64,000 bases of DNA from Cryobacterium sp. Y29. Its GTDB lineage: Bacteria; Actinomycetota; Actinomycetes; Actinomycetales; Microbacteriaceae. The stretch spans positions 62,001 through 126,000 of the forward strand of contig NZ_PJJN01000034.1 of the NCBI RefSeq assembly GCF_002929825.1. The letters run 5' to 3'. The translations under genes and the position numbers were made by a program. Below, one piece after another: positions 1-64,000 of the stretch. Numbering within the stretch: the stretch's first letter is position 1; each line of letters starts with the position of its first letter. The notes under the pieces are model-generated. The model was given only the letters and a program-made list of their open reading frames with translations, did no database searches and was not told the DNA's origin.

Positions 1-617
1 GTGAACCAGGCCGAGACGCTCAGGTCGTAGTCGGCGGTGTGCTCGAAGGCGAGCGAGGCGAGCTTCTGACGCAGCTTGAGCGTTGAGCCACCCGCGGCCA
101 TGGCTTCGATGATCTCACCGTAGTTGACCGGCTCGACGACGATGGCCACGTTGGCGTGGTTTTTAGCGGATGCCCGCACGAGCGCCGGTCCGCCGATGTC
201 GATCTGCTCGATCACGTCGGCCGGTTCGGCGCCGCTCAGGGCGGTTTCGACGAAGGGGTACAGGTTGACGACGACAAGCTGGAAGGCCTTGATGCCGAGC
301 TCGGTCAGCTGCGCTTCGTGCGTTTCGAGGCGCAGGTCGGCGAGGATGCCGGCGTGCACCCCGGGGTGCAGGGTCTTGACCCGGCCGTCGAGCGATTCCG
401 GAAAGCCCGTGACCGAAAAAACGTCGGTGACGTCGTAGCCGGCGGCGCGAATGGCGGCCGCGGTGGAGCCGGTGGAAACAATTTCGACGCCTCCGGTTGT
501 CAGGGCAGCGGCGAGTTCGAGCAGCCCGGTCTTGTCGCTAACGGAGATGAGCGCACGCTCGATCACGATCTGGTCCCGGTTGCGGTACGAGCTGGGCGCG
601 CTGGTGTGAGCGATCAT
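1..617 (-). CDS. purH: PurH, bifunctional AICAR formyltransferase/IMP cyclohydrolase (5' part only)
   Basis: PurH carries out the last two steps of de novo IMP synthesis in the cytoplasm. Only about 205 N-terminal residues are present; the gene runs off the left edge of the window. The visible part is the MGS-like IMP cyclohydrolase domain: [12 protein letters not shown] near residues 25-36, STGST near 48-52 and the family signature [20 protein letters not shown] at 71-90. The ATG at 617-615 overlaps the purN stop by the ATGA arrangement, which fixes the start and implies translational coupling. The purN-purH order is common in actinobacteria. The formyltransferase domain lies outside the window. 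Confidence 0.95.
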
Positions 618-1207
618 GCGTTGCTGTTCTCCTTGAGGTTCATGTGTCCGTTGGCGATGTCGAGCACAGCCTGGATGAGTAGGCGCCTCTCGACGATCTT
701 GATGCGATTCTGCAGGGAAGCTTCGGTGTCACCGGTCAGAATGTCCACGCGCTCCTGAACCAGGATGGGGCCTGCGTCGACACCGTTGTCGACCACGATG
801 ATGCTCGCTCCGGTTCGAACCGCGCCAGCGGCCAGGGCGTCGCGCACGGCGTGCGCCCCCGGAAATTCGGGCAAGTAAGCGGGATGGGTGTTGATCAGGT
901 TCGGCGACAGGGCGGCGACCACGCGCGGCGGCAGCAGCCGCATCAGGCCGCTGAGCACGACCAGGTCGGGCTGCCACTGCTGAATCTGCGCGAGCAGTTC
1001 GTCGCCCCAGGCCGCCCGGTCAGCGAAAGAGGAGAACGGAACAGAGAAGGCGGGGACACCGAATTCGACGCCGAGCTCAAGTCCGTCGGCGTCGCGATCA
1101 GCTCCGATTGCCACGATGCGTGCCGGAAACTCGGCGTCTTCTGACGCTTCCAGCAGGGCCCGCAGGTTGGATCCTCCGCCGGAGATCAGCACGACAATAG
1201 ACAGCAC
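614..1207 (-). CDS. purN: PurN, phosphoribosylglycinamide formyltransferase
   Basis: This enzyme transfers a formyl group from 10-formyl-tetrahydrofolate to GAR, the third step of purine synthesis. The 197-residue length is normal. The phosphate-binding loop [12 protein letters not shown] is at residues 9-20. The catalytic residues of the E. coli enzyme fall at the same numbers here: Asn106 and His108 in [12 protein letters not shown], and Asp144 in VDNGVDAGP. The start is GTG. It lies 10 bp downstream of the DUF6350 gene and overlaps purH by 4 bp, so the three genes probably form one transcript. Confidence 0.96.
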
Positions 1208-1217
1208 GATCTTCAGC

Positions 1218-2465
1218 CTACCGTTTGGCGGAGCGCCGAGACGGGAGCCGTACCCGGCCGGCGAGCATGCCGAGTGCCGCAGCGACGCCGATTTCGGCGG
1301 CGGCGAGCGCGCCGACCAGCAGCGGATTCGGCCCGACCTGAACCAGTCGACCCGGGCCCATCGCGCCGGCCGACCACCAGGCGAGCAGGCCGAGGAGTGC
1401 GCCGGCGACGACGCCCATGCCGAGACCGGTGAAAACGTGCGCGAGCGTGGTTCTCTCGGGAACCCCCGCGCGGTCCAAAAACTGCCGGGTCACGACAGCG
1501 AAAACGAAACCGATCAGAACGGGCGCAAGCAACCCGAGAAAGCCGTAGGTCGGGGTGCCCTGCGGCAGGGCGCCGAACAGAGGCAGGCCGGGAAGGGTTC
1601 CCACTACGGTGCCGATCGGCGAGACGGTGGTGCCAGCGCCGAGCGCGATGCCGGGCCCGACAAACCACGCAGCCGCCCAGATAACGAGGTTGGGAATGAG
1701 TGCGAGCTGGGCCAGGGTGATGGTAGCGCCGCCGAAGACACCGGCCTGCACCGCCTCGTAGAGCCCGATAATGGTCGCGTAATTGACCGCGATGAGCACG
1801 GCAACGGCCACGGCGGACACGATCAGCACGCCCGCGGCGGCGGCTGTTCCACCGCGCAGTGCACCCTCGATGACGGTGCGACCGGTGTGCGGTATCCGCT
1901 GGTAGGCCGAGCGGATACCGCGGCTCACGCGATCCAGGCCCACCACCGCCCCCACGGTCTTGCGCCGCCCCAGTTCCGCCCCCACCAGAACCCCGGCAGC
2001 ATAGATGAGCGTCGGCAGCACGAGCCCCTGCAGTTGGTTGGGCGCAACCGTTTCCGACACCGCGGACACGGTCACCAGTGCGGCGAGAACTGCATACGTG
2101 CCCACGGCGACGGCGACGCCGACGACAAGGTGCGGGGTCTCGGCGGCGCGACGGCCAGTGTGCACGCCCATCAGCACCGAGAGCATTGCGAAGCCGAGCG
2201 GCACCACCGAGATGAGAAAGGGGGTGTCTGCGCCGGTCAGGGCGAGCCCGGCGGCGATGTCAGGGCCCAGCTGCACCGTGAGGTCGACGCCGTTGCCGAG
2301 CAACCAGATATCAGCGGCAGCGCGCCAGAAGACGAACCATTCCACAGAGAGGCCGAAGTGGGCGGCCCAGAGCACGGTGAGCGGTACCATCGCGATGCCG
2401 ATGCCGATGGCGACGACAAGTAGAGCCTCGAGAGCGGCGAGCAGGGCGGTCGTTATGCGGTTCAT
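1218..2465 (-). CDS. DUF6350 family polytopic membrane protein
   Basis: The 415-residue protein is almost entirely hydrophobic, with roughly ten or more transmembrane segments and short basic loops (for example GRRAAETPH and [10 protein letters not shown]). It ends in a basic tail, [12 protein letters not shown]. This gene sits immediately before purN/purH in many actinobacteria and is annotated as DUF6350; its biochemical function is unknown to me. The gap to purN is 10 bp, so it is probably co-transcribed with the purine genes. Whether it serves purine metabolism or is only a positional partner cannot be told from the sequence. Confidence 0.75.
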
Positions 2466-2525
2466 CCGTTGCGAGCCTATATCGCCGGGCCGGTAATGCT
2501 CACCAGCACGCGCCCACCCATGCAG

Positions 2526-2557
2526 AAAGGGCCCGCCGAAATTCTGCGAGCCCCTTC
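2526..2557 (-). terminator. Possible imperfect terminator hairpin after sucD
   Basis: Between the sucD stop and the DUF6350 start there is an imperfect inverted repeat. The left arm is around 2526-2536 and the right arm around 2546-2557, with one bulge and one mismatch. On the minus strand it is followed by a short T-containing stretch (CCCTTTCTG). It could separate sucCD from the DUF6350-purNH transcript. The pairing is not strong. Confidence 0.35.
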
Positions 2558-2567
2558 CGACAGTGAA

Positions 2568-3455
2568 TTACAGTGCGGTGAGTGCCTCACGCAGCAGGTT
2601 CGCAGCCTCGCTCGGCGTCTTGCCTACCTTGACTCCGGCGGCTTCGAGGGCTTCCTTCTTGCCCTGGGCGGTTCCGGCTCCGTCGGAGACGATGGCGCCG
2701 GCGTGGCCCATGGTCTTGCCCTCTGGAGCGGTGAAACCGGCCACGTAGCCGATGACCGGCTTCGTGACGTGCGCCTTGATGTACTCGGCGGCCTTCTCTT
2801 CAGCGTCGCCGCCGATTTCGCCGATCATGACGATCGCCTTGGTCTCTGGGTCGTTCTCGAAGGCCTCGAGGGCGTCGATGTGCGTGGTGCCGATGATGGG
2901 GTCGCCACCGATACCAATCGCGGTGGAGAAGCCGAGGTCCCGCAGTTCGTACATCATCTGGTAGGTGAGGGTACCCGACTTGGAGACGAGCCCGACCGGG
3001 CCCTTGACCGTGATGTTCGCCGGCGTGATGCCGACGAGTGCTTCCCCGGGCGTGATGATGCCGGGGCAGTTCGGGCCGATGATGCGGGTCTTGTTGCCTT
3101 TTTTGATGGCATAGGCCCAGAACTCGGCCGAGTCCTGCACGGGAACACCCTCGGTGATGATGACGAGCAACGGAATCTCGGCATCGATCGCTTCGAGGAC
3201 GGCGTCCTTAGTGAACACCGGCGGCACGAAGATGATCGACACGTCGGCGCCGGTCTTCTCGACGGCCTCGGCGACCGTGCCGAAAACGGGCAGTTCGACG
3301 GTGCCGTGCACGACGGTGGTGCCGGCCTTGCGGGCGTTGACGCCACCGACGACCTGGGTACCGGCCTTGAGCATGAGGGCGGTGTGCTTGGTGCCCTCAC
3401 CTCCGGTGATGCCCTGAACGATGACCTTGGAGTCTTTGTTGAGGAAGATTGACAT
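2568..3455 (-). CDS. sucD: SucD, succinate-CoA ligase alpha subunit
   Basis: The alpha subunit binds CoA and carries the phosphorylated histidine in the TCA-cycle reaction succinyl-CoA + NDP + Pi to succinate + CoA + NTP. The 295-residue length is typical. Features are the CoA-binding fold at the N terminus ([17 protein letters not shown] near 13-29), [13 protein letters not shown] in the middle, [15 protein letters not shown] near 190, and [18 protein letters not shown] with the phospho-histidine near residue 251. It lies 13 bp downstream of sucC in a two-gene operon. Confidence 0.97.
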
Positions 3456-3468
3456 GCGTGGTTGTCCC

Positions 3469-4638
3469 TTACTTCGCTGCGTGGGCGAGTTCGGCGGCCT
3501 TGGCGGCGCCCTCGTCCATGGTGGCGGCCAGTGTTACGAGCGGGTGGTTCGCCTCGGCGAGGATGCGACGACCCTCCTCGACGTTGTTGCCGTCGAGGCG
3601 AACGACGAGCGGCTTGTTGGCGCTCGAACCGAGTTCGGCGAGCGCACCCACGATGCCCTTCGCGACGGCGTCACACGCGGTGATGCCACCGAAGACGTTG
3701 ACGAAAACGCTCTTGACCTGCGGGTCGCCCAAAATGACGTCGAGGCCGGCGGCCATCACCTCAGCGGATGCTCCGCCCCCGATGTCGAGAAAGTTGGCCG
3801 GCTTGACACTGCCGAAGTTCTCACCGGCGTAGGCGACGACGTCGAGGGTGCTCATGACGAGCCCCGCGCCGTTGCCGATGATGCCGACTTCACCGTCGAG
3901 CTTGACGTAGTTGAGGCCGGCAGCCTTGGCCTTGGCTTCGAGCGGGTCGGCCGCAGCGGCATCCTCGAGAAGAGCGTGCTTGGGGTGACGGAAATCAGCG
4001 TTCTCATCGAGGGTGACCTTACCGTCGAGCGCGATGATGTCGCCCTCTTCGGTGAGCACCAGCGGGTTGACCTCGACCAGGGTCGCGTCTTCACCCGTGA
4101 ATACGTTGTAGAGCTTGACGAAGACCGGGGCGACCTTGTCGACGAGCTCGGCCGGGAACTTGGCGTCGATAGCGATCTGCTTCGCCACGGCGAGGTCGAT
4201 GCCGACCGAGGGATCAATGGCCGTGTAGGCGAGCGCTTCGGGCTTCTCGACGGCGAGAACTTCGATCTCCACGCCGCCCTCGTAGCTGGCGAGCGACAGG
4301 TAGGACCGGTTGGAGCGGTCCAGGAGCACGGAGAAGTAGAACTCCGCCTTGATGCGGGCTCCACCGGCCACCATGACGCGGTGAACCGTGTGGCCCTTGA
4401 TGTCGAGGCCGAGGATGCTCTGGCCAGCGGCCTCGGCGTAGTCCGGAGTCTTGGCTACCTTGACGCCGCCGGCCTTGCCGCGGCCGCCGACCTTGACCTG
4501 CGCCTTGACCACGACAACGCCACCGAGCTTCTCGGCCGCTGCGCGCACTTCGGCGGGGGTGTCCGCGATGATGCCCGGCAGAACCGGCACACCATATTCC
4601 TCAAAAAGGTCTCTCGCTTGGTACTCGTAAAGATCCAC
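3469..4638 (-). CDS. sucC: SucC, succinate-CoA ligase beta subunit
   Basis: The beta subunit has the ATP-grasp fold and determines nucleotide specificity. The protein is 389 residues, the usual length. It begins [21 protein letters not shown] and contains the ATP-grasp core ([18 protein letters not shown] near 44-61), [19 protein letters not shown] near 190, and the C-terminal ligase half with [12 protein letters not shown]. The start is GTG at 4638, preceded by GGAAGAG at good spacing. It is the first gene of sucCD. The 253 bp to the divergent metal transporter gene must hold both promoters, but no clear consensus was recognised. Confidence 0.97.
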
Positions 4639-4891
4639 GCTGCTCTTCCAATCCGCGTCTTGGCGATCACACCGCCGGTGAAGATATATGAGGTTGTTGG
4701 TAACAGCAGTCCTCGCCGTAAATTAGCTCGACATCAAGACATACCGGCCCGTGAAAACTCTAGCGCGTGATTCGAGCGTCAAGGCGCACTCGCAGAGCTG
4801 CCGAAACACCACCGTGCTACCGCTGAACGCCACCGCGAAGGCTAGCCACACCTTGCTGGACGACGCCCCCGTTGGGTGCTTATCTAGTACT

Positions 4892-5602
4892 ATGTCCGAT
4901 CTTGCTCAAGCGGTGGAACCGCACGCCGCCGGCCTCGCTTCCCGGCTGAACTGGCTGCGCGCCGGTGTTCTCGGCGCGAACGATGGCATCGTCTCGGTCG
5001 CCGCCCTTGTCGTCGGTGTTGCCGCTGCCACCACCGACTCCCACGTCATCCTCATCGCCGGAGTTGCGAGCCTGCTCGCCGGCGCCATTTCGATGGCCCT
5101 CGGTGAGTACGTGTCGGTGAGCAGCCAACGCGACTCCGAACGCGCCCTCATCGCCAAGGAAACCTGGGAACTCGAGAACGAGCCCGAGGAGGAGCTCGCC
5201 GAATTGGCTGGCTTCTACGAAGCCAAGGGACTCTCATCCGAGACCGCCCGGCAGGTCGCAGTCGAGCTCACCAAGCATGACGCCCTTGCAGCCCACCTCG
5301 AGGTTGAGTTGCACATCACCGAACAAGACGTGTCGAATCCCTGGCATGCGGCCTACGCATCCGCTATCGCCTTCACCGTCGGCGCCGCGCTCCCCCTGCT
5401 CGCCGTACTGCTGCCGCCCGCCGAATACCGTATCGGCGCCACGTTCGTCGCGGTCCTGATCGCCCTTGTCATTACCGGCTGGCTCAGCGCCCACCTCGGC
5501 AACAGCCCGAAGCCGCGGGCCATCGCCCGCATCGTCATCGGCGGAATCCTCGCCCTCGCCGTGACCTATGTGATCGGCGCCCTCATCGGCGGCAGCGTCT
5601 GA
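4892..5602 (+). CDS. VIT1/CCC1-family metal ion transporter
   Basis: This 236-residue integral membrane protein belongs to the vacuolar iron transporter / CCC1 family, which moves Fe2+ or Mn2+ across membranes. The hallmark first segment LGANDGIVSVAALVVGVA and the following SLLAGAISMALGEYVSVSSQRD are intact. A hydrophilic Glu-rich cytoplasmic linker (KETWELENEPEEELAELAGFY) carries likely metal ligands, and three C-terminal membrane segments follow. The reading frame is open further upstream to 4751, but the ATG at 4892 is where family homology begins. That start is preceded by TATCTAGTACT, which could be a -10 element giving a nearly leaderless message. Bacterial substrates vary, so iron versus manganese is not decided. 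Confidence 0.88.
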   Translation: MSDLAQAVEPHAAGLASRLNWLRAGVLGANDGIVSVAALVVGVAAATTDSHVILIAGVASLLAGAISMALGEYVSVSSQRDSERALIAKETWELENEPEEELAELAGFYEAKGLSSETARQVAVELTKHDALAAHLEVELHITEQDVSNPWHAAYASAIAFTVGAALPLLAVLLPPAEYRIGATFVAVLIALVITGWLSAHLGNSPKPRAIARIVIGGILALAVTYVIGALIGGSV

Positions 5603-5662
5603 GCGAGCTGGGCTCACAGCCAACTCCGGGTTCCGTACCGACCGGGTGGATAGGCTGAAAAT

Positions 5663-6073
5663 ATGGCATCACTGCGCATCGGAGTTGGCCCCCTATCGCG
5701 ATCCTCGATCAGTACGGCGGGCGCTTTTGACGCGGCCCTCGTGCTGGCTTTCGCTGCGATCGGCCGATTGAGCCACGGCGAGAGTCTGGCGGGACTCGGC
5801 GTGACCTATTGGCCGTTCCTCGGCGGCCTGATTATCGGCTGGCTCCTGCTGCGCGCCTGGCGACACCCGCGCCGTATCGTTTGGACCGGCGTCGGCATTT
5901 GGATCGCCACCGTAGCGGGTGGCCTGCTGCTGCGCCTCGCCAGCGGCCAGGGCGTTCAACTCAGTTTCGCGATCGTCACGACTATCGTGCTCGGCCTGTT
6001 CCTGCTCGGCTGGCGGGCCATCGCCGCGCTCCTGCTCCGCCGAGGCCGCCAGCGGATGCCCGCCGCGGCCTGA
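5663..6073 (+). CDS. DUF3054 family membrane protein
   Basis: The 136-residue protein has four predicted membrane segments. It shows the DUF3054 pattern: a first segment AFDAALVLAFAAIGRLSHG, then LGVTYWPFLGGLIIGWL, TGVGIWIATVAGGLLLR and FAIVTTIVLGLFLLGWRA. DUF3054 proteins are small actinobacterial and archaeal membrane proteins of unknown function. It follows the VIT1-type transporter by 60 bp on the same strand, and its 3' end converges on apbE across a tandem-repeat region. Confidence 0.8.
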   Translation: MASLRIGVGPLSRSSISTAGAFDAALVLAFAAIGRLSHGESLAGLGVTYWPFLGGLIIGWLLLRAWRHPRRIVWTGVGIWIATVAGGLLLRLASGQGVQLSFAIVTTIVLGLFLLGWRAIAALLLRRGRQRMPAAA

Positions 6074-6163
6074 TTTCAGGATCAGCCTCTCCCGCACGCG
6101 AGGGCGGTCGATTCGAAGCAGCGGAACCGTCGCGTCACCAGACGACCAAATGCCACGGACCAA

Positions 6164-6259
6164 CTGTCCGCCACGCTGTCCGCCACGCAGCCCACCACGC
6201 TGTCCGCCACGCAGCCCACCACGCTGTCCGCCACGCAGCCCACCACGCTGTCCGCCACG
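6164..6259. repeat. 24-bp tandem repeat (minisatellite) in a convergent intergenic region
   Basis: Three perfect consecutive copies of a 24-bp unit (CTGTCCGCCACG followed by CAGCCCACCACG) occupy 6176-6247. They are flanked on each side by one more first half-unit (6164-6175 and 6248-6259). The two 12-bp halves resemble each other, so the array may have grown from a 12-bp unit. The minus strand is G-rich in short runs. The array lies between the convergent DUF3054 and apbE genes and ends 10 bp from the apbE stop. Confidence 0.95.
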
Positions 6260-6268
6260 CAAAATCGC

Positions 6269-7036
6269 CTATGCGGTCCGCCTCAGTCCCGGCGTTGCGA
6301 GCAACTGGCCGTCACGCAACACCGCGAGTACGTCGATGGCGAAGCGCTCGGTCATCTCGCTCAGCGTCGACTCCCCGCCGGCCACGATCGCCGTCGCGAG
6401 TACGTCAGCAGTGAGGATATCGGCCGCGAACACACTCACCTGTCGAAATGGCGACGGTTCGCCGTTCAGGGCCGTCCAAATGTGTTCGCCGCGTTCCGCG
6501 CTGCCCGAGGTGGCCACGGCCCGAAGCGGATACCCCAGCGGAACGTTCGCAATCACCTCACTCCGATTGCCCGGATCTACGATTGCCACGACCCATTCGG
6601 GGTGCCCGGCATCCCCACTGACCAGGACATCACCGCCAGCGTTGATCGACCACTTGGCCGGGCTGCGCGCCGTCAGGGCTGTTCCGGCTTCGGCGATGGC
6701 GAGCGCCTTGACCACGCCCGAGAGGTCGATGACGCCATCGGCACGATGTGGCGTGAACACGCCCTGGGTGCGTTCCCGCCAGTCCAACGCGAGGGCGTAG
6801 CAGGTGCGCAGACTCTGACTCGCCTCGGTCAAACGGATGTCCCCGCGCGCGATGCGACTCAGTTCCGAGTCCTCCCGGTACAGGCTGAACTGCTCGTCCC
6901 AGCGACGAAATACCGACTCGACCACTTCAACGGCAGCGGAATCAAAATCTGCGGCGGAATCACCCAGGCGCAGGCTCACGACCGTCCCCATCGTTGCACA
7001 GGTGCGCGCCGGCATCCGCTCGGAGTCCCAGCCCAC
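6269..7036 (-). CDS. apbE: ApbE-family FAD:protein FMN transferase
   Basis: ApbE enzymes attach FMN covalently to a threonine of exported flavoproteins, using FAD as donor. The protein shows the family start (ATMGTVVSLRLG), DEQFSLYREDSELSRIARGD, GVIDLSGVVKALAIAEA, the NAGGDVLVSG segment and the Mg-binding region AADILTADVLATAIVAGGE near the C terminus. The reading frame is open upstream to 7210, but that part overlaps the FMN-binding gene. The likely start is the GTG at 7036 just after that gene's stop, giving about 255 residues; ATG at 7015 is an alternative. No lipoprotein signal is visible, so it may act on the cytoplasmic side or its start may be mis-set. Its target is probably the neighbouring FMN-binding protein. 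Confidence 0.9.
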   Translation of the reverse strand: MGWDSERMPARTCATMGTVVSLRLGDSAADFDSAAVEVVESVFRRWDEQFSLYREDSELSRIARGDIRLTEASQSLRTCYALALDWRERTQGVFTPHRADGVIDLSGVVKALAIAEAGTALTARSPAKWSINAGGDVLVSGDAGHPEWVVAIVDPGNRSEVIANVPLGYPLRAVATSGSAERGEHIWTALNGEPSPFRQVSVFAADILTADVLATAIVAGGESTLSEMTERFAIDVLAVLRDGQLLATPGLRRTA

Positions 7037-7046
7037 AGTCGCCGCC

Positions 7047-7487
7047 CTAGAATCCGGCCGTATCGAGCGCTGATTGCAGGGACCGCAGGTAGCCCTCGCT
7101 CGTGTACGTGGCACCGCTGACGTTGTGCACCTTCGCGGACTGCGCGGTGAGCACCTCGGAGCGCAGAATCGGCGCGGCCTGATTACTGATGCCGGCCGAC
7201 CGGCCCCCACGGTTGGTCAGCTGCAGCGGGGTGACCTCGGTGATCGCGCCGTTGGCGATGGTCACCGACACCTGCATGTTGCCGTATTGGGTCGGCACCA
7301 CCGCGCCGGTGAAGGTGCCAGACTGCGCTGCCGCCTGGGTCGCTGACGCGGCAGCGGCCATCGCCGTGCCGCCGCTGGACGCGGTCAGGCTCTGCGAGGC
7401 CTCAATCGCCGAGGATCCCAACTGCCACCCGATACCGACGATCGAAACCGAGGCCAGGGTGGCCAGGGCTACCGCGCGTGCTCTCAC
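7047..7487 (-). CDS. FMN-binding domain protein (covalently flavinylated electron carrier)
   Basis: The 146-residue protein has an N-terminal membrane anchor or signal (MRARAVALATLASVSIVGIGW), an Ala/Ser/Thr-rich linker to about residue 55, and an FMN-binding (FMN_bind) domain. The flavinylation motif SGATYTS is near residues 123-129, with the second-Thr region as acceptor; VTPLQLTNRGGRSAGIS is also typical. It should sit outside the membrane and carry FMN added by ApbE. The start ATG overlaps the stop of the upstream reductase gene (ATGA), so the three genes are translationally coupled. Confidence 0.9.
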   Translation of the reverse strand: MRARAVALATLASVSIVGIGWQLGSSAIEASQSLTASSGGTAMAAAASATQAAAQSGTFTGAVVPTQYGNMQVSVTIANGAITEVTPLQLTNRGGRSAGISNQAAPILRSEVLTAQSAKVHNVSGATYTSEGYLRSLQSALDTAGF

Positions 7488-8908
7488 CAGTCAAACCTTT
7501 CGTAGTGGATCTGCTTTTTGGGCACCCCGGCGGAGCGGGCGTCGCGCACGACAGCGTCGGTCCAGGGTCGGGGACCGCAGATATAGATGTCTGCGCTTTC
7601 GAGCCCGGGCACGATCGTGCTCAGGGAGGTCCCGGCCCTGACGGCATCTGCGGGAAGCCAAGTACTGACTCCCTGGGGACGTTTGCCGGCGATAATGCGC
7701 AGCTCGGCGCCGCGCAGTCGGCACAGGTCGGTGAGTTCGTCGACCAGGTAGGTATCGCCGAGGCTGTGCGAGCGGAGCAGCACGGTGGCGTTGCCGGGCG
7801 CGAACGACACCGTTTCCAGTAGCGACCGAATGGGGGCGACGCCGATGCCTGCGGCGATCAGCACGACGCGGAGCGAGGTTCGAGCGTTCTCGGTGAACAG
7901 CCCATATGGACCTTCGAAGCTGACCCGGGTGCCGCGTTTCACGTGGGGAAGCTGCTTCGAAGCATCGCCCAGGCCGCGAACCGTGATGCGCAGTCCGCGC
8001 TCACTCGGCGCTGACGACAGCGAGAACGGATGCGCCTGCCACCAGAGTCCATCGGCCCAGAACCGCCAGACGAAGAACTGTCCGGAGGTCGCCCGGAGCC
8101 TGTCTAACTTTCGGCCGGTCAGGGTGATTGAGGCGACACCCGGAGCGACCGCCTCCACCCGGTCTACGACGAGGCGGTGGCGCAACGACCGGATGACCGG
8201 CAGCAAGAATCGGAACACGATGATGGAGCCGGCTACCGCCGCGTACAGGGCGAGCCAGTAATACCGGGCGATGGCGCCGTCTCTGAGCAGACCACCGACA
8301 CTCAACTGGTGCGGGATGGCCACGAGCACCGAGAAGTAGGCGAGCAGATGCACGGCGTGCCAGGCCTCATAGCGAAACTTGCGGCGCACCACCACGAGCG
8401 AGGTGATGACGACACCGATCATGAGCGTTAGGCCGAGAAAGGCGAGCGGTATGTCGGGCAGGGACGTGAACATGTTCCAGGTCTCGGCGACCACGTTGAC
8501 GTTTTCGGCGAGCGCGTAGCCGGTGATGAGCAGCGCAGCGTGACCGAGAATGAGGTAGAGAGCCGGCTTGCCGAGCGACTGATGCACGGCCATAGCCTGA
8601 TCGTGCCCGAAGGCGCGGTCGATCGGGGGCAGCCGAGCGGCGAGCACGAGCATGATGAGCAGCAGGTCGGTTCCGACCAGGCCCGCGACGATTCCCAGGG
8701 ACGTGAACGCGTCGGCGGGGGTGCCGAACTTGGCTGCTCCCCCATCCGCGAGAAAAATGGCGACCACGATGGCGACCGAGGCAACACAGAGAACCTGCAG
8801 GCTGTCAGCGAGGCGCATCCGCTTCTTATAAGCGGGGCGCGGCGAGGTCACCCGTGGGGTGTTCGTAGGCGCGGTGCCGGTTCGAGTTTTGCGCGTGTCG
8901 AGGCTCAT
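7484..8908 (-). CDS. Ferric-reductase-like transmembrane protein with FAD/NAD(P)H oxidoreductase domain
   Basis: The 474-residue protein joins a six-helix ferric-reductase-like membrane domain (about residues 35-230) to a cytoplasmic ferredoxin-reductase module. Candidate haem-ligand histidines lie in MAVHQSLGKP / LGHAALL and WHAVHLLAYFSVLVAIPHQ. The FAD site is HPFSLSSAPSERG, the nucleotide site is AAGIGVAPIRSLLE, and the C-terminal YICGPRPW motif is present. It likely takes electrons from NAD(P)H and passes them across the membrane, here plausibly to the FMN-binding protein encoded next. It is the first gene of the three-gene cassette. The N-terminal 30 residues are basic and proline-rich, and an internal start is possible. 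Confidence 0.88.
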   Translation of the reverse strand: MSLDTRKTRTGTAPTNTPRVTSPRPAYKKRMRLADSLQVLCVASVAIVVAIFLADGGAAKFGTPADAFTSLGIVAGLVGTDLLLIMLVLAARLPPIDRAFGHDQAMAVHQSLGKPALYLILGHAALLITGYALAENVNVVAETWNMFTSLPDIPLAFLGLTLMIGVVITSLVVVRRKFRYEAWHAVHLLAYFSVLVAIPHQLSVGGLLRDGAIARYYWLALYAAVAGSIIVFRFLLPVIRSLRHRLVVDRVEAVAPGVASITLTGRKLDRLRATSGQFFVWRFWADGLWWQAHPFSLSSAPSERGLRITVRGLGDASKQLPHVKRGTRVSFEGPYGLFTENARTSLRVVLIAAGIGVAPIRSLLETVSFAPGNATVLLRSHSLGDTYLVDELTDLCRLRGAELRIIAGKRPQGVSTWLPADAVRAGTSLSTIVPGLESADIYICGPRPWTDAVVRDARSAGVPKKQIHYERFDW

Positions 8909-9005
8909 GAATTGAGCATCGGGCGGGCGCCCCTCGAACAGCTATCGAGAGCCTGTGAGCAGTCTGTGTGTTACCAATGCGTCGAGCACTGCCGCAACAA
9001 GCACG

Positions 9006-11543
9006 CTAGATCTTTTCGATCGGGGCGATCTTGATCAACAGCTTTTTGGCACCCATGCTGTCGAACTGCACGTGCGCGATGCGCTTGGTGCCCTCGCCGG
9101 TGACCTGGTTGACCCGGCCTTCGCCGAAGTCATGGTGGCGGATGCGGTCGCCCGCTTCCAGCTCGAGGCTGCCGTTGTCGCGCACCGTTCCGGTGATCTT
9201 GTTCGCCCACTCGGTCTTCGGCTTGCCCGGCGGCAGCCCGGCCTGCTTCGCGCTGTTGCTGCCACTGCTGCGTCCGCCATATCCGTCGCTCGAGCTGCCG
9301 TTCAGCGAGTTGCCGAAGCCGCCGAAGCCGCCGTCGCGTCGCGCGTTGAGCGCTCGCGGCTGCGTGCCCCCGCGGGAGTTGGCCATGCCCGGCGACTGCT
9401 TCCAGTCGATGAGCTCGGCCGGAATCTCCTGCAGGTATCGGCTCGGCATGGCCACGTTGATGTCGCCGAACTGGGCCCTCGTCATAGCGAGCGAGAGATA
9501 GAGCCGCTTGCGAGCACGGGTGATGCCCACGTAGAACAGACGACGTTCTTCTGCGGGGCCACCGGGTTCGTTCGCCGACATCTGGTGCGGCAGCAGCCCC
9601 TCCTCGACCCCGGTGAGGAACACGGCCTCATATTCGAGGCCCTTCGCGGTGTGCAGGGTCATCAGCGACACCGTTCCCGAGGCATCGTCGAGGTCGTCGG
9701 CGGCCGCCACGAGGGAGACCTGCGTGAGAAAGTCGACCAGGCCGCCGTCGGGGTTTTCCTTGTTGAAGGCCTTGGTCTGGGCAACGAGCTCTTCGATGTT
9801 CTCGGCCCGAACCTCGTCTTGCGGGTCGCGGCTGTTTCGCAGTACGGCGAGCAGCCCGCTGCCGCTCAGCAGAAACTCCAGCACTTCGGACACGTTGGAT
9901 CCACCGACCGGCACACCGTCATCGGTGACCGAGGTCGGCACGAGCATGAGCGCTGCGGCGTCGAGCAGTTCGGCCAGCTTCAGGATGGCCCCGGTCACCT
10001 TGGGACCGAGACCGAGCGCGGCCGAGTTGCGCATGGCCTGTCGAAAGGTGAGTTCGTTGTCGTCGGCGAAGCTCGACAGCCCGGTTTCGGTGGCCGGGCC
10101 GATGCCGCGCTTGGGAGTGTTCAGAATGCGGCGGAGGGCGAGTTCATCGACCGGGTTGGCGACGGCGATGAGGTAGGCCAGGGCATCCTTGATCTCAGCT
10201 CGCTCGTAGAACTTCGTGCCCCCGACCACCCGGTACGGCGTGGCCGAGCGCACCAAAATCTCTTCGAGCGCTCGGGTCTGCGCGTTGGTGCGATAAAACA
10301 CCGCCATGTCGCGGTAGGCCATGCCGGCAGCGTGCAGCACCTGGATCTCATCGGAGACGAACTGGGCTTCGTCGTGTCCGGAATAAGCGGTAAAACCGAC
10401 GATCTTCTCGCCGTCGCCGCCGGCGCTCCAGAGCTTCTTGTCGGTGCGGTCGAAGTTGTGGCAGATCACCGCATTCGCTGCCGAGAGAATGTTCTGGGTC
10501 GACCGGTAGTTCTGCTCCAGCAGAATCACCTTTGCTCCCGGGTAGTCCCGTTCAAAACCGCTGATGTTGCGGGTGTCTGCCCCACGGAAGGCGTAGATCG
10601 ACTGGTCGGAGTCACCGACCACGGTCAGCGACGCCCCGGGGATGGTGCCGGTGGCGTCACGCAGGTTACGCACGTGTACGCCGTCGTCTTCCATCTCCTG
10701 GGCGAGCTCGGCGGTGACCGGCCGGGTGAGCTCGTGCACGAGGGCGTACTGGGCGTGGTTGGTGTCCTGGTATTCGTCGACCAGCAGGTGCCGAAACCTG
10801 CGCCGATACAGGGCGGCGACCTTGGGGAATGCGCGGAACAGGTAGACGGTCTCGCCGATGAGGTCGTCGAAGTCCAGCGCGCTCGCGGCGCGTAGTCGGG
10901 CCGAGTACTGTCGAAAAATCTCGACGAACATGACCTCCTGCGGATCGCTCATGTTCGCGTTGCGGGCGTAGGAATCGGCGTCGGCGAGCTCATTCTTGAG
11001 CTTGGAGATCTTGGCGCCCGCCGAGCCGGGAGTGAATCCGTAGGTGTCGGCGTCGAGAGCCTTGATGATGCGCTTGAGGGTGACCTTGGTGTCGGCCGAG
11101 TCGTAGATGCTGAACGTGCGGGCAAGGCCGATCTTCTCGGCTTCGCGGCGCAGGATGCGCACGCAGGAGGAGTGGAAGGTGCTGATCCACATTCCATCGG
11201 AGGCCTGGCCGAGGATGGCGTGCACGCGTTCGCGCATTTCAGCGGCGGCCTTGTTGGTGAAGGTGATGGCGAGAATCTGGCTTGGCCAGGCATCGCGGGT
11301 TTCGAGCAGGCTTGCCACCCGACGGGTCAGTACGCTGGTCTTGCCCGAACCGGCGCCGGCGATGATGAGCAACGCCTGGCCGCGGTATTCGACCGCCTCT
11401 TTCTGCTGCGGGTTGAGCCCGTCGAGCAACGGGCTCTGTTCGCTTTGCCCCGTGCCTGCGTACCCGTTGGAATCGAGAATGATCGGCGTGGCCGAACGAT
11501 TTGAGGTTTCGGGCGCGGATTCCGCGTTCAGAGGTGTGATCAT
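9006..11543 (-). CDS. pcrA: PcrA/UvrD-type ATP-dependent DNA helicase
   Basis: This superfamily 1A 3'-5' helicase works in DNA repair and replication-fork maintenance. It has 845 residues. Motifs in order are the Q-motif region LNPQQKEAVEY, Walker A IAGAGSGKTSVLTRR (near 60-75), ITFTNKAAAEMRERV, the DEYQDTNHAQYALV Walker B, VVGDSDQSIYAFRGAD, LEQNYRSTQNIL, VMTLHTAKGLEYEAVFL-like (SLMTLHTAKGLEYEAVFLTG), and a Ser/Gly-rich linker. The C-terminal Tudor-like segment LEAGDRIRHHDFGEGRV, which ends in LLIKIAPIEKI, binds RNA polymerase in PcrA. It is a single-gene unit on the minus strand. Confidence 0.96.
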   Translation of the reverse strand: MITPLNAESAPETSNRSATPIILDSNGYAGTGQSEQSPLLDGLNPQQKEAVEYRGQALLIIAGAGSGKTSVLTRRVASLLETRDAWPSQILAITFTNKAAAEMRERVHAILGQASDGMWISTFHSSCVRILRREAEKIGLARTFSIYDSADTKVTLKRIIKALDADTYGFTPGSAGAKISKLKNELADADSYARNANMSDPQEVMFVEIFRQYSARLRAASALDFDDLIGETVYLFRAFPKVAALYRRRFRHLLVDEYQDTNHAQYALVHELTRPVTAELAQEMEDDGVHVRNLRDATGTIPGASLTVVGDSDQSIYAFRGADTRNISGFERDYPGAKVILLEQNYRSTQNILSAANAVICHNFDRTDKKLWSAGGDGEKIVGFTAYSGHDEAQFVSDEIQVLHAAGMAYRDMAVFYRTNAQTRALEEILVRSATPYRVVGGTKFYERAEIKDALAYLIAVANPVDELALRRILNTPKRGIGPATETGLSSFADDNELTFRQAMRNSAALGLGPKVTGAILKLAELLDAAALMLVPTSVTDDGVPVGGSNVSEVLEFLLSGSGLLAVLRNSRDPQDEVRAENIEELVAQTKAFNKENPDGGLVDFLTQVSLVAAADDLDDASGTVSLMTLHTAKGLEYEAVFLTGVEEGLLPHQMSANEPGGPAEERRLFYVGITRARKRLYLSLAMTRAQFGDINVAMPSRYLQEIPAELIDWKQSPGMANSRGGTQPRALNARRDGGFGGFGNSLNGSSSDGYGGRSSGSNSAKQAGLPPGKPKTEWANKITGTVRDNGSLELEAGDRIRHHDFGEGRVNQVTGEGTKRIAHVQFDSMGAKKLLIKIAPIEKI

Positions 11544-11585
11544 GGCGGTTTCCAGTGTAGGCGAGGCCCCTGACAGGCGGGCCGG

Positions 11586-12596
11586 TCAGCGCAACCCGTC
11601 GCGCACGTGCACGGCCAGATCGGGGTGGTCAACGAACACACCGTCGATACCCGTCTCGAGAATCAGGCGAAACTCCGCCTGCCAATGGCCGAAGTCCGCT
11701 CGACGAATACCGCGCCGGAACGTTTTCGCCAGAAACTTATTCTCTGGCCGCAGAGTCCAGCAGTAAATCTCCAGCCCTGCGTTGTGAGCATCATCGACCA
11801 GAGCGGATGCCCCGACAACGTCACCCCCGTCATCCGTTTCGAGAATGAGCGATTTCACGACGCTGATGCCGTCGATGCGTTCCGGCCCGGCGGCGAGGTT
11901 CGCAAGCCCGTCTGGCGTGAGGTGGTCGGTGTAAGGCAGCGCCCCGGCTCCGTGCTCGGCGACCTGGTCAGCCGGGTACCCCTGGTCTTCGAGTAGAAAG
12001 ATCCGCTTGCCGCGCACACCCTCGGCCCGCACCCGGTCGAGCACGCTCGGTTCAAAGCTCTCTACGGTGAGGCGGTCGGTGTTCCAGCCGGCCGCGGAGA
12101 CCTCGGCGGCGAACAGCTCGGGCAGCGGCAGGTCGAGGGCGGCGAAATAGTTGGCGTGCTTGATCTCAGCGACGATGCCGAGCACCCGGTCGGTCCGCTC
12201 GGCCGCGGCATCGACGAGGTCGAATAGGTCGCGCAGTCGCAGCATCGGCTGCTGGCCGTCGAAGGTCGCGTTGTTCTGCCGTAGCCTCGGCAGCCTTTCG
12301 CGTGCACGCAGGGTGCTCAGTTCTGCCCAGGTGAAGTCCTCGGTGAACCAGCCGGTGACCAGCTTGCCGTCGACGTGCTTTTCAGTGCGGCGAGCGCCGA
12401 ATTCGGTGCGTGTGGCGACATCCGTCGTACCGGAGATCTCGTTTTCGTGGCGGATCACGAGCACACCGTCGCGAGTTGCCACCAGGTCGGGTTCGACGGC
12501 GTCGGCGCCGAGGGCGAAAGCAAGATTAAAGGCGGCACGCGTGTGCTCTGGCCGGTAGCCGCTTGCCCCGCGGTGGCCAATGACGATCGGTTGCAT
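11586..12596 (-). CDS. Glycerophosphodiester phosphodiesterase
   Basis: The enzyme hydrolyses glycerophosphodiesters to glycerol-3-phosphate and an alcohol. The TIM-barrel active-site motif HRGASGYRPEHT is at residues 8-19, followed by the metal and substrate residues in EPDLVATRDGVLVIRHE. Other family landmarks are VLGIVAEIKH, SFEPSVLDRVRA, YCWTLRPENKFL and GIDGVFVDHPDLA. At 336 residues it is slightly longer than the minimal domain, and no signal peptide is seen, so it is probably cytoplasmic. The product would feed GlpD, encoded about 9 kb away. Confidence 0.92.
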   Translation of the reverse strand: MQPIVIGHRGASGYRPEHTRAAFNLAFALGADAVEPDLVATRDGVLVIRHENEISGTTDVATRTEFGARRTEKHVDGKLVTGWFTEDFTWAELSTLRARERLPRLRQNNATFDGQQPMLRLRDLFDLVDAAAERTDRVLGIVAEIKHANYFAALDLPLPELFAAEVSAAGWNTDRLTVESFEPSVLDRVRAEGVRGKRIFLLEDQGYPADQVAEHGAGALPYTDHLTPDGLANLAAGPERIDGISVVKSLILETDDGGDVVGASALVDDAHNAGLEIYCWTLRPENKFLAKTFRRGIRRADFGHWQAEFRLILETGIDGVFVDHPDLAVHVRDGLR

Positions 12597-12817
12597 GGTT
12601 GCAGGTTAACCGCGCAGGCAGAATGGATGCTGAGGGGCGGTGTGCGCTTATAGCGGAACGACTCCGAATGCCGCCGGGAATGCTGCAAATCCGCTGATCC
12701 CCAGCACATTCGACAGCGCTCTCCGGTACCTTTAAGGAAGTGCCGCACCAGGCGCTGCGTGCTGGCCCGCCCGCGCGCACCCGTTACTCCTCCAGCTGAT
12801 TGTGAGTACAGCAACAC

Positions 12818-13591
12818 ATGGCATCCTCCAACCCCGCTTTCTCCCGCAACGAAGCGTTCGGCGCTCGTGGCGCAGTGGCGTCGTCGCAGGCCCTCTCTGA
12901 CAACGATCTGCAGTCGATGTACAACCGGCCCGCCGCCGGTGCGCAAGACACCGAACGCATGACTTATGAAGACACGATCACCAAGACCGGGATTGCCTTC
13001 GCGGTTCTGATTATCGGCGCCGCCCTCGGCTGGGTAATTCCGATCTTGGCGATTCCGGGCGCGATCGCCGGCCTCGTCCTCGGCCTCATCAACACCTTCA
13101 AGAAGGAGCCGTCACCGGCCCTGATTCTCGCATTTGCCGCGGCCCAGGGACTCTTTGTCGGCGGCATTTCCGTGATGTTTAATGGCTTGTACGACGGGAT
13201 CGTCGCCCAGGCCATTCTCGCCACACTCGTGGTGGTCGGCGTGACCCTCGCCTTGTTCCGCAGCGGCAAGATTCGCGCGTCGAAAAAGGCCACGAAGATC
13301 TTTCTGATCGCCATGATCGGCTACGGAATCTTCTCGCTGATCAACTTCGGACTCGTCGCCTTCACCGGCGCCGACTCGATGCGCAGCGGCACGCTCGGCC
13401 TGGTCATCGGCCTCTTCGCGGTCATCCTCGCGGCGTACTCGCTCGTGCTCGACTTCGACTTCATCCAGAAGGGCGTCAACAACCGCGCCCCGCGCAAGTA
13501 CGGCTGGAGCGCCGCCTTCGGCATCGTACTGACCGTCGTCTGGCTGTACGTGGAACTGCTACGCATTTTCGCCATCCTTCGCGGCGAGTAG
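12818..13591 (+). CDS. Bax inhibitor-1/YccA-family membrane protein
   Basis: The 257-residue protein has a hydrophilic N-terminal stretch of about 50 residues, then seven hydrophobic segments typical of the Bax inhibitor-1 (TMBIM/YccA) family. These begin with TYEDTITKTGIAFAVLIIGA and end with LDFDFIQKGV, NRAPRKYGWSAAFGIVLT and VVWLYVELLRIFAIL. The late Asp pair in DFDFI corresponds to the di-aspartyl pH sensor of BsYetJ-type calcium channels. Bacterial function is not firmly established. It is transcribed alone and followed by a strong terminator. Confidence 0.9.
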   Translation: MASSNPAFSRNEAFGARGAVASSQALSDNDLQSMYNRPAAGAQDTERMTYEDTITKTGIAFAVLIIGAALGWVIPILAIPGAIAGLVLGLINTFKKEPSPALILAFAAAQGLFVGGISVMFNGLYDGIVAQAILATLVVVGVTLALFRSGKIRASKKATKIFLIAMIGYGIFSLINFGLVAFTGADSMRSGTLGLVIGLFAVILAAYSLVLDFDFIQKGVNNRAPRKYGWSAAFGIVLTVVWLYVELLRIFAILRGE

Positions 13592-13609
13592 CACTTTCTA
13601 AGGACATAG

Positions 13610-13645
13610 AAAAGCACCTCCGTCGTTAGGATGGGGGTGCTTTTT
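13610..13645 (+). terminator. Strong intrinsic terminator after the Bax inhibitor-1 gene
   Basis: The arms AAAAGCACCTCC and GGGGGTGCTTTT form a 12-bp stem with one G-T pair, around a loop of about 11 nt, and run into TTTTT. It lies 20 bp beyond the stop codon. Because the arms are A-rich on the left, it could also act on the opposite strand. Confidence 0.9.
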
Positions 13646-13683
13646 CGTTCTCGAGGCACACCAAAATGTGGTTGGCTGAAGCA

Positions 13684-13836
13684 ATGAGTTTCACTGACCT
13701 GCACACGCTGCTCCCGCTCGAAGCAAACGGCATGAACGCCGCGTTCGGCTTCATCGGAAGCGCCATCGTGCTCCTCGGCCTCGCCTGGGTGGTCATCATC
13801 GCTATCCGTCGCTATCTCAAGGCCCCCAAGGACTGA
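13684..13836 (+). CDS. Small single-pass membrane protein of unknown function (50 aa)
   Basis: A short open frame encodes 50 residues: a hydrophilic N terminus (MSFTDLHTLLPLEANGMN), one membrane helix (FIGSAIVLLGLAWVVIIAI, about residues 23-41), and a basic tail (RRYLKAPKD). This follows the positive-inside pattern for an N-out single-pass peptide. It sits between the terminator of the Bax inhibitor-1 gene and the MFS gene. No strong ribosome-binding site was noted (GGCTGAAGCA precedes the ATG). I do not recognise the family. Its coding status rests on the coherent topology and clean stop. Confidence 0.55.
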   Translation: MSFTDLHTLLPLEANGMNAAFGFIGSAIVLLGLAWVVIIAIRRYLKAPKD

Positions 13837-13909
13837 TCTACCGGCGAGGAGAGCGCCGTCGCCAAGCAGCGACGCCGTCATCGTCTGCGCCTGATCTAAA
13901 CTCGGGGTC

Positions 13910-15172
13910 ATGTCGCTCGGTCTCCCCTTTCGAGCGCTGTGGACATCCAGTGCCTCCTCTAATCTCGCTGACGGGGTTGCGTTCATCTCGATGCCGCTCC
14001 TGGCCGCATCGCTCACTGATGATCCGCGACTCGTCGCAGGCCTGGCGACGACCTACGCCCTGGTTCGACTTCTCGTAGCGCTACCCATCGGGGTCTGGGT
14101 CGACCGGGTCGATCGGCGCACGCTGCTGATCGGCGCCAACCTCATCAGGGGACTGGTCGTGATCGGTTTGGCCATCTTTGTGCACCTGGAGCTTGCAACT
14201 TTGCCGCTGCTCTATGCCGTGTTGGCGGTGGTCGGAACGCTGGAGAGCGCGGCGGATAACGCATCCGTTTCTCTGCTGCCCGGGGTCGTGCCGGTCGAGC
14301 AGCTGGATCGTGCGAATGGCCGCATCTCGGCAGCACAGCTGGTGGCCGATGAGTTCGCGGGCCCCCCGCTCGGCGGACTGTTGTTCGCCGTCGCGGCCGC
14401 GGTTCCCCTGTATCTTATGGGCGGGCTGTGGGCTGCGGCCGGGCTTCTCGCACTGGCGCTGCCGATGCGCGGGATCGGGGTGCGCGGGATCGGGGTGCGC
14501 GGGATCGGGGTGCGCGGGATCGGGGTGCGCGGGCTCGGGGTAGAAAGTGGAAGCGCACTGATACGACGCCAGCCCGCTGTTCGCGAAGCCATGCAGGGTG
14601 CCCGGTGGCTGGCCGGCAACCGCACGGTTGGCGGGCTCGCACTAATCGGTGCCCTCGCGAGCGTGGGCTATATGCTTCCCTTCTCGATCCTCGTTCTGTT
14701 CGCTGCGGAGCGGCTTCACCTCGATGGCTTGGGCTACGGGGTGATCCTCGCCGTTTCCGCACTCGGTGGGCTGGTCGGGTCGTTCGCCACACCACGCGCG
14801 ACAGGCCGCATCGGCTACCGCGGCACGATCGTCGGAAGCCTTATCACGGGTGCCGTGTCGCTGCTCGCGCTCTCTATCAGCACGAGTGGTGCCATCGCCG
14901 CTGCGCTTCTGGCGGTCTATATCCTCCACGCTGTGGTGTGGGGAATCTGCGCAACCTCTCTCCGACAACGACTCGTCCCCGACGATCTGCGCGGCCGAGT
15001 CAACGCTGCGTCCCACGTGCTCAGCCTTCTCGGCTTGGCGCTCGGTTCCGCGCTCGGCGGCTTACTGGCCGTGGTGAGTCTGCCGCTTTCGATCGCCGTC
15101 GGTGGCGGAGTCTTCGTGTGCTGCGCGGTACTGGCGGCCATCATCATTCCCAACGAAGGAGAGCACGACTAG
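13910..15172 (+). CDS. MFS transporter with an RGIGV pentapeptide repeat in the central loop
   Basis: The 420-residue major facilitator protein has about 12 membrane segments. The loop 2-3 signature appears as PIGVWVDRVDRRTLLIGANL. The N-terminal half resembles enterobactin-exporter-type or macrolide-efflux-type MFS proteins (ALWTSSASSNLADGVAFISMPLLAASLT). The substrate cannot be assigned. After the sixth membrane segment, residues 187-211 are four RGIGV units and one RGLGV, encoded by a 15-bp tandem repeat, an insertion not expected for the family. It is followed convergently by guaA. Confidence 0.87.
   Translation: MSLGLPFRALWTSSASSNLADGVAFISMPLLAASLTDDPRLVAGLATTYALVRLLVALPIGVWVDRVDRRTLLIGANLIRGLVVIGLAIFVHLELATLPLLYAVLAVVGTLESAADNASVSLLPGVVPVEQLDRANGRISAAQLVADEFAGPPLGGLLFAVAAAVPLYLMGGLWAAAGLLALALPMRGIGVRGIGVRGIGVRGIGVRGLGVESGSALIRRQPAVREAMQGARWLAGNRTVGGLALIGALASVGYMLPFSILVLFAAERLHLDGLGYGVILAVSALGGLVGSFATPRATGRIGYRGTIVGSLITGAVSLLALSISTSGAIAAALLAVYILHAVVWGICATSLRQRLVPDDLRGRVNAASHVLSLLGLALGSALGGLLAVVSLPLSIAVGGGVFVCCAVLAAIIIPNEGEHD
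14468..14542 (+). repeat. In-frame 15-bp tandem repeat with G-quadruplex-type motif
   Basis: Four perfect copies of a 15-bp unit (CGCGGGATCGGGGTG) and one variant copy lie in frame within the MFS gene and encode RGIGV x4 plus RGLGV. The runs GGG, GGGG, GGG, GGGG are separated by 3-5 nt, so the coding strand satisfies the usual four-run G-quadruplex rule several times over. The perfect copies suggest recent expansion by slippage. Confidence 0.95.
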
Positions 15173-15196
15173 CCCGGCCTGTCACTTACGTGGGGA

Positions 15197-16816
15197 TCAC
15201 TCCCACTCAATGGTTCCCGGCGGCTTCGACGTGACGTCGAGCACGACACGGTTGACCCCGTCCACCTCGTTGGTGATGCGGTTCGAAATCTTGGCCAGCA
15301 GATCGTAGGGTAGGCGAGTCCAGTCGGCGGTCATGGCGTCTTCCGACGACACGGGGCGCAGCACGATCGGATGCCCGTAGGTACGTCCGTCGCCCTGCAC
15401 GCCCACTGACCGCACATCGGCGAGCAGCACGACCGGGCACTGCCAGATCTCGCGGTCGAGGCCGGCGGCGGTCAACTCGAAGCGCACGATCGCATCCGCT
15501 TTGCGCAGCAGATCGAGGCGTTCCTGGGTGATCGAACCGACGATGCGAATGCCCAGGCCGGGGCCGGGAAAAGGCTGGCGCTGCACAATTTCGGCTGGCA
15601 GGCCGAGCTCGGCACCGATTGCGCGCACCTCGTCTTTGAACAGGGTGCGCAGCGGTTCGACCAGTTCGAACTTGAGGTCGTCGGGCAGGCCGCCCACGTT
15701 GTGGTGGCTCTTGATGTTGGCGGTGCCGCTGCCGCCGCCGGACTCGACGACGTCGGGGTAGAGGGTGCCCTGCACCAGGAAGCGGATCGGGTCGCCGTCG
15801 ATTTCCTTGGCCTCTTCGATCAGTTCAGCCTGGGCCTGCTCGAAGGTGCGGATGAACTCGCGACCGATGATCTTGCGCTTGGTCTCCGGGTCGCTCACGC
15901 CTTTCAGCGCATCGAGGAACTGCTCGCGCACATCCACGGTGACCAGGCGGATGCCGGTGGCCTTGACGTAGTCTTCCTCGACCTGGCGGCGCTCGTCTTC
16001 GCGCAATAGGCCGTGGTCGACGAAGACGCACACCAGCTGGTCACCGATGGCCTTGTGCACGAGGGCTGCGGCCACGGCGGAATCGACTCCGCCGGAGAGG
16101 CCGCAGATGACCTTGCCGGTGCCGACCTGGGCGCGAATCTTCGCAACCTGCTCCGCGATGACGTTGCCGCTGTTCCAGTCGGGGTTGATGCCGGCGGCAC
16201 GGTGCAGAAAGTTTTCCAGCACATGCTGGCCGTTTTCGGAGTGTTTGACCTCGGGGTGCCACTGCACGCCGTAGAGCCGCTTCTGGTCGTTAGCAAACGC
16301 GGCGACCGGGGTGGAAGTCGTTGAGGCCAGCACGGCAAAGCCCTCGGGCGCGGTGGCGACCGAATCGCCGTGGCTCATCCACACTGTCTGACTGTCGGGC
16401 TGGTCGGCCAGCAGCACGTTGTCGGCGTTGCTCACGACGACCGGGGTCGAGCCGTATTCGCGGGCTCCGGTGTGAGCGACGGTGCCGCCGAGGGCGGTCG
16501 CCATCACCTGGAAGCCGTAGCAGATGCCGAGCACGGGCACACCGAGTTCGAAGATTGCCGCGTCGAAGTCGGGCGCACCGTCGGCGTAGACGCTCGACGG
16601 GCCACCGCTGAGCACGATTCCCCGGGGGTTCTTCGCGAGCACTTCCGCTGCGGTGATCGTGTGCGGCACGATCTCCGAATACACGGATGCCTCCCGCACG
16701 CGTCGCGCAATCAGCTGCGCGTACTGTGCACCGAAGTCGACCACGAGAACGGGGCGATCGAGTCCGGAGCCGGCGAGGGGAGCATCCGCTGACGCGGTGT
16801 CGAGGGTGTCAGTCAT
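15197..16816 (-). CDS. guaA: GuaA, GMP synthase (glutamine-hydrolysing)
   Basis: GuaA converts XMP to GMP using ATP and glutamine. The class I glutaminase domain has the nucleophile Cys99 in GICYGFQ and the WHPEVKHSE His/Glu residues. The synthetase has the PP-loop [16 protein letters not shown] and ends in the family terminus [12 protein letters not shown]. The frame is open upstream to 16972, but the ATG at 16816 overlaps the stop of the DUF3817 gene (ATGA) and starts where homology begins. This gives 539 residues, slightly longer than the E. coli enzyme because of about 20 extra N-terminal residues. Confidence 0.97.
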
Positions 16817-17247
16817 GAATGCACCTCGGCAACTTTTTTCGCTTCGAGCTGCTCCAGGGAACGTTTGACGCGGCGGGTCATGGGGCCTTCCAGAAAGAAC
16901 GAGAGCGTGGGGACGATGCCGCCGAGGGCGATCAGCACGAAGAGCGGGAACGGCCAGCGCATCAGGCTCCACAAGCGGAAATCGGCGAACAGATAGAGCA
17001 CGTAGAACCAGCCGTGCACGATCAAAATGATCGTGCTGAGGTTGATCGCGGCGACCGTGTCGCGCGGCACGAAGGCGAGGAAGCCCTCGGAGCCGTTCAT
17101 CTCGAGTTCGTAGCCGAGCACGAACTTGGCGTAGACCTCGGCGCAGAGCAGCAGCAGAAAAACACCGGTGATGATGGACGACACCTGGTAGAGCCGCAGC
17201 GCACCGGGGATTCGGGAAACATCGGCGGGCTTGGGATCAAGTGGCAT
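16813..17247 (-). CDS. DUF3817 integral membrane protein
   Basis: The 144-residue protein has three membrane segments ([60 protein letters not shown]) and the DUF3817 hallmark HGWFYVLYL. It ends in a charged tail, [17 protein letters not shown]3817 genes are widespread in actinobacteria, often beside guaA, and their function is unknown. It overlaps guaA by 4 bp and begins 9 bp after the SURF1 stop, so it is probably part of the same transcript. Confidence 0.83.
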
Positions 17248-17256
17248 AGAACAATT

Positions 17257-18045
17257 CTACGCGCCCGTGCTGGGAGCCCCTGCAGCCACGTCTTCGAGCG
17301 CGGCTTCTTCCTGCTCGCGTTCCCAGGCATCGCGCACCAGTCGGTACCAGAAGAACACAGCGAACCCAGCGAAGACGACCCACTCGATGGCGTAGAAGAT
17401 GTTCAGCCAGTTCAACGACTGGTCGACTTGGGGTATCGGGGAATCAATCAGGTCGAGGCCGGCCGGGGCGTCAGCGCTCACGATGTAGGCCGAATAGACA
17501 GACTCGTCCGTGAAATCGGCCCACAGATTGATCAGAGCGGATGGCGCGACCTTCGTCAGTTCCATCGAATCGCCCTCGGGGTCGGGCAGCTCAGGGGCCT
17601 CCCCTGTGAGAAAACGCCCGGTCAGGGCAACCGGGGTGTTTTGCGGTTCGGTCTGAAGTTCAGCGATGACGGCCTCGGCCGTGGCCCGGTCTGGAGCCCA
17701 TCCGCGCGCGACGGCGATGCTGGCGGCGGTATCCGTTCGAAAATGGCTGACGACCCAGAACCCTTCGACACCGCCGTTGAAGCGGGTGGTGATCAGGGTC
17801 TCATCACCGGCCACCCAGGCCCCCTCGGTGGCTACCATCTGGCCGGTCGCGATCTGTGTCACCCCGCCGTCAGGCTGCGCCACTTCAGCGAGCGGCTTCA
17901 CCTGCTCGGTAGCTCGCTCCACTACGACGCCGGACTCGATGGCGCGCTCCAGCTGCCAGTGCCCGAGCAGGGCAAAAGCAGCGGCAATACCGAGGGCAAG
18001 CAGCAGTGCGGCCACCCAGCGGGGGCGCAGCATCATTTTGATCAC
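17257..18045 (-). CDS. SURF1-family protein
   Basis: SURF1 proteins assist assembly of haem-copper cytochrome oxidase. The 262-residue protein has the expected layout: an N-terminal membrane helix (WVAALLLALGIAAAFALLGHW), a large extracytoplasmic domain with the conserved VARGWAPDR, and a C-terminal helix (NIFYAIEWVVFAGFAVFFWYR). The GHWQLERA after the first helix matches the family GxWQxxR pattern. The start ATG at 18045 overlaps the antiporter stop by 4 bp, although the functions are unrelated. Confidence 0.9.
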   Translation of the reverse strand: MIKMMLRPRWVAALLLALGIAAAFALLGHWQLERAIESGVVVERATEQVKPLAEVAQPDGGVTQIATGQMVATEGAWVAGDETLITTRFNGGVEGFWVVSHFRTDTAASIAVARGWAPDRATAEAVIAELQTEPQNTPVALTGRFLTGEAPELPDPEGDSMELTKVAPSALINLWADFTDESVYSAYIVSADAPAGLDLIDSPIPQVDQSLNWLNIFYAIEWVVFAGFAVFFWYRLVRDAWEREQEEAALEDVAAGAPSTGA

Positions 18046-19517
18046 GAATAGTCACCTGTGTGGGTTTCTCGCCCGGGTTTGCGTGCCGGTGTGTCGGCCG
18101 GATCATCGGGTTCTGGGGGATGCTGACGGAGAGCGAAATCGGCCATAGAATCTGAGTCTGAATCGCCCGAATGCGAAGGTCGTACCGATTTCACAGTATC
18201 GGCCGACGCTTGGGAATTGGCCGAGTCACGCTTGGACCTCCGGCGGGCAGATACGTCGGCATCCGCTGCCTGAGCGGCCGTCGCCGCGTCGACGAGCGCG
18301 GTCTCTTCGTCGAGCATCGGGTTACGCGGCGCACGAGTGACACCGGATGCTGGCACCCGGCCGCGCAGGACCGACCCGATCTTCTCGGAATTCGCCGCGA
18401 ACAGCGGACCAAGAATTGCCATGACCAAAACGTAGAGGCCCGCGAACGGTTGCAACCGCGGGTCGAGACCGGCCGCGACGGAGAGCGTCGCCAGAATCAA
18501 TGTGAACTCGCCGCGATTCACGAAGATCGCGGCGGTGTTGAGGGCCTCGCGTGGACCCATTTTGTGCAGCCAGGCCAGCAGCGCTCCCGACAGCAGGCTC
18601 AAGACGAAGGTCATCACGATGGCCACGAGCACCACGCCGATCACCGATCCGAACTGGGCCACGTCGAGGGCGAGGCCGAAGTTGAGAAAGAAGAACGCCG
18701 CGAAAATGTCGCGCAACGGTACCGCGACGCGCTCGATTCGGGCGCGGTAGCTGCTCGCTCCGAGCACGACGCCGATCAGGAATGCGCCAATCGCGTCGGT
18801 CACGCCGATAATCTCACCGATGCCGCCGAACAACACCACGAGGCCGAAGAACAAAATAGTGAACAGTTCGTCGTCTTTGGTGCGCATGAGGCGGGACACC
18901 ACTCGGCCGCCCCACCTGGCGAGCGAGAACATGGCCACGAGAAAGAGGAATGCGATGGAAAGCTGGAGCACGATCGGCCAGATCTCGGTCTTGCCACTGA
19001 GCACGACGGAGACAATCGACAGGTAGATGGCGATGAAGATGTCGCCGACCACGGTCACGCCGAGGATCATCGGTGTCTCTTTGTTCGCGAGGCGGCGAAG
19101 CTCGATGAGCAGTTTGGTGATGATCGCGCTCGAGGAGGTGCCGGTCATGCCGGCGATGACGAGGGCTTCGCGCGGTCCCCAGCCCACGAGCAGGCCGAAA
19201 ATGAAGCCGACACCCATATTGATGAGAATCCAGGATCCGCCGGAGATGATCAGGGTCTTGGCGTTGCCGAAGAACTCCTCCTGGTCGAACTCGAGGCCCA
19301 GGCTGAACAACAACAGGATCAGGCCGAAGACGGCGATGAGCTCGATGTCGCCGGACTCAAAGTCGAGGGGAAAGAAGTCGGTGTTTGGGCTCGCGAGAAG
19401 GCCCACGACCATATAGATCGGGATGGTGGGGAGCCCGATCAGTTTGCCCAGGCGGCCAAGAACATACGCGACGACGAGCAGGGTGCCAAGAACGAGGAGA
19501 TCTTCGCCCACGTGCAT
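18042..19517 (-). CDS. CPA2-family cation:proton antiporter (KhtU/KefB-like)
   Basis: The 491-residue protein has a Na+/H+-exchanger membrane domain over about residues 8-390: VLGRLGKLIGLPTIPIYMVVG, LLLFSLGLEFD, GMTGTSSSAIITKLL, VGVTDAIGAFLIGVVLG-like GVTDAIGAFLIGVVLGA, and FFLNFGLALD. About 110 hydrophilic, low-complexity residues follow at the C terminus with no TrkA-N domain. That layout, with a separate TrkA-C-type regulator encoded immediately upstream (3 bp gap), matches the KhtTU K+/H+ antiporter. It probably exports K+ in exchange for H+ for pH and turgor control. Confidence 0.9.
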   Translation of the reverse strand: MHVGEDLLVLGTLLVVAYVLGRLGKLIGLPTIPIYMVVGLLASPNTDFFPLDFESGDIELIAVFGLILLLFSLGLEFDQEEFFGNAKTLIISGGSWILINMGVGFIFGLLVGWGPREALVIAGMTGTSSSAIITKLLIELRRLANKETPMILGVTVVGDIFIAIYLSIVSVVLSGKTEIWPIVLQLSIAFLFLVAMFSLARWGGRVVSRLMRTKDDELFTILFFGLVVLFGGIGEIIGVTDAIGAFLIGVVLGASSYRARIERVAVPLRDIFAAFFFLNFGLALDVAQFGSVIGVVLVAIVMTFVLSLLSGALLAWLHKMGPREALNTAAIFVNRGEFTLILATLSVAAGLDPRLQPFAGLYVLVMAILGPLFAANSEKIGSVLRGRVPASGVTRAPRNPMLDEETALVDAATAAQAADADVSARRRSKRDSANSQASADTVKSVRPSHSGDSDSDSMADFALRQHPPEPDDPADTPARKPGRETHTGDYS

Positions 19518-19520
19518 CGC

Positions 19521-20054
19521 TTACCCCCCGGGTGGAGCGTCGACGGTCTTCGCCTTCACTTCACCGGTGCGGAAGAACGCGAAGGCCTTGACGACTTTTT
19601 CGGGCGAACCCGCGACGACCAAGGTGTCACCGGGGAAGACCTTGAAGTCGGCAGCGGGGGCCGGGTTAGCCGATTCGCCGCGCACGACGGCGACGACGGT
19701 GAGTCCGGCGATGCCGCGGTCGGCCGGGTTGCCGAGGGCCTGGCCGGCGATATGGTCTTCGTAGTCGACGGTGAACCAGTCGATACTGAGGCCGGGAATC
19801 TGGTCGAGGGCACTGAGCGACTCGGTGATCTGGGTACCGCCGAGCAACTCGGCGAGGGTGTGCGCCTCGTCTTCGTTGAGCCGAAGCGACACCTTGCTCG
19901 CGTCGGGCCCGCCCTCGTCGTCGGCGAAGGTGATGAGGTCGCTGTGGCCGGAGCGGTGGGCGATGACGCCGACCTTGCCGCCGTCATCCGTGATGAAGGT
20001 GTGCAGAACACCCACGCCGGGAAGTTTGACCCGCCGAACATCAACCATTGTCAT
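19521..20054 (-). CDS. Antiporter regulatory subunit with TrkA-C domain (KhtT-like)
   Basis: This soluble protein of about 177 residues has an N-terminal sensor-like segment (VDVRRVKLPGVGVLHTFIT) and a C-terminal RCK/TrkA-C domain (about residues 90-175) ending in FPGDTLVVAGSPEKVVKAFAFF. KhtT proteins bind nucleotides or protons and gate the partner antiporter. The gene precedes the antiporter by 3 bp, so the two are surely co-expressed. Either ATG (20054 or 20048) could serve as the start. Confidence 0.87.
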   Translation of the reverse strand: MTMVDVRRVKLPGVGVLHTFITDDGGKVGVIAHRSGHSDLITFADDEGGPDASKVSLRLNEDEAHTLAELLGGTQITESLSALDQIPGLSIDWFTVDYEDHIAGQALGNPADRGIAGLTVVAVVRGESANPAPAADFKVFPGDTLVVAGSPEKVVKAFAFFRTGEVKAKTVDAPPGG

Positions 20055-20131
20055 GACTCCTGAGGTCTAGGGGCAGTTCTCTTATTCTACCGGAGCCGCT
20101 TTCGCCGTCTGCGCGCCGCCTGTCGCGTCAC

Positions 20132-20175
20132 CGCGCCCGGTACCGGTGGGCGCTCCCGCTCGAGTTGGTGCGACC
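20132..20175 (+). repeat. 44-bp direct repeat, left copy
   Basis: This segment matches 21010-21053 at 40 of 44 positions in the same orientation; the shared core GGGCGCTCCCGCTCGAG is identical. The two copies bracket the truncated AbiEi-like gene, about 880 bp apart. They may be copies of an extragenic repeat, or footprints of the event that brought in or truncated the gene between them. Confidence 0.8.
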
Positions 20176-20216
20176 TGCGGCACTCGGCGCGGTGAGCGGT
20201 CCGCGCCGATCCACCG

Positions 20217-20984
20217 GTGTTCTCCCACCACTCTGCGGCGGCGATCTGGGGGTTCCCCCGACCCACAAGCTGGCCGACGGATGTCCATATCACCGTCCCG
20301 CAGGCGTTGGGCGGTCGTTCCACGCCCGGAATCGTGCGGCACAGCGCCACCACCCCGGACGCCCTGCCGAGCGGCGCTATCACGCGCGGCGGACTGTTGG
20401 TCACGTCCGCGGCCCAGACTGCCGTCACGATGGCACGCGTGCTGCCGTTTCCGCAGGCTGTCGCGATGATGGACAAGGCCATTCACATACCACGCAGGAT
20501 GGCACCCGAAGGCAGCCCAGTGACGATACCGGTGACGCGCGACGAGTTGCAGTCGGCCGTGGACGCGCTCGCAGGCTCTGGCCGACGTTATGGCAAAAGC
20601 GCAGCACTCCGCGCCGGGGACTTCGCGTCGACGCAGTCCGATTCCGGCGGGGAGTCGATCAGCCGCGCGCACATGTTCCTGCTCGGATTCATCGCTCCGG
20701 ACTTGCAGGTGCGCTTCGACGATGCCGCAGGGTTCATCGCCTATGTCGACTTCTTCTGGCGAGGCATCAACACGGTCGGCGAGTTCAACGGGCTCGGCAA
20801 GTACGCCAAGGAGGCCTACATGAGCGGACGCACCACCGCCGAGATCGTGATGAACGAGAAGCGCCGTAAGAATCGAATTCGCGCGTGCGGGCCATCCGTT
20901 TCGCGATGGGATTGGCCGGTCGCACGCGACCTCGAGGCTTTCGGAATGTTCCTCTCGCGAATCGGCGTCCCCCGGACTCGGTAG
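20217..20984 (+). pseudogene. N-truncated AbiEi-antitoxin-like / Vsr-type nuclease-fold protein
   Basis: The translated frame (from GTG 20217; 255 residues) matches a common actinobacterial family that pairs an N-terminal AbiEi-type winged-helix domain with a C-terminal Vsr/DUF559-like endonuclease fold. Family landmarks are FSHHSAAAIWGFPRP, VHITVPQ, GLLVTSAAQTAVTMARVLPF, GGESISRAHMFLLGF, VDFFWRG, VGEFNGLGKYAKEAY and EKRRKNRIRACG. The winged-helix part that should precede FSHHSAAA is absent, and an in-frame TGA at 20193-20195 blocks extension. No ribosome-binding site precedes the GTG. It is therefore probably a 5'-truncated remnant, although a short form could still be expressed. No AbiEii-like toxin gene lies beside it. 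Confidence 0.65.
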
Positions 20985-21009
20985 CCCACCCGCGTTCTTG
21001 CGCCGTCAG

Positions 21010-21053
21010 CGCGCCCGATGCCGGTGGGCGCTCCCGCTCGAGGTGGCGCGACC
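21010..21053 (+). repeat. 44-bp direct repeat, right copy
   Basis: This is the second copy of the repeat at 20132-20175 (40 of 44 positions identical). It leads directly into the short GGTGGCGCGACCAC repeats that extend to the glpD stop. Confidence 0.8.
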
Positions 21054-21110
21054 ACCGACAGGTGGCGCGACCACAGCTGGCGCGTCACCGACAGGTGGCG
21101 CGACCACAGC
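21042..21110. repeat. Imperfect GGTGGCGCGACCAC tandem repeat
   Basis: Copies of GGTGGCGCGACCAC occur at 21042, 21061 and 21094, with a variant TGGCGCGTCACC at 21078, at spacings of 15-19 bp. The tract lies between the AbiEi-like remnant and the glpD stop (convergent). A related GTGACGCGACAGGCGG reads on the opposite strand just before the left 44-bp repeat. Nothing else is recognised here. Confidence 0.8.
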
Positions 21111-21123
21111 GGGCGCGGCCGGG

Positions 21124-22854
21124 CTAGTTCGTGACCACGATGTCGGGGGCCTCGAGGCGCACCCGGTCGGCGGATTCGTCGTTCGGCTCCTCCTGCGAAG
21201 CACGCTCGGCGGCAACCCGGGTGAGGTAGAAGCCGACCTCGCGGTCGATGCGCTCCTGGTCCCAGCCGAGCACGCCCGCCATCAGCGCTGCGGCGACCGG
21301 CGCAGCCGAAACCCCGCGGTCCCACGCCTCGATCGAAATGCGGGTGCGGCGCGCGAGCACGTCTTCGAGGTGCAGCGCGCTTTCGTGCGAGGCCGCGTAG
21401 ACGACCTCGGCACCGATGTAGTCGTCGGCGCCAGGCAACGGTTCGGCGAGCGCCGGGTTGGCGCGAATGAGGTCGAGCAGCTCGTCGGTGAGGGTTCCGT
21501 AGCGGTTGAGCAGGTGTTCCACCCGCACGGTGTGCACACCGAACGCCTTGGCTATCTTGCCGCGCTTATTCCACGCCGCCTGATAGCCCTCAGCACCGAG
21601 CAAGGGGATGTCCTGGGTCGCCGAAGCGGGAATGCGGCCATCGAGGGCCGACACCGCGGCATCCACTGCGTCCTTGGCCATGATGCGGTAGGTGGTCCAC
21701 TTGCCGCCGGCGATCACGACGAGGCCGGGAACGGAGTGTCCGACGAGGTGTTCGCGGGACAACTTGGAAGTCTGGTCACTCTCACCGGCCAGCAACGGCC
21801 GCAGGCCAGCGTAGACACCCTCGACGTCTTCCCTGGTCAGGGGCACCGTCAAAACCTCATTGATGTGTTCGAGGATGTAGTCGATGTCGGCCGCCGTCGC
21901 GGCGGGATGCGCCTTGTCGAGGTACCAGTCGGTATCGGTCGTGCCGATGAGCCAGTGCCGGCCCCAGGGAATGACGAACAAGACGCTCTTCTCGGTGCGC
22001 AACAACAGGCCCATGGCGCTCTGGAACCGGTCACGCGGTACCACGAGGTGCACGCCTTTCGACGCCCGCACCTTGAAGGTTCCCCGCTCGCCGACCATGC
22101 GCTGGGTGTCGTCGGTCCAGACCCCGGTCGCGTTCACGACCTGCTTGGCCCGCACCTCGAAGTGTTCGTCGGTCTGCAGGTCATGGGCGCGCACGCCGAC
22201 GACGCGCTCCCCCACCTTGATGAAGCCTTCGACGCGCACCCGGCTGGCCGCATGGGCACCATAGAACGAGGCGGTGCGCACGAGCGACGAGACGTAGCGG
22301 GCGTCGTCGACCTGGGCGTCGTAGTAGGTAATACCGCCGATCAGGGCGTCGTTGGCCAGGCTCGGCATGAGCTTCTGCACCTGACTCTTCGACAGGTGGC
22401 GGTGGTGCGGCACGCCGGGCGGGCGACCGCCGGTATAGGAAAAGATGTCGTAGAGCAGCATTCCGGCGCCGATATAGAACCGCTCGGTGAAGCGCTTCTT
22501 GAGCGGATAGAGAAACCGGACCGGCTTCACCAAGTGCGGCGCGATGCGCTGCAGCAGCAGACCACGCTCGGTGAGCGCTTCGCGCACGAGGCGAAAGTCG
22601 AGCTGCTCCAAATAGCGGATGCCTCCGTGCACGAGCTTGGACGACCGGCTCGAGGTGCCCGACGCCCAGTCCCGCGCCTCGAGGATGCCCACGCTCAGAC
22701 CGCGGGTGACAGCATCGAGTGCGGCGCCGGCGCCGACGATGCCGCCGCCGACGACGAGAATGTCGAGTTCCTTTTCTCGGAGTTTGGCGAGAGCGGAGAC
22801 CCGCTCCTCAGGACCCATTTTTGTGGACCGCGTGACCGAATTGTGGGAGGCCAT
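21124..22854 (-). CDS. glpD: GlpD, FAD-dependent glycerol-3-phosphate dehydrogenase
   Basis: GlpD oxidises glycerol-3-phosphate to dihydroxyacetone phosphate at the membrane and passes electrons to the quinone pool. The 576-residue length is typical. The FAD-binding Rossmann motif is ILVVGGGIVGAGAALDAVTRG near residues 34-54. It is followed by ASGTSSRSSKLVHGGIRYLEQ, the active-site region VPRDRFQSA, GTTDTDWY, AGLRPLLAG and VIAGGKWTTYRIMAKD. The C-terminal DUF-type cap domain of class II GlpD is present. It is transcribed alone on the minus strand. Confidence 0.95.
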   Translation of the reverse strand: MASHNSVTRSTKMGPEERVSALAKLREKELDILVVGGGIVGAGAALDAVTRGLSVGILEARDWASGTSSRSSKLVHGGIRYLEQLDFRLVREALTERGLLLQRIAPHLVKPVRFLYPLKKRFTERFYIGAGMLLYDIFSYTGGRPPGVPHHRHLSKSQVQKLMPSLANDALIGGITYYDAQVDDARYVSSLVRTASFYGAHAASRVRVEGFIKVGERVVGVRAHDLQTDEHFEVRAKQVVNATGVWTDDTQRMVGERGTFKVRASKGVHLVVPRDRFQSAMGLLLRTEKSVLFVIPWGRHWLIGTTDTDWYLDKAHPAATAADIDYILEHINEVLTVPLTREDVEGVYAGLRPLLAGESDQTSKLSREHLVGHSVPGLVVIAGGKWTTYRIMAKDAVDAAVSALDGRIPASATQDIPLLGAEGYQAAWNKRGKIAKAFGVHTVRVEHLLNRYGTLTDELLDLIRANPALAEPLPGADDYIGAEVVYAASHESALHLEDVLARRTRISIEAWDRGVSAAPVAAALMAGVLGWDQERIDREVGFYLTRVAAERASQEEPNDESADRVRLEAPDIVVTN

Positions 22855-22965
22855 TACTACTCCTGTTCAGACTCAGTGTTGAAGACGAGAGGTCAGGGGA
22901 GGTGCGACAAACAAGTGCGACATCAGTGTTGCGGGTAATGCTGAAAAGTACGTCTGTTTTCGACG

Positions 22966-24084
22966 CTAGTTCACTCGGTACGGCGCGACAACCACTTCAA
23001 CCCGCTGAAATTCTTTGAGATCGGAGTATCCGGTGGTTGCCATCGACCGACGCAAGGCGCCAATGAGGTTGGCCGTGCCATCGGCGACCGGTGCCGGGCC
23101 GTACAGAATCTCTTCGAGCGGGGCCACTGTGCCCACCTCGACCCGCTTGCCGCGCGGCAGCTGCGGGTGGTGCGCCTCGGCGCCCCAGTGGAATCCCCCA
23201 CCGGGGGCATCCGTCGCCCGGGCCAGTGCGGTTCCGAGCATGACGGCGTCGGCGCCGCAGGCGACGGCCTTGACGATGTCCCCCGAGGCACCGAGGCCAC
23301 CGTCAGCGATGACGTGGACGTAGCGCCCACCGGATTCGTCCATATAGTCGCGGCGCGCGCCGGCGACATCCGCTACGGCAGTGGCCATCGGCGCGTGGAT
23401 GCCGAGGGTCGCGCGGGTGGTCGACGCTGCTCCCCCGCCGAAACCGACCAGAACGCCCGCAGCGCCCGTGCGCATGAGGTGGAGGGCCGCCGTGTAGGTG
23501 GCTGCGCCACCGACGATAACGGGTACATCGAGTTCGTAGATGAACTTCTTGAGGTTGAGCGGTTCCTGGTTCTGCGACACGTGCTCGGCCGACACTGTGG
23601 TTCCGCGAATGACGAACAGGTCGACGCCAGCGGCAACGACGGTTTCATAGAGTTCCTGGGTGCGCTGGGGCGAGAGCGCCCCGGCCACCGTGACGCCTCC
23701 CGCACGAATCTCCGCGAGCCGGGCGGTGACCAAGGCCGGCTGAATCGGTGCGGAGTACATCTCCTGCATGCGTGCTGTGGCCTTATCGGCGGGCAGGTTG
23801 CGAATTTCAGCGAGCAGCGGCTCGGGGTTCTCGTGCCGGGTCCAGAGGCCCTCGAGGTCGAGAACACCGACGCCGCCGAGCTGTCCCATCATGATGGCCG
23901 TGGTGGGCGAAACGACGGAGTCCATTGGCGCGGCGAGTACCGGAATGGCGAACTGGTACGCATCGATGGTCCAGCTAACCGACACGTCCTCCGGGTCGCG
24001 GGTGCGCCGACTGGGCACCACCGCGATGTCGTCAAAGGCGTATACGCGGCGTGCGCGCTTGGAACGGCCGATCTCGATTTCCAT
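22966..24084 (-). CDS. GuaB3-family IMP dehydrogenase-related protein
   Basis: The 372-residue protein is an IMPDH-like TIM barrel without CBS domains, the GuaB3 subfamily found next to guaB in actinobacteria. It starts MEIEIGRSKRARRVYAFDDI and has VLAAPMDSVVSPTTAIMMGQLGG, VIVGGAATYTAALHLMRTGAAG, and VIADGGLGASGDIVKAVACGADAVMLGT. The catalytic-loop cysteine of true IMPDH (SxCTT) is not present at the expected place, where the sequence is GGGAASTTRATLG. Dehydrogenase activity is therefore doubtful. It follows guaB by about 95 bp on the same strand. Confidence 0.92.
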   Translation of the reverse strand: MEIEIGRSKRARRVYAFDDIAVVPSRRTRDPEDVSVSWTIDAYQFAIPVLAAPMDSVVSPTTAIMMGQLGGVGVLDLEGLWTRHENPEPLLAEIRNLPADKATARMQEMYSAPIQPALVTARLAEIRAGGVTVAGALSPQRTQELYETVVAAGVDLFVIRGTTVSAEHVSQNQEPLNLKKFIYELDVPVIVGGAATYTAALHLMRTGAAGVLVGFGGGAASTTRATLGIHAPMATAVADVAGARRDYMDESGGRYVHVIADGGLGASGDIVKAVACGADAVMLGTALARATDAPGGGFHWGAEAHHPQLPRGKRVEVGTVAPLEEILYGPAPVADGTANLIGALRRSMATTGYSDLKEFQRVEVVVAPYRVN

Positions 24085-24179
24085 GGTCCTAGTTTAGACG
24101 GAGCCACCGACATCCCTTTTTCGAGCGGATGCCGCCGCCCCCGCCCGATTGAGAAGCAGGGGCGACGAACCGAAAAGCC

Positions 24180-25769
<1,590 letters not shown>

Positions 25770-25845
25770 TCATCACATTCCGCCCACGAATCGTGAGCTG
25801 GTGCGAACTTTCGAAAAAATTAGGACATAATCGGCACTTACAACA

Positions 25846-25858
25846 CCAACGACGTTGG
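25846..25858. promoter_or_regulatory. Small palindrome upstream of the liv operon
   Basis: CCAACG-A-CGTTGG is a perfect 6+6 inverted repeat 58 bp before the livH start. About 15 bp further upstream, CATAAT (25826-25831) could be a -10 element. The palindrome could be an operator for the ABC operon. No regulator is identified for it. Confidence 0.3.
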
Positions 25859-25916
25859 CTGTACTTGTCCGGCGCCCGCTCGGTCAGCCACCGGTCGGCA
25901 CCAACATGGAGGTCCC

Positions 25917-27221
25917 GTGAAGTCCACTCTTACGGCTCAGAGATACCTACCCAGAATGCTGGTCATTCTGTTCGTAACACTCCTCGCAGCCCTGTCCATG
26001 GCTACGTTCTCGGCGGGCAGCGCGCACGCCGACGAGGTAGGCACCGAGTACGACTTCACTCTCTCGGGCAACGTGAAGTTCAATGGTGAGGCCCTTGACG
26101 GTGTGGCCATCGCCGTCGACGGCAACGGCTACACAGCCGACACCGTGACGGATGCCGCCGGCAAGTGGGCGATCGGCGTTCCCGAGAAGGGCGCCTACGA
26201 GGTAACCCTCGACGAGGAAACCCTGCCGAAGGGTGTCGTCGTCGCCAAGGGAGGTAACGTAATCGATACGGAATTCGGCCTAACCGATCGTAAATCGGTC
26301 AACTTCTTCCTCGGTGAAGGCACCCGCAACACGGTAAGTTTCTTCGATCAGTTCGTTAACCGGTTCGTGAACGGTTTGAACTTCGGCCTGCTGCTCGCGC
26401 TCGCGGCGATCGGGGTGTCGCTGATCTTCGGCACCACCGGCCTGAGCAACTTCGCGCACGCCGAGATGATCACCTTTGGCGCCCTGATGACTCTGGTCTT
26501 CTCGGTCAGCCTCGGGCTACCGATCTGGCTCGCCATTCTGATCGCCATCGCGCTCAGCGGCGTGCTGGGGTACGGCCTCGATGCGGTGATCTGGAAACCG
26601 TTGCGCCGCAAGGGCGTGGCCGTGATCCCCCTCATGATCGTGAGCATCGGCCTGTCGCTCGCCCTGCGCTACCTGTACCAGTATTTTTTCGGCGGCAGCA
26701 CGAGTCAGCTCCCCGGGGCCGGAATGACCGACCTGAAGTTCGGTCCGATCTCGTTGTCTCCGATTGACCTGGCCAGTATGGGCATCAGCATCGTGGTGCT
26801 GCTCGCCGTGGCTTTCTTTTTGCTGCGCACCCGCATCGGCAAAGCCACTCGCGCCGTCTCTGATAACCCGAGCCTGGCGTCGGCGAGCGGCATTGACGTC
26901 GATAACGTCATTCGCATCGTCTGGGTGGTCGGAGCCGCGCTGGCCGGGCTCAGCGGCGTCTTATGGGCCTACTTTCGCCCAGGCGTCAGCTGGGACATGG
27001 GATTCCAGATGCTGCTTCTCGTCTTCGCCGCGGTGACCCTCGGCGGTCTCGGTACGGCCTTTGGAGCCCTCGTCGGTTCCCTCATCGTCGGGCTCTTCGT
27101 TGAGCTATCGACGCTCTGGCTTCCGTCCGACATGAAAGTCGTCGGCGCCCTTGTTATTTTGATCCTGGTATTGCTGTTTCGACCGCAAGGCATTTTGGGT
27201 CGTAAAGAAAGAATTGGTTAG
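25917..27221 (+). CDS. livH: LivH-type ABC permease with N-terminal signal peptide and extracytoplasmic beta domain
   Basis: The C-terminal part (about residues 140-434) is a standard branched-chain amino-acid permease: GLNFGLLLALAAIGVSLIFG, FAHAEMITFGALM, LRYLYQYFFGG, and VFAAVTLGGLGTAFGALVGS. In front is an export signal (RMLVILFVTLLAALSMATF, likely cleaved after SAHA) and a domain of about 90 residues. That domain resembles a carboxypeptidase-regulatory or CNA-B beta sandwich (TLSGNVKFNGEALDGVAIAV, then GYTADTVTDAAGKWAIGVPE). Ordinary LivH proteins of about 290 residues lack both. The start is GTG 25917 with GGAGG 6 nt upstream. It is the first gene of livHMGF; LivH and LivM form the membrane channel. 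Confidence 0.92.
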   Translation: MKSTLTAQRYLPRMLVILFVTLLAALSMATFSAGSAHADEVGTEYDFTLSGNVKFNGEALDGVAIAVDGNGYTADTVTDAAGKWAIGVPEKGAYEVTLDEETLPKGVVVAKGGNVIDTEFGLTDRKSVNFFLGEGTRNTVSFFDQFVNRFVNGLNFGLLLALAAIGVSLIFGTTGLSNFAHAEMITFGALMTLVFSVSLGLPIWLAILIAIALSGVLGYGLDAVIWKPLRRKGVAVIPLMIVSIGLSLALRYLYQYFFGGSTSQLPGAGMTDLKFGPISLSPIDLASMGISIVVLLAVAFFLLRTRIGKATRAVSDNPSLASASGIDVDNVIRIVWVVGAALAGLSGVLWAYFRPGVSWDMGFQMLLLVFAAVTLGGLGTAFGALVGSLIVGLFVELSTLWLPSDMKVVGALVILILVLLFRPQGILGRKERIG

Positions 27222-27229
27222 GGGTTCAC

Positions 27230-28210
27230 ATGGACTGGGGAGCAATCTTTAGCAACGCAGCCGTCGAGCTGATCAGCCCGACCACTGCCGCCTACGCACT
27301 CGCCGCCCTCGGGCTCGCCGTGCACTTCGGTTACACCGGCCTGCTGAACTTCGGCCAGGCCGGGTTCATGGCTCTCGGAGCCTACGGCTACGCGATCTCG
27401 ATTCTGACCTTCGGGTTTCCCGTCTGGGGCGCTTTTCTGGTCGGCGTCGGCGCGTCCGTTATCTTTGCGTTGATTTTGGGGATTCCCACGCTGCGACTGC
27501 GCGCCGACTACCTCGCGATCGTCACAATTGCTGCCGCCGAGATCGTGCGGCTGTTGTTCACGACCAACACCTACGCCTCCGTCACGGGGTCGGCCAACGG
27601 GCTGAGTGGCTACAAGAACGAGTTCGCGGCCCTCAACCCGCTCGCCGACGGTACCTACGGTTTCGGCCCTTTCACGAATAACGCCTATGACACCTGGCTG
27701 CGGATCGTGGCCTGGTCCATCGTGATTCTTGCGGCGTTGCTGGTCTGGCAGATCATGCGGAGCCCCTGGGGCCGCGTCATCAAGGGCATCCGGGAAGACG
27801 AAGACGCCGTACGCGCCCTCGGTAAGAACGTCTACGCCTACAAAATGCAATCCCTTATTTTCGGTGGCGTACTTGGCACTATCGCCGGAATGATCTTTGC
27901 CCTGCCGCGGGCGGTTGTTCCGTCGAACTATCAGACCACGCTGACCTTTTTCATCTACGCCATTCTTTTGCTCGGCGGTGCCGCGACAGTGCTCGGTCCG
28001 ATCATCGGTTCGATGATTTTCTGGGTGCTGTTGTCGTTCTTCTCTGGCTTCGTCGCCCGGGCTGTGGAAGCGGGCTGGTTGCCGTTCATGACGTCTATCC
28101 AAGGCGGCCAACTGCGCTTCATCCTCGTCGGAGTGGCAATCATGTTGATAGTCATCTTCAGACCGCAAGGCATCTTCGGCAATAAAAAGGAGTTGGCTTT
28201 TGTCCGCTAA
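27230..28210 (+). CDS. livM: LivM-type branched-chain amino-acid ABC permease
   Basis: The 326-residue permease begins 9 bp after livH. It has the LivM pattern: ALAALGLAVHFGYTGLLNFGQAGFMALGAYG, LRADYLAIVTIAAAEIVRLL, SPWGRVIKGIREDEDAVRALGKN (the coupling helix that contacts the ATPases), and ILLLGGAATVLGPIIGSMIF. It pairs with LivH. The last codons overlap the TTG start of livG. The true substrate may be an amino acid, amide or urea-like compound, since this family covers all of these. Confidence 0.94.
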   Translation: MDWGAIFSNAAVELISPTTAAYALAALGLAVHFGYTGLLNFGQAGFMALGAYGYAISILTFGFPVWGAFLVGVGASVIFALILGIPTLRLRADYLAIVTIAAAEIVRLLFTTNTYASVTGSANGLSGYKNEFAALNPLADGTYGFGPFTNNAYDTWLRIVAWSIVILAALLVWQIMRSPWGRVIKGIREDEDAVRALGKNVYAYKMQSLIFGGVLGTIAGMIFALPRAVVPSNYQTTLTFFIYAILLLGGAATVLGPIIGSMIFWVLLSFFSGFVARAVEAGWLPFMTSIQGGQLRFILVGVAIMLIVIFRPQGIFGNKKELAFVR

Positions 28211-29156
28211 CGCTGTTCCTCAGGCGGCGGCTCCGCTGGAGCCGCCCGTTCCCACCAAGAAGCCGGTCAAAACGACCGGCCTGCACATCGGCGAGGCCGC
28301 ACCAGGCTGCGCGAAGGTCGATCCAATTCTCGTCGTCGATAACGTGCGGCGTACCTTCGGCGGCCTCACCGCCGTTGATGTCGCCCACGTCGAGGTTCCG
28401 CGCGGCGCGATCACCGCGCTGATCGGCCCGAACGGCGCCGGCAAGACGACCCTGTTCAACTTGCTGACCGGTTTCGACAAGCCCGACGGCGGCAAGTGGA
28501 CCTTTGACGGCCGTTCCCTCGCCGGCGTTCCCGCGTATAAGGTCGCCCGCATGGGGCAGATTCGCACATTCCAACTCACCAAAGCCCTCGGGCTGCTGAC
28601 CGTCATGGACAACATGCTCCTCGGCGCCAAAGGTCAGACCGGCGAGAACATGTTCCGGGCCCTGATGCCGTTCCTCTGGCGCAACCAGGAGGAGGAGAAC
28701 CGGGCGAAAGCGCTCGACCTGCTCACCAGGTTCAAGCTCGACACCAAGAAAAACGACTACGCGGCGAGCCTCTCCGGCGGGCAGCGCAAGCTTCTTGAAA
28801 TGGCCCGGGCGCTCATGAGCGACCCGACTCTGGTGATGCTCGACGAACCGATGGCCGGCGTCAACCCCGCACTGACCCAATCGCTGCTCGATCACATTCT
28901 CAACCTCAAGTCCCAGGGCATGACCGTTCTGTTCGTCGAGCACGACATGCACATGGTGCGCCACATCGCCGACTGGGTGATCGTGATGGCCGAGGGCAAG
29001 GTTGTCGCGGAGGGAGACCCGCACGAGGTCATGCAGAACCCAGCCGTGATCGACGCCTACCTGGGGCAGCACCACGACGAAGACATTGGGGTAGACCCCG
29101 ATGCCGAGACCGAGCACGTGTCAGCCATAAAGGAGTTGCTCGATGACGAACGCTAA
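28200..29156 (+). CDS. livG: LivG-type ABC transporter ATP-binding protein
   Basis: The 318-residue ATPase has Walker A GPNGAGKTTLFNLLTGF, signature SLSGGQRKLLEMARAL, Walker B LVMLDEPMAGVNP and the C-terminal BCA_ABC_TP segment ending near the H-loop VEHDMHMV. A Pro/Ala-rich N-terminal extension of about 45 residues precedes the domain and is unusual for LivG. The likely start is TTG 28200 with AAAGGAG upstream, overlapping the livM end by 11 bp. A C-terminal tail of about 30 acidic residues is also extra. Confidence 0.94.
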   Translation: MSANAVPQAAAPLEPPVPTKKPVKTTGLHIGEAAPGCAKVDPILVVDNVRRTFGGLTAVDVAHVEVPRGAITALIGPNGAGKTTLFNLLTGFDKPDGGKWTFDGRSLAGVPAYKVARMGQIRTFQLTKALGLLTVMDNMLLGAKGQTGENMFRALMPFLWRNQEEENRAKALDLLTRFKLDTKKNDYAASLSGGQRKLLEMARALMSDPTLVMLDEPMAGVNPALTQSLLDHILNLKSQGMTVLFVEHDMHMVRHIADWVIVMAEGKVVAEGDPHEVMQNPAVIDAYLGQHHDEDIGVDPDAETEHVSAIKELLDDER

Positions 29157-29910
29157 CCCGCTGGCCGTGCCGGCTCCAACCGAGACCCGCGACGCTGTCG
29201 TCGAGGTCAAGAACGTCACCGCCGGTTACGTGACCGGTGTGAACATTCTCAACTCCTGTTCACTCACCGCCTACGACGGTGAGCTCATCGGCATCATCGG
29301 CCCGAACGGTGCCGGCAAGTCGACGCTGCTCAAGTCGATCTTCGGCCAGGTCAAGGTGCGCGACGGCGAAATTCTGCTGCGCGGCAACAACATCACCAAC
29401 CTCAAGGCCAACAAGCTGGTCGCGCAGGGCGTCGGTTTCGTGCCACAAAACAACAACGTGTTTCCCACCCTGACCATTCGCGAAAACCTCGAGATGGGCA
29501 TATTTCAAAAGCCCAAGGGGCTCGTCGAACGACTCGAATTCGTCACCGAGATCTTTCCCGAGCTTCGTAAGCGCATGTCCCAACGCGCGGGATCGCTCTC
29601 GGGTGGGGAACGCCAGATGGTCGCCATGAGCCGTGCGCTCATGATGGGTCCACACGTGCTGCTGCTCGACGAACCGAGCGCCGGCCTCTCCCCGGTACGC
29701 CAGGACGAAGCATTCCTGCGGGTGAAGGAGATCAACAAGGCCGGCGTGACCACGATCATGGTCGAGCAGAACGCACGTCGTTGCCTGCAGATCTGCGACC
29801 GCGGCTATGTGCTCGATCAGGGCCGGGATGCGTACACCGGCACCGGACGTGAGCTTTTGAATGACCCCAAGGTGATCGGCCTGTACCTGGGAACCCTCGG
29901 GCAGGACTAG
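29143..29910 (+). CDS. livF: LivF-type ABC transporter ATP-binding protein
   Basis: The 255-residue second ATPase overlaps livG by 14 bp. It has Walker A GPNGAGKSTLLKSIFG, the Q-loop VPQNNNVFPTLTIRENLEMG (PQ-motif), signature SLSGGERQMVAMSRALM, Walker B VLLLDEPSAGLSP and H-loop MVEQNARRCL. It heterodimerises with LivG to power transport. It is the last gene of the operon, followed by a weak inverted repeat. Confidence 0.95.
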   Translation: MTNANPLAVPAPTETRDAVVEVKNVTAGYVTGVNILNSCSLTAYDGELIGIIGPNGAGKSTLLKSIFGQVKVRDGEILLRGNNITNLKANKLVAQGVGFVPQNNNVFPTLTIRENLEMGIFQKPKGLVERLEFVTEIFPELRKRMSQRAGSLSGGERQMVAMSRALMMGPHVLLLDEPSAGLSPVRQDEAFLRVKEINKAGVTTIMVEQNARRCLQICDRGYVLDQGRDAYTGTGRELLNDPKVIGLYLGTLGQD

Positions 29911-29913
29911 AGC

Positions 29914-29954
29914 ATGACTCCAAACCGGCGGGGTCGGGGTCCGGGCGGAGTCAT
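29914..29954 (+). terminator. Possible terminator/inverted repeat after livF
   Basis: ATGACTCC (29914-29921) pairs with GGAGTCAT (29947-29954) around a G-rich loop of about 25 nt, 4 bp past the livF stop. There is no T-tract, so an intrinsic terminator is uncertain. Confidence 0.35.
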
Positions 29955-30040
29955 CCGCCGCGCCATCGCGATCTGGTTGGAGCCGTGAGGAGACACGCTT
30001 TGGCGGGGTGCCCCGGTTGCCAGGTGTCGGACGGCCCGGG

Positions 30041-30514
30041 TCACCAGCGGCGAGCTGAGGAGGCGGAGATGATCGTGAGCAGCGCGTCACGCATCGCATC
30101 CACGTTCTCGAGCTCGGGAAAGAGGTCGGCCTCGAGCGTGCGGGACTTCTCCCAGACGGCGGCGCCGGCATCCGTTCTGACCACGGAGTGTCGTCGGGCG
30201 TCGCGCTCGTCCCGGGTGCGCTCGACGTAGCCCTCGCGCTCGAGTCGTTCGAGGGTGCGGGACATGGTCTGCGCCTGCACGCGGGCGGCATGTGCGAGTT
30301 CGGTCTGGCTGAGCGGCCCCGGGCCGAGCAGGTGCAGTACGATCATGCCGGCGTGGGTGAGTCCCAGCTGATCCAGCGCCTCCACCCAGGCGTGTTCGAC
30401 CAGCCGCGCGGCGGTCGAAAGCAGGCGTCCGGTCGGCCAGCAGGCCAGGGACTCCTGCACGGGCGCCGGTCTCGGCTCCTGCTCCGCTGGGGGTTCCGGA
30501 TCAGGTGTAGTCAT
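30041..30514 (-). CDS. MarR-family transcriptional regulator
   Basis: The 157-residue protein has the MarR winged-helix core: HAWVEALDQLGLTHAGMIVLHLL, PLSQTELAHAARVQAQTMSRTLERLEREG (recognition helix), and the wing VERTRDERDARRHSVVRTDAG. The first 25 residues are proline-rich and poorly conserved. It is divergent from the TspO-like and DHA2 transporter genes, with a perfect 12-bp palindrome in the 57-bp gap. By analogy with other MarR systems it probably represses that pair and responds to a small ligand or drug. Confidence 0.9.
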   Translation of the reverse strand: MTTPDPEPPAEQEPRPAPVQESLACWPTGRLLSTAARLVEHAWVEALDQLGLTHAGMIVLHLLGPGPLSQTELAHAARVQAQTMSRTLERLEREGYVERTRDERDARRHSVVRTDAGAAVWEKSRTLEADLFPELENVDAMRDALLTIISASSARRW

Positions 30515-30543
30515 GCCCCTAATCTAGTGCTAGCGTCAACTAA

Positions 30544-30555
30544 TCAGCTAGCTGA
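30544..30555. promoter_or_regulatory. Candidate MarR operator palindrome
   Basis: TCAGCTAGCTGA is a perfect 12-bp palindrome centred in the divergent gap, 5 bp before the AGGAG ribosome site of the TspO-like gene. Nearby CTAGTGCTAGC and GACTAGTAGG repeat the CTAG core. Position and symmetry fit a MarR-type site that would block transcription of the transporter genes. Confidence 0.6.
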
Positions 30556-30571
30556 CTAGTAGGAGACTGAG

Positions 30572-31381
30572 ATGAAACTAAGCAGCGATCGTCTGCGCCA
30601 GACCGTGGTGCTGGCCAGTGCGATCCTGGCCATCATGGGATCGTTCATCGGTTCGGGCGCCGCCGGTGGAACCCCGATCCAGAACGCGTCGGGCGGGGCC
30701 CTGGCCGCCGATGCGACCTTGATCGCCCCCGCCGGCCCGGCATTTGGCATCTGGACGTTGATCTACCTCGGCCTCATCGCCTACGCCATCTGGCAGTTCC
30801 TGCCGGCGCAGACAACGGATGCCCGGCAGCGCGCCCTTGGCTACCCGGTCGCCGCGTCGCTGGTCCTGAACGCGGCCTGGATCCTCAGCATCCAATTCGA
30901 TCTGCTCGTACTCAGCGTCCCCGTGATCGTGCTGCTCCTGGCCGTGCTTGTCCGGGCGTTCCAGCTCACCGTCGCCTCGCGGCCGAAGGACCTGGTCGAG
31001 ACGATCGTCGCCGACGGCACGATCGGCCTGTACCTGGGCTGGGTCAGCATCGCCACCGCGGCGAACGTGACGGCCGTGCTCGTCGCCAGCGGCTTCGGCG
31101 GCTTCGGCATCAGCGCGGATGTCTGGGCAGTCGGGGTGATCGCGGTGGCCGGTCTGGTCGGCGTACTGATCGCTTTCTCCGGGCGTGGCCGGCTCGCCCC
31201 CTCCGCGTCCCTCTGCTGGGGACTCGCCTGGGTCGCCGTCGCCCGCCTCACCGGAACCCTTCTCTCGACCCCGACCGCGATCGCGGCCCTCGTCGCGGTG
31301 ATTGTCATTCTCACCATCACCATCACCATTCGCATCCGAAGCTCCTCGCCCACATCAAAGCGAGGACTGGTACCCGCATGA
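30572..31381 (+). CDS. TspO/MBR-like (tryptophan-rich sensory type) membrane protein
   Basis: The 269-residue protein has about eight membrane segments. The pattern AFGIWTLIYLGLIAYAIWQFLP, then AAWILSIQFDLLVLSVPVIVLLL and VSIATAANVTA, resembles the TspO/MBR family, but the protein is longer than the usual 160 residues and the C-terminal half is extra. TspO proteins bind porphyrins and lipophilic ligands. The start ATG has AGGAG 6 nt upstream. Its stop overlaps the DHA2 gene (ATGA), so the two are coupled and probably controlled by the divergent MarR. Confidence 0.6.
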   Translation: MKLSSDRLRQTVVLASAILAIMGSFIGSGAAGGTPIQNASGGALAADATLIAPAGPAFGIWTLIYLGLIAYAIWQFLPAQTTDARQRALGYPVAASLVLNAAWILSIQFDLLVLSVPVIVLLLAVLVRAFQLTVASRPKDLVETIVADGTIGLYLGWVSIATAANVTAVLVASGFGGFGISADVWAVGVIAVAGLVGVLIAFSGRGRLAPSASLCWGLAWVAVARLTGTLLSTPTAIAALVAVIVILTITITIRIRSSSPTSKRGLVPA

Positions 31382-33027
31382 CCAGCACCGCCCCCTCGGC
31401 CCGCCGCCGCTGGGCCGGCCTCGTCTTCATCAGCGTCGCGGTCGCCCTGATCATCGTCGACTCCACGATCATCAACGTCGCCATCCCCTCGATCGTGGAC
31501 GACCTGGGCATCACATCGACCCAGGTGCAGTGGGTGCAGGAGAGCTACACGCTCGTCTTCGCCGCGCTCCTGCTCGTGTTCGGCACGCTCGCCGACCGCT
31601 TCGGGCGCCGCCGCCTCCTAGTGCTCGGCGTGATCGTCTTCGCCACGGCGTCCGTCTTCGCCGCGTTCTCCCAGTCGGGCGACCTGCTGATCCTGTCCCG
31701 GCTGATCCAGGGCGTCGGCGGCGCGATGGTGCTGCCGACCACCCTGTCGATCATCAACGCCACCTTCCGTGGCCGGGACCGCGGCATCGCGTTCGCGATC
31801 TGGGGCTCGACCATCGGTGGCATGGTGGCCGTCGGCCCGCTGCTCGGCGGCTGGCTCACCACCTACTTCTCCTGGCGCTGGGCGTTCGGCATCAACGTGC
31901 CCCTCGGCATCGTCATCATCATCGGCGTGCTGGTCTACGTGGTCGAATCCCGGGATGCCGGGGAGCCTCGACGCCTCGACGTGGTCGGCGCCATCCTCTC
32001 GGTCATCACCAGCGCCTCGCTCGTCTTCGGGCTGATCGAGGGCCGCACCTACGGCTGGTGGCTCACCAACAACGCCCCGACGGTCGGCGACTGGACCTGG
32101 CCGTACTCATGGTCGGTTATCCCGTTCGTCTTCCTGCTCACCATCGTTTGCGGGATCGCCTTCGTCTCCTGGGGGCGCTACCGGCAGCGGGCCGGCCAGA
32201 CCACCCTGCTCGCCTTCTCCCTGTTCGCTATCCCCTCGTTCCGCAACGGTAACATCGCCGCCATGATCGTGTCGCTCGGCGAATTCGGCATCATCCTCTC
32301 GCTGCCGCTCTGGTTGCAGAACGTGCTCGGCTATGACGCCCTGCAGACCGGTTTCGTGCTGCTCGCCCTCGCGGTGGGATCGTTCGTGGCCAGCGGGCTC
32401 TCGGGCGCGTTCGGCAACAAGACCTCGCCGGAGACGATCGTGCGCCTGGGCATCGTCGCGGAAATCATCGGTGTCACCGGGCTCGGCATCGTCATCACCG
32501 CGGAAGCCACCTGGCTATCGGTCGTGCCGTTCCTGTTCGTCTACGGGATCGGCGTCGGCCTGGCCACCGCGCAACTGACCGGCGTGGTGCTCAAGGACGT
32601 CCCTGTGGCGCAGAGCGGCCAGGGCTCCGGCACCTCCAGCACCGCCCGGCAGATCGGGTCCGCGCTCGGAATCGCGGTGCTCGGCACGGTGCTGTTCACC
32701 GCGGTCGGCGCATCGCTCGACGCGAAGTTGTCCTCCGTGCCGGGCTTACCGGCCCAGACCCAGACCCAGATCGTCGACGCGGTCGTGAACAGTGCCGGCT
32801 CCGCAATTCCGGCTCTCGAGGCGCAGAGCCCGGCTGTGGCGGATGCCGCGCGGGAGGCCTTCAGCGACGGTACCCGGTACTCGGCCTTCGCCGCGGCCGG
32901 GTTTCACGTACTCGGCTTCCTGGCGACGCTGCGGCTCTCCGGAACGGCGCCGCACCACGAGCAGCGCGAAGAAGAAGCGGCCGGCGCAAGCGTCACCGCC
33001 GCCCGGACGTCGGAAGAGCCGGTCTAG
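31378..33027 (+). CDS. DHA2-family MFS drug transporter
   Basis: The 549-residue, 14-segment MFS protein has DHA2 motifs: VALIIVDSTIINVAIPSI (motif D), GTLADRFGRRRLLVLGV (motif A), SRLIQGVGGAMVLPTTLSII, GSTIGGMVAVGPLLGGWLTT (motif C) and VAQSGQGSGTSSTARQIGSALG. This family exports cationic drugs, antibiotics or dyes using the proton gradient. Translational coupling to the TspO-like gene and a divergent MarR suggest an inducible efflux unit. Confidence 0.93.
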   Translation: MTSTAPSARRRWAGLVFISVAVALIIVDSTIINVAIPSIVDDLGITSTQVQWVQESYTLVFAALLLVFGTLADRFGRRRLLVLGVIVFATASVFAAFSQSGDLLILSRLIQGVGGAMVLPTTLSIINATFRGRDRGIAFAIWGSTIGGMVAVGPLLGGWLTTYFSWRWAFGINVPLGIVIIIGVLVYVVESRDAGEPRRLDVVGAILSVITSASLVFGLIEGRTYGWWLTNNAPTVGDWTWPYSWSVIPFVFLLTIVCGIAFVSWGRYRQRAGQTTLLAFSLFAIPSFRNGNIAAMIVSLGEFGIILSLPLWLQNVLGYDALQTGFVLLALAVGSFVASGLSGAFGNKTSPETIVRLGIVAEIIGVTGLGIVITAEATWLSVVPFLFVYGIGVGLATAQLTGVVLKDVPVAQSGQGSGTSSTARQIGSALGIAVLGTVLFTAVGASLDAKLSSVPGLPAQTQTQIVDAVVNSAGSAIPALEAQSPAVADAAREAFSDGTRYSAFAAAGFHVLGFLATLRLSGTAPHHEQREEEAAGASVTAARTSEEPV

Positions 33028-33114
33028 GGCCTGTTTCTCATAGCCTGGCGAGGGTTCTTGGCAGAAATTCTGGCATATGTCTCGTACTGGCATGGTGACG
33101 CCCGCGCGCATGGA

Positions 33115-33144
33115 GAAGGGCCCCGGCAGAACCCGGGGCCCTTC
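33115..33144 (-). terminator. Perfect GC-rich hairpin between convergent genes
   Basis: A 12-bp perfect stem (GAAGGGCCCCGG / CCGGGGCCCTTC) with a 6-nt loop lies 17 bp after the stop of the binding-protein gene and 88 bp after the MFS stop. T-runs are lacking, but the stem is very stable and could end both convergent transcripts. Confidence 0.7.
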
Positions 33145-33160
33145 AGGTCAGGCAGTCGAG

Positions 33161-34465
33161 CTAGTTGGTGCGGGAGTACTTGTTTTCTGCATCGAACTTG
33201 TAGATGCCGATGGTTGCACCGGTGGGGTCGCCGTTCTCATCAAACGTGATCGGACCAGAGAAGCCGTCATAGTCGACTTGCTCACCGGCCTTGAGCGCTG
33301 CAGCAGCGGCCTTGAAGTCGGTGACCTTGGTGCCATCGCCGGTTCCGCCGGAGACCTGACGCAGATAGCTCGCAATCGACTTACCCGTCACGTCCTGGCC
33401 CGCGTAGGCGGCCAGGGCGATCAGAACGACAGCGTCATACGACTCGGCAGCATAGCTGAAGTCGGTCAGCTGCGGGTCGATTTCGAGCAGGCGCTTGGTG
33501 AAGTCACCGAGCGATGCGGTATCGAGGCCTGGCAACGTGCCTTGGGCACCTTCGATGAGGCCGGCCGCGAAGTCGGCGCTGTAGTCGGAGACGTTTCCGT
33601 CGACGAGGTACAGCTTGTCGCCCGCGAAGCCCGAGGCGACCAGGTCGGGAACGATGACCTTGGCCTGGTCGAACGTGATCAGGGCAATCGCGTCGGGATC
33701 CTGAGCCGTGACTTCGGCGATCTGAGCGGTGAAGTTCGGGTCGCCTTCGTTGAACAAGGCAGTCGCGACGACCTCGCCGCCGCCGGCGGTGAATGCATCA
33801 CTGACGTACTTGGCCAGACCGGTTCCGTAGGCATCGTTCAGCACGATCAGGCCAAGGGTGGCGTTTCCATCGTCGGCAATCAGGTTGCCCAGCACTTCAC
33901 CCTGCAGTACATCGGAGGGCGCCGTACGCCAGTACAGACCGTTATCGGCGTACGTGGTGAATGCGTCCGAGGTGTTGGCCGGGGAGAACTGCACGACACC
34001 GGCACCGGTGATTTGGTCGATCACGGTCTTGGACACACCCGATGAGGCTGCACCAACGATGGCCGAGACGTCCTGGGACAGCAGGTCGGTCACGGAGACG
34101 GTGGCGGTGTCGGTCGTGGTGTCGCCCGAGTCGCGGAAGATCGCATCGATGTTGATGCCGAGGCCAGCCGCGTTGATGTCGTTGATAGCGAGCTGAACGC
34201 CTGCTTCTTCGGGCGGGCCGAGGAAGGCCAGTCCACCACTCTGCGGGAGGATAGTGCCGATCTTCAGGGAGAGATCACGATCACCAGCCTTGACCGGCTG
34301 GAAGTCTGCAGCAGAATCCGCAGTGGGAGCTGCTGATTCCGCGGGCGCCGTAGCAGCACCATTGCTGCAGCCGGTGAGCAAGAGGGCGCTCACGCCGATG
34401 AGGGCGACACCGGTAACGAGGGTATGAACTGAGCGGGAGGCCGAGGCCTTCGCGAAAACGCTCAT
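33161..34465 (-). CDS. Branched-chain amino-acid type ABC substrate-binding lipoprotein
   Basis: The 434-residue protein has a lipoprotein signal (ALIGVSALLLTGCSNG, lipidated Cys near residue 33), an Ala/Ser/Thr linker, and a type I periplasmic binding fold of the LivJ/K family (IGTILPQSGGLAFLGPPEEAGVQLAINDIN and VSAIVGAASSGVSKTVIDQIT, then AESYDAVVLIALAAYAG). It is the only full-length binding protein near livHMGF, whose operon lacks one. It is therefore the likely partner despite lying 3.3 kb away on the opposite strand. Confidence 0.92.
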   Translation of the reverse strand: MSVFAKASASRSVHTLVTGVALIGVSALLLTGCSNGAATAPAESAAPTADSAADFQPVKAGDRDLSLKIGTILPQSGGLAFLGPPEEAGVQLAINDINAAGLGINIDAIFRDSGDTTTDTATVSVTDLLSQDVSAIVGAASSGVSKTVIDQITGAGVVQFSPANTSDAFTTYADNGLYWRTAPSDVLQGEVLGNLIADDGNATLGLIVLNDAYGTGLAKYVSDAFTAGGGEVVATALFNEGDPNFTAQIAEVTAQDPDAIALITFDQAKVIVPDLVASGFAGDKLYLVDGNVSDYSADFAAGLIEGAQGTLPGLDTASLGDFTKRLLEIDPQLTDFSYAAESYDAVVLIALAAYAGQDVTGKSIASYLRQVSGGTGDGTKVTDFKAAAAALKAGEQVDYDGFSGPITFDENGDPTGATIGIYKFDAENKYSRTN

Positions 34466-34591
34466 GTTGCTCCTTGATTGATAAAGGGGGTAAGACTGGT
34501 CAGCCGATTGACTGCCGTGGTGTCAGAGTAAGCAATCAAAGGCCCGGAAACCTACCCCTTCATGGGAGAACTTGGTAAAGCGACCAAATCG

Positions 34592-35317
34592 TTACGAACG
34601 GCGGCCGGTCATCCCTTGATAATCGATGATCTGGTTCTGCGTCAGGGCAAAAACACACTCTCCCCAGGACGCGCACACGGCGGTTCCCGAAACCACCCGG
34701 GGCCAGCCCGCTTCGAGCGAGGCGCCACCATCGTCCGCGGTGATGACGAAGGCCAGGGCTGCCGTGGTGACCCCGTCATAGGCTTCCGCACCGCCAGCCG
34801 TGGCCGTCAGCCCTGGGTCGGCGGTCTTCAGCCGGGCAGTGAACTCCTCGTCGGCGGCAAGCGCGGTTCCCCCGTTGGCAAAGTCGATGAGGGCCACGAT
34901 GGCGGTGTTGCCAGCAAAACTGTCAACATCCTCTGGCAGTGCTGTCGTTGCGTCCCACAGCACCAGGTCGACGCCGCGCGCCGTGAGGTCGGCGTAGGCG
35001 GCGGCGAGGTCGCCGTCGGAGTTGCGGTGGATGAGCTGCACGGGATGGGTGGGAGTGGTCTGGTCGGCGAGGATGTCGCGCACGGCGATTTCGGTGCCGG
35101 CTACCTGGGCCGCGCCGCTCGCGGCATTTTCACCGGTCATGGGAAACAGCGTGCCGATGCTCAGCGTGCCGTCGCCGGTCGGGCTAGTGCTGACGACCGG
35201 AGTTGGGATCGTGGTCGACGTGGTCGACGTGGTCGACGTGGCCGTCGGCGCAGCAGCACAGCCGGTCAGGGCCAGGGCAAGCAGAAAAAATACGGCGATC
35301 GTGGGGCGATGGGGCAT
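34592..35317 (-). CDS. Shortened LivJ/K-like binding lipoprotein
   Basis: This 241-residue lipoprotein (signal IAVFFLLALALTGCAAA, Cys near 20) aligns at both ends with the full-length binding protein encoded just downstream. LSIGTLFPMTGENAASGAAQ matches its N-lobe start, and TARLKTADPGLTATAGGAEAYD matches FTKRLLEIDPQLTDFSYAAESYD. About 150 residues of the middle are missing. A Thr/Ser linker after the lipobox is encoded by a GTCGACGTG repeat. The ATG at 35317, with GAGGATC upstream, is preferred over TTG 35329. It may be a functional reduced paralogue or a degraded copy; ligand binding is doubtful without the second-lobe segments. Confidence 0.7.
   Translation of the reverse strand: MPHRPTIAVFFLLALALTGCAAAPTATSTTSTTSTTIPTPVVSTSPTGDGTLSIGTLFPMTGENAASGAAQVAGTEIAVRDILADQTTPTHPVQLIHRNSDGDLAAAYADLTARGVDLVLWDATTALPEDVDSFAGNTAIVALIDFANGGTALAADEEFTARLKTADPGLTATAGGAEAYDGVTTAALAFVITADDGGASLEAGWPRVVSGTAVCASWGECVFALTQNQIIDYQGMTGRRS
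35214..35240 (-). repeat. 9-bp tandem repeat in a lipoprotein linker
   Basis: Three perfect copies of GTCGACGTG (plus strand) encode part of the Thr/Ser-rich linker TSTTSTTST just after the lipidated cysteine. Variable repeats of this kind are common in lipoprotein tethers. Confidence 0.85.
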
Positions 35318-35403
35318 GTGGATCCTCAAGTACTGAACTGAACTGGGCTGACGCGTGCGAGCTGACGGTTCAACGTATCGGCTGGCCGGCCCGTTCTTTG
35401 GGG

Positions 35404-36348
35404 CTAGGCGACTTCACGGATGCTGCGCCGGGGACTGCGACCGGAAGCCACCATGTCAACCGTCAAAATGATCAGGGCCACCCAGACCAGACCGAAGCCG
35501 ACCCAGCGTTCGAACGGCATTGCCTCGTTCAGAATGAACACGCCCACGAGGAACTGGAGCACCGGCGCCACGAATTGAATGAGCCCGAGCACGGTCAGCG
35601 GCAGCCGCCGCGCGGCCGCGGCGAACAGCAGCAGCGGCACCGCAGTGATGATCCCGGCCGCGAGCAGGCTGGCGGTGTGCCAGGGCGACACCGTGCCGAA
35701 GGTGATTCCGGAGAGTCCCGAGACGACAACGAGTTGCACGACGGCGACCGGAGCCAGCCACGCGGTCTCCAGGGTGAGGCCGGTGACGGCATCCACGCTC
35801 GGACCGACGCTCTTTTTGATCAGACCGTACAGCCCGAAGGAAAATGCGAGAATGAGCGAGATCCACGGCAGGGAACCGTATCCGACGGCGAGAACGACGA
35901 CGGCGAGACAGCTGACGACAATGGCCACCCACTGCAGCCGGCGCAAATTTTCCCGCAGCACGAAAACGCCGAGCAACACGGTCACGATCGGATTGATGAA
36001 GTAGCCCAAGGCCGCTTCGACGACGTGTCCGGTGGTCGCGGCGATCACGTAGGTCTGCCAGTTGATGAAAATGAAGACCCCGGCCAGGCCCATGGTCCAC
36101 ACCAGGCGCCGCTGCCGCAGTGCCCGCCCGAGCACCGTCCAGGTGCGGGTGACCGTGATGATCAGAGCGCAGAAGACGAGCGAAAACAGCACCCGCCAGG
36201 CCACGATTTCAAACGCGCCGGAGGGCGCGAGCAGTAGAAAGTAGAGCGGCAGCATACCCCAGAGGGCGTAGGAGAGACCACCGAAGATGAGGCCGGTACG
36301 GTACGTGGAATGAGCTGTCGTGCGGTCCGATGCGGCAGCATCCGTCAT
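35404..36348 (-). CDS. rarD: RarD-type EamA-family transporter
   Basis: The 314-residue protein has ten membrane segments in two EamA halves. It matches RarD: GLIFGGLSYALWGMLPLYFLLL, EIVAWRVLFSLVFCALI, NWQTYVIAATTGHVVEAALGYFINPIV and ALIQFVAPVLQFLVGVFI-like (GLIQFVAPVLQFLVGVF). RarD was named for chloramphenicol sensitivity, but its substrate is unknown. The start ATG 36348 with GGAG upstream is preferred; the open frame to 36399 runs into the groES terminator. Confidence 0.92.
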   Translation of the reverse strand: MTDAAASDRTTAHSTYRTGLIFGGLSYALWGMLPLYFLLLAPSGAFEIVAWRVLFSLVFCALIITVTRTWTVLGRALRQRRLVWTMGLAGVFIFINWQTYVIAATTGHVVEAALGYFINPIVTVLLGVFVLRENLRRLQWVAIVVSCLAVVVLAVGYGSLPWISLILAFSFGLYGLIKKSVGPSVDAVTGLTLETAWLAPVAVVQLVVVSGLSGITFGTVSPWHTASLLAAGIITAVPLLLFAAAARRLPLTVLGLIQFVAPVLQFLVGVFILNEAMPFERWVGFGLVWVALIILTVDMVASGRSPRRSIREVA

Positions 36349-36385
36349 GGTCTTCTCCTGCGGAACAAAAGTACACAAACAAAAA

Positions 36386-36412
36386 CTCCCGAACAGCAAT
36401 GCTATTCGGGAG
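36386..36412 (-). terminator. Intrinsic terminator after groES
   Basis: On the minus strand the arms CTCCCGAA and TTCGGGAG, extended by AGC/GCT in the loop region, form a long stem followed by TTTTTG. It lies 35 bp past the groES stop and just upstream of rarD, so groES is a separate transcript. Confidence 0.9.
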
Positions 36413-36446
36413 CTTCAGTCTAGAGACTAGGAGCGAAGAGAACTAC

Positions 36447-36743
36447 CTAGCGTACGACGACGGCGAGCACGTCGCGAGCGGAGAGAACCAGCAGGTCATC
36501 GCCACCGAACTTGACCTCGGTTCCACCGTACTTGGAGTAGATCACCTTGTCGCCGACGGCGATGTCGAGGGGGACGCGGTTGCCGTTGTCGTCAATGCGG
36601 CCGGGGCCGACTGCAACAACTTCGCCCTCCTGGGGCTTTTCCTTCGCGGTGTCAGGAATGACCAGACCTGATGCGGTGGTCTGCTCGGCGTCGACCTGCT
36701 TGATGACGATGCGATCCTCGAGCGGCTTGATGGAGACCGACAC
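36447..36743 (-). CDS. groES: GroES co-chaperonin
   Basis: The 98-residue protein is a standard 10-kDa chaperonin: [18 protein letters not shown], the mobile loop [19 protein letters not shown] (GroEL-binding region), [30 protein letters not shown] and the end [12 protein letters not shown]. The GTG at 36743, preceded by AAAGAGG, is the start. A frame open to 36824 would add non-homologous residues across the operators. No groEL follows; a terminator does. GroES acts as the lid of a GroEL encoded elsewhere. Two CIRCE-like sites upstream indicate HrcA control. Confidence 0.97.
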
Positions 36744-36768
36744 GGTTGACCTCTTTCTAAGATTTGGG

Positions 36769-36795
36769 TTAGCAGACTCCCAGCGAGAGTGCCAA
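36769..36795. promoter_or_regulatory. Second, degenerate CIRCE operator
   Basis: TTAGCAGAC-N9-GAGTGCCAA has the exact 9-9-9 CIRCE geometry. The left half differs from TTAGCACTC at two positions and the right half from GAGTGCTAA at one. It lies 25 bp upstream of the groES start codon. Confidence 0.7.
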
Positions 36796-36813
36796 GTGAA
36801 GTTTAGGGGGGTT

Positions 36814-36840
36814 CTGGCACTCACGCAACGTGAGTGCCAG
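36814..36840. promoter_or_regulatory. CIRCE operator (HrcA binding site)
   Basis: CTGGCACTC-N9-GAGTGCCAG is a perfectly symmetric 27-bp site matching the CIRCE consensus TTAGCACTC-N9-GAGTGCTAA in its core. HrcA repressor binds CIRCE and releases it on heat shock. It is 29 bp from the divergent methyltransferase start, so it may affect both genes. Confidence 0.9.
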
Positions 36841-36869
36841 ATGGGGGGTCATTTTGCTAACCTTGCAGC

Positions 36870-38075
36870 ATGGATCGAACCGAACTCGTTGAGCTGCTTT
36901 CCCCCGCGAGTTTGCGACTGCTGGACTCCCTACCGCCGTATGACAGCCACGGCGACGTGCTGAAGCTCGTGAGCGATCTGCGCAAGGCCGGACACCCATC
37001 CGACGTCGTGTCGGCCGTGCTCAACCAGTCCCGGCTTCGGGCGAAGGCCACCGTCAAGTTTGGTGAATTCGCCGAGCGGATGCTGTTCACGGAGGCTGGC
37101 CTGGAGCAGGCGACACGATTGCGGGTCGCCGCACTGCACGCCGGTCGGTTCGCCGGGCTCAGCACAGCCCTGGGCCACCCGCCGCGGGTCGCCGACCTCG
37201 GCTGCGGCATCGGCGGCGACGCTATGGCTCTCGCCGCCCTGGACGTTTCGGTCGTCGCCATCGACGCCGACGAGGTCACGGCGACCGTCGCGAGCTTCAA
37301 CCTCGCACCGTTTCCCAACGCTTCTGCCCTGCAGGCCGACGCGGAGACGTTCGACCTCAGCGATGTCGACGCGGTCTGGCTCGACCCGGCCCGCCGCACG
37401 AGTGGACACAGCAACACGACGCGGCTGACCCGCTCCGAGGACTACTCCCCCTCACTCGACTTCGCGTATCTCCTGGCCAGCCGCTTGCCGCTCGGGATGA
37501 AGCTCGGCCCCGGTCACGACCGCGACCTGATTCCCGTCGACGCCGAGGCCCAGTGGGTGTCGGTGGATGGCCAGCTGGTGGAAATGGGGCTGTGGTTTGG
37601 CGCACTCGCGCGCACCGGCATCCGTCGATCGGCTCTGCTCTTGACTCCCGACGGCACGCACGAACTGACTGCCCCCGAAGACAGTGCAGACGTCGAAGCG
37701 GGCAGCCTGGGAAATTACGTATATGAACCCGATGGCGCGGTGATTCGGGCGCGGCTGATCGGTGATCTGGCCCGCTCGCTGGACGCGCATATGGTGAGCG
37801 AGGGCATCGCCTACCTGACCAACGACAGGCTCACTCCAACACCATTCGCGAGTGCGTTCCGGGTGCTCGAGACTCTGCCCTTCGACGAAAAGAAGCTGCG
37901 TTTGGCGCTGCTTCAGCGACGGATCGGTACCCTCGAAATCAAAAAACGCGGCGTCGACGTGGATCCGGCGACGTTGCGCACCCGACTCAAGCTCAAGGGG
38001 CCCGAGTCGGCGACCTTGATTCTGACGCGGGCGGCCGGGCATCGCGTTGCGCTGCTCGTGGAGCGCGTGCGCTAG
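36870..38075 (+). CDS. Class I SAM-dependent methyltransferase with THUMP-like domain
   Basis: The 401-residue protein has an N-terminal helical part (VELLSPASLRLLDSLPPYD), a Rossmann methyltransferase core with motif I VADLGCGIGGDAMALAAL (near 107-124), motif II VVAIDADEVTATVA and an NPPY-like motif VWLDPARRTSG. The C-terminal part (TLPFDEKKLRLALLQRRIGTLEIKKRGVD) is typical of THUMP-like-domain methyltransferases. RNA is the likely substrate, but the target base is not known. It is divergent from groES. Confidence 0.85.
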   Translation: MDRTELVELLSPASLRLLDSLPPYDSHGDVLKLVSDLRKAGHPSDVVSAVLNQSRLRAKATVKFGEFAERMLFTEAGLEQATRLRVAALHAGRFAGLSTALGHPPRVADLGCGIGGDAMALAALDVSVVAIDADEVTATVASFNLAPFPNASALQADAETFDLSDVDAVWLDPARRTSGHSNTTRLTRSEDYSPSLDFAYLLASRLPLGMKLGPGHDRDLIPVDAEAQWVSVDGQLVEMGLWFGALARTGIRRSALLLTPDGTHELTAPEDSADVEAGSLGNYVYEPDGAVIRARLIGDLARSLDAHMVSEGIAYLTNDRLTPTPFASAFRVLETLPFDEKKLRLALLQRRIGTLEIKKRGVDVDPATLRTRLKLKGPESATLILTRAAGHRVALLVERVR

Positions 38076-38158
38076 CTGGCGAGCTTGCTGCCCAACTGCG
38101 ACAGTTCTCGGCGGGTACGCGTTTTCGAGCGAATGTCCAAAGTTCGGTACGGACCGCC

Positions 38159-38560
38159 CTAGAGCAGGGGCAGCACGGTCTGACTGATAATGACGACCCA
38201 TCCGGCCGCGAGAAGAACGCCAACGAGACCACTGACGAGACCACTGAGCCAGAGAGTGCGCGCCCGGTTCTCGGTGGTGCGCGCGATCAGCGCGAGGGTG
38301 ATCGCGATGAGCGCTGGCGGCAGACCGAACACACCGATCACTCCCAAGCCGATCCCGGCCAGGCCACAACCCATGGCGGCGATCGAGAGCCGGCGGCGGC
38401 CGGTGATGCGCTCCACCTCCGCTTCGGTGTAGATGTACGGCACGAACTCGGTGGGAGCGGTCACGGTGGACGCCCAGTCGAGCTGGCTGCCCGGCGGCGC
38501 GGGAGCACGCGTATAGCCCAGCTGCGCCGAGGCGTCATCGTGCTGGTGGGGTGTCGTCAT
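38159..38560 (-). CDS. DUF4190-type small membrane protein
   Basis: The 133-residue protein has a hydrophilic N terminus of about 50 residues (start ATG 38560), then two or three hydrophobic helices. These carry the DUF4190 pattern SIAAMGCGLAGIGLGVIGVFGLPPALIAITLALIARTTENRARTL (read in two parts: the first helix pair and the small loop). DUF4190 proteins are membrane proteins of unknown function. It lies between the methyltransferase (convergent) and a second DUF4190 gene on the same strand. Confidence 0.7.
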   Translation of the reverse strand: MTTPHQHDDASAQLGYTRAPAPPGSQLDWASTVTAPTEFVPYIYTEAEVERITGRRRLSIAAMGCGLAGIGLGVIGVFGLPPALIAITLALIARTTENRARTLWLSGLVSGLVGVLLAAGWVVIISQTVLPLL

Positions 38561-38662
38561 GGGTGTCCTCTGGCCGCGAACCGCGAGCAACGAAACGCTG
38601 GGATCAACCCGTAGTCGGTCGAAACGTGCCGAGCGGCCCCGGACGGGGCCAATGCTGCGTCG

Positions 38663-39220
38663 CTATCTGTAATAGCCCGCGCCCGTGGAGGCTGCGGCAA
38701 TCACGAAAGCGATCGTGATAATGGTGAAAATGGTGCCGCCGAGCAGTCCGGCGTAGCCGAGGATGGTTCCCCAGAGAGCAAGCCCGCGTCCCTTTTCGCC
38801 GGTTTTCTTGATCTGGCTCAGGGCGATGTGGCCGGTGACGATGCCGACGACCGAGACGAGGAGGATCGAGGTAACGAGCGAGATGATCGACAGAACGTTG
38901 TACTTGTCCTGCGGGTTTTGCTGGCCGTACGGATTCTGGCCATAGGCCGGCGGCTGGCCATACGCGGCTGGCTGGCCGTAACCCGGAGCCTGGCCATATC
39001 CCGGCGCTTCCTGACCTCCCGTTGCCGGGTAGCTTGGCGCCGCCGGGTAGGCCGGAGCGGCCGGAGTTTCGTCAGCGGGGGGCACGCTGGCACCGCTCGG
39101 TCTGGAGCTCGTCGGGTCACTACCGGTCGGGTCACTACCGGTCGGGTCACTACCGGTCGGGGCGCTACTCGTCGGGCCGTTGCTCGTCGGATTGGCGGGG
39201 GGCTGGGTGGGATCAGACAT
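38663..39220 (-). CDS. DUF4190 protein with Pro/Gly/Tyr-rich repetitive N terminus
   Basis: The first about 105 of 185 residues are low complexity: TGSDP repeats, then PGYGQ/AYGQ/PYGQQ repeats. Two membrane helices follow, with the DUF4190 signature (VLSIISLVTSILLVSVVGIVTGHIALSQIK and GRGLALWGTILGYAGLLGG, read as consecutive segments). The tyrosine/glycine-rich cytoplasmic arm resembles those of many actinobacterial septum or cell-wall associated small proteins. Function is unknown. Confidence 0.78.
   Translation of the reverse strand: MSDPTQPPANPTSNGPTSSAPTGSDPTGSDPTGSDPTSSRPSGASVPPADETPAAPAYPAAPSYPATGGQEAPGYGQAPGYGQPAAYGQPPAYGQNPYGQQNPQDKYNVLSIISLVTSILLVSVVGIVTGHIALSQIKKTGEKGRGLALWGTILGYAGLLGGTIFTIITIAFVIAAASTGAGYYR
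39111..39185 (-). repeat. 15-bp tandem repeat encoding TGSDP units
   Basis: Three perfect copies of GTCGGGTCACTACCG (plus strand, 39111-39155) are followed by two degenerate copies. They lie in frame in the DUF4190 gene and encode the TGSDP repeat. This is a second 15-bp coding minisatellite in the window, besides the one at 14468. Confidence 0.9.
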
Positions 39221-39304
39221 CTGCGGTCTCCTCTGTGCTAAAAGTTCAGGGTCGCTCGACCAGAATATCGCGTGAGCCTGCGAGTCGGTGACTTCCGGGG
39301 CAGA

Positions 39305-40399
39305 TCAGACCTGAATCTGGTCGACCGGCAGGGTAGAGTCGGCGCCGAATTCCAGCGTTGAAGGTTCACTTCCGGCCATGATGAGCTGCGCGCCCAGGGC
39401 TGCAATCATGGCGCCGTTGTCGGTGCACAGAGAGAGAGGCGGGATGCGCAAGGCGATGCCGGCGGCATCCGTTCTTTCGGTGGCTATTTGGCGCAGCCGC
39501 TGGTTAGCGATGACACCGCCGCCGAGCAGCAGCCGAGGCACGCCGTAGTCGGCGCAGGCGGCGAGAGCCTTGGTGAGCAGAATGTCGACGACCGCCTCGC
39601 GAAAACTCGCCGCAACGTCGGCCGTGGGCACCGGTTCGCCGGCATCCTGACGCTGTTCCACGAAGCGGGCGACCGAGGTTTTCAGCCCCGAAAAGGAGAA
39701 ATCGTAGCGGTGCGCGGCCATGTCCTTGGGCTGGCTGAGACCGCGCGGAAAGCGAATGGCCTTCGGGTTGCCGTCAGCGGCGACTCGGTCGATCTGCGGT
39801 CCGCCGGGGTAGGGCAGCGAGAGCAGCCGGGCCACCTTGTCGAAGGCTTCGCCAGCGGCATCATCGATGGTCTCGCCGAGCAGTTCGACGTCGCTGACCA
39901 GGTCGCGCACCAGCAGCAGCGAGGTATGCCCGCCGGAGACCAGCAGCGCGATCGTCGGGTACTCGAGCGGGACTGCGTCGCTGGTGTCGGTCCTGCTGGT
40001 AGGAATGGAACGATGCAGCAGGTCGGCCCCGACGTGGCCAACCAAGTGGTTGACCGCGTAGATCGGCTTATCAAGCGCAACGGCGAGCGCCTTCGCAGCG
40101 CCGACACCGACCATCAGGGCGCCGGAGAGTCCGGGCCCGCAGGTGACGGCGATGGCATCAAGATCGTGCAGGCGGATGCCGGCCTCCGCGATGGCCGCGT
40201 TGATGGCCGGCACCAGTTCATCGAGGTGCGCGCGGGCCGCGATCTCAGGCACGACGCCGCCATAGCGGGCGTGCTCGTCCATCGAGCTCGCGATGGTATT
40301 GGACAGCAGGGTGGTTCCGCGCACGATGCCGATGCCGGTTTCGTCGCAGGAGGTCTCGATGCCGAGCACGAGGGGATCGGTGCGGTTCATAATCGTCAT
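39305..40399 (-). CDS. tsaD: TsaD, tRNA N6-adenosine threonylcarbamoyltransferase
   Basis: TsaD transfers the threonylcarbamoyl group to A37 of ANN-decoding tRNAs (t6A) as part of the TsaBDE complex. The protein has 364 residues. It begins [15 protein letters not shown] and has the metal-binding HLVGH in [63 protein letters not shown] and [14 protein letters not shown]. The start ATG overlaps the rimI stop. It is the last gene of tsaB-rimI-tsaD. Confidence 0.97.
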
Positions 40400-40893
40400 G
40401 GGAACTCCACGGCTACTAGCATTGATTCCAATTCGGGAATATTCAGGCGCATGACGATAGCGTCGATATTGTCTGGCTGGTAATAACCGCGGCGCACCCC
40501 CACGTCAAGGAATCCGAGGCGCTCGTACAGGCGCTGAGCACCCGGATTATCGGCGCGAACCTCGAGAAAGATCAGCCGGGCGCCGCGTTTGCGAGCTTCG
40601 CTGATGAGCGCCTCCATGAGTGCACGGCCGAGTCCGTGTCCGCGGGCCGAGTCGGCGACGGCGATGGTCTGGATGTCGCCTTCTGTGGCGCCACGGGGAG
40701 CGAGCAGTCCGGCATAGGCTTCGATCGTGCCCGGGGAATCCGGCGAGAAAGCCACGAGGTAGTAGCAGGCCGGGTCTCCAAGATCGCGCAGCATCATGGG
40801 CGCCGACCAGGCATCGTTCTCAAAAATGGTCGTCTCGAGGTGCATGATGGCAACCAGGTCGGCTTCGTGCGCGCGCCGCAGCTGCCAGGTCAT
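40396..40893 (-). CDS. rimI: RimI, GNAT-type ribosomal protein alanine N-acetyltransferase
   Basis: RimI acetylates the N terminus of ribosomal protein S18, and possibly other proteins. The 165-residue GNAT protein has the acetyl-CoA motif [21 protein letters not shown] and the C-terminal [19 protein letters not shown] with [19 protein letters not shown], typical of RimI. The ATG at 40893 overlaps the tsaB stop (ATGA); a much longer open frame upstream is antisense noise over tsaB. The tsaB-rimI-tsaD arrangement is conserved. Confidence 0.95.
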
Positions 40894-41525
40894 CGGCTGA
40901 CCCGCTTGGGACCGTTCGACAACGTGACATCGGGTGAGCGCAAGTACAGCGGCGCATTGGCCGCGAAAGGGCGGTGGTGGGCGAAGCTCAGCTCGGCCAC
41001 CAGTCCGAGATCTCCAGCCGCCACCGTGGCGGCGTCGATTCGGGGCCACAGCGCGTGCAACCAGGTCGGGTCGTCGAGTTCGGCCGGTTTGGCGAGGCCG
41101 GGCACCCCGACGCGTACTGGCAGACCCACGGCATCCGCTTGGGAATAGGCGCTCCAGTAGATTTCGCGGCGGCGGGCGTCGGTCACGACGACGAGCGGGC
41201 CGCTGTGTCCACGGCGGTAGTGGCCGTAGGCGATGGCATCGTGGCTGATGACCGGTACGAGCGGTTTGCCGGCGCCGAGGGCGAAGACACGGGCCGAGGC
41301 GATGCCGACGCGTAGGCCGGTGAACGGGCCGGGGCCCATGCCGCCGACCACGCCGGAAAGTGCAGCGGGCGCGATATCCGCTTCCCGCAGACACTCGAGA
41401 ATGAACGGGCCGACGATTTCGGCGTGGCGCATCGTGTCGGCCTCACCGCGTTCGGCGATCACACCCCGGGTGAGGTCGACGACGGCAACGCTCGTGCCAG
41501 CAGAGGTATCAATGGCGAGTAGCAC
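40890..41525 (-). CDS. tsaB: TsaB, t6A biosynthesis protein
   Basis: TsaB is the ASKHA-fold scaffold that dimerises with TsaD. The 211-residue protein begins LLAIDTSAGTSVAVVDL from GTG 41525 and has GVVGGMGPGPFTGLRVGIASARVFALG and RRREIYWSAY. It opens the tsaB-rimI-tsaD block. Its usual upstream partner tsaE is not adjacent but 13.3 kb away (54844-55383). Confidence 0.95.
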   Translation of the reverse strand: MLLAIDTSAGTSVAVVDLTRGVIAERGEADTMRHAEIVGPFILECLREADIAPAALSGVVGGMGPGPFTGLRVGIASARVFALGAGKPLVPVISHDAIAYGHYRRGHSGPLVVVTDARRREIYWSAYSQADAVGLPVRVGVPGLAKPAELDDPTWLHALWPRIDAATVAAGDLGLVAELSFAHHRPFAANAPLYLRSPDVTLSNGPKRVSR

Positions 41526-41580
41526 CCGTTCAGCCTAGCTTTGATGGGGCAAGCGTTTTGCGCGCCGGGCGCTGGTGTGA

Positions 41581-42348
41581 TCAGGTCAGAAAGAGCACGG
41601 TGGCGGCCGTTAGTGCAACGACGACGAGGATCGTGCGCAACACCGGGGCCGAGAGACGCCGACCGATGCGGGCGCCGATCCAGCCGCCGAAGGCTGACCC
41701 CACGCCGATCAACAGAGCGATCACCCAGTCCACGGTTCCGCTCGAGATGAAAATGATCGCCGACACGAGGTTGGCCATGCCGGCCAGAACGTTCTTGGCT
41801 CCGTTTGCCCGGTGCATATCGGTGGACCAGAGGATTCCCAACAGGGCAAGGAGCACCACGCCCTGGGCCGCTCCAAAATATCCACCGTACACACCCGTAC
41901 CGAGAATGCCGAGTACCAAACCGAACGTGATCGGGCGGGTGTCGGTGGTGGTGCCTTCGGGCGCTTTGCGCCGAACGTACCGTGCCACTTTGGGCTGCAC
42001 CGCCGAGAGCATGGCGGCCAACAGTAGGAGGAACGGAACGACCACCGAGAAGGCCTCCTCCGGCAGGATCAGCAGCAGCAAACCGCCGGTCACCCCACCG
42101 ACAGCCGAAAACACGGCCATCCAGGCCACCGGTCGCCACTGTGACTTGAGTTCCCGCCGGTAACCGTAGGCACCTGCGACCGACCCGGGAACCAGACCAA
42201 CGGTGTTCGACACGTTCGCGGTGATCGGCGGGACGCCCAGGGCTAGCAGTGTAGGAAAAGTGATCAGGGTCCCCGCGCCGGCGACCACGTTGATGATGCC
42301 AGCGGCAATGCCGGCGACCAGAATGATCGCGCCTTCAAGAAGAGTCAT
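41581..42348 (-). CDS. TauE/SafE-family sulfite exporter-like membrane protein
   Basis: The 255-residue protein has about eight membrane segments and the TSUP repeats: IILVAGIAAGIINVVAGAGTLITFPTLLALGVPP in the first half (read as helix 1 and loop) and GILGTGVYGGYFGAAQGVVLLALLG in the second. Substrates of this family are sulfite, sulfoacetate or other small organosulfur anions. It directly follows the quinone oxidoreductase gene with no gap. It is the last gene of the block between tsaE and tsaB. Confidence 0.9.
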   Translation of the reverse strand: MTLLEGAIILVAGIAAGIINVVAGAGTLITFPTLLALGVPPITANVSNTVGLVPGSVAGAYGYRRELKSQWRPVAWMAVFSAVGGVTGGLLLLILPEEAFSVVVPFLLLLAAMLSAVQPKVARYVRRKAPEGTTTDTRPITFGLVLGILGTGVYGGYFGAAQGVVLLALLGILWSTDMHRANGAKNVLAGMANLVSAIIFISSGTVDWVIALLIGVGSAFGGWIGARIGRRLSAPVLRTILVVVALTAATVLFLT

Positions 42349-43368
42349 TTAGTGAGATTTTCCAGTGTTCGAATTCTCGGCGGCCGCGTCGCCGACGGCG
42401 AGCACAATCTTGCCGAGGGAGGAGTTGGTGCGCATCAGAGCCTGGGCCGCGTCGGCCTCGGTCCACGGCATGATTCGGTCGATGAGCGGTCGAAGAGCCA
42501 CTGCGTCGAGGTCGACGTCAGCACGCAGTGCGGTGACGAGGTCGATTTTGTCTGGCGTGGAGCGGGTGCGAAAGGTGACCCCGTACAGGGCGAGTCGCTT
42601 GTACGCGAGCATTTCCAGATCGAGAGTGCCCACGCTGCCGCCGAGTCGCCCCACCCCGATGATGCGGCCCGCGATGGCGGCCGAGCGGATGTTGTCGGCC
42701 AGGCATGGTCCGCCGACATGGTCGACGATGACGTCGGCACCGTGCCCATCGGTCAACGCCAGCACCCGGTCGGCGAAGCCGTCATCGCCGACGACGATCA
42801 CCTGGTCGGCCCCGACCGAACGGATCAGCGTGGTCATACTCTCCGAACGGGTGGTACCGATCACGAGCCCGGCGCCGAGGTATTTCGCCAGCTGAACACA
42901 CTGCAAGCCGACAGAGGACGCTGCGGCATGAACCAGCACGGTCTCACCGGGCTGCAACCGACCGTGGGTGCGCAGTGCATTGTGTTCGGTCAGGAGGCCG
43001 AGAACCGCCGCGGCCCCCTCGGCGTAACTCCACGCGTCGGGAATCGGAATGGGCAGGTCGGCATCGACGATGATGTGCTCGCTGAGCCCCCCGCCGACGA
43101 TGGTCATGACGCGATCGCCAACCCGCAGCGAGGTGACGTCGGAACCGATCTCGACCACCTCGCCGGCCGCGTCGAGTCCGACCACCGGCGGCGGGGTTCC
43201 CGGTACCCCCGGCTCATGGGTTCCGGAGCGTTGGGCCAGGTCTGCCCGATTCACCGATGCCGCGTGCACGAGGATGCGCACGTCTCGAGGCCCTGGTACC
43301 GGTACGGCGCGTTCACGCAGCATCAGTTGTGGTCCGTCGATCCCCTGTTCAACCAGAATCGCTTGCAT
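42349..43368 (-). CDS. Quinone oxidoreductase-type zinc-free MDR dehydrogenase
   Basis: The 339-residue medium-chain reductase has a GroES-like N-terminal part (VRILVHAASVNRADLAQRSG, then PVVGLDAAGEVVEIGSDV) and a Rossmann part (VLVHAAASSVGLQCVQLAKYLGAG). It lacks the zinc-ligand set, as in NADPH:quinone reductases of the PIG3/QOR type. The ATG at 43368 is where homology begins; the frame is open to 43497. It may reduce a quinone or an alpha,beta-unsaturated carbonyl. Confidence 0.9.
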   Translation of the reverse strand: MQAILVEQGIDGPQLMLRERAVPVPGPRDVRILVHAASVNRADLAQRSGTHEPGVPGTPPPVVGLDAAGEVVEIGSDVTSLRVGDRVMTIVGGGLSEHIIVDADLPIPIPDAWSYAEGAAAVLGLLTEHNALRTHGRLQPGETVLVHAAASSVGLQCVQLAKYLGAGLVIGTTRSESMTTLIRSVGADQVIVVGDDGFADRVLALTDGHGADVIVDHVGGPCLADNIRSAAIAGRIIGVGRLGGSVGTLDLEMLAYKRLALYGVTFRTRSTPDKIDLVTALRADVDLDAVALRPLIDRIMPWTEADAAQALMRTNSSLGKIVLAVGDAAAENSNTGKSH

Positions 43369-43636
43369 CAGAGGAAGTGTCCTTTCGTTCTGACTCGCCA
43401 AAGCAGCGGAGGTGCAAAATATTCGGTTCGTTTGATTATGGCTCAGGCATCGGGCGTTCAAAAATTCGGCCGCGGGTAACAGACACGGCCATGGCATCCG
43501 TTTGACTTGTCACCATAACGTGGGTAAGACAAAGTGGACTAATCAGTTACTCACTTTTGATTCCGCGGCGTTGCGGACACTCGAGTCATAGTGCTCCCGA
43601 GTCTTCTCGCCAGGCTCAAGAGATCAGCAATGAAAA

Positions 43637-43987
43637 TTGGTCTGGGTCTGGAACAACGTGGACACGGCCGTGTTCGCCCGCACGCGAGCGGCGCGGTTCT
43701 TCGAGCCGGAGCACGTCTTCACCTCGGAACGGCTCGGCGTCTACAAGCCCTATCCGGCCATCTACGAGCGGGCGAGAGACGCGTGTTCTGCCCTGGTGCA
43801 CGTCGCCAGCTCGGCCCGGGACGTGCGCGGAGCACTGGAATCCGGCATCCGGGTGATTCGCCTGCGTCGGCCCGGCCACGAGCTCGACCCGACCGGCCCG
43901 GTTCCCGGTCAGGAAGCCGCGAGCCTGGCCGACCTCGAGACCTTGCTTAGGGCGTGTGGTGCAGAAAAGAGCTCACCCGTCGGCTGA
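43637..43987 (+). pseudogene. C-terminal fragment of a haloacid dehalogenase-type (HAD) hydrolase
   Basis: The frame encodes FTSERLGVYKPYPAIYERA (HAD motif III lysine region) and VASSARDVRGALESGIRVIRL (motif IV region), as in type II haloacid dehalogenases. The N-terminal DxD nucleophile motif and motif II are absent, and no suitable upstream frame restores them. The end overlaps the hydratase pseudogene (convergent) by about 40 bp. This is almost certainly a 5'-truncated remnant. Confidence 0.6.
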
Positions 43988-44707
43988 ATTCCTCGGGGTC
44001 GGAGGCGAGGCCCATCGGCGCTCGACGCGCCGGCTCCGCTACCGGCCGCAATCCGAGGTCGACGGCGGCCTTGGCCGCGCGCAGGGATGCGGCTGAGACG
44101 GCGCCCCACGCGGCCAGCAGTTCGGCGAGTGCTGCATCAATGGCGTGGTCAGCAACGAGGGTCGTGACCAGGCCGAGCCGCTCGGCTCGCTGCGCGGTCA
44201 GCAGCTGGGTGTCGAAAAGCACAGCCTTGGCGCGGGACGGCCCCACGCGCAGTGACAGTCGGTTGGCGAATGACGCGGGCGCCAGAATCCCCAGGCGCGC
44301 AATCGGCATGCCCAGCCTGGCCGTGCTGCTGACCAGCTGCAGATCACAGCACAGGGCCAGCTGGCAGCCGCCGCCGGCGCCGTGCCCTCCACGACGGCTA
44401 CCGTCGGCATCGGCAGATCCTCCACCGCCTGCAACGCTGCTTCAATCGCGGCGAAGCTCACACTGACGTCGTCAGCGGATGCCGCCTCCCACTCCCGCAG
44501 GTCGTTGCCGGCGCAGAACATGGGCCCGTTTCCGCGCACGACGACGGCGCGCAGTTCCGGTCGCAGCGCGAGCGATCTGGCCACCACTTCCAGCTCCCGC
44601 CAGCCATCGATCCCGAGGGCGTTGAATCGCGCCCCCGTTCCGATGCTGATCGTGGCCACCGTGCCGTTTTCGGACAGCGTCACTATCTCTTCACGTGTGC
44701 GGGTCAT
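43947..44707 (-). pseudogene. Enoyl-CoA hydratase/isomerase, frameshifted
   Basis: Two overlapping frames together make one crotonase-family protein. The upstream frame gives LSENGTVATISIGTGARFNALGIDGW, VVVRGNGPMFCAGNDLREW (first oxyanion-hole segment) and PMPTVAVVEGTA. At about 44374-44384 the frame must shift by one base to read GGGCQLALCCDLQLVS, then GMPIARLGILAPASFANRL and the C terminus. One missing base in a GC-rich run explains it. The gene starts ATG overlapping the preceding CoA-transferase stop. A complete paralogue is at 50968-51750. Confidence 0.75.
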
Positions 44708-45915
44708 GCAACCGCACCGGTCTCTCGTAACGACTGGATTCTCTCGGCACTGAAGCCGGCACCCAGCAGCACGTCATCGGTGTGTTGTCCGAGTAGCGGC
44801 GGAGCGGTCCGTACGGCGACCGGAGTGCGGGTCAGCCGAATCGGACAATTGATTTGGGCAAGAGCACCGATCGACGGATGCTGCACCTCGGTCACCATGC
44901 CCCGAGCGACGACCTGGGGATCGACCAGAGCCTCGTCGACCGACTGGATCGGACCGACCGGCACGCCGGCCAGATCGAGCAGCCGCACCCATTCGGCGGT
45001 GCTGCGTGCAGCCAGAAGCGGTTCCAGAATGAAGATGAGCTCCTCGCGATTTTCCACCCGCAGGGGTTGCTGCAGAACCGTGGATCCTCGGCCAGTCCCG
45101 GGCATTCCACCGCCGCGCTCAACCGGGTCCACAATCGGTCGTTACCGACGGCAACCATGACAACCCATCGGCCGAGGCGAACGCCTGGTAGGGGGCGATA
45201 GTGGGATGCGCCGAACCGTAACGCCGCGGAACGTCTCCGCTGGCGAAATAGCCCCCGGCCACATAGGTCAGCCACGCCACCGAACCATCCAGCAGACTGA
45301 TGTCGACCCACTGCCCCCGCCCGGTACGCGTTTTTTCGTGCAGGGCCGCCAGAATGCCGATGGTCGCCCACATGCCGGCGACGAGGTCGGCGCTGCTCAC
45401 ACCCACTCGAACGGGCGGGCCATCCGCTTCGCCGGTCACACTCATGATGCCGCTGCGAGCCTGGGCGATCGCGTCATAACCTGCGCGGTGGGCGTCTGGC
45501 CCGGTCTGCCCGTATCCGCTGATCGAGGCATAGATGAGGCCGGGGTTGTTGCGCACCAAGTCAACATAGCCGACGCCCAGTCGGCTGGCCGTGCCCGGGC
45601 GAAAGTTTTCGACGACGATATCGGCCGTGCGCGCCAGGGCCAGGACCGTGGCCAGACCCTCCGGCGATTTGAGGTCCACGGCAAAGCTGCGCTTATTACG
45701 ATTGATCGACAGAAAATAAGCGGCTTCGCCACCCTGCGAGGGCGGGCCCCACTGCCGGGTGTCGTCACCGGTTCCCGGCTGCTCGATCTTGATCACGTCG
45801 GTCACGAGGTCGCCGAGCGTCATCGTGGCGAAGGGGCCGGACAGGATGCGGTGAGGTCCAGCACGACGAGCCCGTCGAGGGCTGACGTGCCGGCGGGAGC
45901 GGGACGTGGCTGCAT
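44704..45915 (-). pseudogene. CaiB/BaiF-family CoA-transferase, multiply frameshifted
   Basis: The start ATG 45915, with AGGAGACACC upstream, gives ALDGLVVLDLT, then a frameshift at about 45845-45853 is needed to reach LSGPFATMTLGDLVTDVIKIEQPG. That frame runs through VDLKSPEGLATVLALARTADIVVENFRPG (catalytic-Asp region), GLIYASISGYGQTGP and RRYGSAHPTIAPYQAFASAD. A second shift near 45165 restores VVMVAVGNDRLWTRL and a third near 45065 restores RVENREELIFILEPLL. Three shifts in one gene indicate a dead gene unless the sequence is faulty. The complete paralogue is at 51754-52968. Confidence 0.78.
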
Positions 45916-46059
45916 GTGGTGTCTCCTGTCTGGCGTGAAGACTCACAGTCCGCATCGCCGCGGTAGCAAGGTGAATAACTCACCAGTCCACCTCTGTAGC
46001 AGCCCCGGGTCGCACGTCAAGGCACGGAGCCAAACTGAACAGTCCACTTTTCCCGTGGC

Positions 46060-47232
46060 TTACCGGCCGTGCCGTCGGCTCATGCGTCCGCTGGTCCCCG
46101 CCACGATGGCCAACCCCACCGATGTCGCGGCGAACACCCCTGGCACCCCCCAGGAGGCGGCAACCAGTCCGACGGCCGCTGGCACGGCAGATTGCCCGAA
46201 CCGATTGGCGCTGAGACGCAAGGCAAGCCAGGTGCCGCGCGTTCCCGCCGGCGCGGTGAGTGCAATCACGGACATGGTCAGCGGCTGGCCGATCCCCAGC
46301 CCCAACCCGGCCAGCATCAGCGCGGCGCCGAGCAGCCAGACGTCGAGGGGCAGCACAAGCATCGCCACCGCAATGGCGGACACGGCCGTCGATCCGAATA
46401 CAAGCCGGTCCCGGCCAAATCGCGTGACCAGGGCGCTGAGGAAGAACCGCGACACGATGGTGGCCACGGCCCGCACCATGAGCAGAACTCCGATGACGCT
46501 GGCGGAAATCTGACGTTCGACACCGAGGGCCGGCAGGTAGACGGAGAGCAGATCGATGGCGGCCAGCACCATCATGCTGACCAGCATTGCTCCCAGCATG
46601 CGTCGCCGGGTCTCTTTCGGAGCCCGCAGTGCTTCTCTCAGCGACGTGGTCGGCCTCGGTGTGGCCGTGGCCCCCCGCGGCTGCCGATGGGCTAAGAAGG
46701 CGGTCGGTATGAGCAGCAGCACTGCTGCCACGAAGGCGATGAAGAACAGCGTCGCGGTCGGCGGCAGAATGTTGTCGCCGCCGACGAGCGCGATGACCCC
46801 CGGTCCAACAGCCTGTCCCAGCGTTCCCGCAACCGTGTAGTAGCCGAAGGCCGAGTCGAGGTTTTTCGCATCGGTTTTGGCGACTCGACTCTGTTGGCCC
46901 ACCGCCGAGAGCAGGTGCCCCAGGCCGAGCAACACGTTCCACACCAGCAGCAGCGTCAGCGTCGGGGTGTAGAACACGAGCCCGGCCGCGGATCCGACGA
47001 AAAGCACTGCGCCGACGGAAAGCACGAGCCGTTCACCGCGGAGGTCGGTGATCCTGCCCACAAACACGGCGATGAACAACGGCACGATTGCCGAACTCGC
47101 GGCGATGAGTCCCAGCCAGGTGACCGGAACGCCCATTTCCAGGGCGCGATAGGCCGCCGTTGGCCGCACAATAAACGCGATGAACTGTACGAGCATGGCG
47201 TGCTGGAACAGCGCCCAGGGCAAGTGACGCAT
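46060..47232 (-). CDS. MFS transporter
   Basis: The 390-residue protein has 12 membrane segments and a loop 2-3 motif FVGRITDLRGERLVLSVGAV, with VWNVLLGLGHLLSAVGQQSRVAK and GTLGQAVGPGVIALVGG in the N-half and GLGIGQPLTMSVIALTAPAG in the C-half. The substrate is unknown. It begins 25 bp after tctA on the same strand and may be the last intact gene of that operon; a second route for the same carboxylate or its product is plausible. Confidence 0.87.
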   Translation of the reverse strand: MRHLPWALFQHAMLVQFIAFIVRPTAAYRALEMGVPVTWLGLIAASSAIVPLFIAVFVGRITDLRGERLVLSVGAVLFVGSAAGLVFYTPTLTLLLVWNVLLGLGHLLSAVGQQSRVAKTDAKNLDSAFGYYTVAGTLGQAVGPGVIALVGGDNILPPTATLFFIAFVAAVLLLIPTAFLAHRQPRGATATPRPTTSLREALRAPKETRRRMLGAMLVSMMVLAAIDLLSVYLPALGVERQISASVIGVLLMVRAVATIVSRFFLSALVTRFGRDRLVFGSTAVSAIAVAMLVLPLDVWLLGAALMLAGLGLGIGQPLTMSVIALTAPAGTRGTWLALRLSANRFGQSAVPAAVGLVAASWGVPGVFAATSVGLAIVAGTSGRMSRRHGR

Positions 47233-47257
47233 TGGTTAGTCTCCGGTCGTGGTGGCG

Positions 47258-48883
47258 TCAGTTGGGCGAGCTTACGTCCTTCTTCTGGCCAGACGAATCC
47301 GGCGAATCCAGCGAATCCTGGGTCTCTGGCGAGGGTTCCACCGGCGTTCCGCGACGCCGACGCCCGACCTCAGTGACCGCCATCGCGGCCAGACGGGTAA
47401 TTCGACGGCTCATAAAGGGAAGCGCGATAAGTGCGACCATCACGGCGAGAATCCACATCGAGGCCGAACGCTCGACGAAGATGCCGAGGTTGCCGCCAGA
47501 GATAATCATCGTTTGGCGAAGCGACTCCTCCGCCAGCGGACCGAGCACGAGCGCGATAACGAGCGCGGCCGGCGAGAAGCCGTAGCGACGCATGAAGAAG
47601 CCGAGTACGCCACAGGCCAGCATGATTCCAACCTCGACCATGCTGCTGTGCACGGCGAAGGTACCGAGCACGCAGATCACGATAATGATGGGAGCCAGAA
47701 TGCGAAAGGGAACCCGGGCAACATTGGCAAACGTGGGAATCATGAAGATGTTGATGATCAGCAGTGCCACGTTTCCGAGGTACATGCTCGCGATGAGCCC
47801 CCAGGCGAAATCTGGATTCTGTTCCATGAGCAGCGGGCCCGGCTGCAGCCCCCACATGAGAAAGGCGGCCAGCAGCACGGCCGTCGCTGCCGAACCGGGG
47901 ATGCCCAGGGTCAGAAGCGGAACCATGGCACCGGCCGACGCACCATTGTTTGCGGCCTCCGGTCCGGCAAGGCCGGCCATGGCGCCCTTGCCGAATCGTT
48001 CCGGCTTCTTCGAGATCGATTTTTCCAGACTGTACGACATGAGCGACGCGACCGTCGCACCCGCACCGGGGGCAAGCCCGGTGAAGAAGCCCAGGAAGGA
48101 TCCGCGCACCATGGCACCGTTCGACTCCTTGAAGTCGGACCTGGTGGGCCAGAAACCCTTGCCCTTGATCGAAATCTTGCCGAAATCGAGGTGCTCCTTG
48201 TGGGCTCCGCGCCAGAGCGAGTAGAGGATCTCCCCCACACCGAAGAGCCCGATCGCCACCGGTACAAAGTCGATTCCGCTGATCAGCTCGCTGGACCCGA
48301 AGGTGTAGCGCTGCTCGCCGACCCCGATGTCGATGCCGACCGTAGCCAGGGCAAACCCGATAAGTGCCGACAGAATGCCGAGAATTCGGTTTTTACCGAT
48401 GATCATGATGAGCGTGAGCAAACCGACCACCACGATCAGGAATAACTCCGGGGGACCGAAGGTACGAGCAATCGATGCGACCAGCGGCGCGAAGGCGCTC
48501 AGGAGGATGACTCCGATGGTGCCGGCGATAAAGGATGCGATCGCAGCCATGACCAGCGCGGGGCCGGCTCGGCCCTGCCGGGCCAGCGGATACCCATCAA
48601 AGGTACTGGCCACCGTGGCCGATTCACCGGGAGTGTTGATCAGCACCGAGGTGATGGTGCCGCCATACATTGACCCGTAGTACACCGCGGCGAGCATGAT
48701 TATGGCGCCCGTCGGTTCCATGCCGAAAGTCACCGGCAGCAGGATCGCGATTCCTGCCGTTGGACCGAGCCCCGGCATGACCCCGATGATCATGCCGAGG
48801 GTGACCCCGGCCAACAGTAAGAGCACGTTCTGCACGGTGAGGATCGTGACGATCCCCTGCGCGAGGTTGTTGAAAATATCCAT
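47258..48883 (-). CDS. tctA: TctA, tripartite tricarboxylate transporter large permease
   Basis: The 541-residue protein is the large channel subunit of a TTT-family secondary transporter driven by ion gradients. It has the two TctA signatures: GMIIGVMPGLGPTAGIAILLPVTFGM (near 30-55) and, in the second half, GFFTGLAPGAGATVASLMSY and LGIPGSAATAVLLAAFLMWG. The start ATG is preceded by AGAGGAA. A Ser/Pro-rich tail of about 35 residues ends the protein. It works with TctB and the TctC binding protein encoded upstream. Confidence 0.95.
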   Translation of the reverse strand: MDIFNNLAQGIVTILTVQNVLLLLAGVTLGMIIGVMPGLGPTAGIAILLPVTFGMEPTGAIIMLAAVYYGSMYGGTITSVLINTPGESATVASTFDGYPLARQGRAGPALVMAAIASFIAGTIGVILLSAFAPLVASIARTFGPPELFLIVVVGLLTLIMIIGKNRILGILSALIGFALATVGIDIGVGEQRYTFGSSELISGIDFVPVAIGLFGVGEILYSLWRGAHKEHLDFGKISIKGKGFWPTRSDFKESNGAMVRGSFLGFFTGLAPGAGATVASLMSYSLEKSISKKPERFGKGAMAGLAGPEAANNGASAGAMVPLLTLGIPGSAATAVLLAAFLMWGLQPGPLLMEQNPDFAWGLIASMYLGNVALLIINIFMIPTFANVARVPFRILAPIIIVICVLGTFAVHSSMVEVGIMLACGVLGFFMRRYGFSPAALVIALVLGPLAEESLRQTMIISGGNLGIFVERSASMWILAVMVALIALPFMSRRITRLAAMAVTEVGRRRRGTPVEPSPETQDSLDSPDSSGQKKDVSSPN

Positions 48884-48916
48884 GGCTATTCCTCTAGGAG
48901 AATCGACGGATCGAGA

Positions 48917-49468
48917 TCAGAAGGCCGGGATGATGCCGGCCGGCAAGCCCGCGTTCAGCCCGGTCTGCAGAATCAGGTACAGGGCGAGGGGCGTGGCGAC
49001 GCTGATCACAATGTTCGCTACCCAGCGACCACGGTTGAGGAACCACAGCATGCCGAACAGAAAGAGCGCACCGGCCACGATCGCACCGAGGGACAGCAGC
49101 ACAAGAATGAAGCTGCCAGCGGCAACGACCGTGAAGGTCATGACCAGCGGATGGTGGCCCAAATCGGCTTCTCCGACGTCCTCTTCCAGATCAGCGGCTC
49201 CCGATTCCTCGGAGGCCACCCGCATACTCTGCACCAGAGCGATGAGCGTGATCGCGATGATCAGTCCGCCCACGACCCGGGGGAAGAAGCCGGGGCCGAT
49301 GCGTCCCGCCTGCGTGACCCAGTCCATCCGAAACGCCATTTCGGTGTATCCGATGAACAAAACGAGTACGACCCCGAGGAACGCGGTCTTGGCCGACGGG
49401 CGCCGGCTCCAGCCGGCATGCCCGACACCCGGGAATATCGTGCGGTGTGCCGCTACGGCCGAGCTCAC
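48917..49468 (-). CDS. tctB: TctB, tripartite tricarboxylate transporter small permease
   Basis: The 183-residue protein has four membrane segments (AFLGVVLVLFIGYTEMAF, IGPGFFPRVVGGLIIAITLIALV, VVAAGSFILVLLSLGAIVAGALFLFGM, ANIVISVATPLALYLIL) in the TctB pattern, with GRIGPGFFPRVVG as the conserved loop. The GTG at 49468 overlaps the tctC stop (GTGA); the frame open to 49630 is antisense noise. It is the small membrane partner of TctA. Confidence 0.9.
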   Translation of the reverse strand: MSSAVAAHRTIFPGVGHAGWSRRPSAKTAFLGVVLVLFIGYTEMAFRMDWVTQAGRIGPGFFPRVVGGLIIAITLIALVQSMRVASEESGAADLEEDVGEADLGHHPLVMTFTVVAAGSFILVLLSLGAIVAGALFLFGMLWFLNRGRWVANIVISVATPLALYLILQTGLNAGLPAGIIPAF

Positions 49469-50457
49469 AGCGCGCCGACGTCCGAGAGAACGGTTTCGAA
49501 GTTCTCCGAGGTGGACTTCACCTGGTCGAAGAAATCGTCGCCCCAGGCGATGTTCTCCGTGAGGTAGTTGGAGTCGAGGTATTCCTTCCACTCCGGGGTC
49601 GCGACGACCTCTTTCATGGTGGCGATCCACCAGTCCTGGGCCACCTTCGGAGCATCCGGAGCCAGAATCATTCCCCTGGGCATCGAGGGCAGGCCGGTGA
49701 TGCCCAGCTCTTCGCCGGTCGGCACATCGGGCAACACGTCCAGGCGGCTGATACCGGTGTACAGCAGGGGCTTCATCGCGCCGGCTTCGAACTGTCCGAG
49801 GATGCTCCCGGTGTTGTTCACCGAGGCGTCCAAAGCGTGCGAGAGGAGGGCCGTATTGAGCTGGCCCTCATCGTTGAAGGGCACGTACTCGATCTCGTAT
49901 CCCCCAGCCTCGGCCAGCAGGGCATGCAAAATAAAGTCGACGTTGAGAGGTCCAATGCCACCGACGACGACGGATTTCTCACCCTGGGCGTAGTCGACCC
50001 ATTCCTCCCAGGTATTAATGGGGTTGTCACCGTTGAGCGTGAAGATCGCGTCGTCACTGCTGAACAGGCCCACCGGCGTGAAATCTTCGTAGGTCCACCC
50101 GGTGTCCGCCTGCATCGGCGTTGTGATGAATGATCCGGAAGTGGTGGAGATGTCGTATCCGCTTCCGGAGTTGTTGAGCAGGTAGCCCCAGCCGGTGGCG
50201 CCACCACCACCTTCCCGGTTTTCCAGTCGGATGTTCTCCGGATACATCTCGTACTGCTGGATGATGCTAACCAGGGTGCGAGCCATGATGTCGTTGCCGC
50301 CGCCGGGCCCGAATGCGATCGTCCAGTCGAGTTCCTCTGAGGGGTAGCTGGCGGCATCCTCTTCGGTGGCGTTGCCGCCCGTTTCGCTGCAGCCAGCGAG
50401 CGGAACGACGAGGCCCAGTACTGACAGGGCCACGATCAGCTTCATTTTCTTGCGCAT
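49465..50457 (-). CDS. tctC: TctC, tripartite tricarboxylate transporter substrate-binding lipoprotein
   Basis: The 330-residue protein has a lipoprotein signal (IVALSVLGLVVPLAGCSETG) and the Bug/TctC fold: LDWTIAFGPGGGNDIMARTLV (first carboxylate-binding loop), NREGGGGATGWGYLL, then VVVGGIGPLNVDFILHALLA and LPDVPTGEELGITGLP. TctC/Bug proteins bind mono-, di- and tricarboxylates or related compounds. The ligand cannot be read from the sequence. Between tctC and the thioesterase gene there is about 70 bp. Confidence 0.94.
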   Translation of the reverse strand: MRKKMKLIVALSVLGLVVPLAGCSETGGNATEEDAASYPSEELDWTIAFGPGGGNDIMARTLVSIIQQYEMYPENIRLENREGGGGATGWGYLLNNSGSGYDISTTSGSFITTPMQADTGWTYEDFTPVGLFSSDDAIFTLNGDNPINTWEEWVDYAQGEKSVVVGGIGPLNVDFILHALLAEAGGYEIEYVPFNDEGQLNTALLSHALDASVNNTGSILGQFEAGAMKPLLYTGISRLDVLPDVPTGEELGITGLPSMPRGMILAPDAPKVAQDWWIATMKEVVATPEWKEYLDSNYLTENIAWGDDFFDQVKSTSENFETVLSDVGAL

Positions 50458-50527
50458 GTGATTCTCTTCTCTTCATTGAGTGAGGTACAGGTAGAACGGT
50501 GGTGCGGGTAGAACTTCTGTGCGGTTA

Positions 50528-50977
50528 CTAGAGGGCGTCGAGGCGATGCCAGGAACCGACCGCGAAGGCGACCAGACGGTCGTCCTCGTCGAACAGGCGC
50601 GACTCCAGGTGCACGATTCGGCGCCCGGCCCGCAGCACGGTGCCGATACATCGACCGTCCCCCTTCAGCGGCCGAAAGTAACGAACCTGCATCTCCAGTG
50701 TCATGGCTGTGGAGAGGAAGTGCTCACACAGATGACCCATGGAGACGTCCAGGGCCGTCGCGATGATGCCGCCGTGCATGGAACCCTGCGGGTTGCACAG
50801 GTGCGGCGCGTAGGGCAACGCGACGGTGCAGGTTTGGGCGAACTCGTCGTAGCTGATGCGCAGATCGAGGAACCGGGAGAGAAAGAAATTGCCGAATTCC
50901 TGGGTCGAATCCGCTGCCGCGAATTCGGCACGCTCCAGCGCGGACGAAAAGGCCACGCCGTTCGCGATCACGACCAC
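50528..50977 (-). CDS. PaaI-family acyl-CoA thioesterase (hotdog fold)
   Basis: The 149-residue protein has the PaaI/YbgC-type hotdog motif HLCNPQGSMHGGIIATALDVSMG, with Asp in the catalytic helix, and ends in the typical RRIVHLESRLFDEDDRLVAFAVGSW strand pair (read as two strands). It probably hydrolyses an acyl-CoA from the pathway to free CoA. The start is GTG 50977 or GTG 50971; the latter makes a GTGA overlap with the hydratase stop. It lies between the hydratase and tctC in one operon. Confidence 0.88.
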   Translation of the reverse strand: MVVIANGVAFSSALERAEFAAADSTQEFGNFFLSRFLDLRISYDEFAQTCTVALPYAPHLCNPQGSMHGGIIATALDVSMGHLCEHFLSTAMTLEMQVRYFRPLKGDGRCIGTVLRAGRRIVHLESRLFDEDDRLVAFAVGSWHRLDAL

Positions 50978-51750
50978 GTGAACAGTGGGGGCCGCTTGGC
51001 GATGAAGGCCCGCACGCCTTCGGCAAAGTCGTCGGTATCGAACGAGGAGTTGCGCATGTCAATGGTGGCCGCATCGTCGGCCACCTGGCCGGTCACGACG
51101 CGGCGCACCATGGCTTTGCCGGTGCGCACGCTGAATTGGGCTCGGGAGGCAACCGTTTCGGCAAACTCGTAGGTGTACTTTTCGAGGTCCCCCTGCTCGC
51201 ACAATTCGTCGAACAGGCCGAGAGCGAGGGCGCGCTCAGCGGGTATTTGCAGTCCGGAGGTGAGAATCCAATTCGCACGGGACGGCCCGGCGAGATCGAC
51301 AACGCGTTTGGTCGACTCGAGGCTGTAGACGAGGCCCAGTTTTCCGGGCGTAATGGCAAATTTCGCGCGGGTATCGGCAAACCGCATGTCGCACGCCAGC
51401 GCCAATCCGGCACCGCCACCGATGCAATAGCCGTGGATCATGGCGATCGTGGGCTTCTGCAACGATTCAATGGCGTGTTCGGCAGCGGCGACGCGCTCGT
51501 TATAGTTTTTCGCCTTGGCCGCATTGGAGCGGTGTTCCTGAAACTCGCTGATGTCCGCGCCGGACGCGAATGACTTCTCGCCGGCACCACGCACAATGAC
51601 AACTTTGACGGTCGGATCATCGTCGAGGGCCGAGATGAGCGCCGGCAATTCCGTGTACATCGCCATGTTGATCGCATTGTGGCTCTGCGGCCGATTGAGA
51701 ACGAGGGTGGCGATTGCGCCCGCCCGCTCGATGAGGAGGTCTTCAGACAT
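50968..51750 (-). CDS. Enoyl-CoA hydratase/isomerase
   Basis: The 260-residue crotonase-family protein has LVLNRPQSHNAINMAMYTEL, the oxyanion-hole segment GAGEKSFASGADISEF, IAMIHGYCIGGGAGLALACDMRFAD and GKLGLVYSLESTKRVVDLAG. The usual first catalytic Glu of ECH is not evident in GKLGLVYS (where ECH has ExxxG), so it may be an isomerase or hydrolase. It starts 3 bp after the CoA-transferase stop. A frameshifted paralogue is at 43947-44707. Confidence 0.93.
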   Translation of the reverse strand: MSEDLLIERAGAIATLVLNRPQSHNAINMAMYTELPALISALDDDPTVKVVIVRGAGEKSFASGADISEFQEHRSNAAKAKNYNERVAAAEHAIESLQKPTIAMIHGYCIGGGAGLALACDMRFADTRAKFAITPGKLGLVYSLESTKRVVDLAGPSRANWILTSGLQIPAERALALGLFDELCEQGDLEKYTYEFAETVASRAQFSVRTGKAMVRRVVTGQVADDAATIDMRNSSFDTDDFAEGVRAFIAKRPPLFTWS

Positions 51751-51753
51751 GGT

Positions 51754-52968
51754 TTAGTGCCTTTCCAATTCTGGGTGTGCGTCAAAAGCGACACCATCAG
51801 CAAACATTTTGTCGACCTCGTTGTCGCTGAGTCCGGCTTCGCGCAGCACCTCGGCCGTGTGCTGGCCGAGCCACGGCGGCGCCTTGCGAATGGTGTAGTC
51901 CATCGTCGAAAACTTGACCGGCGGCGCGAGCATCTTCATCGGGCCGATGATCGGGTGCTCGATTTCGACGATCATTTCCCGATCCAGAATCTGCGGATCG
52001 TTCATGGTCTGGTCGTAGGTCAGGGCCGGACCGCACGGCACTCCGGCGAGGTCGATGATCGCTATCCACTCCGCTGTGGTTTTGGTCATCGTGATGATCT
52101 CAATCTCACGCTCGAGTTCGTCGATGTTCTTCATGCGATCGGGGAGCGTCTCGAACCGGGGATCGGTCAGCCAGGCCGCGCGATCGAAGGCATCCACAAC
52201 CAGCATCTCCCACAAGCGGTCGTTGGGGGCCCCGATCGTGACGTAACCGTCTGAGGTGCGGTAGGCCTGATACGGCGTCGACCGACGATGACGGGTTCCC
52301 GTGGCCTGGGGCACTTCGCCCGAGCCGAAGAAGGCACCGGACTCCCAGACGGTCCAGGCCAGCCCGGCCTCGACGATGGAGATATCCATGTATTGCCCTT
52401 CGCCGGTCTTCTCGCGCACCATCTGCGCCCCCATAATCGAGTACACCGCGGTCATCCCGGCGGCAACATCGTTGATGGCGATGCCGATCTTCGCCGGCTT
52501 TCCACCGGGCTCACCCGTCATGCGCAGAAAACCGCTGATTCCCTGGGCCATGATGTCGAAGCCCGGCCGGTGTTTATAGGGGCCGGTCTGGCCGAAACCG
52601 CTGATGGAGCAATACAGGATGTCGTCGCGAATGGCCCGCACCGCGTCGTAGTCGATTCCAAGTCGCTTGGCGACCCCCGGGCGAAAATTCTCGATGACCA
52701 GGTCGGCGTCGTCCACGAGCCGCATGAAGATGTCATGCCCTTCGGCACTCTTCAGGTCCAGGGAGATGCTCCGCTTGCTACGGTTGGGCATCGCGCCCGG
52801 ATAGCTCTCTCCATTGATCTTCGGCTCGAAACGTCGCTCGTCGCTTCCGGTGTGCGGCTGTTCAATTTTGATAACGTCGGCACCGAGCTCAGCCAACACC
52901 ATCGTGCAATACGGACCGGAGAGAAATCTGGTCAAGTCGAGAACACGAAATCCATCCAAGGGACGCAT
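51754..52968 (-). CDS. CaiB/BaiF-family (class III) CoA-transferase
   Basis: The 404-residue protein has RPLDGFRVLDLTRFLSGPYC, LGADVIKIEQPHTGSDERRF, LDLKSAEGHDIFMRLVDDADLVIENFRPG (catalytic Asp region), YCSISGFGQTGPYKHRPGFD and the C-terminal PPWLGQHTAEVLREAGLS. Family members move CoA from one acyl-CoA to an acceptor carboxylate. It opens the minus-strand operon CoA-T, hydratase, thioesterase, tctCBA, MFS, and is divergent from the IclR gene. It would activate the imported carboxylate as a CoA thioester. Confidence 0.95.
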   Translation of the reverse strand: MRPLDGFRVLDLTRFLSGPYCTMVLAELGADVIKIEQPHTGSDERRFEPKINGESYPGAMPNRSKRSISLDLKSAEGHDIFMRLVDDADLVIENFRPGVAKRLGIDYDAVRAIRDDILYCSISGFGQTGPYKHRPGFDIMAQGISGFLRMTGEPGGKPAKIGIAINDVAAGMTAVYSIMGAQMVREKTGEGQYMDISIVEAGLAWTVWESGAFFGSGEVPQATGTRHRRSTPYQAYRTSDGYVTIGAPNDRLWEMLVVDAFDRAAWLTDPRFETLPDRMKNIDELEREIEIITMTKTTAEWIAIIDLAGVPCGPALTYDQTMNDPQILDREMIVEIEHPIIGPMKMLAPPVKFSTMDYTIRKAPPWLGQHTAEVLREAGLSDNEVDKMFADGVAFDAHPELERH

Positions 52969-52980
52969 GTTGCTCCTTTC

Positions 52981-53020
52981 CTACATAGTGGGATAGATAA
53001 CTACATTTCGGGATATATGA
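52981..53020. promoter_or_regulatory. 20-bp direct repeat between the CoA-transferase and iclR genes
   Basis: Two adjacent 20-bp units (CTACATAGTGGGATAGATAA and CTACATTTCGGGATATATGA) agree at 15 of 20 positions. They lie in the AT-rich 98-bp gap between the divergent operon start and iclR. Tandem sites in this position are typical for IclR-family autoregulation and control of the divergent pathway genes. Confidence 0.6.
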
Positions 53021-53066
53021 TGTGTTTGACCATAGGGTCGTCCCAGAGAGAAGTCAAGGAATCGCG

Positions 53067-53906
53067 ATGAGTGAACACAACGACGCGCTCGAGGGCGCGG
53101 CACCGCGCAGCGGAGTCCAGTCGATCGACCGGGCAGTCGCCATCCTCCGGTGCTTCGACTCCCAGCATCCCCATTTGGGAATCACCGAGATAGCCCACCT
53201 GACGGGCCTGTCCACCAGCACCGCCCACCGAATACTCACGGCGATGCTGGCCAACCAACTCGTGCGGTCCACCTCGGGCCGGCGATACGGCCTCGGCCCC
53301 CTGCTCGTACAACTCGCTCAAAGCGGAGCCCTGGCCACGACATTTCATGAAGTGGCCCTGCCGTTCATGACGAATCTGCGCGACGAAGTGAACGAAACCG
53401 TGGCGCTGCACTCGCTGCTGGCCTCCGAGGACCGTGCCGTCATCGACCAGGTTGAGAGTCATCAGGAGCTGCATCGACGGTATACCGAGATCGGCGTACC
53501 GATCCCACTGCCGCTGGGCGCGCCCGGAAAGGCGATTCTGTCGGCGATGCCGTGGGATCGTCAGTTGGCCCAGCTGGAGCGCCCCCTGGCGCGCGTCGCC
53601 CCGCAACAGATCACCGACCCGGTACAGCTGCGGATCGAACTCGACAGAACTCGCAATCGCGGCTGGGCCGAGTCCAAGGCGGAACGCACACTGGGCATCA
53701 GCTCCGTTGCCGCTCCCATTTTCGACCACAGCGGGAGCGTCATCGGTGCGCTCGGTCTGTCGGTACCCAGCGTGCGCATGAGCGACGATCGAATGCACGA
53801 GCTGGGGCGCCGCGTGCAACTCGTGGCCCGAGAGATCTCCGCCGCCCTGGGCGCAACGGATGCCCTCATCCAGCACGGTCAGGAGCTCGCGCGACCGACG
53901 GCCTGA
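53067..53906 (+). CDS. IclR-family transcriptional regulator
   Basis: The 279-residue protein has an N-terminal winged helix (GVQSIDRAVAILRCF, then LGITEIAHLTGLSTSTAHRIL, GRRYGLGP) and an IclR ligand-binding domain (MTNLRDEVNETVALHSLL, GAPGKAILSAMPW, GWAESKAERTLGISSVAAPIF, ALGLSVPS). The ATG at 53067 is chosen because AAGGA lies 7 nt upstream; the frame is open to 53022. It is divergent from the CoA-transferase operon and is its likely regulator, with the carboxylate or its CoA ester as the probable effector. Confidence 0.93.
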   Translation: MSEHNDALEGAAPRSGVQSIDRAVAILRCFDSQHPHLGITEIAHLTGLSTSTAHRILTAMLANQLVRSTSGRRYGLGPLLVQLAQSGALATTFHEVALPFMTNLRDEVNETVALHSLLASEDRAVIDQVESHQELHRRYTEIGVPIPLPLGAPGKAILSAMPWDRQLAQLERPLARVAPQQITDPVQLRIELDRTRNRGWAESKAERTLGISSVAAPIFDHSGSVIGALGLSVPSVRMSDDRMHELGRRVQLVAREISAALGATDALIQHGQELARPTA

Positions 53907-54033
53907 ATGCGTGACCGCTCGAGGCAGCGCGGCAGTGGACAGCCCACTGGCGCAATAGGTAACTTGGTGCGGGTTCCGATACGCTGTCGGGGTAAAAGAA
54001 GGATGCGAGGACTCACGATGACCCCCCCAACGG

Positions 54034-54735
54034 ATGATTTCGAAATCCCTGCCAGAGCAGCTCGGCCGGGTGTCCCGGCCCAGGCTCTACGAGCAGTTGG
54101 TCGAGCAGCTGCTCGGCTACATCGAATCCGCCCAACTAGGCCCAGGAGATCTCCTGCCGAGTGAACGTGATTTGGCCGAACGCCTCGGCGTGTCCCGGCC
54201 CACGCTGGCGCAGGCACTCGTTGCCCTCGAAGTACTCGGCGTCATCAACGTTCGTCACGGCACCGGCGTCGTGCTGGTCTACCGGCCCAGCATCGCCACC
54301 GTCATCAAGGGACTGCAGGCGCACCAAAACCGACTCCCGGAGATTGTGGAGGCGCGCAGCACGCTGGAGATCAAGCTCGCCTCCCTCGCAGCGCTCCAGC
54401 GCACCGATGCCGACCTCACGGCCATCGATGCGGCCCTCACCGCGATGGCCGAGGAAATCGCCGACGGCCACAAGGGTGCCCACGGCGATGAGTTGTTCCA
54501 TCAGGCCGTAACCCAGGCCGCGCACTCGGCGGTTCTGGGGCAGCTGATGACGTTCATCGCCGAGATGATTCTCGAGACACGCCTGGAGTCGCTCGGCCAG
54601 CCCGGGCGACCGGAGCAGTCGCTGGCGTCGCACCGGGCCATCGCGGCGGCCATCCGCTCGCAGGATGCCGACGAGGCAGCGGCGCGGATGCTCGCGCACA
54701 TCGAACTCGTGTCGGACGTCGCGTTGTTGAAGTAG
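54034..54735 (+). CDS. FadR/GntR-family transcriptional regulator
   Basis: The 233-residue protein has a GntR winged helix (RPRLYEQLVEQLLGYIES, LLPSERDLAERLGVSRPTLAQALVALEVLGVI, HGTGVVL) and an FCD effector domain (IVEARSTLEIKLASLAA, DELFHQAVTQAAHSAVLGQLM, SHRAIAAAIRSQDADEAAARML). Its ATG 54034 has no ribosome site. An ATG at 54018 has a good GAGG 8 nt upstream but is out of frame, separated by a C7 run. With one C fewer the two would join as MTPQRMISKSLPEQ. The start may therefore be affected by a homopolymer change. It is the last gene before tsaE (convergent). Confidence 0.87.
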   Translation: MISKSLPEQLGRVSRPRLYEQLVEQLLGYIESAQLGPGDLLPSERDLAERLGVSRPTLAQALVALEVLGVINVRHGTGVVLVYRPSIATVIKGLQAHQNRLPEIVEARSTLEIKLASLAALQRTDADLTAIDAALTAMAEEIADGHKGAHGDELFHQAVTQAAHSAVLGQLMTFIAEMILETRLESLGQPGRPEQSLASHRAIAAAIRSQDADEAAARMLAHIELVSDVALLK

Positions 54736-54843
54736 GTCCAGCCCCGCGTCAGGAATTCCACCAGTCCAGGCGCTCGCTCCGGCGCCGGAACGCGCGCCGA
54801 TACCCGCGATGATCGGGTCATTCACCGAGCCGACAGAGTCGGG

Positions 54844-55383
54844 TCAGCCCAGACAGACATCGGCCAGCCGCTCCCAGCGCGGGCCGCGACCCGTGAGCGT
54901 CAGGGTGCGCGGTTCGTCGACGTCGTGATCGAGATCGATAACGGTGTCGAGAGCGGATGCCGCGGCATCCGCTTCACGGGCAGCCTCCGCACGGCCCTGC
55001 GGCCGCTCGATCTCGATGTCCAGCCAGGATTCGGTGATGCCATCGAGCAGACCGCGTCCCCACTCGACCACGACGATCGAGCGGACGAAGTCGATATCGA
55101 GGTCGTCGAGTTCCATGGCGCTGCCGAGGCGGTACGCGTCGACGTGCACGAACGGCGGCCCGCCCACGAGACTCGGGTGCGTGCGAGCGAGCACGAAAGT
55201 AGGGCTGGTCACGGCTCCACGCACCTGCAGCCCCTCGCCGAGGCCACGCGTCAGCGTGGTCTTGCCCGCCCCAAGCGGTCCGGTGAGCACGATGAGGTCA
55301 CCGGCCAGCAGGGTACCGGCGAGATCCACTCCGAACCGGTGCATCGCCGCCGCATTCGCAATCGTGCGGTGCAGCTCAGTCAT
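54844..55383 (-). CDS. tsaE: TsaE, tRNA t6A biosynthesis ATPase
   Basis: TsaE is the P-loop ATPase of the TsaBDE t6A complex. The 179-residue protein has LTGPLGAGKTTLTRGLGEGL (Walker A near 32-51), GAVTSPTFVLARTH, FVHVDAYRLGSAMELDDLDID and VVVEWGRGLL. The start overlaps the alr stop by 8 bp. Its stop is now followed by the convergent FadR gene instead of tsaB. Confidence 0.95.
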   Translation of the reverse strand: MTELHRTIANAAAMHRFGVDLAGTLLAGDLIVLTGPLGAGKTTLTRGLGEGLQVRGAVTSPTFVLARTHPSLVGGPPFVHVDAYRLGSAMELDDLDIDFVRSIVVVEWGRGLLDGITESWLDIEIERPQGRAEAAREADAAASALDTVIDLDHDVDEPRTLTLTGRGPRWERLADVCLG

Positions 55384-56497
55384 TGATGTGTCGCCGCGTC
55401 ACCCGGGGCCCGATTCGCGTGACGATCTCGTAGTTGATCGTGCCGGCGGCGTCGGCCCAGTCGGTGGCACTCGGCGCGCCCGTGGCCGGGTCGCCAAACA
55501 GTACGACCTCGTCGCCGACAGCTACGCCCGGGTTTTCGGAGCCGAGGTTCACGACGAACTGGTCCATCGCCACCCGTCCGACCAGCGGGTAGTTCGCGCT
55601 GTGAATGTGCACGAGCGCTGCCCCCGAGGCCTGCCGGGGAACGCCGTCGGCATAGCCGAGCGGCACGAGCACGAGCGTGGAATCCTGCGGTGCGCGCCAC
55701 AGATAGTCGTACGAGACTCCGGCGCCGGCACTGACCCGTCGCACGAGGGCCACCCGGCCGCGCAGGGTCATGGCCGGAATCAAGCCGAGATCGGCTGAAG
55801 TTGCATCGTCGAAGGGCGACAACCCGTAGATGGTGATGCCGAATCGCACCATGGTGAAGCGAGCGGCCGGCAGCCGCAGTGCCGCTGCGGACGATGCAAG
55901 ATGCACGAGCGTGGGGGTCAGCCCGGCCGCGCGAGCGGCGGCGACGCCGCGTTCGAAGCATTCGAGCGCCTGCTGGTCGTCGAACGCCGACGCATTGGCG
56001 AGGTGGCTCATGACACCGTCGACGCGCAGCAGCCCGACCTTTTCGAGCGCAGCGGCGAGCGCGAAGACCTCGGCCCAGTCGTTCTCGTGCACGCCGTTCC
56101 GGTTGAGGCCGGTTTCCAGTTTCAGATGAACGGATGCGCTCTGGCCGAGTTCCGCCGCGGCATCCGCTACCTGTTGCACCTGTTGCGCTGAGGAGAGCCC
56201 GAGCGTGACGTCGTCGTCGATCGCAGCGCTGAAATCGGCGTCGGGGTCGTGCAGCCAGGCGAGAATCGGTGCATCGATTCCGGCGTCACGCAGGACCAAA
56301 GCCTCGTCGATGTCGGCGACGCCGAGCCAGTCGGCCCCGCCCGCGAGGGCAGCACGCGCCACCGGCACGGCACCATGACCGTAGGCGTTGGCTTTGACGA
56401 CCGCCATGGCGTGCGCGGCGCCTGCGACAGCGCGCAGGTGGGCCATGTTGTGGCGAATGGCGGCGAGGTCGACCACGGCCTCGCGAAAACCGGTCAC
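55376..56497 (-). CDS. alr: Alr, alanine racemase
   Basis: Alr makes D-alanine for peptidoglycan with a pyridoxal phosphate cofactor. The 373-residue protein has the PLP lysine in MAVVKANAYGHGAVPVARA, GLNRNGVHENDW, VRFGITIYGLSPF, the catalytic tyrosine region SAGAGVSYDYLWRAP, and VAMDQFVVNLG. The GTG at 56497 overlaps the acpS stop (GTGA); a frame open to 56527 adds only basic residues. Confidence 0.95.
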   Translation of the reverse strand: MTGFREAVVDLAAIRHNMAHLRAVAGAAHAMAVVKANAYGHGAVPVARAALAGGADWLGVADIDEALVLRDAGIDAPILAWLHDPDADFSAAIDDDVTLGLSSAQQVQQVADAAAELGQSASVHLKLETGLNRNGVHENDWAEVFALAAALEKVGLLRVDGVMSHLANASAFDDQQALECFERGVAAARAAGLTPTLVHLASSAAALRLPAARFTMVRFGITIYGLSPFDDATSADLGLIPAMTLRGRVALVRRVSAGAGVSYDYLWRAPQDSTLVLVPLGYADGVPRQASGAALVHIHSANYPLVGRVAMDQFVVNLGSENPGVAVGDEVVLFGDPATGAPSATDWADAAGTINYEIVTRIGPRVTRRHIND

Positions 56498-56850
56498 TGC
56501 TCCCCCTCGGCGACGACGAAGGCGCACGCCACGCCCGCGTCGTGCGTCATGGTGACGTGCACCCGCGTGATGCCACGCTCGGTGAGCGCAGCCTGGGCCG
56601 CCCCGCTGAGCTGGAATTCCGGATTGCCGTGCGGGTCGTTCACAATTTCCATCTCGTGCCAGGTAGCGCCCCCACTGTCACCGAGGGCCTTGATCAGTGC
56701 TTCCTTGGCGGCGAAACGCGCTGCGAGAGAATGCACCGGCAGACCGCGTTCGTTTTCCGTGAACAACCGCGGTACCAGGCGCGGCGTGCGCGCGACCTGA
56801 CGTGCGAACCGTGCCAGGTCGACCACGTCAACCCCGATGCCCTTGATCAT
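56494..56850 (-). CDS. acpS: AcpS, holo-[acyl-carrier-protein] synthase
   Basis: AcpS transfers 4'-phosphopantetheine from CoA to acyl carrier protein. The 118-residue protein has IKGIGVDVVDLARFA at the N terminus (Mg-binding Asp), FTENERGL, and HSLAARFAAKEALIKALG with the second acidic residue. It ends in VHVTMTHDAGVACAFVVAEG. ATG 56850 is 19 bp after glmS; the longer open frame to 57060 is antisense noise over glmS. CoaA, which makes CoA, is encoded just beyond glmS. Confidence 0.95.
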   Translation of the reverse strand: MIKGIGVDVVDLARFARQVARTPRLVPRLFTENERGLPVHSLAARFAAKEALIKALGDSGGATWHEMEIVNDPHGNPEFQLSGAAQAALTERGITRVHVTMTHDAGVACAFVVAEGEQ

Positions 56851-56869
56851 CGTGCCGCCTCGACTGGCG

Positions 56870-58720
56870 CTACTCGACCGTGACGGACTTTGCGAGGTTG
56901 CGCGGCTGGTCGACGTCGAGACCCTTGGCGATAGCCAGTTCCATGGCGAACATCTGCAGCGGCACCACGGCCAGCAGCGGCTCGAACAGCGGCGCCGCGA
57001 GGGGAATATGAATGACAGTGTCGGCAAACGGCAGCACCGCGGCGTCTCCGACCTCGGCAATGACGATGATGCGAGCGCCGCGGGCCCGGATCTCCTGAAT
57101 GTTGGAGACGACCTTCGGATGCAAATGGGCTGAGCCGCGCGGGCTCGGCACGACGACGAAAACCGGCTGGCCGGGCTCGATCAGGGCGATCGGGCCGTGC
57201 TTGAGTTCACCGGCGGCGAAGCCTTCGGCGTGGATGTAGGCGAGCTCCTTGAGCTTGAGCGCACCCTCGAGCGCGATCGGAAAGCCGACGTGGCGGCCGA
57301 GGAACAGTACCGCGCGGGTGTCGCTCATCCAGCGCGCCAGCTGGCGCACCTCGTCTTCAACACCGAGAACGGTCTGGATCTTCTCCGGAATGGCCTGCAG
57401 TTCGGCAACCTGCTCGGCCTGCTCGGCAGCACTCAGGCTCCCGCGCACCCGGGCGAGGTGCAGGGCGAACAGGTAGAGGGCGGTGATCTGGGCCACGAAG
57501 GCCTTCGTCGACGCCACGGCAACCTCGGGCCCGGCGTGGGTGTAAATCACCGCGTCACTCTCCCGCGGGATGGTCGCGCCCTGCGTGTTGCAGATGGAGA
57601 TGGCCTTGGCGCCGAGCGACATGGCGTATTTGACGGCCATGAGCGTGTCCATGGTCTCGCCGGACTGACTGATCGAGATCACCAGGGTGTCGTCGCTGAG
57701 TACCGGGTCGCGATAGCGGAACTCGTGGCTGAGTTCGACGTCCACCGGCACCTGCGCCCACTTTTCGATGGCGTACTTGGCTGTCTGGGCAGCGTAGGCC
57801 GCAGTTCCACAGGCGATGATCACGATACGACGGACGCCAGCGAGCACGTCGTCGCCGAATTCGGTCAGTTCGGGAACGACCACCTGTTCGGCGGTGATAC
57901 GCCCGCGAAGGGTGTTGGCGACGGCATCAGGCTGCTCGGAGACTTCCTTCGCCATGAAGCTGGTCCAGCCTCCTTTTTCACTGGCGGAGGCATCCCAGGC
58001 AATGTCGAACTCTTCGGTCTCGACGGGGTGACCGTCGAAGTCGGTGACGGTGACGGCATCCGCTGTGATGGTGACGATCTGGTCTTGCCCGATGGCGACG
58101 GCGCGACGGGTGTATTCGACGAACGCCGCGACGTCGGAGCCGAGAAAGTTCTCGCCCTCGCCGAGACCGATGACGAGCGGCGAGTTGCGGCGGGCTCCGA
58201 CGACGATGCCGGGCTGGTCCTGGTGCACGGCGAGCAACGTGAACGCTCCGTCGAGGCGTGCCACGATGGTGCGGAAGGCCTCGGCCAAATCGCCGACCCG
58301 CTGGTATTCACGGCCGAGTAGCACCGCCGCGACCTCAGTGTCGGTCTCACTCAGAAAGGTGAAGCCTTCGGCGAGCAGTTCGCCCCGCAGCTCGGCGAAG
58401 TTTTCGATGATTCCGTTGTGGATGAGGGCGAGTTTGTCGTTGTCGCCGAGATGCGGGTGCGCGTTTTCGTCGTTGGGACCGCCGTGTGTGGCCCAGCGGG
58501 TGTGACCGATTCCGGTCGTGCCGTCGTTGATGGGGTGGGCTTTGAGCTCCTTGGTCAGGGCCGACAGCTTGCCGGCCTTCTTGGCCGTGTTGAGCACCCC
58601 GAATTCGTCGATCACGGCGATACCCGCGGAATCGTACCCACGATATTCGAGTCTTCCGAGACCTCCCATGAGAACGTCAACGGTCTTATTGCTTCCGACA
58701 TAACCTACGATTCCGCACAT
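56870..58720 (-). CDS. glmS: GlmS, glucosamine-fructose-6-phosphate aminotransferase
   Basis: GlmS makes glucosamine-6-phosphate from fructose-6-phosphate and glutamine, the first step to UDP-GlcNAc for the cell wall. The 616-residue protein has the class II glutaminase with Cys2 ([10 protein letters not shown]), [30 protein letters not shown], and two SIS sugar-isomerase domains ([47 protein letters not shown], then the C-terminal [15 protein letters not shown]). It opens the glmS-acpS-alr-tsaE run. Confidence 0.97.
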
Positions 58721-58731
58721 AGAGATCGATT

Positions 58732-58744
58732 TTAGTCGGACTAA
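58732..58744. promoter_or_regulatory. Palindrome in the 34-bp divergent glmS/coaA gap
   Basis: TTAGTC-G-GACTAA is a perfect 6+6 inverted repeat in the only 34 bp separating the start codons of glmS and coaA. The promoters must overlap the coding starts. The palindrome may be an operator shared by both genes, or chance symmetry. Confidence 0.4.
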
Positions 58745-58754
58745 GCTTGGGGGA

Positions 58755-59711
58755 ATGTCCGATCTGGTGCTGGCCCCTGTAGTGAATGGTCACGGTACCC
58801 CTTTTGTAGAGCTCGACCGAGCGGACTGGGCGGCCCTCGCGCCGACCACTCTGCGGCCGCTCAAAGAGACCGAGATCGTGCAATTGCGCGGCATCGGTGA
58901 GCCGCTCGACATCAACGAGGTGACGGATGTCTACCTTCCGCTCAGTCGCCTGCTCAACCTCTACGCGGCGAATGCCCGCACCCTGCACCGCGCAACCAGC
59001 GGATTCCTCGGGCAACGCGCTCGTCCCACTCCGTTCGTGATCGGCGTGGCCGGCTCGGTTGCGGTGGGCAAGTCGACGACCGCCCGACTGCTGCGCGAGA
59101 TGCTCGCCCGTTGGGACGACACCCCCCGGGTGGAACTGGTCACAACCGACGGCTTTCTGTTTCCCAATGCCGAACTCAATCGCCGCGGCCTGATGGAGCG
59201 CAAAGGATTTCCAGAGTCCTACGACCGGCGTGCGCTACTGCGCTTCGTCAGCGCGGTCAAGAGCGGCGCCCCGGAGGCGCGGTCACCGTTCTACTCGCAC
59301 CTGAGCTACGACATCGTTCCCGACGCGCAGATCGTGGTGCGACAACCCGATATTCTCATCGTCGAGGGCCTCAACGTGCTGCAGCCTCCCACCCCTGGGC
59401 ACGGTCTCTCGGTCAGCGACCTGTTCGACTTCACCATCTATGTGGATGCTCGCACCCAGGACATTGCCCGCTGGTATGAGGAACGATTTCTCAAGCTGCA
59501 GCGCGGGGCGTTCGCCAACCCCAACTCGTTCTTCCACCGCTACGCGGCGCTCACCGAAGACGAAGCGCGCGGCAAGGCCCGCAGCATCTGGACCAGTATC
59601 AACCAGCCCAACCTACTGCAGAACATTCGCCCTACCCGGTCGCGCGCGACCCTGGTACTGCGCAAGGACCCCACGCACGCCGTCTCCAAGGTACTGCTGC
59701 GCAAGGTCTGA
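58755..59711 (+). CDS. coaA: CoaA, type I pantothenate kinase
   Basis: CoaA phosphorylates pantothenate, the first step of CoA synthesis. The 318-residue protein matches type I (prokaryotic) kinases: [26 protein letters not shown]-like [15 protein letters not shown], Walker [47 protein letters not shown] (read as two consecutive strands), [13 protein letters not shown] and [21 protein letters not shown]. The start ATG is preceded by GGGGGA. It is divergent from glmS. Confidence 0.97.
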
Positions 59712-59805
59712 CCGGTAACCGTTGGTCGAGCCTGTCGAGACCCCCGTTAGGTGGCAGGCCGATCAGCCGTGATTCTTACGACAGGGCGATCCACCGAGCA
59801 ATCCG

Positions 59806-59819
59806 TGCAAACGCTTGCA
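59806..59819. promoter_or_regulatory. LacI/MalR-type operator upstream of the amylopullulanase gene
   Basis: TGCAAACGCTTGCA is a near-perfect 14-bp palindrome with the central CG of LacI-family operators and matches the maltose/starch regulator consensus TGCAA-N-CG-N-TTGCA. It lies 72 bp upstream of the start codon, where a repressor would control the starch-degrading gene. Confidence 0.75.
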
Positions 59820-59891
59820 GTCTGTTCCCCATGAAGGGTAGCGTCTGATCCGTTGTCCTTTGCGCTTTCCGGCGCCGAACGAAGGAAGTCA

Positions 59892-62800
59892 ATGCTGACT
59901 AGCCAGATCACCGCACGCCGATTCCTGGCCACGATCGGTTCAGGGGCGATTCTCGCCTCCGGTCTCGTCTTCGCACCCGGTGCAGCGGCAGCGGCCACGC
60001 CGACCGTGGCCCTCGTCGGCAGCCTGCAGAACGAGCTCGGTTGCAGCGAAGACTGGGTTCCGGCCTGCGCGGCCACCGAACTGGTCCCGACCGGCACCGA
60101 GGGAATCTGGGCGGCGGACTTCACCATCCCCGCTGGCAGCTACGACTACAAGGTAGCCCTCGACGACAGCTGGGACGTCACCTACGGCCTGGATGGCGGC
60201 GCCGACAACATCCCGCTGACCATCGCGGGCGAGAGCACCCTGCGGTTCAGCTTCGACCTCGCCAAGAAACGGGTGGGACTGCAAGCGCTGTCCCTGGCCG
60301 GACCGTACTCAGAAGCTGATGCGTCGCTGGCGACGGACCCCATTCGCCAGCCCGGCAGCGACGAGCAGTTCTATTTCGTGATGACCGACCGGTTCCAGGA
60401 CGGCGACCCGAGCAACAACACCGCTGGCCTCGGCGCCGACCCGATGGTCTCCGGCTTCGACCCGACCGACAAGGGCTTCTACAACGGCGGCGACCTCGCG
60501 GGCCTCCGCTCCTCCCTCGACTACATTCAGGGGCTCGGCACCACCGCCCTCTGGCTCACCCCCTCGTTCATGAACAACCCGGTGCAGGGTGAGGGGCCCA
60601 ACGCCTCGGCCGGTTACCACGGCTACTGGATCACCGACTTCACCCGGATCGATCCACACCTGGGCACCAACGCCGAACTCGAGGCGCTCATCGCCGACGC
60701 GCACGCTCGCGGCGTCAAAGTCTATTTCGACATCATCACCAACCACACCGCCGACCTGATCGACAACGCGGAGAAGACATACGCCTACATCGACAAGGCC
60801 ACGTCCCCGTACACGACCGCAGCGGGCGACGCCTTCGACCCTGCCGACTACGCGGGCACGGACAACTTTCCCGAGCTGGACGACACGTCCTTCCCGTACA
60901 CACCGACCGTGACCCCGGCCAACGCCGACCGCAAGGTGCCGGCCTGGCTGAACGACACCACGCTCTACCACAATCGTGGTGACTCGACCTTCGAGGGAGA
61001 AAGCGCCCTCGACGGCGACTTCTCCGGCCTCGACGACCTGATGACGGAAAACCCGGCCGTCGTGGACGGCTTCATCGACATCTACAAGACCTGGGTCGAC
61101 TTCGGCATCGACGGCTTTCGCATCGACACCGTCAAGCACGTCAACCTCGAGTTCTGGCAGACCTGGTCGACTGCGGTGCGGGACTACGCACACGCCCAGG
61201 GCAAGCCTGACTTCTTCATGTTCGGCGAGGTCTACGACGCGAATGCCGCCACAACCTCCCCCTACGTGCGCGACACCGACCTCAGCTCGGTGCTCGACTT
61301 CGGATTCCAGTCACAAGCTACGAGCTTCGCAGCCGGCAACTCGGCCCAAGGCCTCAGCCAGCTGTACGCCAGCGACGACCGCTACACCACCCCCGACTCC
61401 AACGCCTACGCCCTGCCGACCTTCCTCGGCAACCACGACATGGGTCGCATCGGCTCGTTCCTGAAGAGCTCCGATTCGCCGGTGCAACGCGACAAGCTCG
61501 CCCATGAACTGATGTACCTCACTCGCGGCCAGCCCGTCGTGTACTACGGCGACGAGCAGGGCTTCGCCGGCACCGGCGGCGATAAGGACTCCCGCCAGTC
61601 CCTGTTCGCCAGCCAGGTCAGCGACTACACCGACCAGCCGTTGATCACGGGAGAGACGGCGGGATCGGTCGACAGGTTCGATACGGATGCTCCGTTGTAC
61701 ACCCATATCAGCGCGCTGTCCGCGCTCCGCACAGCGCACGCGGCCCTGGCCACCGGCGCCCAGATCGAGCGCTACGCCGACACTGGGGCCGGCGTCTACG
61801 CCTTCAGCCGGGTCGATCGCACCGAGAAGATCGAACACCTCGTCGCCGTCAACAACTCCGCCGCAGTCAAGACCGTCACCGTCCCCACCCTCACCGACAG
61901 CGCGGCCTTCTCAGTGCTGTACGGAGCCGGAGCGGCTGCAACCGCCACCGCCACCGCCACCGGCGAACTCGAGGTGACCGTACCCGCGCTGGGGTCGGTC
62001 GTGCTCGTCGCCGACCGCACGGTCACGGCGCCCACCGCCGCCACCGCAATCACGGTCGCCGCCCCGATGGCCGGCGCCGGCGTATCCGGAGTGTCACCCG
62101 TAGGTGCCATGGTCGACGACTCAACTTGGGCCGAGACCGGCTTCGCGTGGCGCGTTGTCGGCTCGCCCGACTGGACCCCCCTCGGCACCGCCGAGGACAC
62201 CACCCCCCGGGTCTTCCACGACACGGCCGGTCTGGCCGATGGCACCCTGGTCGAGTACCGTGCGGTGACCACGGATGCCGCGGGCCAGCGCGCGGCCGCC
62301 TCCACCTTCGCCTCCGTGGGCAACACGGTTAGCCTGGCCGAAACGGGCACCTCGGCGCCCGCCATCGACCTCGTCACCGTGGCCGGTGACCTGAACTCGG
62401 AGATCGGCTGCGCGGGCGACTGGCAGCCCGGCTGCGAGGCAGCCAAACTCACCCAGCGCGCCGACGGCATTTACGCCGGCACCTTCGATCTGCCGGCCGG
62501 AACCTACGAATACAAGATCGCGATCAACGGCTCCTGGGACGTCAACTACGGGGCCGGTGGCGTGCCGAATGGCTCGAACGTCTCCTTCACCGCGCCCGGC
62601 GGACCGGTCACCTTCTACTTCGACCCCCGCAACAACTTCTTCCAAAACACCGCGCAAGGCCCGATCGTCGTAGCCGCCGGTTCCTTCCAGGAGGAAGCCG
62701 GATGTCCCGCGGATTGGACACCCGACTGTCTCGCCACGTGGCTGCAGGACGTCGACGGCGACGGCATCCTCACCTGGACCACCAGCACCCTGCCCACCGG

Positions 62801-64000
62801 CAGTTACGAAGGCAAGGTGGCGCACAATCTCAGTTGGAACGAGAACTACGGCGCGAACGGCGCGCCGAACGGCGCCAACATCGGCTTCAATGTGACCGAC
62901 GGAGAAGCGACCGCCTTCAGCTACGATCTGGCCAGCCACGTGCTCACCATTGACACCGCCAGCCAACCGCTGGCCGGTACCGGCGCCCAGCGCGCCCACT
63001 GGATCGACGACAAGACGCTGGCCTGGCCGCGCGACCTGCTGCCGGTCAACGCCGACCCCGCCGACCTGGTCTACGCCCTGCACTCCTCGTCCGACGCCAC
63101 GCTGACGCTCGCAGACGGTGCAGTGACCGGCGGCGACACCGTGCAACTCGCCTACGACCCGGCCGGCCTGACCGACGCACAGAAGACGTCGTTCCCAGCG
63201 CTGGCGCACTCCGCCGTGCTGCGACCCGTGGACACGAACCGCGCCGCCGTCGAGCGGCTGCTCACCACGCAACTGCAGGTCAGCCAGGCCGGGTCCGACG
63301 GGGTGCTCACCGCGCTCACCGGGGTGCAACTGCCCGGGGTGCTCGACGACCTCTACGCGGATGCCGCGGCCTCCACGACGCTCGGTGTCACCTGGTCGAA
63401 GGAACGGCCGAGCGTCGCAGTTTGGGCGCCGACGGCGCAAAAGGTGGACCTGCTCGTCTGGACCGCCGGCGATGCCGCCGAACCCGAGCGGGTCACCCTC
63501 AATCGCCAGAAGGACGGCACCTGGTCGGCGAGCGGCGCCAAGGACTGGGCCGACGCATCCTTCGTGTTCGAGGTGACGGTGTTCGCACCCAGCACGGGCA
63601 CCATCGAAGTGAACCAGGTCACCGACCCGTACTCGGTGGCGCTGACGATCAACTCCACGCGTTCGGTGTTCGTCGACCTGGCGAACAAAGATTACCGGCC
63701 GAAGAAGTGGGAGAAAGCCGAGTCGCCCACGATCGACAACCCCGTCGACCGGTCGATCTACGAGCTGCACGTTCGGGACTTCTCAATTTCCGACGAGACC
63801 ATGCCCGAAGCTCTGCGCGGCACCTATGGCGCGTTCGATGTGGACAGTGCCGGTACCAGGCACCTGGCCGAGCTGGCGGATGCCGGGCTGAACACCGTGC
63901 ACCTGCTGCCGACGTTCGACATCGCCACCATCGAGGAAGACCGCGCTGCGCAGGCCACGCCTGCGTGCGACCTCGAATCATTCGGTCCGGCCTCACCCGA
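59892..64000 (+). CDS. Secreted amylopullulanase (alpha-amylase plus pullulanase), 3'-truncated by the window
   Basis: The frame stays open from ATG 59892 (GAAGGAAG upstream) to the window end, 1,369 codons. Residues 1-35 are a signal peptide (ARRFLATIGSGAILASGLVF, cleavage near AAAAA). An X25-like starch-binding module (GSLQNELGCSEDW, about 37-135) precedes a GH13 alpha-amylase (about 150-690) with complete catalytic set: DIITNH (280-285), nucleophile Asp412 in GFRIDTVKH, acid/base Glu446 in FGEVYD, and Asp516 in LGNHD. Then come a fibronectin-like linker, two more X25 modules (about 824-925 and 925-1020; both with GC-DW-GC cysteines), a pullulanase N-domain (RPSVAVWAPTAQKVDLLVW, about 1160) and the start of the pullulanase barrel (RSIYELHVRDFSIS, about 1288). 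It should cut both alpha-1,4 and alpha-1,6 bonds of starch outside the cell. Confidence 0.9.
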   Translation, partial: MLTSQITARRFLATIGSGAILASGLVFAPGAAAAATPTVALVGSLQNELGCSEDWVPACAATELVPTGTEGIWAADFTIPAGSYDYKVALDDSWDVTYGLDGGADNIPLTIAGESTLRFSFDLAKKRVGLQALSLAGPYSEADASLATDPIRQPGSDEQFYFVMTDRFQDGDPSNNTAGLGADPMVSGFDPTDKGFYNGGDLAGLRSSLDYIQGLGTTALWLTPSFMNNPVQGEGPNASAGYHGYWITDFTRIDPHLGTNAELEALIADAHARGVKVYFDIITNHTADLIDNAEKTYAYIDKATSPYTTAAGDAFDPADYAGTDNFPELDDTSFPYTPTVTPANADRKVPAWLNDTTLYHNRGDSTFEGESALDGDFSGLDDLMTENPAVVDGFIDIYKTWVDFGIDGFRIDTVKHVNLEFWQTWSTAVRDYAHAQGKPDFFMFGEVYDANAATTSPYVRDTDLSSVLDFGFQSQATSFAAGNSAQGLSQLYASDDRYTTPDSNAYALPTFLGNHDMGRIGSFLKSSDSPVQRDKLAHELMYLTRGQPVVYYGDEQGFAGTGGDKDSRQSLFASQVSDYTDQPLITGETAGSVDRFDTDAPLYTHISALSALRTAHAALATGAQIERYADTGAGVYAFSRVDRTEKIEHLVAVNNSAAVKTVTVPTLTDSAAFSVLYGAGAAATATATATGELEVTVPALGSVVLVADRTVTAPTAATAITVAAPMAGAGVSGVSPVGAMVDDSTWAETGFAWRVVGSPDWTPLGTAEDTTPRVFHDTAGLADGTLVEYRAVTTDAAGQRAAASTFASVGNTVSLAETGTSAPAIDLVTVAGDLNSEIGCAGDWQPGCEAAKLTQRADGIYAGTFDLPAGTYEYKIAINGSWDVNYGAGGVPNGSNVSFTAPGGPVTFYFDPRNNFFQNTAQGPIVVAAGSFQEEAGCPADWTPDCLATWLQDVDGDGILTWTTSTLPTGSYEGKVAHNLSWNENYGANGAPNGANIGFNVTDGEATAFSYDLASHVLTIDTASQPLAGTGAQRAHWIDDKTLAWPRDLLPVNADPADLVYALHSSSDATLTLADGAVTGGDTVQLAYDPAGLTDAQKTSFPALAHSAVLRPVDTNRAAVERLLTTQLQVSQAGSDGVLTALTGVQLPGVLDDLYADAAASTTLGVTWSKERPSVAVWAPTAQKVDLLVWTAGDAAEPERVTLNRQKDGTWSASGAKDWADASFVFEVTVFAPSTGTIEVNQVTDPYSVALTINSTRSVFVDLANKDYRPKKWEKAESPTIDNPVDRSIYELHVRDFSISDETMPEALRGTYGAFDVDSAGTRHLAELADAGLNTVHLLPTFDIATIEEDRAAQATPACDLESFGPASP

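Follow-up and report, generated by a model that had tools for sequence, protein, structure and literature searches.

Genes at the tsaE-tsaB joint

The window analyzed here is a stretch of 64,000 nucleotides from Cryobacterium sp. Y29, in which two groups of genes that read as one operon are parted on the same strand. On the minus strand lie glmS (56870-58720), acpS (56494-56850, with an ATG start), alr (55376-56497) and tsaE (54844-55383), and 13.3 kb further on, again on the minus strand, lie tsaB (40890-41525), rimI (40396-40893) and tsaD (39305-40399). The gap between tsaE and tsaB spans 41526-54843. Within each group the joints are tight, with overlaps of 4 bp between alr and acpS, 8 bp between tsaE and alr, and 4 bp each at tsaB/rimI and rimI/tsaD. 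The preliminary description of an operon with tight joints split by a 13.3-kb gap thus agrees with the ORF coordinates and overlaps. Along with the reading frames, the assignments draw on Pfam (TsaE, Acetyltransf_1 for RimI and a scan of TsaB), on tblastn of acpS and tsaD in relatives, and on relatives with the same order around acpS and alr. When 16 minus-strand genes, including tsaB, rimI and tsaD, were re-read, no internal stops were found (for tctB, this reading began at a non-start codon).

Pfam also bears out the contents earlier named for the gap. Next to tsaE, on the plus strand, are a GntR/FCD regulator ("fadR," 54034-54735; FCD and GntR) and an IclR-type regulator (53022-53906; IclR_C and HTH_IclR). 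These are followed on the minus strand by the family III CoA-transferase gene caiB1 (51754-52968), ech1 of the enoyl-CoA hydratase/isomerase family (50968-51750; ECH_1), a 4HBT (hotdog) thioesterase gene (50528-50977), genes for the solute-binding protein TctC (49465-50457), the small membrane subunit TctB (48917-49468, with a likely GTG start at 49468 by codon-usage start choice) and the large permease subunit TctA (47258-48883), and an MFS transporter gene (46060-47232; MFS_1). Beyond three degraded genes, the minus strand carries qor, a zinc-type quinone oxidoreductase-like gene (42349-43368; ADH_N and ADH_zinc_N), and a type A tauE (41581-42348). A carboxylate-type transporter, a CaiB-type CoA-transferase and a crotonase-fold enzyme share one strand run, which is the operon criterion applied, and the cargo is probably a carboxylate uptake and CoA-activation cassette, the substrate class being suggested by these families. 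None of the 10 proteins scanned reached an NCBIfam cut-off; the succinate--glutarate CoA-transferase model, for example, gave 286.7 of 750 bits.

The count of three pseudogenes was also correct. A second family III CoA-transferase gene, caiB2 (44704-45955, minus strand), is broken over several frames, a second enoyl-CoA hydratase gene, ech2 (43947-44707, minus strand), lies in two frames, and a HAD hydrolase (43646-43948, plus strand) retains only its C-terminal part, residues 119-219 of 222. Intact relatives of caiB2 and ech2 occur in C. levicorallinum, where the intact genes are grouped together. The three pseudogenes are remnants of this older, different cassette, which the present one still carries, and they are thereby accounted for as leftovers.

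Ancestral adjacency and the ends of the imported segment

Among genomes with tsaE and tsaB on one contig and strand, the two genes are less than 500 bp apart in 90 of 95 other Microbacteriaceae. The adjacency is ancestral and the separation derived, as the preliminary synteny argument had supposed. The wide gap is more than a chance feature: among genomes chosen in this way, gaps above 5 kb occur in 7/55 from Cryobacterium versus 2/95 from the rest of the family, and in 19 loci none of the five remaining joints in the seven-gene run is wider than 195 bp. The nearest relative found, strain Y57, has tauE alone between tsaE and tsaB. Strains Y82 and C. suzukii, which adjoin the window strain and Y57 in the core-gene tree, share this arrangement.

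Along the window, identity to relatives is discordant. Y57 matches the 42337-base flank at 94.7% (42288 bases aligned) and the 9008-base flank at 96.3% (4721 aligned) and lacks the segment between them, 12.64 kb at 42350-54991. C. aureum matches this segment at 96.9% (11478 of 12642 bases aligned) versus 86.3% (29740 of 42337) and 88.4% (4720 of 9008) in the flanks. At third codon positions, identity to C. aureum is 90-97% in the six block genes tested but 65-74% in six genes from the flanks; glmS, in the upstream flank of recipient sequence, has 92% to Y57 and 74% to C. aureum. The breakpoints are sharp, with diagnostic sites resolving the switches to 2 bp and 13 bp. On the tsaE side the run of Y57-type sites ends at 54993 and the first C. 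aureum-type site is 54991 (breakpoint 54991-54993), while at the start of tauE the last C. aureum-type site is 42350 and the first Y57-type site 42337 (breakpoint 42337-42350). The tsaE gene is therefore a chimera, recipient-type down to about 54993 and donor-type from 54991 to the stop, such that its last ~49 codons belong to the import. Three isolated Y57-type sites within the donor-type part of tsaE (54979, 54881 and 54872) were counted against an import; they would be accounted for by changes on the C. aureum side.

Since the diagnostic sites place the ends of the segment in tsaE and at the start of tauE, we conclude that double homologous recombination very probably brought in the 12.64 kb, at an exchange hotspot between tsaE and tsaB that works free of an integrase. 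The import would have followed the split of the window strain from the Y57 lineage, its likely source being a relative with a C. aureum-like allele at this joint. Two homologous crossovers, one within tsaE and the other at the start of tauE, may have been made by RecA-type recombination on transferred DNA, and the direction of transfer is presumed. C. aureum need not be the donor: with ~3% divergence in the block, the true donor or a common source is absent from the genome set. The preliminary description of a block inserted between tsaE and tsaB thus holds for the insertion, and it misses the extent, which is 42350-54991 rather than 41526-54843. It had counted tauE as part of the block, yet the gene is of recipient type (protein identity 98% to Y57 and 93% to C. 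aureum), is older than the import and had already parted tsaE from tsaB. Nor does a simple insertion between genes fit: the import also brings the 3′ end of tsaE, and it was acquired as a ready-made allele through homologous exchange, at a joint that has been used several times.

One could instead suppose that the block is old in the clade and inherited vertically, and that Y57, Y82, C. suzukii and C. gelidum deleted it down to tauE. The frame from fadR to qor does occur in several lineages, so that a filling of one kind or another is probably old in the clade. We nonetheless consider this history very unlikely for the present block. Vertical descent does not yield the third-position identities to C. 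aureum inside the block versus those outside it, the identity switch falls within tsaE, and the core tree groups C. aureum with C. flavum and PH31-L1, whose cargo differs.

Other fillings of the joint and the question of mobility

The cargoes at this one joint vary. Seven of 57 Cryobacterium genomes have 6.5-13.3 kb between tsaE and tsaB, with four types of cargo, three of which are carboxylate-transport and CoA-transferase sets. From tblastn, fadR is present at six of the seven filled sites and qor at all seven (partial in PH31-L1). The window's types of caiB1 and tctA occur in 2/57 genomes, both times at this joint (caiB1 at 100%, next best 44%; tctA at 98-100%, next best 48%). TauE-A, placed by coordinates, is at the joint in 11/57 genomes and TauE-B in 24/57. 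The tsaE-tsaB joint therefore looks to be an exchange hotspot, a term used here with the operon's remaining joints as the only control and not under the statistical definition of PMC5635113. A weaker second case of exchange may be C. flavum and C. glaciale, which are 92.9% identical between tsaE and tsaB versus 89.3% and 86.0% in the flanks, with the cargo at 95-98% in 14 of its 15 windows (300 bp each). C. flavum and PH31-L1 lack such a contrast (92.1% versus 92.7% and 92.8%), the pattern expected of vertical descent. The evidence from breakpoints and identity switches applies to the window's import only. Homologous exchange does not account for how a cassette was first put together at the joint.

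These further fillings also bear on the quality of the assembly. It is in 37 contigs, and unrelated pieces might have been joined; such an artefact is vanishingly improbable, with C. aureum, a separate record, agreeing in gene order and in the neighborhoods of both junctions, and with the same joint being filled in five further genomes.

The block could also have been placed by a transposon or an integrase-bearing mobile element whose mobility genes then disappeared. For each cargo to reach the joint in the first place, some illegitimate or element-driven step is needed, and in C. glaciale, C. flavum and PH31-L1 an inverted tauE fragment adjoins qor, which is the scar of some rearrangement. 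For the window's import we regard this origin as extremely unlikely. The import ends in homologous sequence common to Y57, and the marks by which integrative elements and genomic islands are recognized (integrase, tRNA target and attachment repeats) did not appear. No mobility protein was found among 20 window ORFs scanned with Pfam, 10 scanned with PHROGs and 20 selected genes of relatives, scans confined to the larger ORFs; no tRNA was found as integration target, and no terminal direct repeat of at least 18 bp, the floor of the search. The lack of an integrase or target duplication reported earlier is in line with these scans. The GC check proposed for foreign origin proved uninformative: the block has 0.638, inside the 0.635-0.655 of 12.6-kb windows over the 64 kb (flanks 0.648 and 0.662), in keeping with a donor from the same genus. 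A plasmid origin of the cargo was considered and rejected. No plasmid record reached 80% coverage, the best places among the matches listed were the tct genes, whose DNA identity is ~69%, and two records at 80-90% identity stood outside the best ten listed. None of the 924 records matched at E 1e-50 reached 60% identity to CaiB1, and of 149 genomes drawn from the order, two had caiB1 at E 1e-110 or better, one of them the window's own.

Transcription of tsaB-rimI-tsaD and relation to known systems

It is plausible, as predicted from gene orientation with fadR and iclR pointing toward tsaE, that tsaB and tsaD are now on another promoter, and transcription of tsaB-rimI-tsaD may start from cassette-side or internal promoters. 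A scan for sigma-70-type promoters gave four matches versus 2.2 expected from shuffles. Two of the four lie within or beside the iclR/caiB1 gap, which is not evidence of function. A palindrome at 54769-54798 was considered as a terminator between tsaE and fadR; none is claimed because shuffled versions of the stretch fold just as well (z 0.13 and -0.99). Terminator-like matches numbered 15 versus 8.1 expected, every one inside genes or gene remnants. More speculatively, the joint could serve, chiefly within this Cryobacterium clade, as a docking site at which cassettes for carboxylate use are swapped as alleles and each swap re-wires the essential t6A genes, with tsaB-rimI-tsaD, co-directional with the run from caiB1 to tauE, partly read from IclR/FadR-controlled cassette promoters. 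We think this unlikely; if true, cassette promoters would couple carbon source to tRNA modification. The named strains with empty, one-gene and cassette-bearing alleles provide a comparative set for the effects of operon splitting on t6A expression. The locus also lets one follow, base by base, how metabolic genes that are not mobile cross between species differing by 12-14% through plain homologous exchange, and this at a site within a conserved series of essential genes, where resistance to insertion is expected.

Literature combining Cryobacterium with tsaD was not found in our search, and the main text of a paper on Cryobacterium gene flow (PMC12943682) mentions neither "tsaB" nor "tsaD." The closest operon is alr-groEL1 of Mycobacterium tuberculosis, described in PMC5335608 as a single overlapping run of alr, tsaE, tsaB, rimI and tsaD, with promoters reported within alr, tsaB and rimI; unlike in the window, no gene separates tsaE from tsaB. 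For the cargo, a Roseivivax marinus plasmid brings together GntR, CoA-transferase, enoyl-CoA hydratase, PaaI thioesterase and TctABC genes, with identities to the window proteins of 63% (TctA), 55% (TctC), 39% (CaiB) and 34% (Ech), but TctABC is on the opposite strand and IclR, MFS and qor are absent from the stretch examined. In terms of mechanism, replacement flexible genomic islands, as outlined by Lopez-Perez et al. (2014, PMC4033161), likewise swap gene sets at one site through conserved boundaries by homologous recombination. Those islands are described as encoding exposed cell structures and as exchanged between strains typically above 96% ANI, whereas the Cryobacterium cargo is catabolic and transport-related and the donor type is at 86-88% in the flanks. 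The case is new and the mechanism is known: integrase-free hotspots that recombine at flanking core genes. The hotspots described in PMC5635113 (2017) are similar in that accessory genes vary between two fixed core genes, recognized mobile-element genes are lacking and the flanking core genes bear traces of recombination. Relative to that description, the Cryobacterium site is distinct in that both flanking genes are essential and belong to a single compact operon, and in having breakpoints placed to within 2 and 13 bp.

The interrupted run and the ancestral joint

The ORF coordinates bear out the two separated, tightly packed gene groups of the preliminary description, all on the minus strand. 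glmS (56870-58720), acpS (56494-56850), alr (55376-56497, 4-bp overlap with acpS), and tsaE (54844-55383, 8-bp overlap with alr) are divided by a gap of 13324 bp (41526-54843) from tsaB (40890-41525), rimI (40396-40893, 4-bp overlap with tsaB), and tsaD (39305-40399, 4-bp overlap with rimI). Pfam also backs the genes named within the block, and all three proposed pseudogenes hold up: caiB2 lies in several frames, ech2 in two, and the HAD hydrolase is truncated.

The suggestion that tsaE and tsaB were once neighbors was checked by synteny in relatives. A draw of 100 Microbacteriaceae genomes contained 98 that were neither Cryobacterium nor the window's own; two had no tsaE match and one had no tsaB match. 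In all 95 that remained, tsaE and tsaB share a contig and strand, with a gap below 500 bp in 90, of 0.72-0.94 kb in three, and above 5 kb in two. Adjacency is therefore the ancestral state, and the separation is not family-wide. The two longest gaps belong to two other genera, at 8.7 kb (locus L084, genome G109) and 7.3 kb (locus L085, genome G059). Three genes were scanned in each, encoding carboxyltransferase A/B domain, DUF979, and alpha/beta hydrolase proteins in the former and a MacB/FtsX permease, an HlyD-like protein, and a histidine kinase in the latter; the genes of these two gaps have no match to those of the window.

Within Cryobacterium, a genus of this family, 57 genomes were sampled (the window's own included). 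The two genes share contig and strand in 55 and lie on different contigs in two; the gap is below 200 bp in 23, 0.8-1.5 kb in 25, and 6.5-13.3 kb in seven. Each mid-sized gap contains one TauE-family gene (partial in genome G033), of the window-like type A in five and type B in 20. By their coordinates, 11 of the 57 genomes have type A at the joint and 24 have type B; in two of the latter the gene is beside tsaE, with tsaB on another contig. C. glaciale and strain Y11 have both types. The joint of Y57, the nearest relative found, holds tauE only, as do those of Y82, C. suzukii, C. gelidum, and a MAG. An inverted type A fragment lies directly before qor, a quinone oxidoreductase-like gene, in C. 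glaciale (locus L058, 9569-9982, minus strand), and its reading frame, judged by eye, continues into an apparent tsaB piece; loci L060 and L061 also have short inverted tauE pieces. The fragment is a scar left here when the site was rearranged at an earlier time.

Identity and breakpoints of the imported segment

C. aureum carries the window's block, and Y57 does not. The window is 94.7% identical to Y57 on the left of the block (42288 of 42337 bases aligned) and 96.3% on the right (4721 of 9008), versus 86.3% (29740 of 42337) and 88.4% (4720 of 9008) for C. aureum, which rises to 96.9% inside the block (11478 of 12642). Identity to C. aureum at third codon positions is 65-74% in glmS, alr, 5′ tsaE, tauE, tsaB, and tsaD and 90-97% in caiB1, ech1, tctC, tctA, mfs, and qor. 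An unrooted core-gene tree of 19 loci pairs the window with Y57, beside Y82 and C. suzukii (both splits 1.0; support for joining Y82 with C. suzukii is only 0.39), and groups C. aureum with C. flavum and strain PH31-L1.

A site-by-site comparison places one switch, from Y57-like to C. aureum-like sequence, inside tsaE between 54993 and 54991; the return to the Y57-like pattern falls at the start codon of tauE, between 42350 and 42337. The first position makes tsaE a chimera with its last ~49 codons donor-type (C. aureum-like), still an open frame of 179 codons, and the second leaves tauE as recipient (Y57-like) sequence. Three isolated Y57-type sites in the donor-type part of tsaE (54979, 54881, and 54872) form the pattern expected if C. 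aureum had changed later. The preliminary description had the block inserted between tsaE and tsaB; these diagnostic sites support import there, but tauE was already the recipient's and the tsaE 3′ end came in with the block. The simplest account of these data is that a double crossover took place in the window lineage once it had parted from Y57. C. aureum itself need not be the donor.

Other strain differences occur across the window. Nearly everything left of ~59.7 kb matches Y57; the stretch from ~59.7 to 64.0 kb, possibly another strain-specific insertion, has no match in the Y57 (~87 kb) or C. aureum (~98 kb) neighborhoods. Positions 1-9000 and 30001-33000 are ~94-98% identical to Y57 and have no counterpart in the C. 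aureum neighborhood compared. Positions 13001-14000, at 81% to Y57 between stretches of ~90%, may be a further recombination tract.

Cargoes at the filled sites

The seven filled Cryobacterium sites, in the window (13324 bp), C. levicorallinum (12332 bp), C. aureum (12240 bp), C. glaciale (8135 bp), Y11 (7665 bp), C. flavum (7345 bp), and PH31-L1 (6476 bp), hold four cargo types. The window and C. aureum share iclR and caiB1-ech1-thioesterase-tctCBA-mfs. C. flavum, C. glaciale, and PH31-L1 share a MatC-type carrier, a CaiB-type transferase, and a carboxyltransferase-domain protein (in C. flavum, CaiB by NCBIfam and the others by Pfam; in the other two, by tblastn). C. levicorallinum has an arylmalonate-decarboxylase-like protein, caiB2 and ech2 in single open frames, an amidase, a short-chain fatty acid transporter, a HAD hydrolase, and the TRAP transporter DctPQM. 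Y11 (locus L059, 3079-7415, minus strand) has a thiamine-salvage-like set, made up of thiM- and thiE-like genes together with genes for an NMT1/THI5-like binding protein and an ABC ATPase. This cargo is on the other side of tauE, between tauE and tsaB, which gives the interval two positions for insertion. At the five remaining joints of the run, the spacing is at most 195 bp in all 19 loci compared; these loci contain all seven filled sites, and 7/19 at tsaE|tsaB is thus not a rate.

A GntR-FCD regulator gene (fadR in the window) is present in six of the seven filled sites and qor in all seven (partial in PH31-L1). With the C. aureum copies set aside, the window's fadR is closest to that of C. 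levicorallinum (83.5%) and its qor to that of C. flavum (91.5%), and the fadR...qor frame itself therefore looks mosaic. The cargoes of C. flavum and C. glaciale, which are not sisters in the core tree, are 95-98% identical in 14 of 15 windows of 300 bp; their whole intervals average 92.9%, versus 89.3% and 86.0% outside. The sisters C. flavum and PH31-L1 give no such contrast (92.1% versus 92.7% and 92.8% outside).

The pseudogenes have intact counterparts in C. levicorallinum, where caiB2, ech2, and the HAD hydrolase gene are grouped between fadR and qor; its amidase, fatty acid transporter, and TRAP genes have no match in the window or C. aureum. The HAD gene is truncated in both, with residues 119-219 of 222 remaining in the window (plus strand) and 107-219 in C. 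aureum, and the damage to caiB2 and ech2 differs between them. Intact genes together in one genome and remnants in the window show that the window block is a tct cassette beside the wreck of an older, levicorallinum-like one. We infer that the two were joined before the block passed between the window lineage and an aureum-like one.

Function, expression, and relation to known systems

Family roles suggest carboxylate uptake by TctCBA, CoA transfer by CaiB1, hydration by Ech1, and thioester hydrolysis by the hotdog protein; none of ten window proteins reached the cut-off in an NCBIfam scan. A Roseivivax plasmid likewise groups GntR, CoA-transferase, enoyl-CoA hydratase, PaaI thioesterase, and TctABC genes, at protein identities to the window of 63% (TctA), 55% (TctC), 39% (CaiB), and 34% (Ech). 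In the window, fadR and iclR are oriented towards tsaE, and the genes from caiB1 to tauE are co-directional with tsaB, the HAD remnant excepted. Pattern scans and folding of the window sequence gave no usable expression signal. PMC5335608 describes promoters within alr, tsaB, and rimI of the alr-groEL1 operon of M. tuberculosis. If Cryobacterium were similar, the split would have little effect on rimI and tsaD, and tsaB alone would require a new start.

The homologous import of the window block is real and well resolved, and the joint that received it has been used repeatedly. A site between two essential t6A genes, sharp breakpoints, and themed cargoes make it unusual, although the type of mechanism is already known: the import is of the same kind as those described in PMC5635113 and PMC4033161.
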